NCBI GenBank assembly: GCA_001600635.1
Contig: BCKL01000002.1
Coordinates: 561,425-625,424, forward strand
Direction: 5' to 3'
DNA length: 64,000 bases
Origin: Leucosporidium creatinivorum
Lineage: Eukaryota > Basidiomycota > Microbotryomycetes > Leucosporidiales > Leucosporidiaceae
Notes under the pieces: model-generated
What the model was told of the DNA's origin: nothing
Seen by the model: only the letters and a program-made list of their open reading frames with translations
The model's database searches: none
Part shown: in pieces, positions 1-64,000 of the stretch
Layout: every line of letters begins with the position of its first letter
Numbering within the stretch: the first letter of the stretch is position 1
Made by a program: the position numbers and the translations under genes

Positions 1-3000
1 CGAGGTCGAGGGATTTGGAGTCGCGGAGGGAGCGGAAGTTGACGGTGTCTTGCGAGGAGCTGTGGGTGGAGGTGTACGAAGAAAACAAGGGAGTCGGATT
101 GGTGGGAGGGTGAACGAGAGATGAGCGGGAGAGAGCAGGGGAAGCGAGCCGAGGGATGGGGTAGAAGACGAGCGAGCTCGAGGTCAGCAGGCGTCCATGA
201 GGGAGCTCAAGATCGCGCGAGACGAGGCAAAGGACTACTCACGAAACCGTCGGCACAATCGGCGGCGGCAGATGCCTCAACAGCGCAAAGTTGATGCTCC
301 CAAACCAGCGATGCTGCTTGACCTCTGACGCCCCACTCCCCGAGCCTAATCTCTTATGCTCATCCTTGCACAGCAGCTTCTTGATGACGCTCTTGCACAT
401 GGTCGTCGTCGCTTGATGGTCGGGGAAGGAAACTTCGTTGCGCAGGACGTTGGAGAAGGTGGCGTGCCGGTTCGAGCCTTTAAAGGGGGTGCAGCCGTAG
501 AGCATTTCGTAGACGAGGATGCCGAAGGTCCACCTGGGTGAGCGTCGATGAGGGAGGGAGAGAGGGAGGGGGGGAGGGAGGGAGAAGGTCAGCGATCGCC
601 GAGCAGCGAGGAGAAGACGGCGGCAACGAGCTCCGTCGCTCTCGCCGCGCCTGAAGTCACGCACCAGTCGACCGCCGAAGAATGTCCACAGCCATTGATG
701 ACCCTGCACGAACCAACCGCACGGTCAGCTCCCGCGCCGCCTCGGCGCTCGCATCTCGAAACTCACTCAGGCGAGATGTACTCCTCAGTCCCAACAAACG
801 AGTTGGTCCTGAAATCGCTCAAACACATCTTGGTATCGACCAAGGGAATCCCATTCGGCGTCATCTGTTTGATCCCAGCTGGTGCGCCGCCAATCTCGGC
901 TTGCTTGGAGAGGTCAAAGTCGGAGAGTTGGATGTGGCCCGTGGCGTGGAGGAGGATGTCTGCGAGCCGAACAAACAAGTGGTCCTGTCGTTAGCTCATC
1001 TCGCTCTGTCTTCTCCTCGCCCTCGCCCTCCCATTCCAGCTCGGCGCCCTCCCTCCCCCTTCCTCCTTCCCGCTCGCCTCGTTTCACTTCAGCGCCCGGG
1101 GAACGAGAGAGAGAGAGAGAGAGAGAAGCACTCACTCTCGGGCTTCAAATCCCGATAGATGAACCCCATCAAATGCAAGTACTCCAACGCGGCGACCACT
1201 TCGGCCGCATAAAACTTGGCGTCCTCCTCCGGTAAGCACTTGTTGGGGCGGGTTTGGAGCGCTCGGAAGAACTCGCCGCCCATGCAGTACTCCATGCCTG
1301 TTCATTGCGAGAGGGTTAGTGAGAGGAGCAGGGAAGGGAAGAGGGAGGGATGGGAGACGGACAGAGGTAGAGGTAGTCGTCTGATTGGAAGGAGTGGTAC
1401 AGGGTTACGATGAAGGGGTGATTAGAGCCGGCGAGGATTTCCTGCGGGTTGGTGAGCGAGCGGAGAGGGCGAGGGAGAGGGGAGGGAGTGTGAAAGGGGG
1501 AGAAGGCGACAGGTCAGCGTTCGGTTCGGGCGATGGTCAATCGAGCGCCCTGCTCCTCTCGCTCGCTCAGCAATATCGAGCGGCCTGTGCTCCTCTTCAC
1601 CAGACGCTTCACCACCACATCTCTCCTCCTCCTCCCCTCGCCTCCTCCCTTCGTCCTCCCTCCCCCCCGCAGAAGAGAACGAAGCCCTCACTCACCTGCT
1701 CGGCCATCGCCCTCTTAATCTTATTCCTCTTGATCATCTCCCTCTTACTCAACACCTTCATCGCAAACAGCTTCTCCGTCTTCTTCTCCCTAACCAAGTA
1801 CACCTTGCCCACATCCCCTTTACCCAACAGCTTGATCTTATGAAAAGAGGAGGGACCGACTTCGGGCGCTCGGACGCGGATGGAGGAGGAGGAGTAGGTC
1901 CGGCGAAAGGCGGTGCGGGGGCCTAGGCCGCCGCTGTTCAATGAGGGAGAGGAGGGGGGGGCGAGAGAGGAGGGAGACGGAGAGGGCGGGGCGATGGAGG
2001 GTGAGGAACGGGAGCGGGAGGGCGAGGTCGTACGGCTGGAGGAGGAGGGCTTGGAGGAGGAGCGACCGAGCGAGTTGCAAGAGGATTGGGCCGTGTCGGT
2101 GGATTTGGATTTCGAGGCTCGGCGGGGGCGGGACCCGTCGCCCAACTCCCCCACCGGGATGACCCCCTTCGGCAACGGCGGTACATCTCCTCCCTCACTT
2201 CCACTTCCTCCTCCACCAACACTCCCAAGGAACGAGCTGCTCGACGGGGAGAGGAAGCCATTCTTGGTAACGGGGTAAGGGTAGCTCGTCGTCTCCCTGG
2301 CTGCTGCCGCCGAGGTGGAGGATGAGGAGAAGAAGGAGCCGTGGAAGAGGGCTTTGGCGTTGGGTGCTGAGGCTACGCGGCGGAGGAATCGGGTGGCTGG
2401 ACTTGAGGAGGAGTGAGAGGGCGAAGGGGAAGGAGAAGGGGAGGGGTTGTGAGAGCGGAACGAGGTTTGAGCGGGTGTTGGGGAGGGTGGAGCGGGGGAG
2501 GAATGAGTGGGCGTAGAGTTGTTGCGGGTGGGTGTAGCTCTTGCTGTCGGTGATGAGCCTGCAGTCGGCGGCGACGACCCCGCTCCCGCTCCAGCAGCAG
2601 CAGCAGCAGCGGTAGCCGAGTATTTCCTCCCACTCCCCTTTCCCAAGCTCTTACTCCTAACATTCTCTTTCCCCATGCCCCCCGGTTGCCCCTGCTTCCA
2701 ACTCTTACTACTCAACGCGGGCGAGGGATTGTTGGCACTCGTGACGCTCGAGCTCGACCCCGCTGTTGTCGGTGCTCCTCCCGCTGCAAAGTAGTCTCCA
2801 GCAGAGCCATTGGTAGCAGTAGCAGCGTCGAATTGACCTGCTAATGGTGGTGAACTCGGGGGAGAGCTGTAGTTTTGTAGCTGAGAGCCAGAAGGAAGGG
2901 GAGGAGGGGAGAAGAGGTCCGAGGTGGTCGCAGCGTCTGTAGGATGTAACCCGCCACCGTTCCTCATTGGAGGGCTAGCGAGGGGCTGTACTCCTACAGT

Positions 3001-3174
3001 ACTACTCTTCCTCGATAACCTCCCTACCATCCGCTTCCAGGGTGTTGAAGTGGTGGAACTCGAGGCAGGGCTCGAGCTCGCGCTGAGTGATGGGGACGTT
3101 GCTGAGCCGTGCGTTGAAGGTGAAGAGGTGGAAGGAGAGGGCGAAGGAGGCGCAAAGGATGAAGTAGAGGCCAT
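1..3174 (-). CDS. FPK1: AGC-family Ser/Thr protein kinase, KIN82/FPK1/NRC-2 group (3' end outside window)
   Basis: Exons read on the minus strand: 3174-1696, 1441-1363, 1297-1136, 959-767, 703-665 (39 nt), 533-243 and 59-1. All junctions are GT-AG and in frame. The first about 435 residues are Ser/Pro-rich and low complexity. The kinase domain starts near residue 440 with the glycine loop GKGDVGKV and lysine AMKVL (about K473), then YRDLKPEN (catalytic Asp about 569), SDFDLSK in place of DFG, and an activation-segment insert before [12 protein letters not shown] instead of DFG and the insert are hallmarks of the NRC-2/Fpk1/phototropin-like AGC group. In yeast this group phosphorylates aminophospholipid flippases at the plasma membrane. 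The last visible exon continues into the C-terminal extension. Family assignment is strong; the flippase role is inferred from homology. Confidence 0.9.
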
Positions 3175-3341
3175 TCGAGGCGCTGTGGCCTGTAGGTCGA
3201 CAGAACTAGAGACGAGCAGGGAAGGAGCAAGAGAGACGAGCGCGGGCGCAGTGACGAGGGGGTCTGCTTCCTCTCTTATCCTCCGCCTTGTCGGACTCCT
3301 CGGCTGTACACTGCTAGTCTCGGCTCCTTCAACCGACCGTC
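3175..3341. promoter_or_regulatory. Short divergent upstream region shared by kinase and C2H2-like gene
   Basis: Only 167 bp separate the two predicted start codons, which point away from each other, so both genes must share or overlap promoter elements. No TATA box or named factor site stands out. Inference from geometry only. Confidence 0.4.
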
Positions 3342-4439
3342 ATGCCAAAGGTACCTCCAGCACCTCGCCCTAGTCGCTCACTCCGCTCCAGCGCTCCCAA
3401 AGCCCCCCAAAGGACGACCGCCCCTCGCTCGCGCCCCTCTGTGCAACCGCGGTCTTCGCCTCCCATCACTGCACCTTCTGCGGCTTGTCTACTTGCAGCA
3501 GCAGTCGCTAACAAATGGCCATGTGCGTCACCAACATGCTCCGAGCGGACCTTCAGCTCCAACGAGCAACGAAATCGACATCGCAGAGTCAAACGGGAAG
3601 CGGAGCAGAGGGACCCGAACGCTCCTCAGCCACACACCTACACGAGAGCTAGCAACGGCCACTCCTGTTCTTCCTCGCCCGAGTGGATAGCAGGACTGCG
3701 GAGCGAGCTTGCTCTCGTGAATGAATATATGCGTTCGCTCGAGCTCTCTCGGGCGCCGACGACAACTGTGAGTAGCAGGTAGAGTATGAATCTGCAAGGA
3801 TGAAAAACTGACTTCTCATACTGCACGCGCTTATCTACAGGCCGCCACTTCTCCTCCTTCAGCACCGCCGCCGAACAAAAGCTCAAGAGCCAGCAACCTC
3901 GTCATCCCCTCCCTGCCCTCGGCATCCACGCCCTCGCATTCCCTCCATCCAGGGCTTACATCACTCATTCATCACCTCTCGACGCTCCCCGAGTCGGCCA
4001 GGAAGCAGGAGACCCTCTCGGTCGTCGCCAAGCTGGCGCGCTCGTCGAGTTGGTCGTCGGCCCAAGCAGATCCCGAATTTCGAGGCGAGCTCGTCAGCTA
4101 CGGATCGTCGCAATTGGCGATGCTCACGGAGTTCGAGGCTTTCCTCGAGATGCAGGCGAGGGCATGGGCGACATGCTGGTGCAGGATACGGGACCAGGCG
4201 ACGCGGAGGTTGGACAGATGATCCAGTCGGGCTTTCTCGGCGCGAGTAGGGAGATGGCCGAGGAGGACGAGTGGGAGCAGGATCAAGGGATGAGGTGGAT
4301 GGAGGGTCCTATGTGGGGATTCGAGCGGGGCGAAGCGGGAGGCAGGGTGGAGGAGGCGGCTCGGCGTTCGTTCAAGGGTGTCTCGGGGTTAGACCTCAAT
4401 AGAGTAGCTTGGAATGAGCTGCTGTCTGAATTCCGCTGA
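3342..4439 (+). CDS. C2H2-like zinc-finger protein, probably frame-broken in this assembly
   Basis: Exon 1 is 3342-3767 (142 codons); intron 3768-3840 has a clean GTGAGT donor, a CTGAC branch and a CAG acceptor. Exon 2 starts at 3841 in phase 0. Residues about 65-95 hold a single C2H2-like unit, CASPTCSERTF followed by NRHRRVKRE. The frame from 3841 reaches a stop at 4219-4221. From about 4150 a second frame stays open to 4439 and reads as an acidic, helix-like tail ending in NELLSEFR. The switch lies at a GCATGGGCGAC stretch near 4160-4167, where one extra G would join the two frames. I therefore give the outer limit and suspect a one-base assembly error; a genuine stop at 4221 is the alternative. 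Function not recognised beyond possible nucleic-acid binding. Confidence 0.55.
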
Positions 4440-5072
4440 AATGTACTGTAACAGAGGCAGACGCTTTTTGAGCAGGTTCAACACCTATCGTCGGGCTGGC
4501 TGTATGGAGAGAGGAAGCGGGACTTGCGAGAGTTCAGCTTGAGGTCCTAGTGAACGCCGAGCTGGATTAAAGAGAGACCCTAGTCACCACCGGGAGCTGC
4601 TGGAGTACAGTTTCTGCTGCTGAAACATGGCCAGAGATCACGTGCTAAGCTGAGCAGTCATATCGCGCCTTTCTCAAAAACGAAGGGAACGGCTGCAAGG
4701 AGCGCCGAAGCCGAGAGGCCTCGCCGAGGGAGAGATGGTGATTTTTGAACGAGGGAAATGCTACCGCTGCTGCAGGGGACCGCCACGGCAACTGTATCTT
4801 CTGTCCTATCAGGGCGGCTCGTCGAGCGAAAAGAATTGAAGTGCTGGCTCGGGCGTCGCGACGGAGTAATCAAGTGTGCGGGGGAGCCAATCCCGAAGGG
4901 GGTAGGTGATTCTGAAGGTGCTGCTATGTTGAGCTGAATGACCGAGTAACATTGCAAAGAAGGGCTATGTTGAGAGGAGAGGGCGCTTGGGCTTGGGGCC
5001 CCCCGCCTTGCTCTTTCTCTCTCTCGCTCGTCTCATCGCATCTCATCTCATCTACCAACCGCTACCACAACT
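4440..5072. other. Intergenic, no gene seen
   Basis: About 630 bp with no frame that splices sensibly. The last 60 bases are pyrimidine-rich (CTCTTTCTCTCTCTCGCTCGTCTC) just before the next start codon, as in the 5' leaders of other genes here. Confidence 0.4.
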
Positions 5073-6587
5073 ATGAACAACAGCAGCGATTCTTCCATGG
5101 CTACGGGGTCGACTTCGCCTCAGAAGCGTGAGTGGGAAAGGAGCGGGAGAAGATGCAAAGTCTGACCTCTACCGCGCGCTCCCTCTGTAGGCCTTCGCAC
5201 GGAAGAGGGAATGCTCACTAGCTCGCCGGGCAATACAAGGGATCTAGTGAGTCATTGCTCTCTCGGAGATTGAAGCTACAGCAGCTACAGCTGCTCCTGG
5301 AGCGAACGGCGAGCTGTTCGTTCGACACCTGCAGTCGTCAATCCCCACCTCCGTCGTGAAGCGAGTCAAAAGGGATCAAGCGTGCGTTTTCGTGGGCGGG
5401 AAGTCGTGTGAAGGGATGCAGAACTGACTCGCCGTGCTTGACAGTGTACTCGACGTTCCCTCCCCGCGCCGAGGGCCTGCTAGCGAGGAGGAGGTTCCCC
5501 GGACTCTGTACCGACTCATCGCGGATACGATGGAACTGTCGGCAGAGATGAGGGAGGAGAGCGCAAACGAGCTTGAGGAGGGCGTCGAGGAGGAGATGAG
5601 GGAGATGGTGGAGCTCGGCGATGCGGTTGAAGGGGATCTGTTGGAGTTTCAGGCGCTGTCGGAGAAGGTGAGTCGAGTACGACGATTGAGGTACAATGTA
5701 GTCGACAGCTGACCGGATTGGCCGCGCTGCAGGTGGCGCTAGCTCGAGCGAGCGGCCAAGGATGGCAGAGCCTGGAGGACTCGGCTGCGGTGACGGCGCT
5801 ACGACTGAGGTGGCTGGAGTCCTCCGCCGCCGACATCGTGGAACTCTTCGCCATCATCCTGCGATTCTTTCGCGCGACTCTCATCCACGAGGTGGCGCAT
5901 CAACAGCTGGAACGGCCTTCGCCTCTCGCCTCCTCTATCACGCGCCTCATCAAGATCCTACGATCCACCATCTCGCTCAGCGGCGCAAGTCTAGGCAAAG
6001 ACGAAGAGTCGGACGTGAGGAGCTGCTACTATGCGACGCAGCAATTGATCCTCCCCATCGGCTCTCGTGCGGCCGAGCCCAAGGTCGCTTCGGAGCTCGA
6101 GGGGGAGATGCTGGGAGAGCTGGTGGGGGTGTGGGTCGATATAGGCGCAGCGTCGGGTGTGGGGGATGCGCTGGGCGAGTGGGAGGAGGGGGGGGTATCA
6201 GGTTGTGAGTGACGACTCGGCGAAGGAGTGGAATGGCCGCGCCAAGCGGGAGCAGATTCGCCCGAGCCTGCTGCTCTTGACCGCGGCGGAGGAGGGTGGA
6301 GGACGGATGAAGGAGTTGGTGAGGCTGAGGAAGGAGCANTTGCTGGTGCGGATGTTTGGCTCATATTGGGATCGGGAGGAGGTGGAGGACGATCCNCAGG
6401 ANGAATGGGNGCGCCTGTGTGTCTCGGCGGGGAGNAGGAGCTGGNATGGTGCCGTGGATGGGGTGTGGGTGAAGCTGGGAAGAAGTACGTTCAAGCCTGG
6501 CTTCGCATGATCTGTTCTCGAAGCCGACAAGCTGACTTCTCATTCGTNCGAACAGGATTCCGATCTGCTGGTGATGTAGCTGTGTAG
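5073..6587 (+). CDS. Unrecognised multi-exon helical protein with low-quality 3' half
   Basis: Start ATG at 5073. Exons 5073-5127 and 5191-5246, then about 5291-5380 (reads APGANGELFVRHL), 5445-5666 (LYRLIADTMELSAEMREE) and from 5734 onward. The protein is Glu/Leu-rich, with amphipathic helices such as LRLRWLESSAADIVELFA, and no domain I can name. Near 6188-6195 the reading frame must change at a run of seven Gs: one fewer G joins EWEEGG to YQVVSDDSAKEW. Five N bases follow between 6339 and 6445. A good GTACGT donor near 6485 and a CAG acceptor near 6555 suggest a last short exon ending at about 6587. The joins of exon 3 and of the last exon are uncertain. The G-run break is probably technical. 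Confidence 0.5.
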
Positions 6588-8219
6588 TTTGAAAGGGTTC
6601 CAACAGTTGATTATGTGCTTCTGTTCGGGTCGCGGAGAGAGAAGAGGACTTGAGAGCCGGATGCTGAAGAGAGGGTTCGCAAGAGTAGCAAGGAGAGGCG
6701 GGTCGGGGTTCACGGAGGTCGGCAGTCTGTTGCGAGTTCTTCTATTCGGCGAAGTGATAGGGTTGTTCAATTTGCTTCTCTTAACCAGTAGAAGAGCGAA
6801 ACGGTGTGCGAGTCCGAGAACGGGGTATATCAGCTAAGGAGAAAGAGAGCTACTCAAGTCTCGGTCGGCCTTTGGTAGCCTGCCTCCTTCTAGCATATCC
6901 TACTATAATGCGGGTGACTAATTGTGACATCCTTCTATCGCTTTCCACGCTTCTGCAGCGCACAGCGATGCAACGCGAGAGGATCCATAGGCTGCTGCTC
7001 GGCTTCCATCGCCNAAGTGTCGCCAGTCTGACACAATCAAGCGAAGCTACTCACTCGCAATGACGGGCTCAGCAGCTTCTTCCAGCTAGAGCGCGTTCAC
7101 TTCTGTGTTCCAGCCTCACATCGGCCCATGCCGCATCCGCTCGACTGTCGCCGAGGAGCGTCTTTCCTCTCAGCAGCGCCGAAGACCTGCTCTGCTCTGC
7201 CGAGTTACTGTGCTGGTCGGTAGCACTAGANGGGGGTCGCTCTGTAGCACAACGAGAAAGTCCGAGACAGGGTGTCGGGCTGAGCTGTAGCTGTGTGTTT
7301 GCTGGCGTCGACGGCTCAGCTCGGCTTTGAAGGCCTGAAGGATCAGCGAGGAGAATGAGCTGATTGACGGCGAGGATGTAAGCTGAGGCGAGCTAGAGGA
7401 TGAACTATCGAGATGGGGGAGGGCGCAGGTTGGTGAGTGAAGGCCTTGTGCCGCCTCGGGAGGTCATCGCCGAAAGGCAAGAGGAGGAACCAGAATTAGC
7501 CGGTGGTCCTCAGCAGAACGTGTGTGGTCTAAAGTGCGAGATCTAGATGTATAAAAGCTTCTCCTCCCCAGCCGAGGGCACACTCTCTCTGTAACAGTGC
7601 ATAGCTCGCTTCTCGGCGCAAGTGACAGCGGCCATAAGTGACGGCGGCTATGCTTTGTGAGGGACAAATGTGGTATCTGGAGTCCTGGTAATAATCATTA
7701 CTAGTATGAGTGGTACATGAGAGCAGGTCTAGGCCATCTAGAAGGAGATGGAGGAGCGGGAGTCTCGAAGCCGGCTCGGCGTGGGCTTGTCGTTGCTCCA
7801 TGGTAGTAAAGGGCCATTCGCGGTCAGATCAGAGTTGTACCCCACTTTACGAAGAACTACTCCCGCTTCATGCTTATTGACAAAGTCGCAGTGTGTGGCA
7901 GTACGCTGCCAACGCCGAGCTGCGCCGAGCTGCGCCGAACGCCGAAATTGTGGGAGAGGGAGGCGGTCGGGGGCAGTTGAGACTGATGAGATGCAGGAGA
8001 GAAGTTCAGGACCCTAGTGAGCCGCGCGGGGTCGAGGGCAGGCTGTATCAAGCTACAGAGGGTTGGTGCGAGCGGCGGTCGGAAGTCCGGTGCGAGGGAC
8101 TCCTGTCCGCCTGGGCGTGCACCGCTCGGTCAGCTGGAGAGCAGAGCCAAGAGTTTTAGTGCGGATGCCTTCCTAAGAGGAAGAGCTTAAAAAGCGAGCG
8201 AGCGACGAAACGCAGGTTG
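6588..8219. other. Gene-poor stretch with ambiguous bases
   Basis: About 1.6 kb with only short, unconvincing open frames and N bases at 7014 and 7231. A small tandem repeat of an 11-base unit (CGCCGAGCTGC-like) occurs near 7907-7940. No RNA gene or protein is supported. Base quality is poorer here than elsewhere. Confidence 0.35.
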
Positions 8220-8822
8220 GTTCCCTAGCAGTCACTTCTCCCCCTCCCCTTCGACGGCTCAACTTGCTTCTTCTACTTCAACTCCGCCTCCAAGGGAACG
8301 TTCTCGGTCTCGACCAAGTCTCGTTTCACATCTCCTGTGTGCATGTAGGTTCTCTCGTCTACCTTGGCCCGAGAGTGAGCGCTGACCGAGCCTCTGCTTC
8401 TCGTCCACAGTCGACGCTCGAGAGCCTTTGGAGCGGATCTACCTCGTTTTTAATGCCTTTTTCCTTTTCATCGAGGGGACATCTGGTGAGTCTTGTGCTC
8501 GATTCCAGCTTCAACCGCGGGCGCTGACCCCCTTCGTTTCTNGCAACAGTCTTCTCGGCGCACATCAAGGTCGGACTCTCCCTGGCGCCGGTATGATGGG
8601 CGCAACAAACTCTTGAACGAGGCCGTGAGTACAAATTCTATCGAATGTTTGGGAGAATGGAGAGCTGATCCCGCTATCCTTTCCTACAGCATTCTCTGCG
8701 GTGAGCTCTTGGAAGGTCGACCCTCTCGGAGACCCTGACTGATTTCACCTCCTTTCGCAGGAGGTCAAGGCGTGACGGTCGAGACTACTATAGCGCATGT
8801 TCCCCCCCCCCCCCCCCTCTAA
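8220..8822 (+). other. Candidate spliced transcript, coding status unclear
   Basis: Several well-formed introns follow each other: donor GTAGGT near 8347 to CACAG near 8411 with GCTGAC branch, donor GTGAGT near 8494 to AACAG near 8548 with GCTGAC, donor GTGAGT near 8625 to ACAG near 8689, and donor GTGAGC near 8701 to CGCAG near 8760. The exons between them stay open in at least one frame (for example SSRRTSRSDSPW, then DGRDYYSACS). The last exon runs into a 16-base C homopolymer at 8802-8817, where the frame becomes unreadable. The introns look real; whether the product is a protein, a truncated gene or a non-coding RNA cannot be decided. Confidence 0.35.
8802..8817. repeat. C homopolymer, 16 bases
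   Basis: Uninterrupted run of C directly after the last exon of the candidate spliced transcript. Length in such runs is unreliable. Confidence 0.85.
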
Positions 8823-9257
8823 CAAAAAGGGTTTTTGTGCTAGCTTCCAATAGCTTGCATAGTGTCGTGAAAAGCGTCGTCTCGCTGAGCTGCCCGTCCC
8901 TTTGGCCCGAGACGGCTTTCACGTCCTTAGCGACAGGCAGCGCAGGAGAGCCGCCGAGGAGGGTCGAGAAGTGTCTTGCAGTATCACCGAGAGTTCCTTC
9001 ATGGCCGCTTGGGTCGCTTAGAGAAAGCTCGGCGCTCGAAGAGCTGCCTTCGCAGGCCGATGAGCGGGCGTTGATGTCGTTGGAACAGCCGGCGAGAGCG
9101 TGGGAGCAGGAGGAGCACATTCCTGCAATTCTGCTCTGCCTTGCTCTCCTCGCCATCCTGTCTCTGACCTACTCTCGGCGCTTCCCATCCCTCTCGGAGC
9201 TCGCTCGGCGCTGGTTCGTCCCAATGGCGGTTGCAGCTCCCTTTCCTCGGTCCCAAT
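8823..9257. other. Region downstream of bL19m, no supported gene
   Basis: Open frames of up to about 150 codons exist on both strands, but none has introns, domains or composition to favour it. Probably the 3' flank of the bL19m gene. Confidence 0.35.
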
Positions 9258-10088
9258 CTACCGCCTGCGCTTCTCGAGCTGCGCTTCCCTCTCCCTGGCC
9301 TGCTTGACGATACCTCCCACTCCGACGAGCCTGTTGTCATGTAGTGCGAAAGGGCGAGAAGAAAGTCAGTTTGCGTTCTCCTCCGAGCTCTGAGTGATCC
9401 TGTAGCCCTCCAGCCCGAACAAGAGCACAGCGAATCGAAAGAGAGCAACACACCTGTTGGGCTGATCCCTGACAAAGTACATCTTTGCGCGCTTGGAAGC
9501 CCTGAGCGTAGGCTTCTTCCTCTGAAGCTGAGTGCCATCCTTTGCGACGACGGCAGGACCACTCCTCGTAGCAGGAGCGACTACCTTGATATCCTTGACC
9601 ATGGGGGAGAAGACCTTGTAGCTAATCTCTACCCCTGTGCGACCGACCAAGTTCCTCAAGCGAATGGAAGTGTCCCTTCCGGCATGGCGACGGCGGATAG
9701 CGATGAGGACGCCGGAGAAGGTGTTGGTTGTTGGAGTGGGGTTTTCAGGGGTGGGGAGGGAGGTGTAGGAGGTTACGGTGAGGACTGAGCCTGGTAAGAG
9801 GCGGGAAGGGGAGCGACGCGAGAGGAGTTGAGAGTAGTGAGAAGAGAGAGGGTGTTGAGAGGTCAAGTGTTGGTTCAGAGTCCGGAGGAGTGAGTCGGTG
9901 AGGGGTAGTGTTGGTGTAGTAGTAGAAGGGATGACTTGAGCTGTAGCAGAGTAGGGGTACGCCGATGAGGAGCTGCTGCTGCTGGAGCTGGTCGAGGAGG
10001 AGAATTGGCGTAGAGTAGTTGTAGCACAGCAGCTTGGTCGGCTGCTTGTACTGAGCGCCAATCGTTTGAATGAGGCGGTGAGCGACAT
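9258..10088 (-). CDS. IMG1: Mitochondrial large-subunit ribosomal protein bL19m
   Basis: Two exons: 10088-9454 and 9330-9258, with a 123 nt intron (GTGTGT donor, CTGAC branch, CAACAG acceptor). I chose the ATG at 10088 because it starts a Ser/Arg-rich mitochondrial presequence (MSLTASFKRLALSTSS); an in-frame ATG at 10205 would add about 40 odd residues. The core reads LLPGSVLTVTSY, FSGVLIAIRRRHAGR, DTSIRLRNLVGRTGVE and SPMVKDIKVV, the bacterial L19 signature. The second exon supplies the basic C-terminus, GGIVKQAREREAQLEKRRR. The protein is part of the mitochondrial 54S subunit. It is divergent from the eIF4A-like gene, 344 bp away. Family assignment is strong. Confidence 0.88.
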
Positions 10089-10432
10089 GTCGAGGTACAG
10101 ACTAGTGACGAGTAGGAGGAGCAAGAGCTTGGAGCTTGGACTTGGTCGCGATTTCCACCTTTCTCGCTCGGCGCGCGCTCCCTCTCTTTCGTTCCCGCTC
10201 ATCACTTCAGCCTCTCGCTCGTCTTGCAGCGCTTCACGAGCGGGTCTTTCCTCCTCATTTCTGTAGCACTTCAGCTCGGCCCATCTTCACAGTGAGCTCC
10301 TCCCTTCAAATGTGCTCGAGACGCGCTGAAGCTGACACGCTCCCCTTGTCACCTCCAGCTCTCTTGCTCTTCTCGTGCCGACTCCAAACACCGATGCAGC
10401 TCAACCAGCTGTACTAGATCATCACCAACCAA
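10089..10432. promoter_or_regulatory. Divergent upstream region of bL19m and eIF4A-like gene
   Basis: 344 bp between head-to-head start codons, pyrimidine-rich towards the plus-strand gene. No specific motif recognised. Confidence 0.35.
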
Positions 10433-13400
10433 ATGTCCTTCTACTCTCCCAATCACTCGCAACAGCAACCACCTCGTCCTGCACCTTCCTCCAACTCATC
10501 CACACGCGACTCTTCCTACTTTACCGCCAACGACCAACTCTCCTCCTCCTACTCCTACAACGGCGAGCAGCAATACCACTCACCATCACTAGGACACGGT
10601 CCTCCTCCCCCTCAACAGCAATCATTCTACAACAATCACAACCCCACTCGTTCCCCCGACCTGTCCTTCAAGCAACTCGACTCTGCCCGTCCATACCCTC
10701 TTGTTGAACGAAGGTCCTTTCGCGACGTCTCCAGCTCGGGCGATATCCTCTTGCCCTCTGCCGGCAATGAGCTGAGCATGTCGCAATCCTCGTCGACTGG
10801 AGGGGGAGGAGCTTGGGCGGACGCGACGGGAGGCGGAGCGAGCTCGAGAGGAAGGAATACTCCTACCATTGGAGGAGGGAGTAGTGGAGTAGGAGCTATT
10901 GGAGATGGGAGGAAAGTGTCCGGCGTGATTGGAGGGGAGATGAAGAAGGCTCAACAACAGCAGCAGCAGAACGGGGGCGGCGACTTCGGCGATGGAGCGA
11001 GTCAGTCTCTCACTGGCTTGGGAGCTTTGTTCGACGGTCGGAGCGGGTTGGGATGGGGTGCGTTAAGCCCTAGTTTCAATGCTACGGGCGAGGAAGGGAG
11101 CACGCCGGGGACGAGTAGGCCGAGCAGCTTCATCCTCGATGTCCTTCCCGCCAGGACCGATCAGGCGAGGGATAGGACCGCCGGGGGAGGAGGAGGAGGG
11201 AGCCTGTCGCTCGATATATCGAGGGCTTCACCTGCTGCTAGTCCCCTTCCTTCGCCCTCGGCTACTACCAGCAACAGCGAGGCCACTTCGGCGACCAACG
11301 GCACCTCGGGTCGAGGACAAGGACAGACCATCTCCGACTCTTCGCTCTTCCACTCGCCTACCTCCTCCTCCGCTCCGCTCCCTCCCTCGTCCACCACTCC
11401 CCTCGCTCTCAACCCCACCAGCTCAACCATCGACACGAGCAGCACCCGCTCCCCCTCGCCCGCCCGGCTCGACTCGACCACAACCCTCTCCTCCTCCTCC
11501 ACCGCGTTCGATTCCCTCTCCCACCGCGTCACCTCCCTCGAATCAACAGTCACGGACCTGTCCTCCCTCCTTTCTACCGAAGTCCGCTCCCTCCGGGACG
11601 AAGTCGGTGTCCTTCGAGGATTGGTGCTCAAAGCCGCTGGAGGGGCGTTTCCCGGCCTCAACGGCGCGGTGGGGCCGCAGAGCCACTTCCAGCGCTTCCA
11701 ACAGCAGCAGCAGCAGCAGCAGCACCCCCACTCCCTCGCACTCGCCCGCCAACAAAGCCACGAAGGCACCTCGGCGTCGACGCTCGACTCGCCCCTTCTC
11801 ACCCTGCGCTCTCCCTCCCCGCCGATGCCTACCACCCTCTCCACCTCCGCACCGAGCGCAGGCAGTATCCTCATCGCCGCTAATGGTCGACCCACCTTCC
11901 CTAGTCATAGCCTCGGAGGAGGAACAGGAGCAGGAGGAGAAGAGCAGGACAAGGACGAGCAGATCCGACTCCTCACCGCCCAAGTAGCGACGCTCTCTTC
12001 TTCGGTCGCTCATCTCGCCCAGTCCGCGCCGATGCACCCTCTCCACCAACAGCAGCGTCAATTCTCCCTCCCGAACGGCTCGAACTCGGCGCAAGCTTCC
12101 CCCGCCCTCTCTTCCCTCGTAGATGGGTGGAAGAGGGAACTACCCTCCTCGCCCAACGTCGGCGGCGGAGGGACGGGGTTGGGCATGAGCGGAGTGAATG
12201 GCTCAGTAGGAGTCGGAGGAGGAGGAGGGGCGAAGAGCCCGATGATGAGGAGTGGGAGTGTGGGGCTGAGTAGGACGGGTAGTCTTGGAGGGGTGGGAGG
12301 GAACTTTGGGAGGCAACAGCAACAGCAGAGAGGTGCTGGAGGAGGGAATGGGGAGGTGAGTTCGGCTTTGTGCTCGGCGCCCAGCGTCGTGCGCGAGGAC
12401 AAAGAGCTGCTCGCTGACCTTGCGTTCGCTCAACAGACCTTCGACTCTGCCTCCAATTGGGGCGACGTCGCTTCTTCTTCCCCTCTTCTCGGCGGCGGCG
12501 CGAATGGCGCGGGCACCTCTTCACCTCTCCTCGGTTCGAACCCTCCTGGCTCGCTGGGAGGGAAATGGGAGGCCTTGGGAGTAGGGAACGAGCTGTTCAG
12601 GACGATCGCCAAGTATGGGTGAGTCCTCTTCTCGCTTATCGCGTGGTAGGAGGTCGAGAGCCGAAGCTGACCTCGCTCGCTCGCTCGCTCGGCGTCGACG
12701 CAGACTCGGCCCACCCACAAAGATCCAATCCAAAGCCATCCCCTGCATCCTTCGTTCGCAAGACATCGTCGCCCAAGCCCCCTCGATCCAAGAGCGCATC
12801 CAATCCTACGTCGTCCCCGCCTTGCAACTCATCCTCTCGCTCGCCGCTCAGGACGCTTCCTCCCTCTCCTCTTCCACCACCACCTCCTCCACCCCACCAA
12901 CAAGGGGCATCCAAATCCTCATCGTCACAGCCACAGTGGACCAAGCAGCCCAAGCCCAACGCCTCTTCATCGGCCTCGGCGGGTCCCTCGGCATCCGAAC
13001 ATCCCTCTGCGTCGGCGCTTCCAACAACGACCTCCCCTCCGAAGCAGCGACGCTCCTGAAATCTCCTCCTCATGTCCTCGTCGGCACGCCGCAGAAGTTG
13101 CTCGACATGTTCGCCTTGAGGACGGTTCCGACGGGGGATGTGAGGCTGTTGGTCGTGGATGAGTGCGATCAGTTGATTGCGAGGAATTTGGCCGAGTATG
13201 TGGCCAACCTCGTGAGACTGTTACCGCCCTCGGGAACGGCGCCCGGCTCCCCCGTGATTGGGAGGAGTCCCATGCTCGGCGCCAACGGAGGAGGACTCCC
13301 AGGAGCGTTCGATACGCCCAACTTTGCCGCTTCTCCTCGGTTCCCCTCGGCGTCGACGACTGAAGGAGGAGTGGGAGGAAGACAGACGGCCGTCCTCAGT

Positions 13401-14423
13401 TGTACGGTGCCGCAGGATGTGCTCAACTTTGCCAGCTCGTTGCAGTTGAGGGAGCCGGTTAGGGTCTTGGTTAGGAGGGAGGGAGGCGATTCGACGAGCC
13501 CGACGGTTAGGAACCTGAAGCAGTACTATGTGTGAGCTTGCCTTCCGCGACTCTTCTCCTAATCTTTCCCTTCAGCGTCAAGGAAGCTGACCTTGCCCCT
13601 TCCCTCGCATCGCCTCCCCTCCCCTCTCATCCTCACTCTCTCCAAACTCGCTGCCGTTTCATCTCTGCTATCGCACTCGCACAGCTACATCGCCGTCGGA
13701 TCATCGACCAAGAGCAAGGCCGTCGGAGTCGGTCGTCGCGAGGCCAGCAACGCCCGCGAGTGGAAGCTCGAAGCGCTCGCCGATTTGTGCGAGGACTACG
13801 CTTTCGATAACGCTGTATGTTGTCGCTGTCCGCGCTTTGAGTAGTGAGAGCGCTGGTGCTGACTCGTCGGACGTTCTGCAGGTCATCTTCTGCTCCTCGG
13901 TCGATGCGGTCGAAGCCGTCTCCTACAAGCTCGGCACTCGCGCCATCGAGACGCTCGCTCTCGTCCGTCTTCTCTTCTCCTCACCTTCCTCGCTTCTTTC
14001 GCTGACTCGCCATCAACCACAGCACCAAGACATGGGCCAATCCTCCCGCCACGCCATCATGACCAAGTTCCGCTCAGGCAACAATCGCACCGGCGGAGGC
14101 AAGAAGGTGCTCGTCGTCTACGATGCGCTGTGCAGGACCCTCACCGACGTGCCTCAAGTCCCTCTCGTCATCAATTACGACCTCCCTCGCGCGGTAGAGG
14201 ATTACGTTCATCGGTGAGACTCTTTCGCTTCTCGGCAACGGCGTAGAGTGACGAGCTGACTTGAAGACACACCGACAGCATCACCTGCGCTACGGCTTCG
14301 GGATACGCGCGACCTGGTGTCGCCATCAACATCGTCACGCCCGGCGCCGACGTCGAGATGCTCCGTTCGATCGAGGCCTACTACAGGTGCAAGGTCGCCG
14401 AGCTGCCACCTTCCTTCTCTTAG
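10433..14423 (+). CDS. eIF4A-like DEAD-box family protein with dead helicase motifs and a long N-terminal extension
   Basis: Exons 10433-12618, 12704-13531, 13685-13814, 13882-13962, 14023-14213 and 14279-14423 join in frame to give 1,186 residues. Residues 1 to about 725 are low complexity (Ser, Gly, Gln runs), with one coiled-coil-like segment (LSHRVTSLESTVTDLSSLL). Then comes an eIF4A-type core: Q motif PPTKIQSKAIP, AQAP followed by SIQERIQS instead of the Walker A glycines and GKT, VGTPQKLLDM for motif Ib, VVDECDQLI for DEAD, SCT for SAT, LVINYDLPRAVEDYVHR, then ITCATASGYAR instead of the IGR.GR.GR arginine finger motif, and GVAINIVTPGADVEMLRSIEAYY. The RecA-like folds are clear, but the ATP-binding and hydrolysis residues are lost, so I predict no helicase activity and a scaffolding or translation-regulating role. 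The role is inference; the motif losses are visible. Confidence 0.85.
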
Positions 14424-15200
14424 GCGCTCCGGTCCTCCCCCTCTTTCTCCTTTTCGACTCGGTCTATCTACACCCACACCTACACCTACACCATTCGCCT
14501 CTACTCTACTCGTCTTCCCTCGATACCCTTTTACTACTCGCTCGCCCGCCCGCTCGTTCGTACCATCAAACCTCTCGCTCATCCGTCGGATTGCTACACC
14601 ACCGCCACCACCTTCTCCTCCATCCCAGTATCATAGGTTATCTCTCTCTGTCCCCTCAGCACCGTTACCCTCGCAAACCTCTCATCGACTACTACCCCTC
14701 GTCCTCTTTCATCCTGTTCCTTTCCCCTCCCCCATGTAGATCGGTCTCGTCTCTTACTATGCCTCCTTACAACCCCATCTAACCCCCACCTGTGACCAAA
14801 GCCTGAGAAATCTAACGACCTTGTCTTTGCTTTCCTTCCTCGGCGACGTGAGATGAGAGCGCGAGCGCGAGGGCAGAGTTGAGACATCGTGAAGCGACAG
14901 TCAGCTTTGTATCTCTGCTGTCGCAGGGCATTCGATGCGCAGCGACTCGTTGGGGGAGAAGCAACGCGCGCCGTCGGTCGCCGAACGAACACCGAGAAGC
15001 GATCGCAAGCTACGAGCGAGTCTCGAGCGAGCAGACGTTCTCTAGAAAGGTCGCGTCTCCATCATGCGACGGCTACGAAAGTTTAGTGCAACTCCTTAGA
15101 CAACCGCTCTTGCTCTACATCCCCTCCCCTCTTCCCCTCGCCTCATCTCTCTGCTCCTCAACCTCAACCACCTCTCTGCCTTCTCCTCCTCTCCCACCAC
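14424..15200. other. Intergenic between convergent genes
   Basis: About 780 bp between the 3' ends of the eIF4A-like gene and the first F-box gene. It holds CT-rich and CTACAC-type low-complexity sequence near 14465-14500 and no supported gene. Confidence 0.4.
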
Positions 15201-16691
15201 TCAATCCCTGCCCCTCAGCATGTGCGCCTTGAGCGGCTCCGACGCCAGCCTGAGCCGGTCGACGGCGACTCCATCCCTCGACACCCGAAGTCCCTCCGCC
15301 TGTCGCAGCCCGTATTGCAGAATCTCGCCGAGCTGGTCGCAATTGTCGTCGACATCGGACGGGGGAAGCTGGTTGCGGTTGACGAGGTGAGGTCGATGGA
15401 GGTAGACGTCGTAGGAGGGAGCGAGAATAATGGACACGTTGCGCGCCGAGGCAAGAGAGGCGAGAGTCGGGGCAAGGGGTGGGAGGTGGTAAAGCTTGTG
15501 AATGTACTGAGAACCGATCCGAACGCTTTGGAGCTGGGTTGGGAAGGTACGGAGGGCACTTTTGAGGAGTGTCGTTGACGAGCGTTCTGGGCTGATCGAA
15601 ACGTCGAGGTGGCGAACGCAGAGGCGGAAAAGAGCTTGAGGAGCGGGGAGATGTCCTGTGTGACACTGTCGGCGTTAATCTTGAGTCGGTGAAGATGAGG
15701 GAATGCGGGGCTGGGTGAGTCGGTTTCGGCGAGCAAGTTGTCCGATATCTCTGCGTTGAAGGTAATGTCGAGGACTTCCAGGGTCGCGCTGAAGCTCTGT
15801 ATAAGCTTCCAACTCTCCATGCCCATGTCCTCGTCGAAGATGAGCTCCAGAGAGCGCAGGCTCGGCCACGACGTCGAGTTTGCCTCCATCCCGTTGAACG
15901 CCGCCGAAAGCCTCTCATCGCTGCACCATAGGACGAGGTGCTCCAGAGTACGACATGCACTGACCATGCGTATAACTGCGACGATATCGACCCACTCCTC
16001 TTCTTCGTCTCCCTGGTGGATCGCCCACTTGAATCGCCTTAGCCTCGGGATGAAAAGTGGCAGGATCCACATGAATAAGGCCGAGTCGGTGTCCTCAGAG
16101 TTGATGCAAAGGCTGGAGACGGAAGGGGCTATGTTTCGGAATGCTTCCTTCATGGTGGCCTGGTCCTTTCCGGTATCGAAAAGGCTGAGTACCGCTTCCT
16201 CGGTGAGCTCGACATGCTCGAGATTGGTGAAGGAGGGGAGGGCGCGAAGGAGGGAGCACCAATCTTCGTCGTTGTTGTCGGCGAGAGAGGTCCAGTCGAA
16301 TTGTACGTTCTTGACGAAACGACCATAGGCCGACGCGATGCGGAAGGCGAAGATGCTCTCGACGCAGCGGCTGGCCGTGATGGTCTGTTGGTGGCAAGAT
16401 CAGCGTCGAGAGAATGAGTACTACTGCCGCCACGTGAGCACTACGCACCTCAAAGACCAGCGGCGCCACAGCCGAGCGCCAACCTCGGTCGACCAAAGCG
16501 AGGGCGTTTGCGCTCTTGCCGTCCCAATCGCCCTTTCCCAGAAGCCCAAGGGCGCCAGAGTAGTTGCTCCGCGCCCTGTGTGCCGTATCTTGATCCCGCG
16601 CCATGCGAGCGATGATGGCCTTCAGCTCGGGAGGGAGGTCGGTGAGAGTGCGCCGAGCGGGAAGGGGAGCATCTTGCTGGTCGGGATTCAT
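15201..16691 (-). CDS. F-box/LRR-type protein, copy A, with a frame break near the middle
   Basis: Exon 1 is 16691-16449 and exon 2 starts at 16384 (intron 64 nt). The N-terminus, RRTLTDLPPELKAIIARMA, is an F-box-like helix pair, followed by leucine-rich repeat-like text (LRSLELIFDEDMG, LEVLDITFNAEI). It aligns end to end with copy B at 17607-19126, including the C-terminus LGEILQYGLRQAEGLRVSRD. At about 15620-15640, after KLFSAS, the frame that matches copy B shifts by one base, and the downstream frame runs to the stop at 15201-15203. The gene is thus either pseudogenised or carries a one-base assembly error. F-box proteins of this type are SCF ubiquitin-ligase adaptors; the target is unknown. 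Confidence 0.7.
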
Positions 16692-17606
16692 TTCGGGAGG
16701 AAGAAGTGGAGCGTCGTAGCGGTCGAGGGGAGGTGCAGGGTGCGAAGGAGGGAGGCGAGCTTGGGCGGGGAAGGGAGACGCGACGGGGGGGACCGGCGAG
16801 CGGGCGAGGAGGGCCCTGTAGGGGCAAAGCAAGGTCAGCATGAGCTGTAGAGATGTAAACAGTCTTACACGCACCAGCAGCGAGTCGAAGAACGCGAAGG
16901 TCGAGCTTCGAGAAGAGCGAGGGAGCAGGGTGAGCGTCCTGCTTCGAGGTCGAGGACGCGTTAGATGAGCCCTGCAAGAGGATACATAGCAGCACAGACT
17001 CACCAGTAGCTTCGTATCCAGTCGCCTGTGTCGTCCTGGTCCAGCAGCGAAGTCGAAGCGGGAAACGAGGTGAGCACAGGAAAGCAAGAGGTGGGAGCGC
17101 TCGAGAGGGTGCAGCTCGGCGAGGGGGTGATATGGGTGAGAAAGCAGCAGCTCATTTCGGTTGGGCTAACAACTCACTCGCATCGTTTCTGCACCTCATC
17201 CTTCTGCCATTTTCCGTTCTCGGCGTTGGCCTGCCCTTCTCTTTCGCGAGTGCAAAAGGACGCTGACCGGCACAAAGGAGGGGAGAGAATGATAGTGCGA
17301 TCAGCTGGTATCTGCCTGCACTGTAGGCGAGCTCAGAGCGCCACTCGTCTATCACTTGAGCCCCTTCTCGGCGTTGTTCTTCGAGCTGGTTCAGCAGGTC
17401 AGCCGTTCAGAGGGAAGTCGTGCGCCGCAGATTAGGCTCGACTGGAGCGTTCGTTCGCCGTATAACCTGCCTGGTTCCTCTCATCTGATAGCTCTGCTGA
17501 CTTGACATCGACGAACTCGTGCAATTTCGCCCTCGGCGCCCGTCTAGTACACCCGTTGCCCCTCCAGCTCCTCCTCATTGTACACTCGAGCGCCCAAAGA
17601 CTCTTC
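16692..17606. other. 5' leader of F-box copy A and spacer between paralogues
   Basis: Minus-strand sequence here contains intron-like segments, for example donor GTGCGTGTAAG near 16870 to CTACAG near 16817 with a GCTGAC branch, so the copy A leader is probably spliced. No other gene is supported. Confidence 0.4.
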
Positions 17607-19126
17607 TCAATACTCCGCCCTCATCATATGCGCCTTGAGAGGTTCTAACGCCACCCTCAGCTTGTCGACGGCGACCGCATCCCTCGACACTCGCAACCCC
17701 TCCGCATGTCGCATCCCGTACTGCAGGACCTTGCCGAGCTGGTCGCAGATGTCGTCGAGGTCGTCCGTAGGCAAGCGCCCACTCTGAGCAAGGAGGTCTC
17801 GGTGGAGGAAGACATCGTAGGAGGGAGTGAGAGTCAGGGAGACGTTGCGCGCCGAGGCGATAGAGGTGAGCGTCGGGGCGAGGGAGTGGAGTTGGTACAC
17901 GTTGTGACCGACTCGGTAGTTGAGATGTAGACTTCGGAGATGTGTCGGGGAGAGGCGAAGGGCGGTTTCGAGGAGGGTAGGAGTTGGGGTTTGCACGCGG
18001 TAGATCGAGAGGACGAGATGCTGTACGGGGGCAGAGAAGAGCTTGACGAACATGGCGACGTCGTTACTGTGCCATCCTTCGTTGATTGTGAGTCGGCGGA
18101 GGTGGGGGAGGGGGAGGGTTGGAACTGGTGATCCGCTGGCTACCTCCAGCTCATCCGAGAGACCCGCGCCCATGCGGATGGAAAGCGATTCGAGGGTTCC
18201 CGCGAAGCTTCGGATGAACGCGCAGGTGTCCGTTCCAATGCGCAGAGTGAAGGTCATCTGGAGGCTGCGCAAGCTCCGCCATGCCCACGACTCGACCCCC
18301 TGCTCCACGAAGCGGGTCGATAGCGCCTCGGAAGCGCCGACTATCTCCAGATGCTCGAGGGTGGTGCACATCTTGAGAGCATCTATGGAAGGAACCATAT
18401 CCTCCCACTTGTCGTCCTCGCCCTCCTCATCGTCGGTCTCCCTGTCCAGATCCAAGCTACAGCGACGGAGGTTGGAGAACATCGGGAGGAGGATCGGTAG
18501 AGCGTCGTCGGAGGTCGTACGGATCTCCAAGCTTGTAATGGACATGGCTATGCTCTGTAACGCCTCCCTGAAAGTCGCCTGATCCTCGTCGGGTCCACCG
18601 TCCTCAAAGCCGAAGAGGTTGAACGAGGCCTCGTCGCTGAACTTGATGTGTAGGAGGTTGCTGAAAGAAGGGAGCGTGCGGAGAAGGGCTTGCCAGTGGT
18701 CCCAGCTGGTGGAAAGGTGGCCGTCGAACTCGACCCTTTTGACGAAGCGACCGTACTTTCGCACGATGCGAAAGCCGAAGATGGTCTTGGAGCAGCCTTT
18801 CGAGGTGATAGTCTGTTGGAGTGCGGAGGTCAACATCAACGAGTCTTGTTATTCGGAGACGCCGGTGGACATACCTCGAATAGAAGAGGCGACGCGGCGA
18901 AATGCCAACCCCGGTCGACTAAAGCGAGGGCGTTCGCACTCCTGCCATCCCAGTCCTCCTTTCCCATCCGCGCCATCTCGTTCTCCCGGTGTATACCTCG
19001 AGTCCTTGCTCTGTACGCCTCATCCTGATCCCACGCCATTCGAGCGATAATGGCTTTCAGCTCGGCGGGGAGGTCGGTGAGAGTGCGCCGAGGCGGAGAG
19101 GGGGCCTCCTGCTGGTCGAGAACCAT
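17607..19126 (-). CDS. F-box/LRR-type protein, copy B (intact)
   Basis: Exons 19126-18875 and 18812-17607 give 485 residues. The start at 19126 (MVLDQQEAPSPPRRTLTDLP) matches copy A (MNPDQQDAPLPARRTLTDLP). Residues about 15-75 form the F-box-like region ending LALVDRGWHFAASPLLFE. The rest is leucine-rich with an acidic linker (DRETDDEEGEDDKWEDM), typical of the expanded basidiomycete F-box families. The intron sits at the same codon as in copy A, so this is a tandem duplication after intron gain. Probable substrate adaptor of an SCF ubiquitin ligase; the substrate cannot be guessed. Confidence 0.75.
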
Positions 19127-20365
19127 TTCGGAGGTGATTCAAGCGTATTTGAGTGGGCGCCAGAGGGTGTGGAAGTCACGGCGAGGAGGCGTAGGCGAGT
19201 TTGGGAGGGAGGAGCGACGCGTCAAGTTGGCGGGAGCGAGCTGAGGTAGAAGAGGAGCTGGCGAGGCGCAGGAAGGGTCAGCGAGAGCCTCACCATTGAG
19301 ACAGAAACTCAGCGCACCTGTAGCGGTCACGAGAGACACAAATGGCGAGCAGTGAGGGCGAGACGAGCGGGTCGAGCGTTCTGTTTGAGCAGCTGAGCGA
19401 GGTTAGCTGGGCGTCCAGGAGATACAGAGCAGCAGCAACTCACTTTTAGCCACGTGGTGGAGCGCTAGTGTCGTCCTGATCTAGTAGCGAGGTCGAAAGC
19501 CGAGACGAGGTCAGCGCAGGAAAGCAAGATGTGGGAGCGAGCGGAGGGCTCACTTTGGCACAACGTCAGATCTCAGGAAGCGGGAGATGGTTTCCAGAGC
19601 TGTATAGAGGTATCCGAAATGTCCCTACTCCCTTCAGAAAGGTCGCGGGGTCTATCGCGAGCTTCGCGACCTTCGCCGCTGCCTTCGCCGAGCGCCGAGC
19701 AGCGAGCAGCGCTCAGCAGAACCTGCGTGAGGGCGGTGCTTCGATTTTTGGGATCTTTGAGCCCCCAAAGCCCTGTCATGTAAGCCTCTCTACCCTGCTA
19801 CAGCTCGTTGTGTTCGCCGATCATTCTTCGGCCGCGATGCTCTGCGAAGGAAGCCGTCGAGCTCTCGCCTTCAACTAGCTCCATAAATCAGCAGAATAGC
19901 TCTACATACTCTCCAACACCCCTGCTTGCTTCCTGCACCCTACCGAAACCGTTGACCCCACTTCTTCTTCCCTTCCGCTGACGTCGCCGGCTTGAGCTGG
20001 ACCGCCAAACTTGGTCGATTTGAGCTTGGCTTCCTCCTCTGCTCTCGCTCCTCACTCGCGCCGTTCAGATCAATACAGATCGTGAGTTGATCTATTGCAC
20101 CGTGCTGTGAGCACTCGCCCGAGGTCCTACAGCAGAAGCAGGCGCAGGAGGAGCTGGGTCAGGCGCTGGTAGTGACCGAGTCTTGGGTCGAGCGGGACGG
20201 GTCGAGGAGCGGACGCGACACCAGCTGAGGCGGCTTAGGAGCAGGATCAAGTACAGAGGCTGACTGCTCGTATCTCGCTACAGCTTCCCTCTTCGTTCAT
20301 CTCCTACTTTCGCCTCGCCCATCTCTCTCTTTCCTCAGTCGACGCAACACCTCTCCTCCGCTACC
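19127..20365. other. Divergent upstream region of F-box copy B and hexokinase
   Basis: 1.24 kb between head-to-head genes. Intron-like segments are present in both leaders (for example GTGAGTTG near 20081 with a GCTGAC-CTACAG end near 20263-20282 on the plus strand). CT-rich sequence precedes the hexokinase ATG. No additional coding gene is supported. Confidence 0.4.
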
Positions 20366-22381
20366 ATGTCGCCCCCTTATCTCCTACCGCTCAACAGTAT
20401 GGTCGAGCTGCCGGAAAAGACCACCGCCGCCCTCAATGAGATTGAGCAGCAGTTTGATCTGCCCACCAAGAAGCTCGAGGAGATCGTTGAGCAGATGCTG
20501 TGGGAGTTTGGCAAGGGATTGAGCGAGCAGCCAACCAAGGAGACCAAGGACACTTTCATGTGAGTAGTATGTATTTGATCTACCTCCGAGCAGCGGAGCT
20601 GACCTTCTTTCTCCCTTCCCGCGCATCGCAACGAACCGCACTCCGTTCGCAGGCCGATGATCCCCACCTACCTCCAGCACATCCCCTCTGGCAAGGAGAC
20701 GGGCACTTTCCTTGCTCTGGATCTCGGAGGAACCAATCTCCGCGTGTGCGAGGTCACCCTGCTCGGCGACTCCAAGTGGACCATGAGGCAACAAAAGTAC
20801 AAGGTCTCGCAAGCGCTCAAGATGGGAGAGGTCACCGCCTTGTTCGACTACATCGCTAACTCGGTCGACCAGTTCCTCACCGAGATTGGAACCACCGGCG
20901 ACCCGAACGAGAAGCTCTACCTCGGCTTCACCTTCTCTTTCCCCGTGGCTCAGACTGCTCTCGCCAAGGGAACCCTCATCAACTGGACCAAGGTGCGTTA
21001 AACCGAGTCTCTATCTTTTGAGGGAGTGACGAGCTGACCTTCTACGACTCAAAGGGATTCGAATGCAAAAACGCCGTCGGCAAGGACGTCGCTCAGCTTC
21101 TTCAGGATGCCCTCGACCGCAAGCACATCCACGTCAAGTGCTCGGCTCTCGTCAACGATACCGCTGGAACTCTCATGGCCGCTGCCTACGAGCGTGGCGA
21201 TTGCCTCTGTGGTGGCATCTTCGGAACTGGAACGAACGGAGCCTACGTCGAGGATGTGGCCAAGATTACCAAGGAGTCGAAGACCAAGGAGGAGCTTGCG
21301 CAGGCAAAGAAGGACGGTCTTGACAAAATGGTCGTCAACACCGAGTGTGAGTCGCTTGCATGTCGACTCGAAGCGGGAGCAGCGAGCTAACCTTCGGCCT
21401 TTCGCTTTCGCTTTCGCAGGGGGAGCGTTCGATAACGAGGTGCGCTTGATTAGTGTTCGCTCGGCTGTGCAGCAGGGAGCTAACGATCTTCCATCACATA
21501 CCAGCGCGTGGTCATGCCCTTCACCATCTTCGACAGCCGAGTGGACCGCATCTCGATCAACCCCCGCAAGCAGGCCTTCGAGAAGGTAAGCTGCTCTTGC
21601 TCCTCGTTTCAGGATAGGCGCTCACAACCCCAACCCTCTAGATGATCTCGGGAATGTGTACGCCGTGATAACGCGACACTTCCACTCGCGCGTTGGCTGA
21701 CCCTCTTCTTCGCAGATCTCGGAGAGGTCACTCGCAACGTCGTCCTTCACCTCGTCGACGCTCAGGTCATCTTCAAGGGCTTCTCATCAAAGTCCCTCAA
21801 CGCTCACTACGGTCTTGACACCGCCAGTGCGTTTGTTTGGACCGTTGCCGAATAAGAATCGACCCGCTGATCCGTCCCCTCGCAGTTATGTCCGCCCTCG
21901 AGGCCTCCTCCCTGCCTGACTCGGAAAGCGCCGCCGATCCCATCGCTACCATTCGCAAGTGCATTACCAAGGACCTCGGCATCGCCGACGACCTCGTCTC
22001 GGACGCCGACTGTGTCGCCGTTGCTCGCGTCTCGGAGATCGTTGGAACCCGTGGATGCCGTCTCTCGGCATGTGCGCTCGCTGCTACCATCAAGCAGACT
22101 GGCAACGACGTGTCGGATAAGGAGGTCAAGTTCGGTCTGGACGGCAGTCTCGTCGAGTTCTACCCCAGGTTCGACCAGCGTGTGAAGGATGCTCTGAGGG
22201 AGCTGCTCGGCGAGGAGGTCGTCAAGCGGGTGGTGATTGATCTCGCCAAGGATGGAAGTGGAGTTGGAGGTGAGTCGTCTCGTCTCGTCGAGAGAGCGCT
22301 CGCTGACCTTTCGGTGTTTCGTTCGCAGCCGCTCTCTGCGCTCAGGCAGCCATGGCCATGGAGCTCAAGGCCAAGCACTAA
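20366..22381 (+). CDS. HXK: Hexokinase
   Basis: Nine exons: 20366-20559, 20653-20992, 21055-21346, 21420-21439, 21505-21585, 21642-21657, 21716-21826, 21886-22269 and 22329-22381. They give 496 residues, the usual length of a fungal 50-kDa hexokinase. Visible signatures are the phosphate-1 loop LALDLGGTNLRV (about 85), LGFTFSFPVAQ in the sugar-binding region, NDTAGTLMAAAY with the catalytic Asp, GIFGTGTNGAYVE, and a C-terminal DGSGVGAALCAQAAMA close to the adenosine loop. It phosphorylates glucose and other hexoses with ATP in the cytosol, the first step of glycolysis. Exons of 20 and 16 nt are odd but are required to keep the conserved frame. No nuclear-repressor feature was judged. Confidence 0.95.
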
Positions 22382-22800
22382 ACATAACGGACTCTGGTAC
22401 ATATGATTCGGATCTCCTCATACTGCAACATGGTGTCTTAGCTAGGACATTTCGGCGCTGGTTGCTCGCCGAGCAAGGCGGGACTCTGCAGATGAGCACA
22501 GCGAGTGATGAGAGGAAGTCTCTGAGCAGAGACTCTGCAGCAGAGGAGGATGCAAATCTACTAGATTTCGTCGACTGTAGCTCAGCGATGACCTCTCGGC
22601 TCAGGTTCGGCATTTGAAGCTTATCTCTCGTCAGCTCCTTGTCTTCTTCATCTCGCTCGTTCTGGATCGTGATTTCGCCAAGTAGATCGTGACTTGGGGC
22701 GATCCTCGAGACTTTTACACACGCAAGCGCCCGGCTGCTGGAGATCAACTTGACTCCGACGTCTTGAACGCACGCTCGACTTGGCTCTCGCTTCGACACT
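22382..22800. other. Intergenic
   Basis: About 420 bp between hexokinase and the Zn2Cys6 gene, both on the plus strand. No supported gene. Confidence 0.4.
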
Positions 22801-25768
22801 ATGGCGCAGGCTACCGATGAGAAAACAGGAGATGCCGTGCAGTGGAGATCTGTGCAGCGGGGAGGTCTAGCTTGTGAGTAACTCGCTCTTTCGGAGGCGG
22901 AGGAGGAGGAGAGAGGATGCAAGAGCTCGGGCTGAGACGCGCTCTTGCATCATGTAAGGTGACCCGTGCAGGCGCCGCAAGTCGCGCTGTGTACCGTCAG
23001 GTGGGTTAGCCTGTACCTCACCTGCTGCTCCCTGCTGAGCCGCTCGTTCCAGCCGATCCCGAAGGCGGCGCTTGTGGCTATTGCGAGGCTGCTGGGATCG
23101 CCTGTAGCTTTGCACCTAGACGACTAGGCCCGCCGAGAACCTACCTGGAAGCGCTCGAGCTCCGACTAGAGACTACCCAAGAGCTCCTCCGCAATCTCAG
23201 CACCTCGGCCGGCGTCGACCTCGTCTCGCTCGCCCACCACCCCTCCGAGCCAGATTCGGCGCGGAAGCTGCAGCAGGCATGCCAGGCCCTCCAGCAGACG
23301 GAAGCGGATCGGAATAATGCTCCATTCGGTCTCCCTCCGCCCCAGCAGTACTATCCACCAGACCGCCGCCTCCAGGGTGTCCTCGAAGGGGTAAGTCCCT
23401 CGTTCGGCGGCCCCTTCCGGTCGTGACGGCCCAAATTCTGACCTATCACAACACACAGCGCTTCGCCGGTAGATCAGCTGGGCCCACCCTCGCTGCGCAG
23501 GTCTTGGACGACCACTGCGAAGGAGCGACGATCCAAGTCGGGGAGGAAGTCTCGCTCGTTGAGCACTTGATCGTTCAAGAGAAGGACCAGGTCTCGAGCG
23601 CCTCTTTCGCCCTTCCACCAGTCGAGCTCGTACAGCTTCTCGTCGATGCGTACTTCTCCCAGTTCAACGAGCAAATGCCGCTCCTCCACCGGCCTTCGTT
23701 CGACCGAGCTCTGTTCGGCGGCAAGGTCGACTCGGATCCAGCGTTCAGGTCGGTCCGTACGTATTCAGATGTCTCTACTAGTTCAAGAAGCCAGGCTGAC
23801 TCGCTACATGACCCTCAGTCTTCGTCGTTCTCGCCCTCGGCGCCCGCTGGGTCAAGGATTCAAGGATTCGAGGTGACTGGTCAGCAAAAGCTCTCTACCG
23901 CGCATCGTGCTGTGAGGTACTCGTTGGAGACCATGCCTCGGCTGGCTCAACTCTGTTCGACCTGCAAGCCTCAACTCTTGCCGTCGTCTATCTGCTCGGC
24001 GCAGAAACCTCGGTCCAAGCTTGGAGCACGGCGGGTCTTGCCAGTGAGCACCTCGCTTTCTCAATCTCTAGAGAAGTCTGCTGCTGATGCTTTCGCCCCT
24101 AGTGCGCAAGGTCATCGACGTAGGCGCTCATCTGGAAACGACTGAGCGGTGGACCCAATCCGCACTGGTCGACCAGCTTCGCAAACGGGCCTTCCACCTG
24201 CTCTTCACCCTTGATCGTGAGCTTCTAGCGCTGAGCGACAACTCTTGCCATTGAGCTGACCCGGTGCGCCGTACTGCAGGCTTCTGCTCCGCCGCTCTCG
24301 GTCGACCGCTCGCCATCCAAGACTTCGATTTTGACCTGCGGCATCCGTATGTCTCTCGACCTCATCCCTCGAGCTAGACTCTAACTCTTCACACGTGCAG
24401 TATCGCCATCGACGACGACGCTCTTGATCGATGGGACAGCAAGCCGCTCGGGACGCCTTCGCCCGCGCCTTCTCAGCATCTCTCCGGGCTCTTCGAGCAC
24501 GTCTCCAAGGTGGCCGCGATTCTCGGAAGGACTCTAGACAAGCTTTATAGCGTTCAAGCGGCGTCTTTGACACCTCAGGAGATGCACCCCATCGTGCGGG
24601 AGCTCTCAGCCGAGCACGAGGCTTGTGAGTGATCTCACACTCCTCGATTCTCGATTTCAAGCTGATACCAATGCTCTTCACAGGTCTTGCTGCTATTCCC
24701 GAGCATCTCACTTGGTGCGAGCTCTTCGGCCGCTGCCTTCAGAACCGGCTGACCCCTCCGCTTTCGTAGGGAATATTCGGGCGCCGATTCGCACACGACG
24801 CTCGTCGGTCGCGCGACTCTTCGAGGATCCTCATGTGCCGCCAAGCTCTCCATGATTCGACCTCTCATCCTCCGCGTGGCCCGGACTCGCGACTCAACTC
24901 TCGACATGCTCGAGAGCGCCTTCGTTCTCGGTGGCCACGCTACTCGGACATGGAACAACATCATGCGGGTCCTTCTCGACAAGGATCGAGTACATCAATG
25001 TTTCTTCTGGATCCCAGGATCGGCTGGCTACCCCTGCGTCGTCGCCTTCCACATCCTCCGCTCGCTCCTCGTCTCGGGTCGCTACCTTCTCTCGGTCGCC
25101 GAGGGTCTTCACACCGCCATCCGTGCACTGCAGAGGCTCAAGGAGTCGTGAGTATCGATTCTCGTGTCTCGTCTGTCTGTGGTCAGCTCGGCTGACCGCC
25201 ACCTCACCTCGCCCGTAGAACGCCCGAGGCAGCTTGGTGCTTCGAGTCGTGCAAGATGCTCGCACAGCACGTCAATCGCTGGCGCGCTGCAGAGAAGTTC
25301 GACTACTGCTCCTTCATCCTCTCCCCTGATCCCGCACCCATCGCCTCCTACCTCACAATCCCACCATTCTGCTACGACGACTCCACAGCGGCCGCTGTAC
25401 ACCGTCAAACCACGGCGGACATGAACCCTCATCCTACCGAGTTGTGAGTTGGAGATTCTATTGAATGGCTCAAGTCCTAGCTGACCCTCTACCGGCTCCA
25501 CAGCATCACTCTGCCGCCTGAGCCGATGGTCGACATCTCGGCTCGGCTCGGCCACGGCGCGGTCAGCTCCTCTGCTACCTCAGAGGCGCAGAGCTCGACA
25601 CGCTCGGAGCACTACCCTTTCCGCCAGGAGGACTGGGTTGATCTCATTGGCGACAGCTTCCCCGTCTTCTCGCAGGACTTGCTGCTCGGCAACGAGCAGT
25701 TCGAGTGGCCGGACGAATGGCCTGCGCTGGACACGCAATGGCCTCAGGAGTGGGTGTCGGGACTTTGA
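22801..25768 (+). CDS. Zn(II)2Cys6 fungal-specific transcription factor
   Basis: Twelve exons (22801-22873, 22959-23000, 23053-23390, 23459-23756, 23819-24043, 24103-24216, 24280-24346, 24401-24624, 24684-24714, 24770-25147, 25219-25443, 25504-25768) join in frame to 759 residues. The binuclear cluster is split over three exons and reads CDPCRRRKSRC, then ten residues, CGYC and a final Cys six residues on (residues about 25-56), matching C-x2-C-x6-C-x(5-12)-C-x2-C-x6-C. A linker with coiled-coil potential follows (YLEALELRLETTQELLRNL). The middle homology region has FSQFNEQMPLLHRPSF, FVVLALGARWV and FCSAALGRPLAIQDFDFDLR. The C-terminus is acidic and Trp-rich. A sequence-specific nuclear regulator; its target pathway is not evident. 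Confidence 0.9.
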
Positions 25769-26329
25769 GGGTATCTAGGTATATCAGTCTAGCTTGTTGT
25801 ACAACAAAGATGTGTATTTCCTCGCAGCGTTGAGCTGAGGCGAGGTGGAGAGCGATCGCCGAGCGAAGAGCTACCTGTTCGACGTGCTGCTTGGGAGTTA
25901 GGCCAAGGTATCTCAGCTTCAGGGATTTTGAGCGAGGGTGAGAGCATAAGGGAGCGCAGCTCGATGCTACACACCCGCACTCGAGCTCCGATTGCGAGGC
26001 CAAGCACCGAGGGCGGAGGAAAATTGGTGTTGCCGAAGCGGCAAACTCGCATTCAGAGCCTTCGCCGTGATCTCTGGGCTTTTCTCGCACTCCAACCGTT
26101 CTTCTACACTCTTTCTCGTTTTTCCTTCTGCGCCATCCCACGACTTGCTCTGCTTGGACTCGAAAAGTCGACCTCGGCGAAGGAGGAGCGGCTTCGGCGA
26201 AGCGCTGGACTGCTGGCCGAGTTGGTCAGCTTTGGGAGGAGATCGGCAGCTTTTCACAGATGCTCCCCACGGCTTCTGCACGTCATGAGTAGCGCCTCAG
26301 ACCCAGCTCGAGCTTCTTTCGCCCTGCAG

Positions 26330-26860
26330 AGACCGCGGCGGAAGGCGGTCGGCGCTGGGCAGGAGAAGATGAAGGTTACTCGGCGCTGTTGGCAGAGCAA
26401 GGCGACTTCCGAATCGGTTTTCAAGACCTGCCTCCACTCAACAAGATCGGAGCGCCTCTTGGTAGAGCTCACCGGGAGTTGAAGCCGCCGTCCCTCGCTC
26501 ACTCTTTCTCCTGCAGGCCATCAAAGCATCGTTGGAGAGGCAACAGGCTCGCACAAGAAGCTCAGACAACAGATAGGACTCACAATGGCGTTTGGCTGAC
26601 AGTCGAAGGGCGAGCAGAGCAGCCAGTGGGATATGCATTCTGCGAAGGAGGGCTTCCTCATCGCCGAGGTCGAAGGACGGCTTCTGCTAAACGTTTGGGC
26701 GCGCCGGTGAGCCCCCTGTACCTCATCGGACTAACTTGGAGCTCTTCAACAACCGCGAACGAGGAAGAGAAGCAGGCTATCAAGGGGTGAGCCAGCTGCG
26801 AAGGGGGCACTTTTCGTCGTCGAGTGGTCCAGCTCGCTTGCTGATTGTACAGAGCTGTAG
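26330..26860 (+). pseudogene. Possible spliced gene remnant in the left arm with an in-frame TGA
   Basis: After a CTGCAG acceptor at 26329 a frame reads GEDEGYSALLAEQGDFRIGF, passes an intron (GTAGAG near 26461 to CTGCAG near 26518), continues as GHQSIVGEATGSHKKLRQQI, meets TGA at 26597-26599, and goes on as QWDMHSAKEGFLIAEVEG and RLLLNVWAR. A short intron and a final exon ending EEEKQAIK then EL and stop at 26858-26860 follow. Introns with GTGAGC donors and ACTAAC/CTGAT branch sites support past coding. The TGA is kept in the right arm. Not recognised as any family. It may instead be a spliced non-coding leader of the downstream gene. Confidence 0.35.
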
Positions 26861-27158
26861 GTGCTCGCTCTGTACCCTGATGGACCGCTCTAGACTCTGT
26901 AACATGTTCGACTTGAGGGAACAAAGCTGTCAGCCATCTCTTTAGCGCCGAGACTAGAAGAAGTCGAGTCGGCGCTCGTTTCTCTCTTTCCTTCCTACTT
27001 CTCCCTGCTCTCTTCAGCTCGCTCTCAGCTCTCCCAGCCCTCTCAGCGTTCTGTAGCTCTCTCACAGCCCTATCTAACACCACAGCTCTCTAGTCTACCA
27101 GACTACAGCTCTCCCGCCCTCCTCACCACCTCACATTCCTCGCTTCTCCCAGCACAAA

Positions 27159-28273
27159 ATGGCCAGCTTCTTCGCCAAGTCGCTCTGCAACCTCTTCCGC
27201 GGTGCTCGCACCTCTATCCCTACCATCACCAACTACTCGGCTGCACCTCTCTCCCGCTGGGCTGCCTTCAGCGCCGTCAGGAGCTTCCACTCGTCCAAGG
27301 TGAGTTGACAGGCTTTTTCTCTCGGCTGGAATGTAGCGCTCTTCTGTAGCTCAGCAGCTGACCTTCACCCTCCTTCTCATTCAAGCAGTACGCTAGCAGC
27401 TTCGACCCCCTCGACCTCGCCGAGAACGGCTTCTCGCCCTGCATGAGTCTCCTTGCTCAAGCCCGCGCCGAGCAGCAGCAGCAGCAGCACTCCGCTCCTC
27501 CCGCCAAGTCGTTCCACACCACCATCAAGGCCGAGCAGCAGCAGGACAGTCAGATCCAGTTTGAGGAGGAGCAGAACGAGCAGACCAGCCACCTCGCCGC
27601 ACTCGACTACAGCATCAACGAGGACGGCTACTCGGAGCAGCTCTTCAGCGACGACGACGACCGGTCCTTCCTCACCATGTCCAACTCTCCCTCGTCCGAG
27701 TCACACTACTCTTCCACCTCGCCCGACCTCGACTCGATCCCCTCGCGCACCTNAATCCCTCTCAGCNTCGCCGAGCTCGACCAAGGCGAACCTTCTTCGC
27801 CCACCATCGAGCCCATCTACCCCGCCGCTCGTCTCGCTCGTCAATACTGCACCGCGATCATCGACATCGACCTCGACGAGATCCCCTACTCCCCTTCGCC
27901 CGAGTCGGAGGCCTCCTNNGACGACTNGACCTCNGCCATCCGCCTCGTCTCCANCTCTCCCTCCTACCCTCTCTTCTCCTCACCCTCGCCCGACTCCCAC
28001 TCGGAAGGCTACACCCCCCTCCTCGGCGTCTGGCCCACCAACTCTCCCACCATCACCTCGTCCGAGCGCTGGAGCCTCACCGAAGTTGAGCGAGCCGANC
28101 GTGGCCAGGCGTCCATCATCTACGAGGAGGAGCACCTCGCTGGAGCGTCGAGGTACTATGCCCCTCATTTGGATGCGCCGAGGGCAAAGAGGGTCGGTGG
28201 ATGGGGGATGCCCGAGTGGAGTGAGTGGAGTGAGGAGCACGTAGAGGCTTGGGCGAGGGAGGAGGGCATCTGA
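27159..28273 (+). CDS. Unrecognised 341-residue protein with mitochondrial-type N-terminus, left-arm copy
   Basis: Exon 1 is 27159-27299, the intron 27300-27388 and exon 2 27389-28273. The N-terminus MASFFAKSLCNLFRGARTS and a following RSFHSSK look like a mitochondrial targeting peptide with its cleavage site. The rest is acidic and rich in Ser, Pro and Gln (for example LFSDDDDRSFLTMSNSPSSE) and ends with a short conserved-looking segment, WGMPEWSEWSEEHVEAWARE. No domain recognised. Eight N bases fall inside exon 2. The right-arm copy (36952-38066) differs mainly in a block of about 50 bases near 27831-27880 and at one codon near 28220. Copy number two within 11 kb, in inverted orientation, is its most notable property. 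Confidence 0.75.
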
Positions 28274-28692
28274 ACGGAGCATAGGGAGGGCGTGACGTGG
28301 ATTAGGGGACGAGACGAGTTGGTCAATTGGGTAGTATTGGTCCGTGTTCTGTGGTAGGAGTGTCGCTCAGTTGGTGGGGTCTCGGAGGAGGGACGAGGGG
28401 CTCGGCGATCAGTCTTTAGCGTTTCTTAAGGCCAGAGTATCATTATTAGCAGTAGCATTTAGCAGTATCATGTTGTCAACAGTAGACTGGGCATCCTTAT
28501 CACTCTTGAGCTTGTGAGAGAACACTGGCGAGCTGCTCGAACTGCTCCCTTCGGCGAGGCCTTCTCGCACGCTCGGTCGGATCGTCTGCGAAGTTGGAGC
28601 GCTCCCCCGGTTCCGAGCCTCGTCACCTTAGCTACTCGTCTCCGTCTATCCTGCGTCTCTCTTTCCATCTTCGGCTGTTCATCTCATTCTCG

Positions 28693-29008
28693 CCTCTCTT
28701 CGACCTCGCCTCTCCGCCGCCGCTGCCGCTGCTCTCCTCTCGCTCACTCGCTCGTCTGCCTCGGCGTTCTGTGGAAGCAAACGGTGTTGGACATCACTCA
28801 ATCACGACTGCTGTAAAGAAAGGGTAACCAAGGGAGGAAGGCAAGAGGGGGGAGTCGAAAGAGGTAAACTACGGGGGAAAGGGACGATGGACAAGGGGGG
28901 GAGGAGAACCAGTGTACGAAGGGAGAGCGAAGGAAGAAGGAATAACGCGAGAGAGACACTATCCACACAATGAAGAGACCTGGCCTTGGACCCGAGAAAG
29001 ACTCGAGC
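28693..29008. other. Spacer between left arm and cyclin gene
   Basis: About 315 bp with A/G-rich low-complexity sequence near 28820-28930. It probably holds the 3' flank of the cyclin gene. No gene seen. Confidence 0.35.
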
Positions 29009-31238
29009 TCAATGAGCAGCGACGCCGGCTAAGGAGGGAACTCCCCAGCGACTCCATCCCTGCGCTCCCACCGACTGCGCCTGCGCCGAGGCTCCTCCAT
29101 CGACATCCATCGCCGAGGTAGCTCCTCCGTTCCATCCCCGGTTCGATCCCAGCGATGACTGACTGCCCGAGCGAACGAGAGGGACTCCACTCCCGTGCTG
29201 CTGAGCGAGTTGTCGCTGGGGTAAACGGCGAATGGGCATGCCTCGGACTTTCCTCGCCGTCGAAGAAGTGGATGACGAGGAAGACGATTCGTCGCCCGAG
29301 GAAGAGGAGGAAGCGTCCGAGTCGACGGGAGAGGCCGTCTGTTGCTGAGTAGCGAGGAGGGGCTTGGTCGAGGCGCCGGCTGCAGCGGCGAGACGGCGCT
29401 CGTTCATCTTGATGACGAGGGCCTGACGGGAAGCGGCGATCGCTGCTGCCGAGGCTGCCGAAGTCGACGAGGAGACATCGGCCTCGGAGTGGGAGCGACC
29501 GACGGTGGAGATGGGAGGGCGAGTGGCGCGAAGGAGGTCCTCAGTAGGCTGCTCGACGGGGTAGTCGGATTGCGAGCGAGCGAGGCCGAGTCCAGAGCGG
29601 GAGCTGTTGGCAGCGGCGGCGGCGGACTCGAGGGCGGCGCCTTGAGTGGTGAGAGCGGCGAGGCGTTCGGTCCCTAGTAGTCGGCGGCGAGGAGGGGCGT
29701 TAGCAAGGGCTGAGGGAAGGGAGAAGGAGCTCGAAAGAGCGCCCTCATCTTGTTCTCAACGAGCGCCGAAGGCAACTCGTCGCGACGGTCGAACGGAAGC
29801 CTCACATTTTTGAAAGTCGTGAGCGCCGAGGTGCAGCTGGAACTTCATCATGTCGAGGAAGGCGCGCTCGTTGACGTTGATCTCGCTCACGGGCAAGCCC
29901 GAAATGCGAGCCCAAGCTCGGTTCGAGTAGTTGCGATCCTGGAGGAACTTGCTGGCGCCGATGAGGCTCGCGAGGAACATGCGCCGGCCGCAGAGGACGG
30001 GGCTGTTCTGCGTCTCCATCAAGTCGGCGAAGCGCTGCTGGCGGCCGAGCGACTGGTAGTCCTGGTGGTGGCCTCGGTCCGAGACGGGCGAGAGAGGGGG
30101 CGAAGGGTAGGAGTCGCCGAGGATGTGAGCCTCGCGCTCGGTGGCGAGTTGCTTCTCGAGGCGACAGTACTCGTCCCTGCTCGAGTCGGCGCGGGCGACA
30201 ATCTCGCGAATCTCGCGGCGCGACTTGTGGAGGTAGTAGAGGGCGAGTTGGAGGGTCGAGCACGAGGTGCGCGAGCGGCGGAGGACCTCCTTGACGAACC
30301 AGTGGAGGGGGAGGACGGCGCCGTCGGGTGACATGGCGGTGGCGGCGGTGCACTCGGGCGAGGTGGGACCCCAGATGGACTCGATAGCGAGGACCGAGGC
30401 GCCTGAGAAGACAAACTCGCCGTCAGCGATGCGCACTACTGCACCTCATCAGCATCAACTCACCGACGAGACCTGCGACGAAGCGATCCTTGTTGAGGAC
30501 CTCGCCTCCGACCTTGATCCCAGGGTCGGTGCTGCTCCTCTCCACTCCTTTTCCGGCGCCGAGCTGGCGCCTCAACTCTTCTCCACGCGCCCTCAACTCG
30601 ATCTCCGAGCCGAACTGCGCAGTTCCATCCTGTACACCACTAGCAGCCCTGAGCTCGGCGATACTCCTCGAAAGGTGAACGGGAGCAGTCGTCGAGCGAA
30701 GGTTGACGGGTCGACCGGCGGCAGCGGTCGACGAGTCGTGGTGGAAGGCGTGGTGCTGGGGAGTAGCGGCGGGAGTAGGGTGGAAGTTGGTCTGCACGCC
30801 AGCGAGACGTTGGTTGTGGTAGTCGAATGACTCGGAGGAAGTGGGAGTGTCGACGAAGCCGAGTCCGACAGTGGCGGCTTGCGAGGAGGAAAGGTTGGCG
30901 GGAGGGGGGAGATAGCTCCACGCCTGAGAGAATTCGAGGTCGGAAAGGGTGTTGGAGAGCGCCGCCGAGGAAGGGATGGGAAGGTGGCGGTGCTCTCGGT
31001 CGAGCGCAGGGGTGGCGACCGATTGAAGCCATCGTTGGAGCGAGACGGGCTCGACGGGAGCGGCGGTAGGTGGTGAGGTGGACCTAGGACGTTTGGCGTC
31101 GGGTCCTAGGGCGTCGGAGGAGGAGGAGCGCTGGCGAGAGAGTGCCGCCACATAGGCGACGGCCTCCTCGGTGGCGGAAAGGGCGGAAGGAGCTTGACCA
31201 TGGCCGAGCGAGGGAGGGGAGGGGTAAGGGTAGTTCAT
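29009..31238 (-). CDS. Cyclin of the Pcl5/Pho80 (PREG1-like) family
   Basis: Exons 31238-30464, 30402-29806 and 29673-29009 give 678 residues. The start MNYPYPSPPSLGHGQ lies just inside an exon that follows a clean 5'-leader intron. The cyclin core spans about residues 245-400: EVLNKDRFVAGLVG, ASVLAIESIWGP, LPLHWFVKEVLRRSRTS, LQLALYYLHKSR, CGRRMFLASLIGASKFLQD, NRAWARISGLPVSEIN and FLDMMKFQLHL. These match the Pho80/Pcl group that binds Pho85-type cyclin-dependent kinases. Long Ser/Pro-rich flanks surround the core, as in Pcl5/Clg1-type cyclins. Likely role: regulating a Pho85 kinase in nutrient or amino-acid signalling; which branch is inference. It lies inside the block flanked by the inverted arms. 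Confidence 0.82.
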
Positions 31239-32614
31239 GATTGAGTGTTGATGATGGCGGGGATCAGGCCAGCAGGAGGAAGAGGGATGTGCGAGGTTTT
31301 GACTCTGCGAGATGAGCGCCGAGTCAGTCGTCAACAACGGGGAATGACTAGTTCGGCGGACTCACTGTAGTAGACTAGTTCAAGCAACACGAAGCTGGAA
31401 GCCTGCCTAGTAATAACGTCCTACAGATGAAAGTCTTGAATCGGATGGAAGCGAGACTCGAGTACAGGTGAAGACGGCGGCAGACCGAGTGGCAAGCGCG
31501 GTGCTGGGAAGAAGTCGCGGGTGGAAAGGGTTTTGATGGTGGCGGAGTAGACGATGACCGGAGTAGGAGGACCTTGATACGAGTGTGCAAGCGGGTAGGC
31601 TTGCTTTTGGTGTGGAAGACTTGGAATGGTGTGGGATTGACGAGGGGGGCGGTTGAAGGCGGGGAAGGGTGCTTGGGAAGGGATGAGCGGCGGTTGGTTC
31701 GGAGTAGGTGCAGAGCGTAGTTTGTAGTCGTGTAGGAGTAAAGGCTGGATTTAAGCCTTGACAGCGAGCGACGAGTGGACGATAGGGAAGGCCATGTCGG
31801 CGACGAAGAGGGTGCGTGGGTTTGAAGGAGAAGAGGGTCTCCGCTGCTGTAGCCGTGTAGGAAGCCTTGCGCCTGACTAGTAAATAATAAGGGTAGGTGA
31901 GCGATGACTCCTTCCAGGCTGTAGTCAAGCGAGCAAAGCCGAGACTGACCTTGGCGAAACGAGCAAGTGGCGAGCGCGTGGAGCTGCTGTAGGGCATCGA
32001 GTCAGCTCTCCGGAGCAGCGGGAAGTGATGCAAAGGATGCACTGTATCAGCACGAACACTCACCTGCTGTAGCGCACGGCCCGGAGCTGTTTTAAGAGGG
32101 AGCTTGGACGAAGAGGCGAAGGGAGAAGAGCGGCGACGCCGAAGCTCTTCAAGGGGCGAGGGAGATCCCTTCGCGAAAGTGTGTGTGTGCTGAAGTTCTT
32201 GTTGTAATTCTGTGGTGTGGCTGCTGATGTGGTGAGGTGAGTTGTTGGTGGAAGAGAGCAAGTCCGTGACTCAGATCTCGACTTGGAGCGGTCGTGGCTC
32301 GTCTTCGCCTCAGAGTCAAGCCTTAGCTACTAGTCAAAATCGACCAGCTCGCCTGTAGAGCGGGTGCGGAGGGGACGCCAGGCGTCTCCGAAATGCGAGC
32401 AATGCGAGAGGGTGTAGTAATGTAGCTCCGACCCCTCGAAATCGCCTTGCGCCGAAGGACAAGCTCGGCCGAGATAGGAGCTGAAGCGACATGAGATGTA
32501 CGCTAGTCGTGTTCAGAGGTTGAGAAAAGCATGTAGCCGTCCAACGAAGCATCGCAAACGCCGCGCAAGTCCCCCGTCGATGTCGAAAGCTCGGTCAAGG
32601 TTCGGGCACCATCT
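31239..32614 (-). other. Long, probably spliced 5' leader of the cyclin gene and CNS1 3' flank
   Basis: About 1 kb upstream of the cyclin start carries successive intron-like segments on the minus strand: GTGAGTCC near 31371 to CTCGCAG near 31308, GTGAGTGTT near 32064 to CTACAG near 31990, and GTCAGTCTCG near 31950 to TTACTAG near 31880. Exons between them contain upstream ATGs, including one at 32261 that opens a long low-complexity frame. This looks like a regulated leader and not a separate gene. The part beyond 32300 is the tail of CNS1. Confidence 0.45.
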
Positions 32615-34125
32615 CTACAACAACGCCGCCGCCCCCTGCTTGACCTCCTCCTTCCACGTCTGAATCCACTTCTCCCCGGCCTCATCCTTACTGACTCCCA
32701 CCATCTCCAAGCTCCACCCCTCCTGCAACACCCACCCATCCCCATCCTTGCCCGCCGCAGCGAGGACCTTCTCCAACGTCAACTTCTGACCGACCTTGAG
32801 AACCTTGCCCTTCTTGGTAGCGATGTACAGCTGCGTCGTCGAGGGATCATGCTCCATTGAGAGGAGGGCGTCCCCGAAGGTGGCGGAGGTGTGGAAGCCG
32901 AGGCAGAGGTCGCGGGTTGGGGGAGTAGCGAGAGGGAGGAGAAGGAAGACGGGGAGGATGAGGGGGATGGTGGTAGAGGGGGCTTCCCAAGTGATGAAGG
33001 GGGTGGCTGAGCTGGTAGGAGGGATCAGAGGGAGCGTGGGGGAGGAGGAAGGGAGGATCGAGTCGGGGTCGAAGTGAGGAGGAGGGACGTCGATGGGACA
33101 ATTGCAGAAGAGAGGTTTGGCGGCGGTGATCTTGGGGAGGAGAGCTCCTCGAGACTATAGGAGCAGAGGCGTCAGCGAGGTCCGAACGAAACGAAAGCGC
33201 CAGAACTCACCTTCAACGCCTGCTGAATGGCCCAATCCCCCTCCTTCTTCCTCCTCTCCTTCTCCTTCTTCTCCGCCTCCCTCCTCTTCTTGGCCTCCAC
33301 CTTCTTCTCCACCTCATCCCGCCACTTCTTGCCCACATCCTTGTCCTCTTCGCCTGCGTCAACCATCTCGGTCTCCAACATCCTCAACCTCAGTAGCGAA
33401 TCCTGCGCCTCGTCCAGTTTCTCCAGGCCCAAGAGCGCGCGAGCGGAACGAAGAAGAGCCTTCTGGGTGGTCTTGTTCCAGGAGGCGGGTGCGGGTTCGG
33501 GATAGAAGACTTGGGGAGCCGAGAGGACGAGGGAAATGTCCCGAAGGCAGGTGCCGAGGTTGCCTGTTAAGTCAGGAGAGTTAGCTAGGATGTACGCGAG
33601 GAAGCTCAGAGTATGTAGGGCTGACCCAGCTCGAGATTAGCGGCTGCACGATTGCACCACAGCGTCCGACGATCCTCCACCGGCAGGTCCTTTCCCACCT
33701 CATCCAGCGCTCGCGAGTAGAAGCCAATAGCATCCTTGAACTTGCGCTTGACAAACAGCTCGTTCCCCTGCTCCTTGAAGCCAGCGGCAATCTCTGTAGG
33801 TCATCCCGAAAGCTCAAGTCAGCTCTTCGCGCGAAAGAAGGGGGTAGCAAAAGGCTCAGCCCGTGACGCACCTGCTGGTTCACCCTCATACACCAGAGCT
33901 TGTAGAGCAGCGAGAGTATCTCCCTGTGCTTCATCTTCGGCCCCTTGCACTTTGGTCGTCCCGCCGAGCTCTTCGGGGAGCGACTTCATAAAGAGGGGGA
34001 CGGATCCCCATCCTGCGAAGGGGTCAGCCTGACCGGCTGAGGACCTGTAGGAGAGTATGTGAGTTCGGTAAAGGTGTAGAGGTACAAACTGCTTACTCTG
34101 GTGGACGTTCAGGTGCAAGAGACAT
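32615..34125 (-). CDS. CNS1: Hsp70/Hsp90 co-chaperone, CNS1/TTC4 family
   Basis: Exons 34125-34097, 34044-33872, 33793-33626, 33563-33211 and 33154-32615 give 420 residues. The N-terminus reads WGSVPLFMKSLPEE, the TTC4/Cns1 start signature. TPR helices follow: FKEQGNELFVKRKFKDAIGF, YSRALDEVG, LWCNRAAANLELG, NLGTCLRDISLVL and KALFRSARALLGLEKLDEA. Next is a charged helix (KKVEAKKRREAEKKEKERRK) and the C-terminal wheel domain, with MEHDPSTTQLYIATKKGKVL and VGQKLTLEKVLAAA. Cns1 is an essential cytosolic TPR co-chaperone that helps Hsp90 fold elongation factor 2. It shares a 204 bp upstream region with the PPR gene. Confidence 0.92.
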
Positions 34126-34329
34126 GGTACGAGAGATTAGCGAAAGGACAAGGAGCGCGTCGCGAGGAAAGACGCTTCTTGCGCTCTGGCTGTTCATTGC
34201 TACCTCGACTTGTCTGTGAGTTGTCCCTCTGCAGCTTTGTAGGAAGCTGACATCCTGATCCTCTATCCTACAGCTCGCGACTGGCTCTCTCCGACGTCGA
34301 ATCGCTGGAATCGAAGGCTGAGGGGGGAG

Positions 34330-36408
34330 ATGCTCTCAAGGCGTTTACCGGGGTGCACCTGCTCCTACTCGACTACAGCTCCCCTGGCACGTCGAGTGTA
34401 CCCTGTACCTTCCACCTCAGCTCGCACCTTGGACGAGCCCGAGCCATTCGAAGGCGGTCGCTCCTTCGACAGTTTGCTCCCCGACGACCGCCAGCTCCCT
34501 CTCGCTCGGCCGCCGACAAAGAAGTCGGGCAAACGGATAAATCGTCGACTACAGCATTCCAGGCAGATCCGGAACCTCCCTACCACCCCGTCATTACAAC
34601 CTCCCAACTCGCCCCCTCGCGCCGCTCCGACTCCCCTCCCCTCCAAGATCTCACCTTACCTCCCTCTCGTCACTCGCGAGCGTTCTTACCTCCTTGCCAA
34701 CCTCCGCGCCTGTCTCTACACCTCCCCCAATGAACAAGCGCCGCCTCCCAACCCCGATCAAACCTGGCGGAGCCTCGCCGCCGTGCTGCAGTACCCCGAC
34801 GTCCTCCCCGACCTCCCTCCCACTCAACACTCGACCACCACCCGCTCCTCCGACCCCGAAGACCCCGAAGCCCCCCTCGAACCGCGCAGCAAGATCCAAA
34901 TCTCCCTCCTCGAACTTCGGCGATGTTTTACCGTCTTCGCCTCCGAGAGGCCTCGCACTCGCAACGGCCTGCAACGGTTACTCGTCGTCGCGGAGCTCAT
35001 GGCGCTCAAGTCCGAGGCGGGCAAAGCGCAGATTGCTGCGGCCAACTTGAGCGGAGGAGGAGGGATGGAAGGAGGAAGGGACGAACCGCTCAAGGAGCTG
35101 CGAGGGGGCGGCGAGAACCTGAGGGAGAAGGACTGGCGCATCCTCATGCTCTTCGCTGGTGCCAACTTGAGGGCGCCACGAGCGACGGTGGACGTCCAGA
35201 GCTCGTTCTCCCTCTTCTTCCACCTCCAACGAGTCGAGGAGGACAAGCGGAGCTTTGCTGGCGGTCCGGGGCAGGGCGAGTTTGTCGCCGAGAAGGAGAC
35301 GTACAACGCTCTGCTGCATGTTGCATGTCGAGCGAGGGCATGGGAGGTAGTCGAACATGTGGAGCAGAGGATGAGAGCGCTAGGAGTGGAGGGCGACGTG
35401 CATACGGTCGGCGTCAAGCTGCAGAAGGAGCATCACCGAGGCGCCCACATCGAGACGGTTTGGAACGTCTTCGAGCAGGGGCTACAGCGGTGGTCGAAGG
35501 AAGGAGGGACGGATCGGTTATGGAACATGATACTGTGGGTGTACGCTGAGCGAGGGATGCTCGATGAGGCGATGGGGCTCTACCGGGCGATGAGGGCCGG
35601 TCGACCGGTCAACCTCCTCCACCATCGACCACCAGAGCACGGCTACTACCACCACTCGCCGCACCCCTCCTCCTACTCCTACCGACCCGTCAACATCCCT
35701 CCACCCGACCTAGCGACCTACACCGCCCTTATCCAAGCCTTCACCTACCGCGGCGACCTCCGCTCCGCCCTCTCCATCATGCACGACATGGTCTCTCCTC
35801 CTCCCTATCACCCACATCTCACCAAGAAGACGCCCACCATCCACGTTTTCACCTGCCTCTTCCGCGGTTTCGCGACCCACGGCCTCCTCCCCCCTTCCTC
35901 CGGCCTCCCCGTTTCTCCCCTCCTCCTTCGCGGACCCACACAACGCGCCAACGCCCGAGCAAACCGCGAGAGCTCATTCGCTGCTCTCACCAAGCTCGGC
36001 AACTCCTCCGCCGCCGACAGTCGAGGGATCGGTCTCTCCTCCTCGTCGGCATCACTCTGGACCCTCCCCTCCCTCCAAGTCCTCTTCTCCTCCTTCCTAG
36101 CCCTCGCGCCTCCGCCTCCCTCCTCCATCAGTTCTTCCACTCCCTTTCTCGGGAAACGCCTTTCGCCCCAATCCAACGACCTCTTCTGGCTCCTCACCGC
36201 CTTCGAGGTCCTCACCGGCGATGATTCGAGGGTCGTGCTCAGTGTCTGGGACAGCGTGGTCAATAAGTTTGGAAGGGGGGAGAGATTCAAGGGTGTGAGA
36301 GGCGTTGGGTGGACGGGTTGGAAGTTGGACAAGAGGGTGGTGGGGATGTTGGAGAGGCATCGGCGCAGGGTGGTTGAGTGGGAGGAAGAGGATGCGGCGT
36401 TGGATTAG
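34330..36408 (+). CDS. Pentatricopeptide-repeat (PPR) protein, probably mitochondrial
   Basis: Single coding exon of 692 residues. A 5'-leader intron (34216-34273) precedes it. The N-terminus MLSRRLPGCTCSYSTTAPLA is Arg/Ser-rich as in mitochondrial presequences. PPR-like helical pairs are visible at about residues 320-360 (TYNALLHVACRARAWEVVEH), about 400-430 (LWNMILWVYAERGMLDEAMG), about 460-495 (TYTALIQAFTYRGDLRSALS) and just beyond (HVFTCLFRGFATHG). PPR proteins bind specific organellar RNAs and act in their maturation or translation; the RNA target is unknown. The last third is Pro/Ser-rich. The stop is about 120 bp before the right inverted arm. Confidence 0.8.
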   Translation: MLSRRLPGCTCSYSTTAPLARRVYPVPSTSARTLDEPEPFEGGRSFDSLLPDDRQLPLARPPTKKSGKRINRRLQHSRQIRNLPTTPSLQPPNSPPRAAPTPLPSKISPYLPLVTRERSYLLANLRACLYTSPNEQAPPPNPDQTWRSLAAVLQYPDVLPDLPPTQHSTTTRSSDPEDPEAPLEPRSKIQISLLELRRCFTVFASERPRTRNGLQRLLVVAELMALKSEAGKAQIAAANLSGGGGMEGGRDEPLKELRGGGENLREKDWRILMLFAGANLRAPRATVDVQSSFSLFFHLQRVEEDKRSFAGGPGQGEFVAEKETYNALLHVACRARAWEVVEHVEQRMRALGVEGDVHTVGVKLQKEHHRGAHIETVWNVFEQGLQRWSKEGGTDRLWNMILWVYAERGMLDEAMGLYRAMRAGRPVNLLHHRPPEHGYYHHSPHPSSYSYRPVNIPPPDLATYTALIQAFTYRGDLRSALSIMHDMVSPPPYHPHLTKKTPTIHVFTCLFRGFATHGLLPPSSGLPVSPLLLRGPTQRANARANRESSFAALTKLGNSSAADSRGIGLSSSSASLWTLPSLQVLFSSFLALAPPPPSSISSSTPFLGKRLSPQSNDLFWLLTAFEVLTGDDSRVVLSVWDSVVNKFGRGERFKGVRGVGWTGWKLDKRVVGMLERHRRRVVEWEEEDAALD

Positions 36409-36951
36409 AGTTGCTAAGGATGCAAGATCGGTACATAGATATCACACTTCGCCTCGAGTCGAGCGAGCCTCCCGCTGGTAAGAGAGGCTGAACAGCCAGC
36501 CGACCTTGGGTGACGAGAGGGGGAGGGCATCGAAGCTGAGATGGAGAGCCGAAGATGGCAAGAGCGACACAGAGTAGGAGGTGAAGAGTAGCTGCGGTGA
36601 CGAGCCTCGGAAGCGTCAAAGACCTTCAGCTTCGCAGACGAGCCGACCGAGCGTGCCAGAAGGCCTCGCCGAAAGGAGCAGATCGAACAGCTCGCCAAAC
36701 TTCTCTCACAAGCTCAAGAGTGATAAGGATGCCGAGTCTACTGTTGACAACATGATACTGCTAACTGCTACTGCTAATAATGATACTCTGGCCTTAAGAA
36801 ACGCTAAAAACTGATCGCTGAGCCCCGCCTCCGTCCTCCGAGACCCCACCCCGACTGACCGAGAGTCCTACCACAGAGCACGGACCAATACTACCCGATC
36901 GACCAACTCGTCTCGTCCCCTAGCCCACGTCACGCCCTCCCTATGCCCCGT

Positions 36952-38066
36952 TCAGATGCCCTCCTCCCTCGCCCAAGCCTCTACGTGCTCCTCACTCCAC
37001 TCACCCCACTCGGGCATCCCCCATCCACCGACCCTCTTTGCCCTCGGCGCATCCAAATGAGGGGCATAGTACCTCGACGCTCCAGCGAGGTGCTCCTCCT
37101 CGTAGATGATGGACGCCTGGCCACGNTCGGCTCGCTCAACTTCGGTGAGGCTCCAGCGCTCGGACGAGGTGATGGTGGGAGAGTTGGTGGGCCAGACGCC
37201 GAGGAGGGGGGTGTAGCCTTCCGAGTGGGAGTCGGGCGAGGGTGAGGAGAAGAGAGGGTAGGAGGGAGAGNTGGAGACGAGGCGGATGGCNGAGGTCNAG
37301 TCGTCNNAGGAGGCCTCCGACTCGGGCGAAGGGGAGTAGGGGATCTCCTCGAGGTCGACGTCCAGAATGGGAGTGGAGGACTGATGAGCGGGGCGAGCGG
37401 CGGGGTAGATGGGCTCGATGGTGGGCGAAGAAGGTTCGCCTTGGTCGAGCTCGGCGANGCTGAGAGGGATTNAGGTGCGCGAGGGGATCGAGTCGAGGTC
37501 GGGCGAGGTGGAAGAGTAGTGTGACTCGGACGAGGGAGAGTTGGACATGGTGAGGAAGGACCGGTCGTCGTCGTCGCTGAAGAGCTGCTCCGAGTAGCCG
37601 TCCTCGTTGATGCTGTAGTCGAGTGCGGCGAGGTGGCTGGTCTGCTCGTTCTGCTCCTCCTCAAACTGGATCTGACTGTCCTGCTGCTGCTCGGCCTTGA
37701 TGGTGGTGTGGAACGACTTGGCGGGAGGAGCGGAGTGCTGCTGCTGCTGCTGCTCGGCGCGGGCTTGAGCAAGGAGACTCATGCAGGGCGAGAAGCCGTT
37801 CTCGGCGAGGTCGAGGGGGTCGAAGCTGCTAGCGTACTGCTTGAATGAGAAGGAGGGTGAAGGTCAGCTGCTGAGCTACAGAAGAGCGCTACATTCCAGC
37901 CGAGAGAAAAAGCCTGTCAACTCACCTTGGACGAGTGGAAGCTCCTGACGGCGCTGAAGGCAGCCCAGCGGGAGAGAGGTGCAGCCGAGTAGTTGGTGAT
38001 GGTAGGGATAGAGGTGCGAGCACCGCGGAAGAGGTTGCAGAGCGACTTGGCGAAGAAGCTGGCCAT
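36952..38066 (-). CDS. Unrecognised 341-residue protein with mitochondrial-type N-terminus, right-arm copy
   Basis: Exons 38066-37926 and 37836-36952 mirror the left-arm copy exactly in length and intron position. The protein is the same except for a block near the middle, where this copy reads RPAHQSSTPILDVDLEEI and the left copy reads RLARQYCTAIIDIDLDEI, and a Gly for Ser in PEWGEWSEEH. N bases sit at the mirror positions of those in the left copy. Both copies are open throughout, so both could be functional. Function not recognised; mitochondrial location inferred from the presequence-like start. Confidence 0.75.
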
Positions 38067-38364
38067 TTTGTGCTGGGAGAAGCGAGGAATGTGAGGTGGT
38101 GAGGAGGGCGGGAGAGCTGTAGTCTGGTAGACTAGAGAGCTGTGGTGTTAGATAGGGCTGTGAGAGAGCTACAGAACGCTGAGAGGGCTGGGAGAGCTGA
38201 GAGCGAGCTGAAGAGAGCAGGGAGAAGTAGGAAGGAAAGAGAGAAACGAGCGCCGACTCGACTTCTTCTAGTCTCGGCGCTAAAGAGATGGCTGACAGCT
38301 TTGTTCCCTCAAGTCGAACATGTTACAGAGTCTAGAGCGGTCCATCAGGGTACAGAGCGAGCAC

Positions 38365-38746
38365 CTACAGCTCTGTACAATCAGCAAGCGAGCTGGACCA
38401 CTCGACGACGAAAAGTGCCCCCTTCGCAGCTGGCTCACCCCTTGATAGCCTGCTTCTCTTCCTCGTTCGCGGTTGTTGAAGAGCTCCAAGTTAGTCCGAT
38501 GAGGTACAGGGGGCTCACCGGCGCGCCCAAACGTTTAGCAGAAGCCGTCCTTCGACCTCGGCGATGAGGAAGCCCTCCTTCGCAGAATGCATATCCCACT
38601 GGCTGCTCTGCTCGCCCTTCGACTGTCAGCCAAACGCCATTGTGAGTCCTATCTGTTGTCTGAGCTTCTTGTGCGAGCCTGTTGCCTCTCCAACGATGCT
38701 TTGATGGCCTGCAGGAGAAGGAGTGAGCGAGGGACGGCGGCTTCAA
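38365..38746 (-). pseudogene. Right-arm copy of the possible gene remnant
   Basis: Mirror of the left-arm remnant, with the same intron-like segments and the same in-frame TGA (mirror of 26597-26599, about 38626-38628). Upstream of about 38746 the two arms diverge strongly, so the 5' exon of the left remnant is not preserved here in readable form. Coding status uncertain, as for the left copy. Confidence 0.3.
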
Positions 38747-39390
38747 CTTCTGGTGTGCTCTACCAAGATGCGCTTCGACCTTGTGACCTGGAGCAAGGTC
38801 CCCAAAATCGTCCGGAAGTCGCCTCGTTCAGCCAACGGCGCCGGGCGACCCGCAGCTCCTCCTCGCCATTGCCGACTGCCTTCCCCCGCGGTCTCTTTGC
38901 AGGGCGAAGTCAGCTTGAGATTGTTCAAGGCCGTACTGCTGCTGTACAGAAGCCGTGGAGAACACCTTTGAAAAGCTTATGATCTCCTCCCACAGCTGAC
39001 CGCGTCAGCCAGCAGTCCAGCGCATCGCCGAAGCCGCTCTTCCTCCGCCGAGGTCGAAGTCCGAGTAGCGCAGGTCGTGGGATGGCGTAGAAGGAGAAAC
39101 GAGAAAGAGTGTAGAAGAACGACTGAACTGCGAGAAAAGCTCAGAAATCACGGCGAAGGCTCTGAACGCGAGCATGCCTCTTAGGCAACTCGAATTTTCC
39201 TTCGCCTCGGCGGCCCCTTGCTTCGCTGCACTCCAGCGGCAAGAGCCTATGTACGAATGCGATTGCGAGAGATAGAACAAAGCGATAAAACGTCCATATA
39301 CCGAGGCATGTCCTCCTTTTCCACTCCTCACGCCCTCCTCCCGTTGCGGCTCCCCTCCGAAACCTCGCGGCTCCTCCTCGTCCGAGCACA

Positions 39391-42300
39391 CTACTTGCGG
39401 CTCCTAGAGCAGAGACGCATGAGACGGAAGACTGTCCAGCGAAGAGCGGGTCAGCTTAAGCACGCTGGAGAGGGCAGAAATGAAGATGGACGACTTACCA
39501 TACTCGCCGAAGAGGTACCAGGTCATTCCGCTGATCCTGACGACACTGAGGCCAAAGGTGACCCAGAGAATCGCTGAGAAGTAGGTCGACTGAATCTTGC
39601 TTCCGAGGCGAGTGATGGTGAGGGCTGTGGGACGAAGCGAAGAGGACAGCGTCAGCGACTGTGAAGCGAGCGTGAGGGAAGAGGGAGATGCAGCGCACCG
39701 AGAATGGCGTTCATGAGCAGCCACACGCAGATGAAGCGGGTCCTGAACGTCTTGTTGCGATCGTCCATCGTCGGCTCCTCAATCTCCTCGGTCTCGTCGA
39801 AGGCCTCAACGGCACGCAGGACAGTGGCCTTGAAGTTCAAGTCGATGTCTGTAGTTCGGGGAGAGAGCCAAGGGTCAGCTCAATGCTCTTCGACCCGGAC
39901 TCGGGTGATCGCCCTCCTCCCATTTCCGTCGCCTCATCTTCGACTCGTCCTGAGTCGACTCAATCGACTCGCCCCATCTTTCAGGGGAAGTCACAGCAGA
40001 AAGGAAGACTCACCCTCCTGCACCTTCTCCTGTACCTCGACGACTCCCTCCTTGCCGTCCTTCTTGGACGTCGCTGAAGGAAGCTGTTCGACCTTGTCGG
40101 ATCCCTTGGTGCCCCAGCTGCGCGGTGGGGGACGTTTAGCAAGAGGAACGAGCTAAAGACGTGAGAGGCGAGCTTACGATACGTCATGCAGATTACAAAA
40201 CGCATACACGTTCTGCAAGGCGAGAGGGCTGGTCAGCTCGACGACCGTGAACGGGCGGAAGAGTGTGCTGCGTACCAAGATGTTGGTGAACGAGGGAGCG
40301 ATGAGAAGGAACTGAGGCATCGAGGTGATCAGGTGCAGCGGGTCGAGGTACATGAGGGACTGTGGTACAGCAACGGGTCAGCAATGCTTCGACGTCCGCT
40401 CCAGGCACTCTCCTGGCCCACTTACCGACAAGATGTAGACACCGAAGGTACCAGCGATACCAGCGAAGATGGGTCCGAAGGTGCTGCCGAGGAAGACGCT
40501 GATAGACGAGCCATCCGACGCTGCCAGCAGCGAACCGATCGGCTGGGCGACAAGACGAGATGGAAGGTCAGCGGCAAGCTCTCGCTGCTCCCCAACACCA
40601 TGGGCCTCGAAAAAAGACTCACGCAGAAGCTGTGGGAGACGAAGGTGAGAATCAGCGAGAGCCGACACGAGCGCCGACAGGAGCGCTGATGGGAGAGCTT
40701 ACGCCTTGATGGTGAGGACGACAGTGTTGAAGATCAGGTAGAGGGAGAAGAAGGCGTAGACGCAGATTGAAACGGTGTAGGTGACCTTCTCTGCCTTCGG
40801 TCGGTTTCCCAGCGCCAGGATAATTTGAAGACCGAGGAAGACGAGGTCTGCGCCGACGAGGGCGAGGTCAGGACGGCTCGGGACGAAAGAGCGAGGACAA
40901 TGGAAGCTCACAGATAACCTTGAATAACCAGTTGACGGTTCCGAGCCAGTCGAAGCTCGATCCATCGTCGTCTTGGAGGAAAGAGCCGGCCCAGCAAGCG
41001 ACGGTGGCAGGGTCACTTCCAGCGATGTCGTTGGGACTCCTGAGCGAGGAAGCGACGATGGTGATAATGACTGTTGATGAAGAGGGGTCAGCGGATGCGC
41101 CCACAGGGAAAGGAAGCGAGGGACGAACTAGAGAAGGTGAGGTAGTAGTTGGCGACGGCGAACCAGCTCATGATGAGGTTGATGGTGTTGTAGATCGCCT
41201 GAATGTGGAGAAAGAAGAGGCGAACGATGCCGTGGTCACTCTTGTAGTAGCGGCCAAAGTGGGCGAGCGAGTAGACTCCAGCGGCGAAGGATCCGTTGAG
41301 CCAACGACGACGCTGCGAGATGAGCTCGGAGGCGGCTTCGGGAACGTCGCTGCGAGTGCAGGGATCAGTAATCGCGTCGAACGGATTGACACGAGCGGCT
41401 CACGTCTCTCCCTTGGCGGCTGCGAGAGTGCGAAGCGAGAGAACGAGGGTCAGCGGGAGGAACGCGAGGGAGGGGCGTCGTCAATGCTCACGCTTCACGT
41501 ATCCAAGTACCCAGCGCTCGTTCGCTTTGGCCACCAGCTCGAAGCAGAGGATACGATCCTCGGCCTATTGAGCGAGAGCGTCAGCTGGAGAAGCGATGCG
41601 AGAGGCTTCCGGCTCGATGTACCAAGAACATGTTCTTCGTCCAGATGGTCATGCCGTCGGTTCCCTTGGGTCCAAGACGAGCAGCAAGTGTTTGGTCACC
41701 TGTAGACGAGCGTCGTCAGCGAGGGGAAGCGAAGCGAGCGATCGCCGAGGAAGGGCTCACCATGGAAGTACTGCGCCAGCGGTCGGCCTTGGATAGCGGC
41801 GTAGCGGTAGCAGGAGAAAGCACCGGGAAGCACAGAGACGTAGCCGAAGGCACTCTCCGTAGGCTTGTCGAGGACGTCTGGGCGAGAGAAGTGAGGTCAG
41901 CGAAAGGCGGCGATCGTCCAAGCGGGCTCGCTCCTCACTGCTCATCTGCAGGGGCCAAAGAATCAGCGAGAGCTCAGCTTCGGATATCGAGATCTGAGCG
42001 CACCTTGTACTCGAAGTTCTGAGCAGCGACGAGGGGGTTCAGAAGCTTGCGACCTCCCCTTCCGAGCATGGCCTGTTTTGGGGATCAGAGTCGAGTCAGC
42101 TTCTCTCCGAATTCAAAGGCGGTCTATGGTACTCACGTGGATCTCTCCAGCAGCTCCACCGAGATGCTTGTCGTGATGGAAAGCCTCCCACCTGCGCCGA
42201 AGACTGTCAGCTCGGCGGTCGCTAGCCCATTCGTCTCGTCCGGCAGCTCGGACTCACAAGTAGTAGATCGAGCGCTTTCCAGGCTTCGTCCCGGCATCAA

Positions 42301-44126
42301 GCAAGCACACGACATCGGGATTGAGGTGCTTGCCGACGGCGTTGAACAACCAACGATGAGAGTTGATCTTTTTGGCATTCTTCTGCTTGAGGCAGAAGAT
42401 CATCTGGACGGGGACGAGGTTGTTGGGGCTGAGAGCGAAAAGGAGGGTTAGCGAGGTGTTACACTACAGCGCAATCGGCCTTCATAGCTCGGCTTCGGCG
42501 AGAGGTGAGCGGGCGTACTCGTTAGGGTGAGGCTCGACGAGAGCAGGCTTGGGCGACATGGAAAGCTGGGTGGTGTACTCGAAGATGTGGGCTGTGCACA
42601 ACTTGGAGAGTCAGCCACCGTTCCGCCTCATTCCCATCCCGGCACTCACCGACCGTCTCCTTGCCGTCGACATCCTTCTTCATGATACCATCCTGGTACA
42701 GTCCAATCGTAGCCAACACATCAAGACTGGCCTTATCGGCAGGCGCGATTCCATCGAAGACGAGGCAGACGACGATACGTTTCCACGCCTCGCCGACCCT
42801 TCCGCCTTCGGGTCCTCCTCCTTCGGCCTGCTTGCGGAACTCGGAGAACTTGCCCTTGACCATGTCGCGAATGTTGAGCATCAGGCCGTGGAGCGTGCGG
42901 GCGAGGAGGATCTTGTTCTCGTTGTAGGCGGTCTGTGGGTAGGAAGGGGCAGCGAGTCAGCTATAAGATCAGGCGACGCTACGAGCTCGTAAGGGCCTGT
43001 AAGAAGCGTTGCTCACGATGCAGACTAGGAGGTCGGTCTGACGGCCGTAGGTGGAAGCACGAAGCGAGTATCCATTCTGCACGAGCAAGCCGAGAGGTCA
43101 GCTTCGCTCGCCGAGCTGGCTAAGTTCGGCCCCAAAGCTCACCTCGAGAGTGAAGTCGTTCGGGTCGCAGCAGGCAGCGGTGTAGCGCATGTGCGAGAAT
43201 TCGGTAGGTCCTCCACCTGCGAAGCAAAGGAGATAAATGGTCAGCTCGTGCCAAGCCGAGAGAGGGGAGCTCTCGCCGACGTACGAACTCCGCTGGACAA
43301 GTTGGCATTCTTGACGGCGGTAGGGACGGGGTACTCGGTGATAAAGTTTCCTGTATCGTGTAGCTGAGATCAGCGCCGTTCCTCCTGCACTTCAGAGAGC
43401 CGAGAAAGGCGCACCGTTGGTGAGCTTGACTTTCTTGGTGAGAGCTCGACGAGGGTTGATACGTTGGCGCTTGCCCCAGGCCTATAGATACACATCATAC
43501 GAGTCAGCTGCTGCTCAAGTAGGCAAGGCCGAGTCTTAAAGCGATGGACGCACCTCCGCTGACGTTTCGCGTCGGGTCAAGCTGCTCTGATGCGACGAGG
43601 GTTGGTAGGAGGAGTAGTCGTGGGTGGGGTAGCCTTGAGGTCCTTCCCCTGGTCCAAAGCTGCAGGCCGAAGCAAAACCGAACGGTCAGCTCGAACCTCC
43701 TCACGTCCGCGGTGCTGCTCGCTCGCGCCTGCTCTGTAGAGCTACTCACTCTTGGCCCTCTGGGCGGTAGAAGCCTCCTCCTCCACCGCTGTAGCCGTCA
43801 CGCAACGGCCTTGCCTCGTCGTCGTCGTCCTGGCCGTGGTAGCCGCCGTCGTAGGACTTCTCCTCAGCCAAGGAGTAGCTTGACGCGGTGGGAAGCGTCT
43901 GAGTCGAGCCTTGGAAAGAGGGCGTATCCGACAAGCTGTAGCGCTGAGGACCTGCTCCTGCTCCCGAGAGATCCCCGCCGAGGTTGGCGCCGCCGTAACT
44001 CCCCTGCGACGAGTTGTCCTGACGCTGGCTGTGAGATGCTTGTTGAGTGTCGCCAAAGGGGTCGGCATAAGGCGACGAGGACGGGTAAGGACCTCTGCCG
44101 TCTTGAAGAGGATACTTTCCCGACAT
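39391..44126 (-). CDS. CHS: Chitin synthase (class I-III type, family GT2)
   Basis: More than twenty short exons on the minus strand, start [14 protein letters not shown] at 44126, stop at 39391-39393. After a Gly/Ser-rich N-terminus come the chitin-synthase N-terminal region ([39 protein letters not shown]) and the catalytic domain: [28 protein letters not shown] near 42285-42305, [11 protein letters not shown] near 41545-41566, and the [10 protein letters not shown] signature near 41297-41325. At least six hydrophobic segments follow, then [20 protein letters not shown], the conserved post-membrane motif, and a basic C-terminus, [12 protein letters not shown]. It polymerises N-acetylglucosamine from UDP-GlcNAc at the plasma membrane. 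The intron-rich structure was checked at most but not all junctions. The 3' end abuts the inverted-repeat arm. Confidence 0.93.
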
Positions 44127-44925
44127 TGCTCGGCGATAACCTGGAAGTCGAGGTGATGGGCGGGAAGGAGAGAGGGCGAAGTGGGATCGAGGGGTTGTCT
44201 GTCGCGGTCGGGGCTGCGAAGGGGCAGGAGTTCGAGCAAAAACCGAGAGTCGGGCAGGAGCTTTGCTGTAACTGAATATGAGAGAGTGATAGAAGAGACA
44301 CTCTCGTGAGCTTCCCGGCGTTCTGTAAGTAAAGCGACCCTCGCCCTCCGCACCGCCTCCGAGCGTCCTGTCTCCCACCGCCGCCTCGTTCGATCGGGTA
44401 CAGAGCTCCTAGAACATGCTGTTCAGAAGGTCTCAAGAGACTCTGCAGTCTCTAAGATACCCTCAAAGACGTACGAGAGCCAGGCGAGGCCATCTCGGCG
44501 ATAGTAGTGAGGGGCGGTGAAAGGGAAGCAGAGCTCTGGAGTGGTGCAAACTCAGAATTCCATCTAGGGCAAAGATTGAGTCGTGTACTGGATGCTGCTG
44601 CTCTTGGGGAACGGCCCGCCTTTACGTGAGCGGCAGGCTCGAGGCTCGGCGCAGAGGGTCCAGCTTGGCAGTGGACGAACTCGAACCTCGGGGATGCTCA
44701 GCAAGGATGTCAGTCCTGTGGTACCTTCTCACAGCTTGCTTCATTGATCCGAAGCACCGCTGCCCCACGGAACACTCAAGCCTCGCTTCTCACTCTCGTC
44801 TCCACACCGAGCATCCGAAGCAAATGCTGAATGCCAGCGCCCCAAGGTCATGGTACAAAACAGCTCCCTAAACACGAAAGGTGGGAATGGTAACGAGGAG
44901 ACAGTGCCGGCTCCATTAATCGGCG
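44127..44925. other. Chitin synthase upstream region and BEM1 3' flank
   Basis: About 800 bp between two minus-strand genes. Minus-strand sequence near 44145-44275 contains pyrimidine-rich leader-like text. No further gene is supported. Confidence 0.4.
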
Positions 44926-47318
44926 TACTGTTGACGAGGGCGAACAGGTCAGCTCGGCGCGAGGAGAGCGAGGCAGCGCGCGACTCACCAAAACTAATCG
45001 CGATCCTCCCCGAATCCACCTCTCCAGGTCCTCATCCGTCTCTACTCCGACCAGCCTCGCGCCTCCCGCCATCACCACCTGCGCCCCACTCGGCGTCTGA
45101 CTTCCCACCTCCTCCCGATACCTCAGATTGACGACGTCGTTGCCGAGCCTCTCTCGGACCTTGTCGAGTAGCGAAGCATGCGAGACGGTAGGAGGTACAC
45201 GAATGGCAATGAGGTCGTCCGTGTTACGGTGGAAGATCTTGATCTTGATGAAGGGAACGTTTTGATTGGCGGTGCCCATGGGAGCCGAGTGCTGCTGCTG
45301 CTGCTGTTGCTGCTGTGGTGGAGGGTTGTTGAACTGGTAGGTTTGTTGGTAGGATTGGTCTGTACGAAGAGTCGGGTCAACGAAGGCGAGCGAGAGAGGA
45401 AGGACGAGGCAAGCTCACCGTTGGAAGAAGCGTGGCCCGCCGAGCCCTGACTCTGCCTCGACTGCGTCCTCTGCTCCTGCCCATACTGCTGCCCGTACTC
45501 CTCACCACCCTGCTGACTCCCGCCATTGATGCTCAACCGCGCCAAATCCTCCTCCACTCCCCCTCGCTGCGTCCCCTGCTGACTCGCCCTCTGCTGACCA
45601 TTCTGCCCTCCCCCGTCCATCTGATCGAGGTACTCGACCAACTCCCCGTACTGTCCATCAATCGTCTCGGCCGCTCCTCCTCCCGGCTCATCCCCCCTTC
45701 CATTCCCCACTGCCACCTCAACATCTCCCGCCCTCGGCACCAAAAACTCGTACATCAATCCCGAGCTCCTGATCCTCTCTGGTAGACCACAGAGGTCGCC
45801 GAGGTAGAGACTGAGGTCGTGCACTCGTTGTGCGCAAACCACCTCGTCCTCGTAGTCCGTTGGGCCCGGCATCATCGGTAAGATCCGCTCGGGCTTGCGA
45901 CCGCTATCCTCGCCGCCTGGGGGAATCCGACCGGCCTCGACGGGGAACTCGTCCATGAGGGCGATTTGGAAGTCGTAGAAGTCTTGGTAGAGTCGGTAGA
46001 GGACGAGGGAGGCGCCGGTGGAGAAGAAGGCGCGGAGGTGGAACCAGAAGGAGCCCTCCTCGTGATGGAACGATTCGACCGAGGCTGAGGTGACGAGGCC
46101 GTACTGCCGACGCTCGCGGGTGTAGGAGTAGCGTTGATTGTCGGTGCTGCTGTCGCCGTAGGCGTCGCTTTCCGGTCGCGAGGAGGAGTTGGTGTGAGGA
46201 GTGCCGACAGCCGAGTACCGAGCGTTCTCGTCGTAGGGTGAGCGGGCGCCGCTGGCTCCTGCTCCGGTCGGTGATTGAGCGCTGCTGGGACTGGTAGCTC
46301 CTCCTGTTGTTGATGCTGAGGCTCCAGCAAAGTCGAAGCGACCCAACGGGATCGAAGCGCTCTTGTAATCGGCCGTCATCTTCTTCCACTCCTCGACCTT
46401 GGGCACGACCGCCGAGCGAATGAGCTCCTCGACATTCTCCACCGGCTTGCCCGTCGTCATATCCTGGATCTCGACGAAGGCGACGGGGATCAATCCTGGT
46501 CCTCCGAGCCGTCCGATGGGCTTTGCGACGAACCACTCGTGATTTGACTGGGCGATAACGATGATGGGCTCGCCTCGCTTGGCGTCGAGTTCGTCGGCAC
46601 GCTCGGCGACAAAGTCGTACTGGACGATGCCGTACAGAGGTTGTGGCTTGGCGGCCGAGTTGGAGGATTGAGGGCGAGAGTTGCGAGAGGCGCTGGAGAG
46701 GGGAGGGGAGGTAGGGTTCGATGAGGAGGCGGAGGGCATGAAAGTGCTGGTGGTGGGTGCTGAGGAGGTGGGGACGTAGCCTCGTTGACCTGTACCGTTG
46801 TAGGAAGGGCCTCGCTGATGCTGCTGGGGCTGTTGAGGCGGCTGCTGCTGCTGCTGGGCCATCGAGGGAGCGCCGTAGGTCGGGCTCGGCTGGCCGCTGT
46901 ATCCTCCACCACTTGCGCTGCTCCCCTTCCTCACTAGACCAGCTTGCTGGGCCGTTTCCCGCACGTTCCTCCCGAGCACCTGGAAATGCTCCGCCGGCAC
47001 GAGTCCCCTCGCGCCCGTCATGGGGTTGGCTGCATCGAACCAGTCGTCTCCTCCTTCATCGCTGACAACGTGGAAGAAGTCGCCCTTCTCGAACGAGAGC
47101 TCCTGCGTCGAATTGGCGCGATAGTCTGCGATGGCTCGGATCACGCGTTTCGGAGGTGCAGGCGCGACGAGCGGCCGAGCGGCGGCGGCGGGAGGTTGCG
47201 AGGCTTTGTTCGATGATGGTTGTGAGGCGGAGGGGAAGCCAGCGGTTGGCAGAGACGAGTAGGTCGGTGTGGGAGCGCCGATGCGATCCTTGTTGAGGGA
47301 GCGGCGAATGCCCTTCAT
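44926..47318 (-). CDS. BEM1: Polarity scaffold BEM1 (SH3-SH3-PX-PB1)
   Basis: Exons 47318-45419, 45359-44989 and a last exon 44937-44926 holding only YAD and the stop; 760 residues. First SH3 at about 60-115: VIRAIADYRANSTQELSFEK, DDWFDAANPMTGARGLVPAE. Second SH3 about 230-290: YGIVQYDFVAERADELDAK, GEPIIVIAQSNHEWFVAKP, GLIPVAFVEI. PX domain about 400-520: RRQYGLVTSASVESFHH, LYRLYQDFYDFQIALMDEFP, RILPMMPGPTDYEDEV. C-terminal PB1 about 680-760: IKIKIFHRNTDDLIAIRVPP, RLVGVETDEDLERWIR. The domain order is that of Bem1/Scd2, which links Cdc42, its exchange factor Cdc24 (through PB1) and PAK kinase at growth sites. Low-complexity Gln/Ser linkers lie between. Assignment is firm. Confidence 0.94.
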
Positions 47319-48383
47319 CTGAGCGAGATGAAAGGGAGAAGGGGAAGACGGTGCGGCTGTACCTTGGTAGTAGATAGAGGTCAGCTATCCGCAACGAGGC
47401 TAACCGGCCTTCGGAGGAGGCGCGAAGAGAGGCTCACCTGGCTCGCCTGGCTGAGAGGACGGTCAGGTGTGTTTGGCGGTGGTGGCAAGGGTTGTAGGAT
47501 ACTGCGGGAGAGCACAAGTGAGTTGTAGGTCTATGAGCTGAGGCTGAGAGAGACGACTGACGATTGAACAAGCTCGGTCTAAGCAGCAGCGAGCACTGGC
47601 AAGATGAATGCGTGAACGAGGAGGGGTGAGAGAGGCCTTGCTCGAGTTTGCTGGGAGAAGGGAGCCAAGGGACAGCGTAACGAAGCTCTGTAGGCGAGTC
47701 GAAGATGAAGGTGCTACTCTGTAGACGAAGGCGACCAAAAAACGACGAGGCGAAGAGGCGAGTCGAAGGAGAAGCTGGATCCTCGTCAACAAAAGAGGCT
47801 GGACCGGGTCCGAGCTGGCGATCTAAGGTCGGGCTCTGTACAAGATAGAGCACAGTCGGGCTTGCTGAGATCTGTAGCGAACGCTCAGCGGTGTCTAAGT
47901 GAACAGTAGAGGAGAGAGGCAAAGAGCGAGAGAAGGCTGGCAGCTCGGTAAAGGGGGGCTTGCTGCTCGCGTGAGGCTGCGACGGCAGTCTGGTCGGTAG
48001 ACTCCGAAACAAGCTTAAATGCAGATGCTGGATTACGTTGTCTCCACGAGGAAACTTGGCGGTTTGATTGATCTACAGCCTGCCCCGTCCTTGCTCACTT
48101 CGCCGAGCGCCGAGCAGGCTGCTTCGAGCCGATACCTCTGTATCTCATCAAAAGCAGAGTCTGTGGCTTCATAGAGAGCTGTACGAGAGTCGCCTGTCGA
48201 TCCACAGCTCTCCCCCACCTCAGGCGGTCGAGGATACTGCAAAACGAGAATCATTTCCATGGCCTATTCGGTTCTGTCACTTGTACACCTCAACCTACAC
48301 CCTCAAACGCTCACATCAGATTCAAACTGGTCCACCGTACCCCTCGCATCCCGCCGCATCATCGCACTCGACAATTAACCACC
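47319..48383 (-). other. BEM1 upstream region with spliced leader, and 3' flank of the next gene
   Basis: About 1.07 kb. Minus-strand intron-like segments (for example GTGAGCCTCTC near 47438 with an AGCTGACC branch to CCAAG near 47366) suggest a spliced 5' leader. No independent gene is supported. Confidence 0.4.
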
Positions 48384-49752
48384 TCAAAGCCCAAACTGCT
48401 GCTCCTCGGCGCTGAGCTCCAACCTATTGAGCACGGTAGCGAGATCCGCTGCTCCTCCGGGAGAAGGACCCTCTCCTCCAGCAGGTGCACCAGTGAGCTC
48501 GGCCAGTCGCTCCTCGTTAATGACGTCTGCAAAGCCGAAGAAAGATCAGCTCGGCGCTCGGCGGCAGGCAGGGAGACAGAGGACGGCTCACCGGCGTAGG
48601 AAAGGAAGGACAAACGACGAGCCTTGGCGTTGGGGTTGACAGTCTCGACGCTGGGAGAAGCGGGGATGGATCCTACGGGCGATCCTTCGAAGGAAGAGGC
48701 GTTGGGGAAAGGGATGGGCATGGCGAGCATCGACTTGTTGGCGGGCAGGCCGGTGGTCATGACGGGAGGGGGAAGGACCATCTCTCCTGCCGATTGCGAA
48801 GAAGAATTGAAGAGCGAGGATCCAGCGGGCGAATGACTGTCGTCCAATCCTCCTCCAAGGCCGACCGTCCGCGCCGCTTCGGTCTTCTCCAGCGCATCCG
48901 ACAATCCTTGCGAGAAGGGGTGGAGCGTCTCATCCGGAGGCGTCCCAATGCTGAAGCTGGTACTACTTCCCGGACTCGTCGCCCTCCCTCCATCAACGCT
49001 GGAAGGGGAGAACGACCTTCCCTCCCCACTGGTCGCTCCCATCGAGCGCGTCGGGGAGCGCGAAGCGTTGGCATACGAGTGTCGGCCTGAGGGGTGATGT
49101 GAAGGGGAAGCGCCAGCGACGGGGGAGGACCATCCCGAGGAGGAAGCTTCGTCTTGAGCCTCGCGGACGAGGTCGCGGGCTTGCGAGTCGGAGACGGAGG
49201 AGAGGGCCATGGCTGCTTCGTCCAGGACGGGGGCGATGGCTACGTCGACGGCTTCTTGTGCCGAGATGACGTGGGTGGATCCGAATTCGACGTCTGTCGT
49301 GCTACAGATGAGCTTTCGCTCGACCGAACGATTCGAAACGGCGTATCGGGCTTACCTCGCTCAAAGACGTGGGAGAGGTCGACTGCACTGTTGCTCCTGC
49401 TGAGCATACCGCTGCTACCGAGCTCGTAGGGCAGCTGCGAAGGTGCTCTGGTCGGACTAGCGGGCTCATGCGGGCGAGGCGAGGAAGGGCGGGAGAAGGA
49501 CGCGGGGGAGGCTGGGAGCGAAGGGGAAGGGACTACAGGCGAAGGGCGTCCCAGAATTTGTGAGGAGCGAGGGGAGAGAGGTTGATGAGGTACGGGCGAT
49601 GGGTTGAGACTGTTGGAAGCTCCGGGCGACATGGAGCGAGTGCGCGAGTGAGAAGAGGTCGAGCGAGTGGCCGAAGCGGGTGAGGGTAGAGTGTTGTCTG
49701 CTCCCAGTGTGCGAGAAGCTGCGGTAGGTGATACGGTGATATTAGGCTGCAT
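48384..49752 (-). CDS. Unrecognised Ser/Pro-rich protein
   Basis: Exons 49752-49356, 49293-48592 and 48526-48384 give 413 residues. The first acceptor that keeps the frame is ACGACAG just before 49293. The protein is mostly low complexity (Ser, Pro, Ala), but two stretches look constrained: DVEFGSTHVISAQEAVDVAI (about 133-152) followed by a helix, and RRLSFLSYADVINEERLAEL (about 355-375) near the C-terminus. No signal peptide or membrane segment. I cannot name a family; such Ser-rich proteins with a short conserved tail motif are often signalling or polarity regulators in fungi, but that is only a guess from composition. Confidence 0.7.
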
Positions 49753-50250
49753 ACTGCTGCTTGGCCACGAGTCGGCGGACGGACGAGCGACGAGATGGTA
49801 GGAGGGAAGGATTGCAAAGGCGCGTGAGCTGTCGCTTCCTTTCCCCGCCTTTCTCTGAGACGTTGGAGATTATGTAGCTCAGTGGGAAGCAGTGCTCACC
49901 TGTAGGGAAATAGTACCAGAGAAACAAGCAGGGATCAGACTCGAGCTGGACGAAAGGGAGGAGAGCAACGGACGATCTCTCAAACCCGCGCCGTCATATG
50001 TGGGCTTCTCGAAGGAAGGTCGCAGTTCGGTGCAGTGTCTAACGGCTGCAGAGTCGTCTGACAGCACCGCTTGATCCTGACAACACGTCAGAGCATCCTG
50101 CCAACGCCCGACCGAGCGAGGTGGTCCCTCGAAACATTACCGCCGAGCTGGCCCCTGGTTCGCAACGGCCGAAGCTCGCTTGGACTCTTCACTCAACGCT
50201 GACGTGTTTGGGGCGAATGTAGGGATGATATAACTCAATCGAGCTAACAA
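49753..50250. other. Intergenic
   Basis: About 500 bp between two minus-strand genes. Only short unsupported frames. Confidence 0.35.
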
Positions 50251-51744
50251 CTAACGCTTCTTGTAGATGCAAGGCTTGAGCAAATCGGCCGCCTTCTTGG
50301 TCGTCTCGGCGCGCTTCGTCGCGACCTCCTCGCCGTGCTTCTGGAAGTCGAGCATGACAAAGTGGGTGTTGGACTCGTCCTGCATATGAACGAGATCAGT
50401 ATGATGGTGAGAGATCGATGCAAGCCGGCCAAACGCACCTTGTGAGTAAGCTCAAAGCCGAGAGATTCGACGAGAGCGACAAAGGCGTTCAAGTCGGTGA
50501 ATCGACTGGTGACTTCGGCGATCTTGAACTCTCCTCTGCAACACAAGGCGGTCAGCTTATATCCTGCATCAAGTCGGAGACCACTCACCCATCCTTCAAC
50601 ACCCTCCACGCCTCCCTGGCCATCCTGACCCAATCGGTTCCCATCAAACTCAAGCAACACACCACCGCATCGACAATCGCCCCACCCTGGCGTCCTCCAG
50701 GTAGAGGTACACTCGAGCACTCAGCCTCTACGACCCATCCATCCTTGGAAACGAGGTCGAAGGAGATGACCTTGAGCGAGTTTGAGCCCTTAGAGAGGGT
50801 GCGGGCGAGGACGGCGTCACCGCAGCCAAAGTCGGCGATTAGGGAGTTGGGGGAGAGGGTCGAAGAAAGGGAGTTGGAGATGATGGTGAGAGGGTGGGTG
50901 GGCCAGCCGGCGGCTTGAGAGCGGAAACCGGCGTGGTACTGCGAGAGTGAACGCCGAGGGTCGAAGTCAGCGGATGGCGAGGCGTGTAGAGCGAAGCGAG
51001 ACACACATCATCGAAAGCTCCTTCCTCCTTCATCGTCTCCCATGCCTCCTCGCCCGTACTGGTATACAGCGTCTCGTTGAGCATCCTGAACTTGCCTCCC
51101 GCGAGCTTGGCCCTCAGCGCCGTCTGCATGGAGGTCTGCTTGGGCTGGTTGGCGGGTGAGGCTCCAGCGGCGTGTGCCTCGTCGTAGTTGGGTGCAGCGT
51201 GACGAGTAGCCTTGGGAGTGGAAGCGGCAGCGGGCTCGGCGGAGGAGGGAGGGGGCGCGAAGGAGCGCTCGTTGAGGGGAGCGATGAGGTTGGCGGAGGA
51301 GGCGGGGTTGAAGGTAGCCTTGGACTCCTGCTTCTTGAGCTTTGCGGCCCGCTTGTCCTTCTTGGCCGGCTCAAAGCGATGAGGTTTCGCCGGCGTCGCC
51401 TGCTCCTCCTTCTTCGGCGCTCCTCCTGCTCCTCCCTGCTGCTGTCCACCGCCCTCCGATTTCCCCTTCTTAGCTTTCGGCTTCTTCTTGCCCTTCTCCT
51501 GCTGTCCCGTCCCCTCTGCGCCCGTCTTGCCCCCACCGCCGAGCTGCCCTCCCCATCCCTGATCTTTATCCATCTTCTTCATCCGCTTCATCAACTTGTC
51601 CAAGTTGACCGCTGCACCGTTAGCAGCCTCATCTTTGGTAGGACCAGCCTCGGAGGGACGTTTGCGCTTCTTGGTGCTGTCGTGTGCCGAGGTAGAGGCC
51701 ACGGGAACAGCAGCGAGTGAAATCCCTGGCGTGTCGAAGAGCAT
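50251..51744 (-). CDS. RRP8: 25S rRNA adenine-N1 methyltransferase RRP8
   Basis: Exons 51744-51007, 50938-50589, 50535-50439 and 50379-50251 give 437 residues. The N-terminal 190 residues are Lys/Glu-rich and low complexity, suited to a nucleolar protein (KKRKRPSEAG, KGKKKPKAKKGK). The Rrp8 domain starts with KLAGGKFRMLNETLYTSTGE and YHAGFRSQAAGWP, then the S-adenosylmethionine loop IADFGCGDAVLA, FDLVSKDGWVVEAE, the hallmark DAVVCCLSLMGTDW, and GEFKIAEVTSRF. In yeast Rrp8 methylates an adenosine of 25S rRNA in the nucleolus and helps early pre-rRNA processing. The short C-terminus ends LLKPCIYKKR, as in the family. Strong assignment. Confidence 0.94.
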
Positions 51745-52124
51745 CTTTGTAGAGCGCTAAGTTGCGAGGGGCTGTAGACGAGTTGATGGGTGTAGCTGGT
51801 AGGTGGTCTGATGAGGTGCAGCAACAATCTGCGTCCTCCTGCGAGTTTGCCTGAGGAAAACAGCGGACTTCAAAATCTCGCGCGAAGGCCTCGCCTGCCT
51901 TGATCGGCTCGCCGCCGCTCTGCCTGCCTGACAGCCAACACGTTCCGCTCCTTCTCTTCCGCCGATTTCCTCATTTCGCCTCTTTTCCTCCTCACACGAC
52001 TTGATCTATATCTTCCAACTCGACTACAGCTTCCCGCGCTCGGACTACTAGACTACACGCTCGCTCTTCTCTCCTCCCAGCTCGGCCGACTTGCGCTTCA
52101 TCTCCCTGTCGACTTCTTCTCGCG
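51745..52124. promoter_or_regulatory. Divergent upstream region of RRP8 and GNAT-like gene
   Basis: 380 bp between head-to-head starts. CT-rich leader sequence precedes the plus-strand ATG. No named element recognised. Confidence 0.35.
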
Positions 52125-53460
52125 ATGAACGTTGCTCAAGCTTTTGGTGGAGCAGGAGGGTTTAGTGCTCCTTCAATGGGTGAGTTGTGGCTGTGCTCGA
52201 CCATCCTACTACATGTGCTAAGCCTCTCCCGACCCAACAGATCCCTTCGAGGTGCTGAGATCCGATTACGACCCCAACTCGCCTCCCAAGCCCGCTCCTC
52301 CCCCTGCATCGATTCGCCCCTTTGTAGCTGCTACAGATCTCAAGATTGTGCGATACCTCGTCGGCGCTTCCGTCATGGAACCGTGAGTCCAGCCTCGCCT
52401 CCCTCACTTTCGAGACATTCCGCCGGCGCCGAAAGAGCTAACGAGTCATCTCCACTACAGATCATCCCTCGCCAACCAAGTAGCCCTCTTCAAGCCTCTC
52501 GTCGTCCTCCTTTGGGCCGGCCTCACCCACCTCCTCGTCCTCTACGTCGGTCGAGGCTGGCCAACCTCGGTCCACAACCTCTTCGCGTCGGTCCCTCGCG
52601 TTCCATTAGGCGACGGCGGTCTCATGCAAAGCGCCACCGAATGGCTCTCCATCACCCCTCTCATCGTCGTCGCGCCCATCGTCCTCCTCGCCCTCTTTGA
52701 AATGCGCCATCGCTCCATGTTTGAGGATAAGATGTCGAGGGCGATTGGAGAGGAGGATCTGAGGGATATTGAGGGATACTATCAGGTAGGAGACAAGGAT
52801 GGGAAGAGTGGCTTCTGGGTCCTCGAGTATGATGGACGGATCATCGGCGCTGTTGGACTCGACGGTCAAAAGCCTGGACAGCAACTCGATGCTGCGGTCG
52901 ATCACCCCAAGACTGATACAGACGATAAGAAGATCGAGGACACCCCTGCTACCGACTCCACCGAGGCCGCTTCCTCCTCGGCCATGACCTCCTCGCCCTA
53001 CCCCCTTCGCTCTCGCGGCAAGGTCTCCACCTCCTCCTCCGCCGAGTCCAAGTCCACCCTCTCCTCCACTCCTCCCACTCCCAGCTCTTCCCTCCCCTCC
53101 GGCACCCTCCACCTCCGCCGTTTCGCCACCTCCCTCTCCTTCCGCCCCGCCGACATCGAAGATGACCTCCTCTCCTTCATCTCCGAGTACGCCTTCGGCT
53201 CTTCAACCGGCCAGGACTCGACCCAGGAAATCGTCATCACCCTCCGACCGGCGGTGGAGACGTCCTTGGCCAAGAGGCTGAGGAAAAATGGGTTTGTCGT
53301 CGTGCCCAAGGGAGCGGAGAGCGAGGTGAAGGGTGTGGATGCTCAGGAGGAGGGGAAGGGTGGAATTGTGGGAGCGCTGTGGCCGTTGGATTTGTCGGCG
53401 AGGACGTTCGTGTTGACGAGGGAGCAGTGGGAGAAGCAGCCGGAGAAGGCTAAGAAGTAG
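52125..53460 (+). CDS. Membrane-anchored GNAT-like protein
   Basis: Exons 52125-52179, 52241-52382 and 52461-53460 give 398 residues. Two hydrophobic segments lie at about residues 75-98 (ALFKPLVVLLWAGLTHLLVL) and 125-145 (ITPLIVVAPIVLLALFEM). A domain with GNAT acetyltransferase character follows: GFWVLEYDGRIIGAVGLDG (about 225-243), a Ser/Thr-rich insert, then LHLRRFATSLSFRPADIEDD and AKRLRKNGFVVVPKG. The insert splits the fold, and the acetyl-CoA loop R-x-x-G-x-G/A is not clear, so catalysis is doubtful. The layout resembles fungal ER membrane proteins of the Pho86 kind, which help phosphate-transporter export, but I am not certain of that link. Confidence 0.65.
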
Positions 53461-55439
53461 GAGGGTGGGACACAAGGGCTTTTAGGACTATAGACGGGTT
53501 AATCTAGCGTTATCATTATCGACCAGAACCATCTGGGAGAGAGGGCAGCGAGCGACGAGCGCTGAGAATGCGGATTTGGCGCTGCTCGACGCAGGCGTCG
53601 AGTCGACTTCGGAGACTGCTAGCTTTCGCGGGACGTCTCGGCGAGCGCCTCCAGCGATAAACATCCATATTGGCTCTCTGACTCGTGTTGAGCGGCCGCG
53701 AGCGCTGCTGAAGTGGCTCTACACCCAAACAACCGCCGCTCTGCCTGCGCCGAGCAAAGACAAAAGAGCGCGGGCGGGGCAAGGTTTCCGCAGAGACGGG
53801 GAGCCCTCTACTCTCGGCACGGAAGGCCGTGTAGTGCTGAGCACGGGAGGACCTCCGCCTTCACTCGGCTTAGTCGCTGATCCCTTCCTGGAGCTCCGAG
53901 TCGGTCGTCTCCTGGAGGTCGGTGATCTCCTCACTGGGCGGGTAGCTTCTCGAGAACACTGGTTGCCCTCCGGTGCAGACCCACCCAGCCGGGAGTGATG
54001 GTGGTGATCAACGGAAGGGGTCTTCAGGGAAAGGGAAGTCTGCGGGTTGCGCCGAGTCAATCAAATGCTCGGCGAGAGGCTTTCGGGCGACCAGAAAAAG
54101 TCTAACGAGGACACAGGACCTGTGCAGCTCGTTGAGCCGAATATCACAGGTGCTTTTCGTACACCTGTACCCGACTTCCACGAACCAGTTACACGCAAGC
54201 CGACACCGAGCCAAGCTCCCACTCTGGCGCTCCTCCGACGCCTTTTGCCGACTAGTCCCAAGCTTCCTACTTCCCGCTGTCTCAGTACTTGTGACCCGTT
54301 CTATCTCTTGGAAGCCCGTGTAATTGAACCTAGTCGTTCGCAGCCCGTTCGGCGTGCGAGTTCGGCGGCTCGGCGAAAGCCACGGCCAAGCATCTTCATC
54401 ACGGCGAGGAGGAGAGACAGGGAAGCTTGCCGGTTGCGAGGGTGGGAAAGGAGAGGCACCCGTGCACTCTTGCTGGTGAGCATGGATAAGCCCTAGTATT
54501 GAGATTAATAGAGGTCATTGACGCGGCCTAATCAGGCAATTGGAGCTCTTCCTCCTTCCTCTTCCCTCCTCGTGCCTCTCGCCTCCGCCTTGCGCCCCAC
54601 TTTTCTCGGGCTTGGGCGCTCTTCCAGCTGTGTTACAGTACCTCAAGTGACTGGAACCTCTTGCGCGAGCAGCGAGGAGGGTCCCGAAGGAGCAAGGCGC
54701 CCGTCACCTCGCCTGCGCTTCTCGCTCGTGAGGAGTGCGAACCTCGAGTTTGGAGGGAGCTGCCCGACACCGCGTGCAGCTGCGGTTCGGTGTTGATGAT
54801 GCGTCGAGTAGACCTCTTACTCGATATCTGCTCCTCTACATGGTCGAAGAGGCGCGAGTGATGGCACTTTCGACCGCCGACCCTTCGTCGCCTTCGCAGC
54901 TCGGGCAGGAGGAGAGGGAAGGAGAAGTGGGAAGATCGTGACGCTCCGTGGCTCTCGGTCGAAGGCTCTAAGCCCGGGATTCCAACAGTTCCTCCCGTAA
55001 GGCGCGCTGCCGCCGCGCTGCCGCTTCCTCAGTCCTCGGCCGAAGGTTTGGGGAAGCGAGAGAAGGCAGTTGGAGCTCGCTTCGGCGTCACCACCTTGGG
55101 TCCACCGCTCTCCTTGGGGCAAGCACTCTTCAAGCCATGGTAAGCTCCATATAATCTATGCGAGACAACAAGTGATGAGAAAGGTGATGAAGCGAAACTA
55201 TCTTTCGGCGCAGGCTGTCCATGGCCGTGAAGCTTTCCTCCCGGGCTCAGAGCACGACTTGAGGGTTCCCGCACTCTCTCTCTCTTCCTCTTCATAGCTA
55301 CTCGCTTTGACTGTATCTCACTCGCTCGCTCGACAGCCCCGCGCCTTCGTCGACCCCCTCACACTCCTTTGAAACCTCGCGCTTCCCCTCTTCCCCACCC
55401 CTCGCCGTTCTCCAACACACAACTCGCCAGCTCTCAGCA
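53461..55439. other. Gene-poor 2 kb stretch
   Basis: Several frames of 60-150 codons are open on both strands, as expected at high GC. None splices to a plausible protein or has recognisable domains. Sequence before 55440 is pyrimidine-rich leader. Nothing further supported. Confidence 0.4.
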
Positions 55440-56815
55440 ATGCTCTTCCGTCCTCTCGCCTCCCTGGCGGTCGCTAGCACCTTCATGACGGTCGCCATGG
55501 GTCAAATCAACCTCGACCTCGGCAATCTCCTCGGCTTGGACTTAGATATTGGCCTGCTGCAAAACGGCGCGTTGATCAACATCAATGCATTTGCGAAATT
55601 GCTCTCCCCTACCAGTGAGTTCCCCTTCATTTTCAGCTTTTTCCGACGAAGAATGAGCCGAGGGGGGGGGGGGGGGGGGGGGTTATCGTCGCCCTGGACG
55701 CCTTGAGCTGTAGTCGACTGGGTACAGCGTTCACTTGAAGCGATAGCTAACCTTTCTGGTGCGCTACAGGTTGCCCGTCAGCCACCGTCGGCCTCACCGT
55801 CAACCTTCTCGGTCTCGTCAAGGTCTGCTCCTGCGTCAACGCACTCAACTTGGTCACCAACATCGTAAGGCGTCTTCTTCCTTTCCATATAAATGCTGAG
55901 CCTCAGCTGACCTGGTGCAACGCCTACAGTTCCAAGCTCAGACCGTCTGCCCATCCGTAGGTCACTCCGAGCTCTTACGAAAGCGCCGGAAAGCTGACCT
56001 GTCCCCTTTCACTCGCTCAACAGTGCCCCACTGGAGCAGAACCAATCTGCGGTGGTCCCGGAACCTGCGCTTGTGCCTGCACTGCCGACTACTTCGCCGT
56101 AAGCTCTCCGTTCGCCTCGCCCGAATCATCGCCGAGCTTGGCTGATGTCCACCTCTGTCAGACCGCCGGCGGAGTCTGCGTCCCTCGCAACACTTGCCAA
56201 GCTCCCAACGTCCTCACTCCCGTCGCTGGTGGCCTCACCTCGACCTGCACCTGCGCCGCCGGCTACATCTCGAACGGCGCCGGAGGCTGTGTCCTCGCCA
56301 GCTCGGCTCGCGCTCGTATGTCGAGGAAGCAGAAGAAGGCGGTCGTTCCCAAGCACCCTCATGCTGCAAGGGCTGTCGCGGCTCACCAGGAAGTCTTTAG
56401 GCCTCTTGCTGCTGCCGTTGCCAGCCCGACGACTAGCGAGAGGGTCAAGAACAGCTGCCCCACCGGCGAAACGGCTTGCGCTCTCCCAAGCGGTGGCTTC
56501 GAGTGCTTGGATGTCACCTCGAGTCTCATGTCTTGTGAGTTATGTTTTGTTTCGCTTCAGACCGACTGAAACTGGAGCTGACCGAGCTTCTCTTTTCCCT
56601 CCGAACAGGCGGCGGCTGCGTCGGCGAAGGTCTTCGCGGAGTCAACTGCCTCGCCATGTACGTTTGTGTCTCTCTCCGCTCCTATCACGTTCCTTGCTTA
56701 CCTTCTCTTCCCACCCAACAGCCCCGGAGCCCTCAACGTCGAGTGCCACAACTCCGAATGTCAGATCGCCTCGTGCTTCAAGGGCTGGCGCTTCACCGGC
56801 GGGCGCTGCGCATAA
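55440..56815 (+). CDS. Secreted cysteine-rich protein with CPL1-like domain
   Basis: Seven exons (55440-55614, 55770-55864, 55930-55956, 56024-56098, 56162-56534, 56609-56657, 56722-56815) give 295 residues. A signal peptide is evident: MLFRPLASLAVASTFMTVAMG. After a short hydrophobic segment (LDLGNLLGLDLDIGLLQNGA) come paired-cysteine blocks: GLVKVCSCVNALN, CPSCPTGAEPICGGPGTCAC, GLTSTCTCAAGYISNGAGGC. The C-terminus (about 220-295) reads CPTGETACALPSGGFECLDV, SCGGCVGEGLRGVNCLAIPG and CFKGWRFTGGRC, the CPL1-like domain of basidiomycete secreted proteins. Exon 3 is only 27 nt. Likely cell-wall or extracellular; the molecular function of the domain is not established. A truncated duplicate lies 400 bp downstream. 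Confidence 0.85.
55662..55682. repeat. G homopolymer, 21 bases
   Basis: Run of G inside intron 1 of the CPL1-like gene. It has no coding effect; exact length is unreliable. Confidence 0.85.
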
Positions 56816-57211
56816 TCCAGCACTCTCATCATACCCATAGAGCTTCCGTTCCATGATTAGATACCCCCTCTCCGTCACCCATCGACTTTTGTAACCCCCT
56901 CGCCTCTGTAGCCCTACCCTCCCTCCATTTCCTTTCGCTGTACATAGCTTTACACTCCACCTTTTCGTCTACGGACATGAACCAAGCAGCTCTTGATAGC
57001 AGCATATGTATCGAAATGACGATGCTTGACTTCCCATCGATATTGGCCGAGAAACGAGCGAACTCGGCGATGATTTCGCAGGCGAGCAGGCGCTAGCAAC
57101 GAGTCGAGAGGTGTAGGAAGCGATCAGGCATCCGAACAAGATCTTTAAAGCATATCATGGGGCACTAAGCGCAAGCGAAGGGGCAAGGCTCCCCACCTCG
57201 GCACCTCAGCC
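56816..57211. other. 3' flank of the CPL1-like gene
   Basis: About 400 bp without a gene. It separates the gene from its truncated duplicate. Confidence 0.35.
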
Positions 57212-57580
57212 TCGGCGAAACGTGTTGAGCTCGAACCCCGCTCGACCTTGGCCAGCTGCAGAATGGCGCGCTCGTAATATCAATGCATTTGCGAAGAATC
57301 TCTCGCCTACGAGTGAGTGCCCTTCAATCTCAGCCATTTTCGATCAGAAACGACCCGAGGGGAGGGCTTGGCGATGCTCGATGCTTCTGTCGTCGTCCTT
57401 GTCGTGCTGAGCTGTGATCTGGTCTCTTCTCTGAGTCTGAAGGGGTGACTTGTGATTACTACTGACGTATGCGGTGCACTACCGGTTGCCCATCAGCCAC
57501 CGTCGGCCTCACCGTCGTCCTGCTCGGTCTCGTCAAGGTCTGTGACATGACAACCTTCGCGGTCTCGTCACGGTCTGCTC
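57212..57580 (+). pseudogene. Truncated duplicate of the CPL1-like gene (exons 1-2 only)
   Basis: 57250-57320 matches the end of parental exon 1 and its donor (AATATCAATGCATTTGCGAA, then GTGAGTGCCCTTC), 57321-57480 parallels intron 1, and 57481-57545 matches exon 2 (GGTTGCCCATCAGCCACCGT). After the exon 2 match a CTCGTCA-GGTCTG segment is repeated and similarity is lost. Signal peptide, later exons and the CPL1-like domain are absent. The start and the reading frame are not maintained, so this is a non-functional host-gene fragment made by tandem duplication. It ends about 180 bp before the convergent ARB1 stop. Confidence 0.75.
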
Positions 57581-57763
57581 TCGCTCTTTGTCCCGAGTCA
57601 GCACGACAGGTTACAGTCAGTAAAGAGGATTGTCCACGGAGTACTAAGCGCAAGCACAGCTCCCGATCTCAGACCTCAAGCCTTCTCGGCGCCGACCTCT
57701 TTGCGCTCTACGCCTCCCTCGCCAGCGCCTTCAGCCTCAGATCTCTCCTTCTCCTTCTCCTGA

Positions 57764-59754
57764 CTATTCCCCCTCCTTCCTCTCCTCGGGCTCGACCCAA
57801 TGCCTCTCCATCCCCTCGGGCGCCTCCCACTCACCCTCCCAATCCCTCTGCCTCCCGGGCTCGTCCCTCAAACTCTCGCCGATCTTAGGCCAGTAGGAAG
57901 GGAGGATGCGGTAGAGGGAGGTGAGGAACCAGATCGGGCTAGAGTTGGTGTGGCTGGTCGAGGAGGAGGAAGAGGGGAAGAAGGAGATGCAGGAGAGGTC
58001 GGCTTCGAGCACGAGAGAGCGGGCGTGGAGGAGGTGCCTGAGTCCCGTAAGAGTTAGGTCGAGGTGCAGGGTGATTGGAGATCCGAGGTAGGAAGTGGTG
58101 GACGGGTCGTGGGAGTGGGCGAAGGCGGTGACGGGAAAGTCGACGAGATGAGCTCCGAGCTCCATCTTCACGATGATCCTCTCCTCGGCGCCCTCCTTGC
58201 CTTTGCCCTTCGACGCAAGAGGCAAGCTCTCCCACGCCATAATCATCCTAGCGCTCCTCTCCTCTCCCACCAGCCTCCACTCCCCCTCCGCCTCAACATC
58301 CACTCCCAAGCGCTTCATCACTCCCCTCACCTCGGCCGTCGCATTCTCCTCCTTGATCCTCGGTTCCTTCCACGCCTCCACCGACTTCGCCTCCGTCTCC
58401 AAAGCCTTCCTGATTCCCTCCAACTTCCTCTTCTGCTCCTCCAACGCTTTCATCGCCGGATCTTGATCCCCCTCCCCCTCGGCGACAGACGGCCATCCCT
58501 CGAGCGACTCGTTGAGGGGCACAGTATCGGCGTCGAGGTCCAGGTCGGTCGTATCCTCCACGAAGGCGGCTGCGGGAACGAGGTCGGGGATCGTCACGGT
58601 GGGGTCGGGAGGAGCGACGTCGTGCTCGGCGATGGGGGAGGAGAGGGTTGAAGAAGGGGAGGGAAAGAGAGTGTGGAGAGCGCGGTGGAATGCGGGAGGG
58701 AGAATCTTGGAGATGACGGAGGTGGCGGGCACTGTGTAGAAGAGGGTCAGCGAGCGTATCGGAAGCAGTAGCGAGGAACTGATCACGCTGCAACTTCGCT
58801 TGATCGCAAATGGGGATCGAAGCCTTGACCTTGCTGCCGTGCTGAGGGAGAACGTTGCGAGCGATCAAGAAGCGAAGGAAGTTGCCCATGACTTGAGGAG
58901 CGGCGGTGAGCGTAGGGGTGTATCTGTCGCCGAGAGTAACGAGTGTCAGCTCGGCGTTCGCTCCTACGCCTCTAGAACTCACCCATCGTTCGCCCTATCG
59001 TCCAGCCACTTGGGGATGACCTCGACACTAAACCTGGTGCTCGCCCACTCCTCCTCACTGCCCTCCAACTCGTGCTTCTCCTCCTCTCCTCCTCCGTCGT
59101 CGCTATCTCCATCTTCTTCCTCCTCGGACTCGCCCTCATCAGGGTTGTATCCCCTCAACGACTGCCTGCCATACTTTTGTCTCAACGCCGCCACATCCAG
59201 CTCAAAGTGACTGAGGACCGAGTCGAAGTTGAGTTTGAGGTCGACTGGGGAGCGCAGCGCCGAGGCGGACGGAAAGAGGTCAGTGCGGGCGTCTTGTGAG
59301 GGAGGGGAGGGCGCACTCACAGGGAAGAGCACGAAGGGAACGCCACTCGTCGATAGCTCGCAACATCCTCAGGTCGAAGGGAAGAGCACTGTGCCCTCGC
59401 CGAGCTGTCAGCGGCTCGCTCGCCTCGTGCTCAGAGCAAGCGGACTCACGGATCATACCTCTCCAAATCCTCCTCATGCGGCTCAGGCTCCATCCTATTC
59501 TCCTCCCACCCATTTCCACCCTTAAATTTCTTCCTAGGTCTCGCCCTCCTCTTCCTCTTGCCAGCTCCCCCTCCCTCGGCGGGATCAGCCTGAGCGTTGA
59601 GCGACGTGGGCTCGCCTGCTTGGCCAGCGGGGAGGCGCGAAGGGTCGGCTGGTGCGCTGGGAGTGGGGATCGAGATTGGGGGAGGGCGCTCGGGGCCGAA
59701 GAAGATGGGTTTGGGCGCTTTCGGCTTGGAGGACTTGGACTTGCGAGGAGGCAT
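57764..59754 (-). CDS. ARB1: Argonaute siRNA chaperone complex subunit Arb1
   Basis: Exons 59754-59450, 59388-59321, 59244-58983, 58923-58787 and 58731-57764 give 579 residues. The N-terminus is Lys/Pro-rich (MPPRKSKSSKPKAPKP). The conserved core includes FDLRMLRAIDEWRSLRALP, DLKLNFDSVLSHFELDVA, RFSVEVIPKWLDDRANDG, then PQVMGNFLRFLIARNVLPQH and VKASIPICDQAKLQ, which correspond to the family stretch with a VxNFLxYLLxHDVCPEY-like helix. In fission yeast Arb1 sits with Arb2 and Ago1 and controls loading of siRNA duplexes. Its presence suggests an RNA-interference pathway in this fungus. Assignment rests on motif order and is good but not certain. It is divergent from the small basic gene, 173 bp away. 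Confidence 0.75.
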
Positions 59755-59927
59755 CGCGTGGGTGGCTATGTGAGGTGTGGTGTAGAGTGTTAGGGCAGGC
59801 GAGCAGAGTTGATGTGTGCAGATTAAGCTGTAGCCGAGCTGAAGTCGGCCGAGCGAGCGGTAGGAGCGAGAGAGCTGGACTTCGAGCGCCGCGAAGGTCA
59901 GCTCGTTTCTTGGCTCCGACGTCGACG
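59755..59927. promoter_or_regulatory. Short divergent promoter region of ARB1 and small basic gene
   Basis: 173 bp between opposite start codons. No specific motif recognised; shared regulation is inferred from spacing. Confidence 0.4.
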
Positions 59928-60416
59928 ATGGCTCCCACGACTAAAAAGGTGCGCAGCTCTTCTGTAGCTCTTCAGATACTATCACTAACACTCTACGCAC
60001 CTACAGCGTCCCCCACCCACCAAGAAAGGCCGTCCCGCCTCCCTCCTGCCCAAGATCCGCTCCTCCTCCTCGTCGCTCCCTCTCAAGTCCTCGGTCACAC
60101 CTCAGCTACGCACCAAGAAGCAGAAGGAAGCTCAGAAAGCTAGGGATGCTAGCCAGAGGGATGACATGAACGGCACGGAGAAAGAGAAGGACTGGAGGCA
60201 TGAGCTCGTCGAGCAGGCCGCAAAGGTGCGTCCGGAGAGCGGGGAAGCAGCCGAGATGGCTGGGAGAATCGACAGCAGTTGACGAAAGATTGCTTGGACC
60301 TATAGGAAGCGTCGCCGCTGGTCGAACCCAAGCCTGCGCCGCCAAAGGAGCTGGAGAACAAGGGCGGAGCTCTTGCGGACGCGTTGAACGAGCTCGAGGT
60401 GGCCATGGCTCGCTGA
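59928..60416 (+). CDS. Small Lys-rich protein, 116 residues, unrecognised
   Basis: Exons 59928-59948 (21 nt), 60007-60225 and 60306-60416 join in frame. The first half is strongly basic (MAPTTKKRPPPTKKGRPASL, LRTKKQKEAQKARDASQRD). The second half is acidic and helical and ends ALADALNELEVAMAR. No catalytic domain. Size, charge pattern and nuclear-type basic clusters resemble small ribosome-biogenesis factors such as Alb1, but I cannot confirm homology. The introns are standard for this genome, which supports a real gene. Confidence 0.65.
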
Positions 60417-61045
60417 GAAACAGACGAGGGAGCAGAGGAGGATATCCGTGACTATGTTGTATCAGTACGAGGGCTGCCGGACACCGGTCAGTCGCTGCTT
60501 CGTCCGCCGAACCCCTTCGTAGGAAGCTGACTTTTCTGTGGCGTCCTGCAGGACGATAGAGCGCCGCGAGTTCGGCGAGGTAGCGAGGGACTTTAGTGCA
60601 GTGCATCAGGATCCCCGCCAGCAGGTATTAGAGGGAGGGCGCTGCCAGCGAAGCGCCCGTCGAGCAACCAAGCTCTTCGCCGAAGTGCCAGCGCCGAGAT
60701 CTAGAGACTGCCGTGAAGGTGCAGCCCTGTCTAGAGCAGCCCGGTGTACAGCTCTGTTTTTGACCTCAGTCGCTGGTCCGCTCCGCTCCTGCTCGTCTGA
60801 CCTCCGGCGCTCGCTGCTCTGGCGTTCGGCGCTCGCTTCTCATCTCTCTCGCGGTCGCTACTGTAGCTAATGATATTTGAACTTCGTTTGGATTGAGGGT
60901 TTGCTATGCCAAAGTGGCTAGATTCGAGTTGTTACGATGTGAGGGGATAGGGAAGTAGAATTTGGGAGGGAATGGTCTGCGGCGAGCGAGAAGGGTCAGC
61001 GATGGCCGACGAAGCGGGAAAAAGAAGGAGAAGAGACACACCTCT
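60417..61045. other. Intergenic between convergent genes
   Basis: About 630 bp. Intron-like GCTGAC near 60526 may belong to a spliced 3' region. No gene supported. Confidence 0.35.
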
Positions 61046-62646
61046 TTACGAGGCGACGATGGTGGCCTCGGCCTCCTTCAGGCTCTCCTCAGCCTTGGGT
61101 GCGACGGGAGCGGGCGTCTCGACAGGCTTCTCCTCCTCCTGCTTCTTCTCCCTCTTCTCTTCCTGGATGGCCACCTTCAACTGGATCTCCCTACCCTCGA
61201 CCTCCTTGCCCTGGCATCCATTCAGCGCCTTCTGCTGCTCCTCCTCGCTCTCGAAATCGACGAATCCAAAGCCCTTGCTCTTACCCTCGCTGGGTCCGAA
61301 CTTCTTGGTGACGACGCGGGCGGAAGCGAGCTTGTAACCCTCGAAGACCTTGGCCAACGCCTCGTCGGTGACGGAGAAGGGCAGGTTGGCGACAAAGAGG
61401 AGAGTCTTGGAAGGCTCGCCAGTGGGGGGTCCTCGGCGGGGAGCGGGGGACGACGCAGCGGCAGGGGTGCCGTCCTCGTTGAGGGCGGCGGGGGCCTTGG
61501 GTCCACGACGGCCGTTGCGCTTCTTGGGGGCCGAGGAAGGGGCGGGAGCAGATCCGTCGGCGTTGAGGTTCGTAGCGGCGAGCTGGGCGGTCACTCCCTC
61601 GGTGGAAGCGGGAGCGTCGCCAGCCTCCTCAGTCTCGGCGTCGGCACGGGGACGACGGCCCTTGGGAGCGCGCTGCTGTTGAATAGCGGATCAGCTCGAT
61701 CCTCGGCGCGATTTTAGGAAGCGAAACGCACCTTCTTCGACTTGCTCTTCTTGGGCCTGGCCTCTCCCTCGGTGACCTCCTCACCCTCGGTAGCTCCCTG
61801 CTGGATGGCAGCCTTGGCGGCGGCCTTGGGGATGCGACCGGCGGCGGTGGCGGTAGGGGGCTTGGCCAACTCGACGTTGATCTGGCGACCAGCGAGCTCA
61901 GACTTGTCGAGCTGCGAGACGGCCTTGACGGCATCGGCCTCGGACGAGAAGGTCACGAATCCGTAGCTGTCAGATGAGAGAATCGAGTCAGCTGCTGTAG
62001 AGTAAATTGCGGTTGCTGAATGATCGCGCGTCGGCGGCGTAGAGCTCCACGCGCACCTCGCTCCGAGCGAGAGCTGCGATACGCTGAGAGCCGCTATTGG
62101 GCTGTAGCGTATCACAGTGATGATGTCGCTCCATCGCGCCCTCCCGCTGAGCCTTCTGCAGCTCAGTCGGCCGCACTCGCCGCTCCCAACCCACACCCGC
62201 CATCGAGCTCCGCCCTCACCAATCGTCGAGCAGGTACTCACCCAAGGGAACGAGCTCCACGGTTGATAACCTGAGCGTTGGAGCTGCGAAGGTACAACGA
62301 AGGATAAGGTCAGCCATCGCCTCTCCAACAGAGCGGACTAGTCTCCGCATCGAACGAGCGAGACGAGTCGGTGAAAGGGAGCGCTACCCACATCTCTCCG
62401 ACGGCTCCAAAGATCTCCTTGAGGTCCTCGCCGGTGGTGCTGAAGGCAAGGTTTCCAACGAAGGTCTATCGTCAAGCAGAACCCGCGAAGATCGAGTCAG
62501 CTCTCGAACGCTCAGCCCTCGCCGGTTTTCCTGCTCTGTTGCAAGGCCTCGTGGGCTCTAAAGCTGTAGGGGAGTTGGGGGCTCACCTTGTATCCAACCT
62601 CCTGGGGCGCGGCGACGACGGCATCGGTAACGGGGTGGTCGCTCAT
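61046..62646 (-). CDS. Two-RRM RNA-binding protein
   Basis: Exons 62646-62587, 62465-62392, 62283-62242, 61966-61732 and 61675-61046 give 346 residues. RRM1 (about 20-100) has RNP2 TFVGNLAF and RNP1 SLGYGFVTF, split over four exons. A Lys/Ala/Gly-rich linker follows (ARPKKSKSKKQQRAPKGRRP, KKRNGRRGPKAP). RRM2 (about 225-300) has RNP2 LLFVANLPF and RNP1 KSKGFGFVDF. The tail is Glu/Lys-rich. It is probably an mRNA- or pre-rRNA-binding protein in nucleus or cytoplasm; the architecture is too common to name an orthologue. Confidence 0.85.
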
Positions 62647-63195
62647 CTTGGCTGGGAGAGAGTGACGCGGTGGAAGGTGAAGGACGTGAGGAGCTGTAAG
62701 CCGTGAGGTGACTGGCTGTAGTGAACGGGGGGGAGCTGGGGAACGGGGGGGAACGGGGGAAAGCGAAGTAAAGAGCTGTGTGCTGAGTGCTATGAAAGCG
62801 TTGAGGGCAAGGAGGAGAGTCGGCGCTCTCCGCCTTTCAACACAGATCCAGGGGGGTCGCGGGTCGACTTATGCCAGTGAGATGGAAGCGCAATAGATAT
62901 GACAGCTACTGTTCTTCTCTGTAGCTCCCTCTGCTCGCTCTTACCCTCGGCCGACCTTCTCCTGGCTTCGACTCACATGGCCGCTTCGCATCGCCAAGCT
63001 GATAAGCTGCACGCCCCTAGCCCTCTCAAAATGGTCTCAGATCACCAGAGATGTATCGTCGTAGCTTTCGTGAAAGAAAGAGCCTCCCTGATAAGCTCAG
63101 CACAGTCCCAACCGCCTCGCAAGCCTTCGCCGAGCAGCCCGAAGACGAGACAAAGCGAATACAAATGCAGCAGGCTACAAACACATACAGCCTCA
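62647..63195. other. Upstream of the RRM gene and 3' flank of SPO11
   Basis: About 550 bp. G-rich GGGGGG stretches occur near 62728-62760. No gene supported. Confidence 0.35.
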
Positions 63196-64000
63196 TCAAC
63201 TGTTCAACACACTCATCAGCTTCTGCACGACGTACTCGACCAGCTTGGAAGGAGCGCGGATGTCGGTCGAGGAGGAGGAGGTCGACTGGGACGTCGGTTG
63301 CGAAGGCTGAGAATCGGAGTGCTGGGAGTAGGCGCTTGAGGTGGAGCTGCTGCCTCGGCTGGTGAGGAGGACTTGGATCTCGGCTTTGCGTTGAATGTGG
63401 AGCATGTACTCGAGCTCGCGTCTGTTGGCTTGATCTCGCATCAGCTGCTCGGCGCTCGTCTGACAAACGAAACGAGGGACTCACCTCCACTCCACTGGCC
63501 ACCACTCCCTCTTCAACAACTTCAACGCCTTTTTCCTGTCCCCCGCCGTCAAAGCCAACAGCTCCTCCCTCCTTACTCCCATCCTATCCCACTCACTCCC
63601 CTTCACTCCCATCCACTCAACGCCCTCCACCGCCAGATTCGCTCGATCAAAAGCCAACGCCGAAGAGCCATACTTGTAAGTCGAGAGGATCTCGAGGCCG
63701 TGAGGGTCGGAATCGACGAGGCAGAGGAGGGGAAGCCTGCGCGCGCGCCGAGTGGAGTGGGCGATAGGTCAGCGAGAGGAGAGGAAAGAGGGACGCACGA
63801 AGGGTAGTCGATGGAGAGACGCTTGACGAGCTCGCGGGTCGAGAGGTCCGGGTAGCCTTTGCCCGTGAGGATGATGCCATGAGGAAGTTGGTCGTGAGCG
63901 AGGAAGTCGGCCGAGCAGAGCGAGTGGAAGACGGCCTGTTGTCGAGGAGGGGGGTGAGCTTGGTTTCGCGGGGTAGCATGAAGTGCAGCAGCTCACCTCC
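63196..64000 (-). CDS. SPO11: Meiotic double-strand-break protein SPO11, 3' part (5' part outside window)
   Basis: Exons from the right edge: 64000-63997 (partial), 63935-63799, 63736-63485 and 63421-63196. The visible part is the Toprim domain of a topoisomerase VI subunit A homologue: AVFHSLCSADFLAHDQLPHG, ILTGKGYPDLSTRELVKRLS, LPLLCLVDSDPHGLEILSTY (metal-binding DxD) and KYGSSALAFDRANLAVEGVE, then a C-terminal helix with RRELEYMLHIQRKAEIQVLL. The catalytic tyrosine domain lies beyond the window. Spo11 makes the DNA breaks that start meiotic recombination, so the organism probably keeps a sexual cycle. Confidence 0.9.

What the first reader, a model, noticed from the sequence alone, without database searches (positions are those of the whole stretch)
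26000..39230. Inverted duplication of 2.7 kb flanking a 7.8 kb three-gene block
Two arms in opposite orientation match with constant coordinate sum 65225 over about 2 kb and enclose cyclin, CNS1 and PPR genes. Arms this similar at this spacing can recombine, so the block could exist in both orientations in the population and the arms could exchange sequence by gene conversion. The identity profile (near-identical centre, diverged edges) fits an older duplication kept similar in the middle by conversion. No transposon hallmarks are visible. I did not recognise mating-type genes inside, but the design resembles invertible or conversion-prone loci in other fungi.
Basis: partly seen in the sequence, partly recalled or inferred. 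Interest (0 to 1): 0.8.

Follow-up and report, generated by a model that had tools for sequence, protein, structure and literature searches.

The report
Inverted gene pairs kept alike
Two mirror-image copies of an unknown fungal gene look as if they copy sequence from each other, and they turn out to be one of several such sets scattered over this fungus's chromosomes, all sharing one type of promoter.

Summary
Inverted arms lie at 26007-28686(+) and 36537-39210(-), 94% identical overall with a 1,326-column identical core (1,247 without ambiguous bases), and flank cyclin, CNS1/TTC4 and PPR genes. Each arm is one complete two-exon gene with promoter, encoding a 341-aa protein without Pfam match; the two genes point inward.

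The pair is not unique. Its promoter marks a multicopy family. Similar copies recur as neighbours on one contig, mostly inverted: a second pair on C2, ten copies on C7, three on C3, two on C14, two on C1. Sets on different contigs share the promoter far more than the protein. In five C7 copies the closest relative changes along the sequence (126:0:0 informative sites for one pairing inside a 1.25-kb tract, 11:2:18 outside). This supports ectopic gene conversion.

It is not a mating-type locus: STE3 is on C25, the homeodomain gene on C24. Inversion of the block is possible but untested. Mirrored single Ns and gaps indicate that the assembly pooled reads of these copies, so exact core identity is uncertain. 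Protein function is unknown. Verdict: real; a new variant of a known kind (conversion-homogenised inverted gene pairs), notable for involving one gene family on several contigs.

The parts
26007..28686 (+). left arm: complete gene unit (upstream region, two exons, 3' region)
36537..39210 (-). right arm, same unit inverted
26506..27831 (+). identical core of the left arm (1,326 columns, two N/N positions included), -653 to +673 relative to the ATG
37394..38719 (-). identical core of the right arm
27832..27877 (+). 46-bp island with 14 differences between arms inside exon 2 (mirror 37348-37393); single Ns lie on both sides
26620..27060 (+). promoter/5' block shared at 82-84% with a second inverted pair on the same contig (mirror in right arm 38165-38605)
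26986..27012 (+). 27-bp pyrimidine-rich element that marks the family (30 genome hits, reversed-pattern control 0)
38213..38239 (-). same 27-bp element in the right arm
27159..27299 (+). predicted exon 1, 47 aa (GT at 27300); mirror 37926-38066 on the minus strand
   Evidence: read, open frame; splice sites inferred
27389..28273 (+). predicted exon 2, 294 aa plus stop, rich in Ser and acidic residues by eye, no Pfam match
36952..37836 (-). predicted exon 2 of the right copy
29756..31361 (-). cyclin gene of the enclosed block (exons approximate)
   Evidence: PF08613
32615..33800 (-). CNS1/TTC4-like gene of the enclosed block (wheel exon over the cut-off, TPR exon below it)
   Evidence: PF18972; PF00515 below cut-off
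34330..36408 (+). PPR protein gene of the enclosed block

Best explanation
The two arms are paralogous copies of one gene, facing each other across a block of ordinary genes. They belong to a multicopy family with a conserved promoter. Copies on the same contig repair from one another by ectopic (non-allelic) gene conversion, which here keeps the promoter, intron and most of the coding sequence nearly identical while the edges have drifted to about 81% and 88%. Copies on different contigs exchange rarely or not at all, so their coding regions are hardly recognisable as related. A crossover between inverted copies only inverts the block, between direct copies it deletes it; that would explain why the closest pairs are mostly inverted. 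Shown: the arms, the family, the mosaic similarity among C7 copies. Inferred: conversion as the process, and the survivorship reason for orientation. Not shown: expression, protein function, actual block inversion.
For: The identical core covers promoter, intron and synonymous sites, while the edges differ at 97 of 500 and 47 of 400 columns; even placement of the differences gave no such run in 2,000 draws. A second inverted pair on C2, 704081-706479(+)/732089-734394(-), is 92-94% identical and shares 82-84% of the promoter block with this pair; its longest identical run, 253 bases, lies in the promoter. On C7, 262944-267291(+)/317864-322199(-) is 90.9% over 4,375 columns, and ten copies form two coding subfamilies; all but 498k share an upstream region of about 2.6 kb. 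Among five of these ten, columns 2750-4000 (-1064 to +174 from the ATG) give 126:0:0 sites for (262k,318k|368k,431k), columns 4500-5150 give 11:2:18. 368k and 431k share an identical run of 1,030 bases (N/N counted as same) but are 79-84% alike in columns 4250-4750. C14 pair 92%, inverted, only two matches in the genome. C3 three copies, + - +, 92% to the first. C1 inverted pair identical over 293 bp before a gap. dN/dS 0.35-0.68 in 13 usable exon-2 comparisons.
Against: Mirrored single Ns (8 of 8 in this pair; also in C7 262k/318k and 368k/431k) and N gaps of 475 and 708 bases in single arms indicate that reads of the copies were pooled, so a 98-99% tract could be printed as 100%. No related genome is held, so the age of the duplication is unknown. 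The identical tract does not always sit at the promoter: in C7 262k/318k the longest run lies 1,335 to 557 bases upstream of the ATG. Topology outside the C7 tract is weak or mixed (2:5:7, 6:6:4, 3:0:3, 14:6:5, 11:2:18). Orientation bias is modest: 8 of 9 closest pairs inverted (hand count, one-sided binomial 0.02); the C3 entry is marginal, since its first copy matches an inverted and a direct copy almost equally (1434 and 1413 bits), and without it 7 of 8 (0.035); with 180k and 806k added 9 of 11 (0.03). C9 motif hits lie in direct orientation (homology unchecked). Three of ten C7 copies (498k, 589k, 764k) have broken frames by eye. Protein relation between subfamilies is weak.
Confidence: 0.74

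Rival explanations
1. Inversion-breakpoint duplication: staggered breaks at the ends of an inverted block left one copy of the breakpoint gene at each end; similarity is then mainly age.
For: Copies sit at both ends of a block of ordinary genes here, and the closest pairs elsewhere are mostly inverted. Duplications at inversion breakpoints are discussed for Drosophila (listing only, e.g. PMC5080602).
Against: It does not explain an identical core with diverged edges or the change of closest relative along C7 copies, nor why breaks should fall on one gene family repeatedly. It can explain the origin and still need conversion afterwards.
Confidence: 0.12
2. Assembly artefact: one gene copy was written twice, or the core is one consensus pasted into two different loci.
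For: Mirrored single Ns in the arms and N gaps in one arm of other pairs.
Against: The edges of this pair differ by about 19% and 12% and the sequence outside is unrelated, so two loci exist. Collapse itself needs long near-identical stretches (reasoning; the assembler is unknown). Similar pairs are read on C1, C2, C3, C7 and C14.
Confidence: 0.08
3. A switchable locus: the block flips by recombination between the arms and this changes expression of genes at its edges, as in mating-type inversion systems.
For: Inverted 2.7-kb arms with a 1.3-kb identical core 7.85 kb apart could recombine.
Against: STE3 is on C25 and the homeodomain gene on C24. The block holds ordinary genes. Each arm carries its own promoter and whole gene, so flipping would not exchange expressed and silent partners (reasoning).
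Confidence: 0.04
4. The arms are copies of a mobile element that happen to lie in opposite orientation.
For: Dispersed family; the C7 copies carry a repeat of about 530 bp also found at 26 and 27 places on other contigs or elsewhere on C2, lower bounds since only 40 candidates were scored in each.
Against: No Pfam match in the arm protein, no obvious terminal repeats or target-site duplications at the arm ends (by eye), edges fade rather than stop sharply, and coding sequence matches stayed on one contig in the six DNA searches made with family members.
Confidence: 0.05

Closest known systems
Maintained inverted repeats of paralogous gene pairs in Caenorhabditis (PMC1803023; abstract, first part of Results and Discussion read)
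   Same: Homologous genes in opposite orientation whose arms are far more alike than their age suggests; gene conversion is the first mechanism the authors discuss.
   Different: In the examples read the spacers are short (126 and 414 bp); here they are 7.85 kb to over 50 kb, and in this window hold ordinary genes. One promoter family supplies the arms on several contigs. Cross-species proof of age exists there, not here.
Palindromes of mammalian sex chromosomes (e.g. PMC3723533, abstract start seen in listing)
   Same: Large inverted arms homogenised by arm-to-arm conversion.
   Different: Arms over 99.9% alike on the human Y; here 90-94% overall with a near-identical part, on several contigs.
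wtf genes of Schizosaccharomyces (PMC9562144, passages seen)
   Same: Multicopy, fast-diverging fungal family with a conserved promoter feature, an intron after exon 1, and non-allelic gene conversion.
   Different: No sequence relation tested or shown, drive untested here, no poison and antidote products demonstrated.
Mating-type inversion in Ogataea/Komagataella yeasts (listing only; mechanism recalled)
   Same: Inverted repeats flanking a block that could flip.
   Different: No mating-type genes here; each arm carries an entire gene.

Membership tests
Conversion-homogenised inverted gene pair | Two paralogous genes in inverted orientation on one chromosome | tested here: met
Conversion-homogenised inverted gene pair | Identity concentrated in a tract that includes neutral sites, flanked by diverged homologous sequence | tested here: met
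   reservation: mirrored Ns
Conversion-homogenised inverted gene pair | Phylogenetic discordance along the copies | tested here: met
   on five of ten C7 copies; not possible for this two-copy pair itself
Conversion-homogenised inverted gene pair | Pair older than its arm identity (orthologue comparison) | not testable with these tools
   no related genome held
Mating-type locus (P/R or HD) | STE3 receptor or homeodomain genes at the locus | tested here: not met
   STE3 on C25, Homeobox_KN on C24
Invertible switch | Both orientations of the block occur | not testable with these tools
   needs reads or isolates
wtf-like driver family | Biased transmission, poison and antidote products | not testable with these tools
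   no expression or cross data
Transposable element | Encoded transposition enzyme | tested here: not met
   0 Pfam families for the arm protein at E up to 1
Transposable element | Terminal repeats and target-site duplication | tested here: inconclusive
   arm ends inspected by eye only

The most novel reading that the evidence does not exclude
A lineage-specific, fast-evolving selfish gene family (working like wtf-type drivers): one conserved promoter, a short basic N-terminal exon, a hypervariable and probably disordered body, each chromosome carrying its own subfamily as inverted copies that rewrite each other by conversion and survive because a crossover between inverted copies cannot delete the genes between them.
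Probability: 0.08. Interest if true: 0.85.

Novelty: new variant of a known kind. Interest (0 to 1): 0.55.

Why it matters
It offers a natural set of gene copies in inverted and direct orientation, at different distances, in one fungal genome and with one type of promoter. That makes it possible to measure how orientation and distance set ectopic conversion and which pairs survive, and it points to a family whose regulation is conserved while its protein is not.

Tried and rejected
Mating-type reading: STE3 and Homeobox_KN searches put those genes on other contigs. Identity of the arm protein: Pfam gave nothing; an own-genome protein search found the two exons of the two arms plus two weak hits (E 0.02 and 0.09). 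Rfam on window, L019, L047, L015: no match. tRNA scan of the window: none. Tandem repeats in 24000-41000: only a low-complexity stretch at 33241-33315. GC of core against edges: 0.586 against 0.548-0.593, so no GC-biased conversion signal. A looser promoter pattern gave 61 hits against 1 for the reversed control, but many of the 3-mismatch hits may be unrelated pyrimidine-rich starts, so I do not count them as family. One dN/dS value (second C2 pair) is withdrawn: it rested on frames after an N gap; before the gap 92 codons show no difference. An earlier idea that all tracts centre on the promoter was dropped. Literature: five answered searches listed no description of this family, but I saw only titles and abstract starts there, and the species is not known. 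No structure prediction was run. No disorder or targeting predictor was run.
Full report
What was checked. The window is C2:561425-625424 of a 27.7-Mb, 63-contig genome. The inverted arms are real: 26007-28686 and 36537-39210, 94% over 2,684 columns, spacer 7,850 nt. Identity is uneven: 403 of 500 columns at the left edge, a run of 1,326 identical columns (1,247 if ambiguous bases break the run), an island of 46 bp with 14 differences, then 353 of 400 columns over 28262-28659, and nothing alignable outside. Spreading 162 differences evenly never gave a run above 191 in 2,000 draws.

Anatomy. Each arm is a complete gene. Exon 1 (27159-27299, 47 aa), a GT-AG intron (27300-27388) and exon 2 (27389-28273, 294 aa) are read from the sequence; the right copy mirrors them. 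The protein has a basic start that looks like a mitochondrial presequence and a body rich in Ser and acidic residues (both by eye, no predictor run), with no Pfam match. Both genes point toward the enclosed block, which holds a cyclin (PF08613), a CNS1/TTC4 gene (PF18972) and a PPR gene.

A family, not a single pair. Searching the genome with the arm returned six places: the two arms, a second inverted pair on C2 that shares only the promoter block at 82-84%, and two short matches on C7. The second C2 pair is 704081-706479(+)/732089-734394(-), 92-94% identical, with a different protein and a 475-N gap in one arm. The C7 matches opened a larger set: 262944-267291(+)/317864-322199(-), 90.9% over 4,375 columns, and further copies at 180k(+), 368k(-), 431k(+), 498k(+, gene end only), 589k(+), 701k(-), 764k(+), 806k(-). 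They split into two coding subfamilies; all but 498k share about 2.6 kb of upstream and promoter sequence at 78% or more. Further C7 places (221k, 344k, 521k, 959k) match only upstream parts. These searches scored only 40 of 59 and 40 of 56 candidates, so counts are lower bounds.

Promoter signature. Aligning 13 of the 14 copies then held (the C2 733k copy was dropped because my start pattern missed it) showed a conserved pyrimidine-rich element before the ATG. A 27-base pattern drawn from it, with up to 3 mismatches, gave 30 hits against 0 for the reversed pattern. Fourteen are the C2 and C7 copies, which match by construction; 16 lie on C1, C3, C6, C8, C9, C13, C14, C22, C25, C40 and C44. 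Of these 16 I read 6. The C14 copies are 92% alike and inverted, with no third match. The C3 copies are 92% alike and inverted, with a third at 969779(+), so + - +; I saw no clear long frame in them. The C1 copies are inverted and identical over 293 bp, after which one has a 708-N gap. The other 10 were not read.

Conversion. In five C7 copies (180k, 262k, 318k, 368k, 431k; the lower-identity 498k and 589k and the three copies of the other subfamily were left out) the nearest relative changes along the alignment. For 262k, 318k, 368k, 431k, columns 2750-4000 give 126:0:0 informative sites for (262k,318k|368k,431k). Other stretches give 2:5:7, 6:6:4, 3:0:3, 14:6:5 and, in 4500-5150, 11:2:18 in favour of (262k,431k|318k,368k). 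368k and 431k share an identical run of 1,030 bases (1,499 columns if an N against a letter is let pass) and are 79-84% alike in columns 4250-4750. A single tree does not easily produce this; conversion between neighbouring copies does.

Where the tracts lie. Relative to the ATG the longest identical runs start and extend as follows: this pair -653, 1,326 bases; second C2 pair -363, 253 bases; C7 368k/431k -665, 1,030 bases; C7 262k/318k -1335, 778 bases. Three of four cover promoter sequence; the fourth lies wholly upstream of it. Start of repair near promoters is therefore only a suggestion.

Constraint. dN/dS of exon 2 is 0.35-0.68 in 13 comparisons (ten in C7 subfamily A, one each in C7 subfamily B, this pair and C14). 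A fourteenth, for the second C2 pair, was computed across an N gap and is withdrawn; before the gap 92 codons are identical. The C14 value may include a few misaligned codons at its end, and this pair's value rests on 15 differences. Copies 498k, 589k and 764k were left out because their frames are broken by eye. Frames are thus under mild constraint. Protein relation between subfamilies is weak: A-B N-termini E 0.003, B-C2b C-termini E 0.038, both seen in one query direction only; best shuffled control 0.17; no other pair of real proteins matched at E below 5.

Orientation. Nine closest pairs: C1, two on C2, C3 (892k/930k), C14, C7 262k/318k, 368k/431k and 701k/764k are inverted; C7 498k/589k is direct. 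That is 8 of 9 (one-sided binomial 0.02, by hand). The C3 entry is marginal: 892k matches the inverted copy with 1434 bits and the direct one with 1413; without it 7 of 8 (0.035). Adding 180k (nearest 262k, direct) and 806k (nearest 764k, inverted) gives 9 of 11 (0.03). C9 hits at 569k and 615k are direct by motif only and not counted. C7 copies are not independent. The bias is suggestive only. A survivorship reason is plausible: crossovers between direct copies delete the genes between them, between inverted copies they invert them.

Assembly caution. All 8 Ns of the left arm have mirror Ns in the right arm. C7 262k/318k and 368k/431k share mirrored Ns, and gaps of 475 and 708 N lie in single arms. 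The assembler probably pooled reads of near-identical copies. The printed 100% may be 98-100% (reasoning), but pooling needs near-identity, so the contrast with edges that differ by 12-19% stands.

What it is not. Not a mating-type locus, no known RNA family in the window or the loci scanned, no transposition enzyme in the arm gene. Whether the block flips is open.

Known parallels. Caenorhabditis inverted gene pairs (PMC1803023: abstract, first part of Results and Discussion read) are the nearest match in principle, with short spacers. The wtf family (PMC9562144, passages) shares a conserved promoter feature and non-allelic conversion but no shown sequence relation. Sex-chromosome palindromes and yeast mating-type inversion were seen in listings only.

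Noticed in passing
window 6000-8900: Dispersed repeat with pieces on C5, C6 and C52 (92-98%), carrying 10 single Ns at 6339-8542; perhaps a mobile element, type not identified.
   Followed up: partly
window 15212-17109 and 17618-19548; C2:558814-560724 just left of the window: Cluster of related sequences, 67-77% alike, two in direct orientation and inverted relatives left of the window; no Pfam match for the two frames scanned.
   Followed up: partly
L019:2303-2856 (C7 arms): A repeat of about 530 bp found at 26 and 27 places outside C7, 77-89% identical, lower bounds; among them an inverted pair on C3 at 98982(+)/109278(-).
   Followed up: partly
window, 10 sites: The 9-mer CTTCGCCGA occurs 10 times against 1.57 expected (0 of 100 shuffles reach 10); two of the sites lie in the left arm at 26174 and 26194.
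   Followed up: no
window 55549-55827 and 57248-57542: Short direct repeat, 70% identical.
   Followed up: no
L015:848-1000 and L015:3786-3938 (C2:700847-700999, 703785-703937): A 153-bp inverted repeat, 100% identical, just outside the second C2 pair.
   Followed up: no
C7 subfamily A copies (e.g. L019, exon 2): Exon 2 starts with an ATG directly at the predicted splice acceptor, in frame with exon 1, which would allow a shorter product from a second start; not seen at the exon 2 start of the window pair or the second C2 pair.
   Followed up: no
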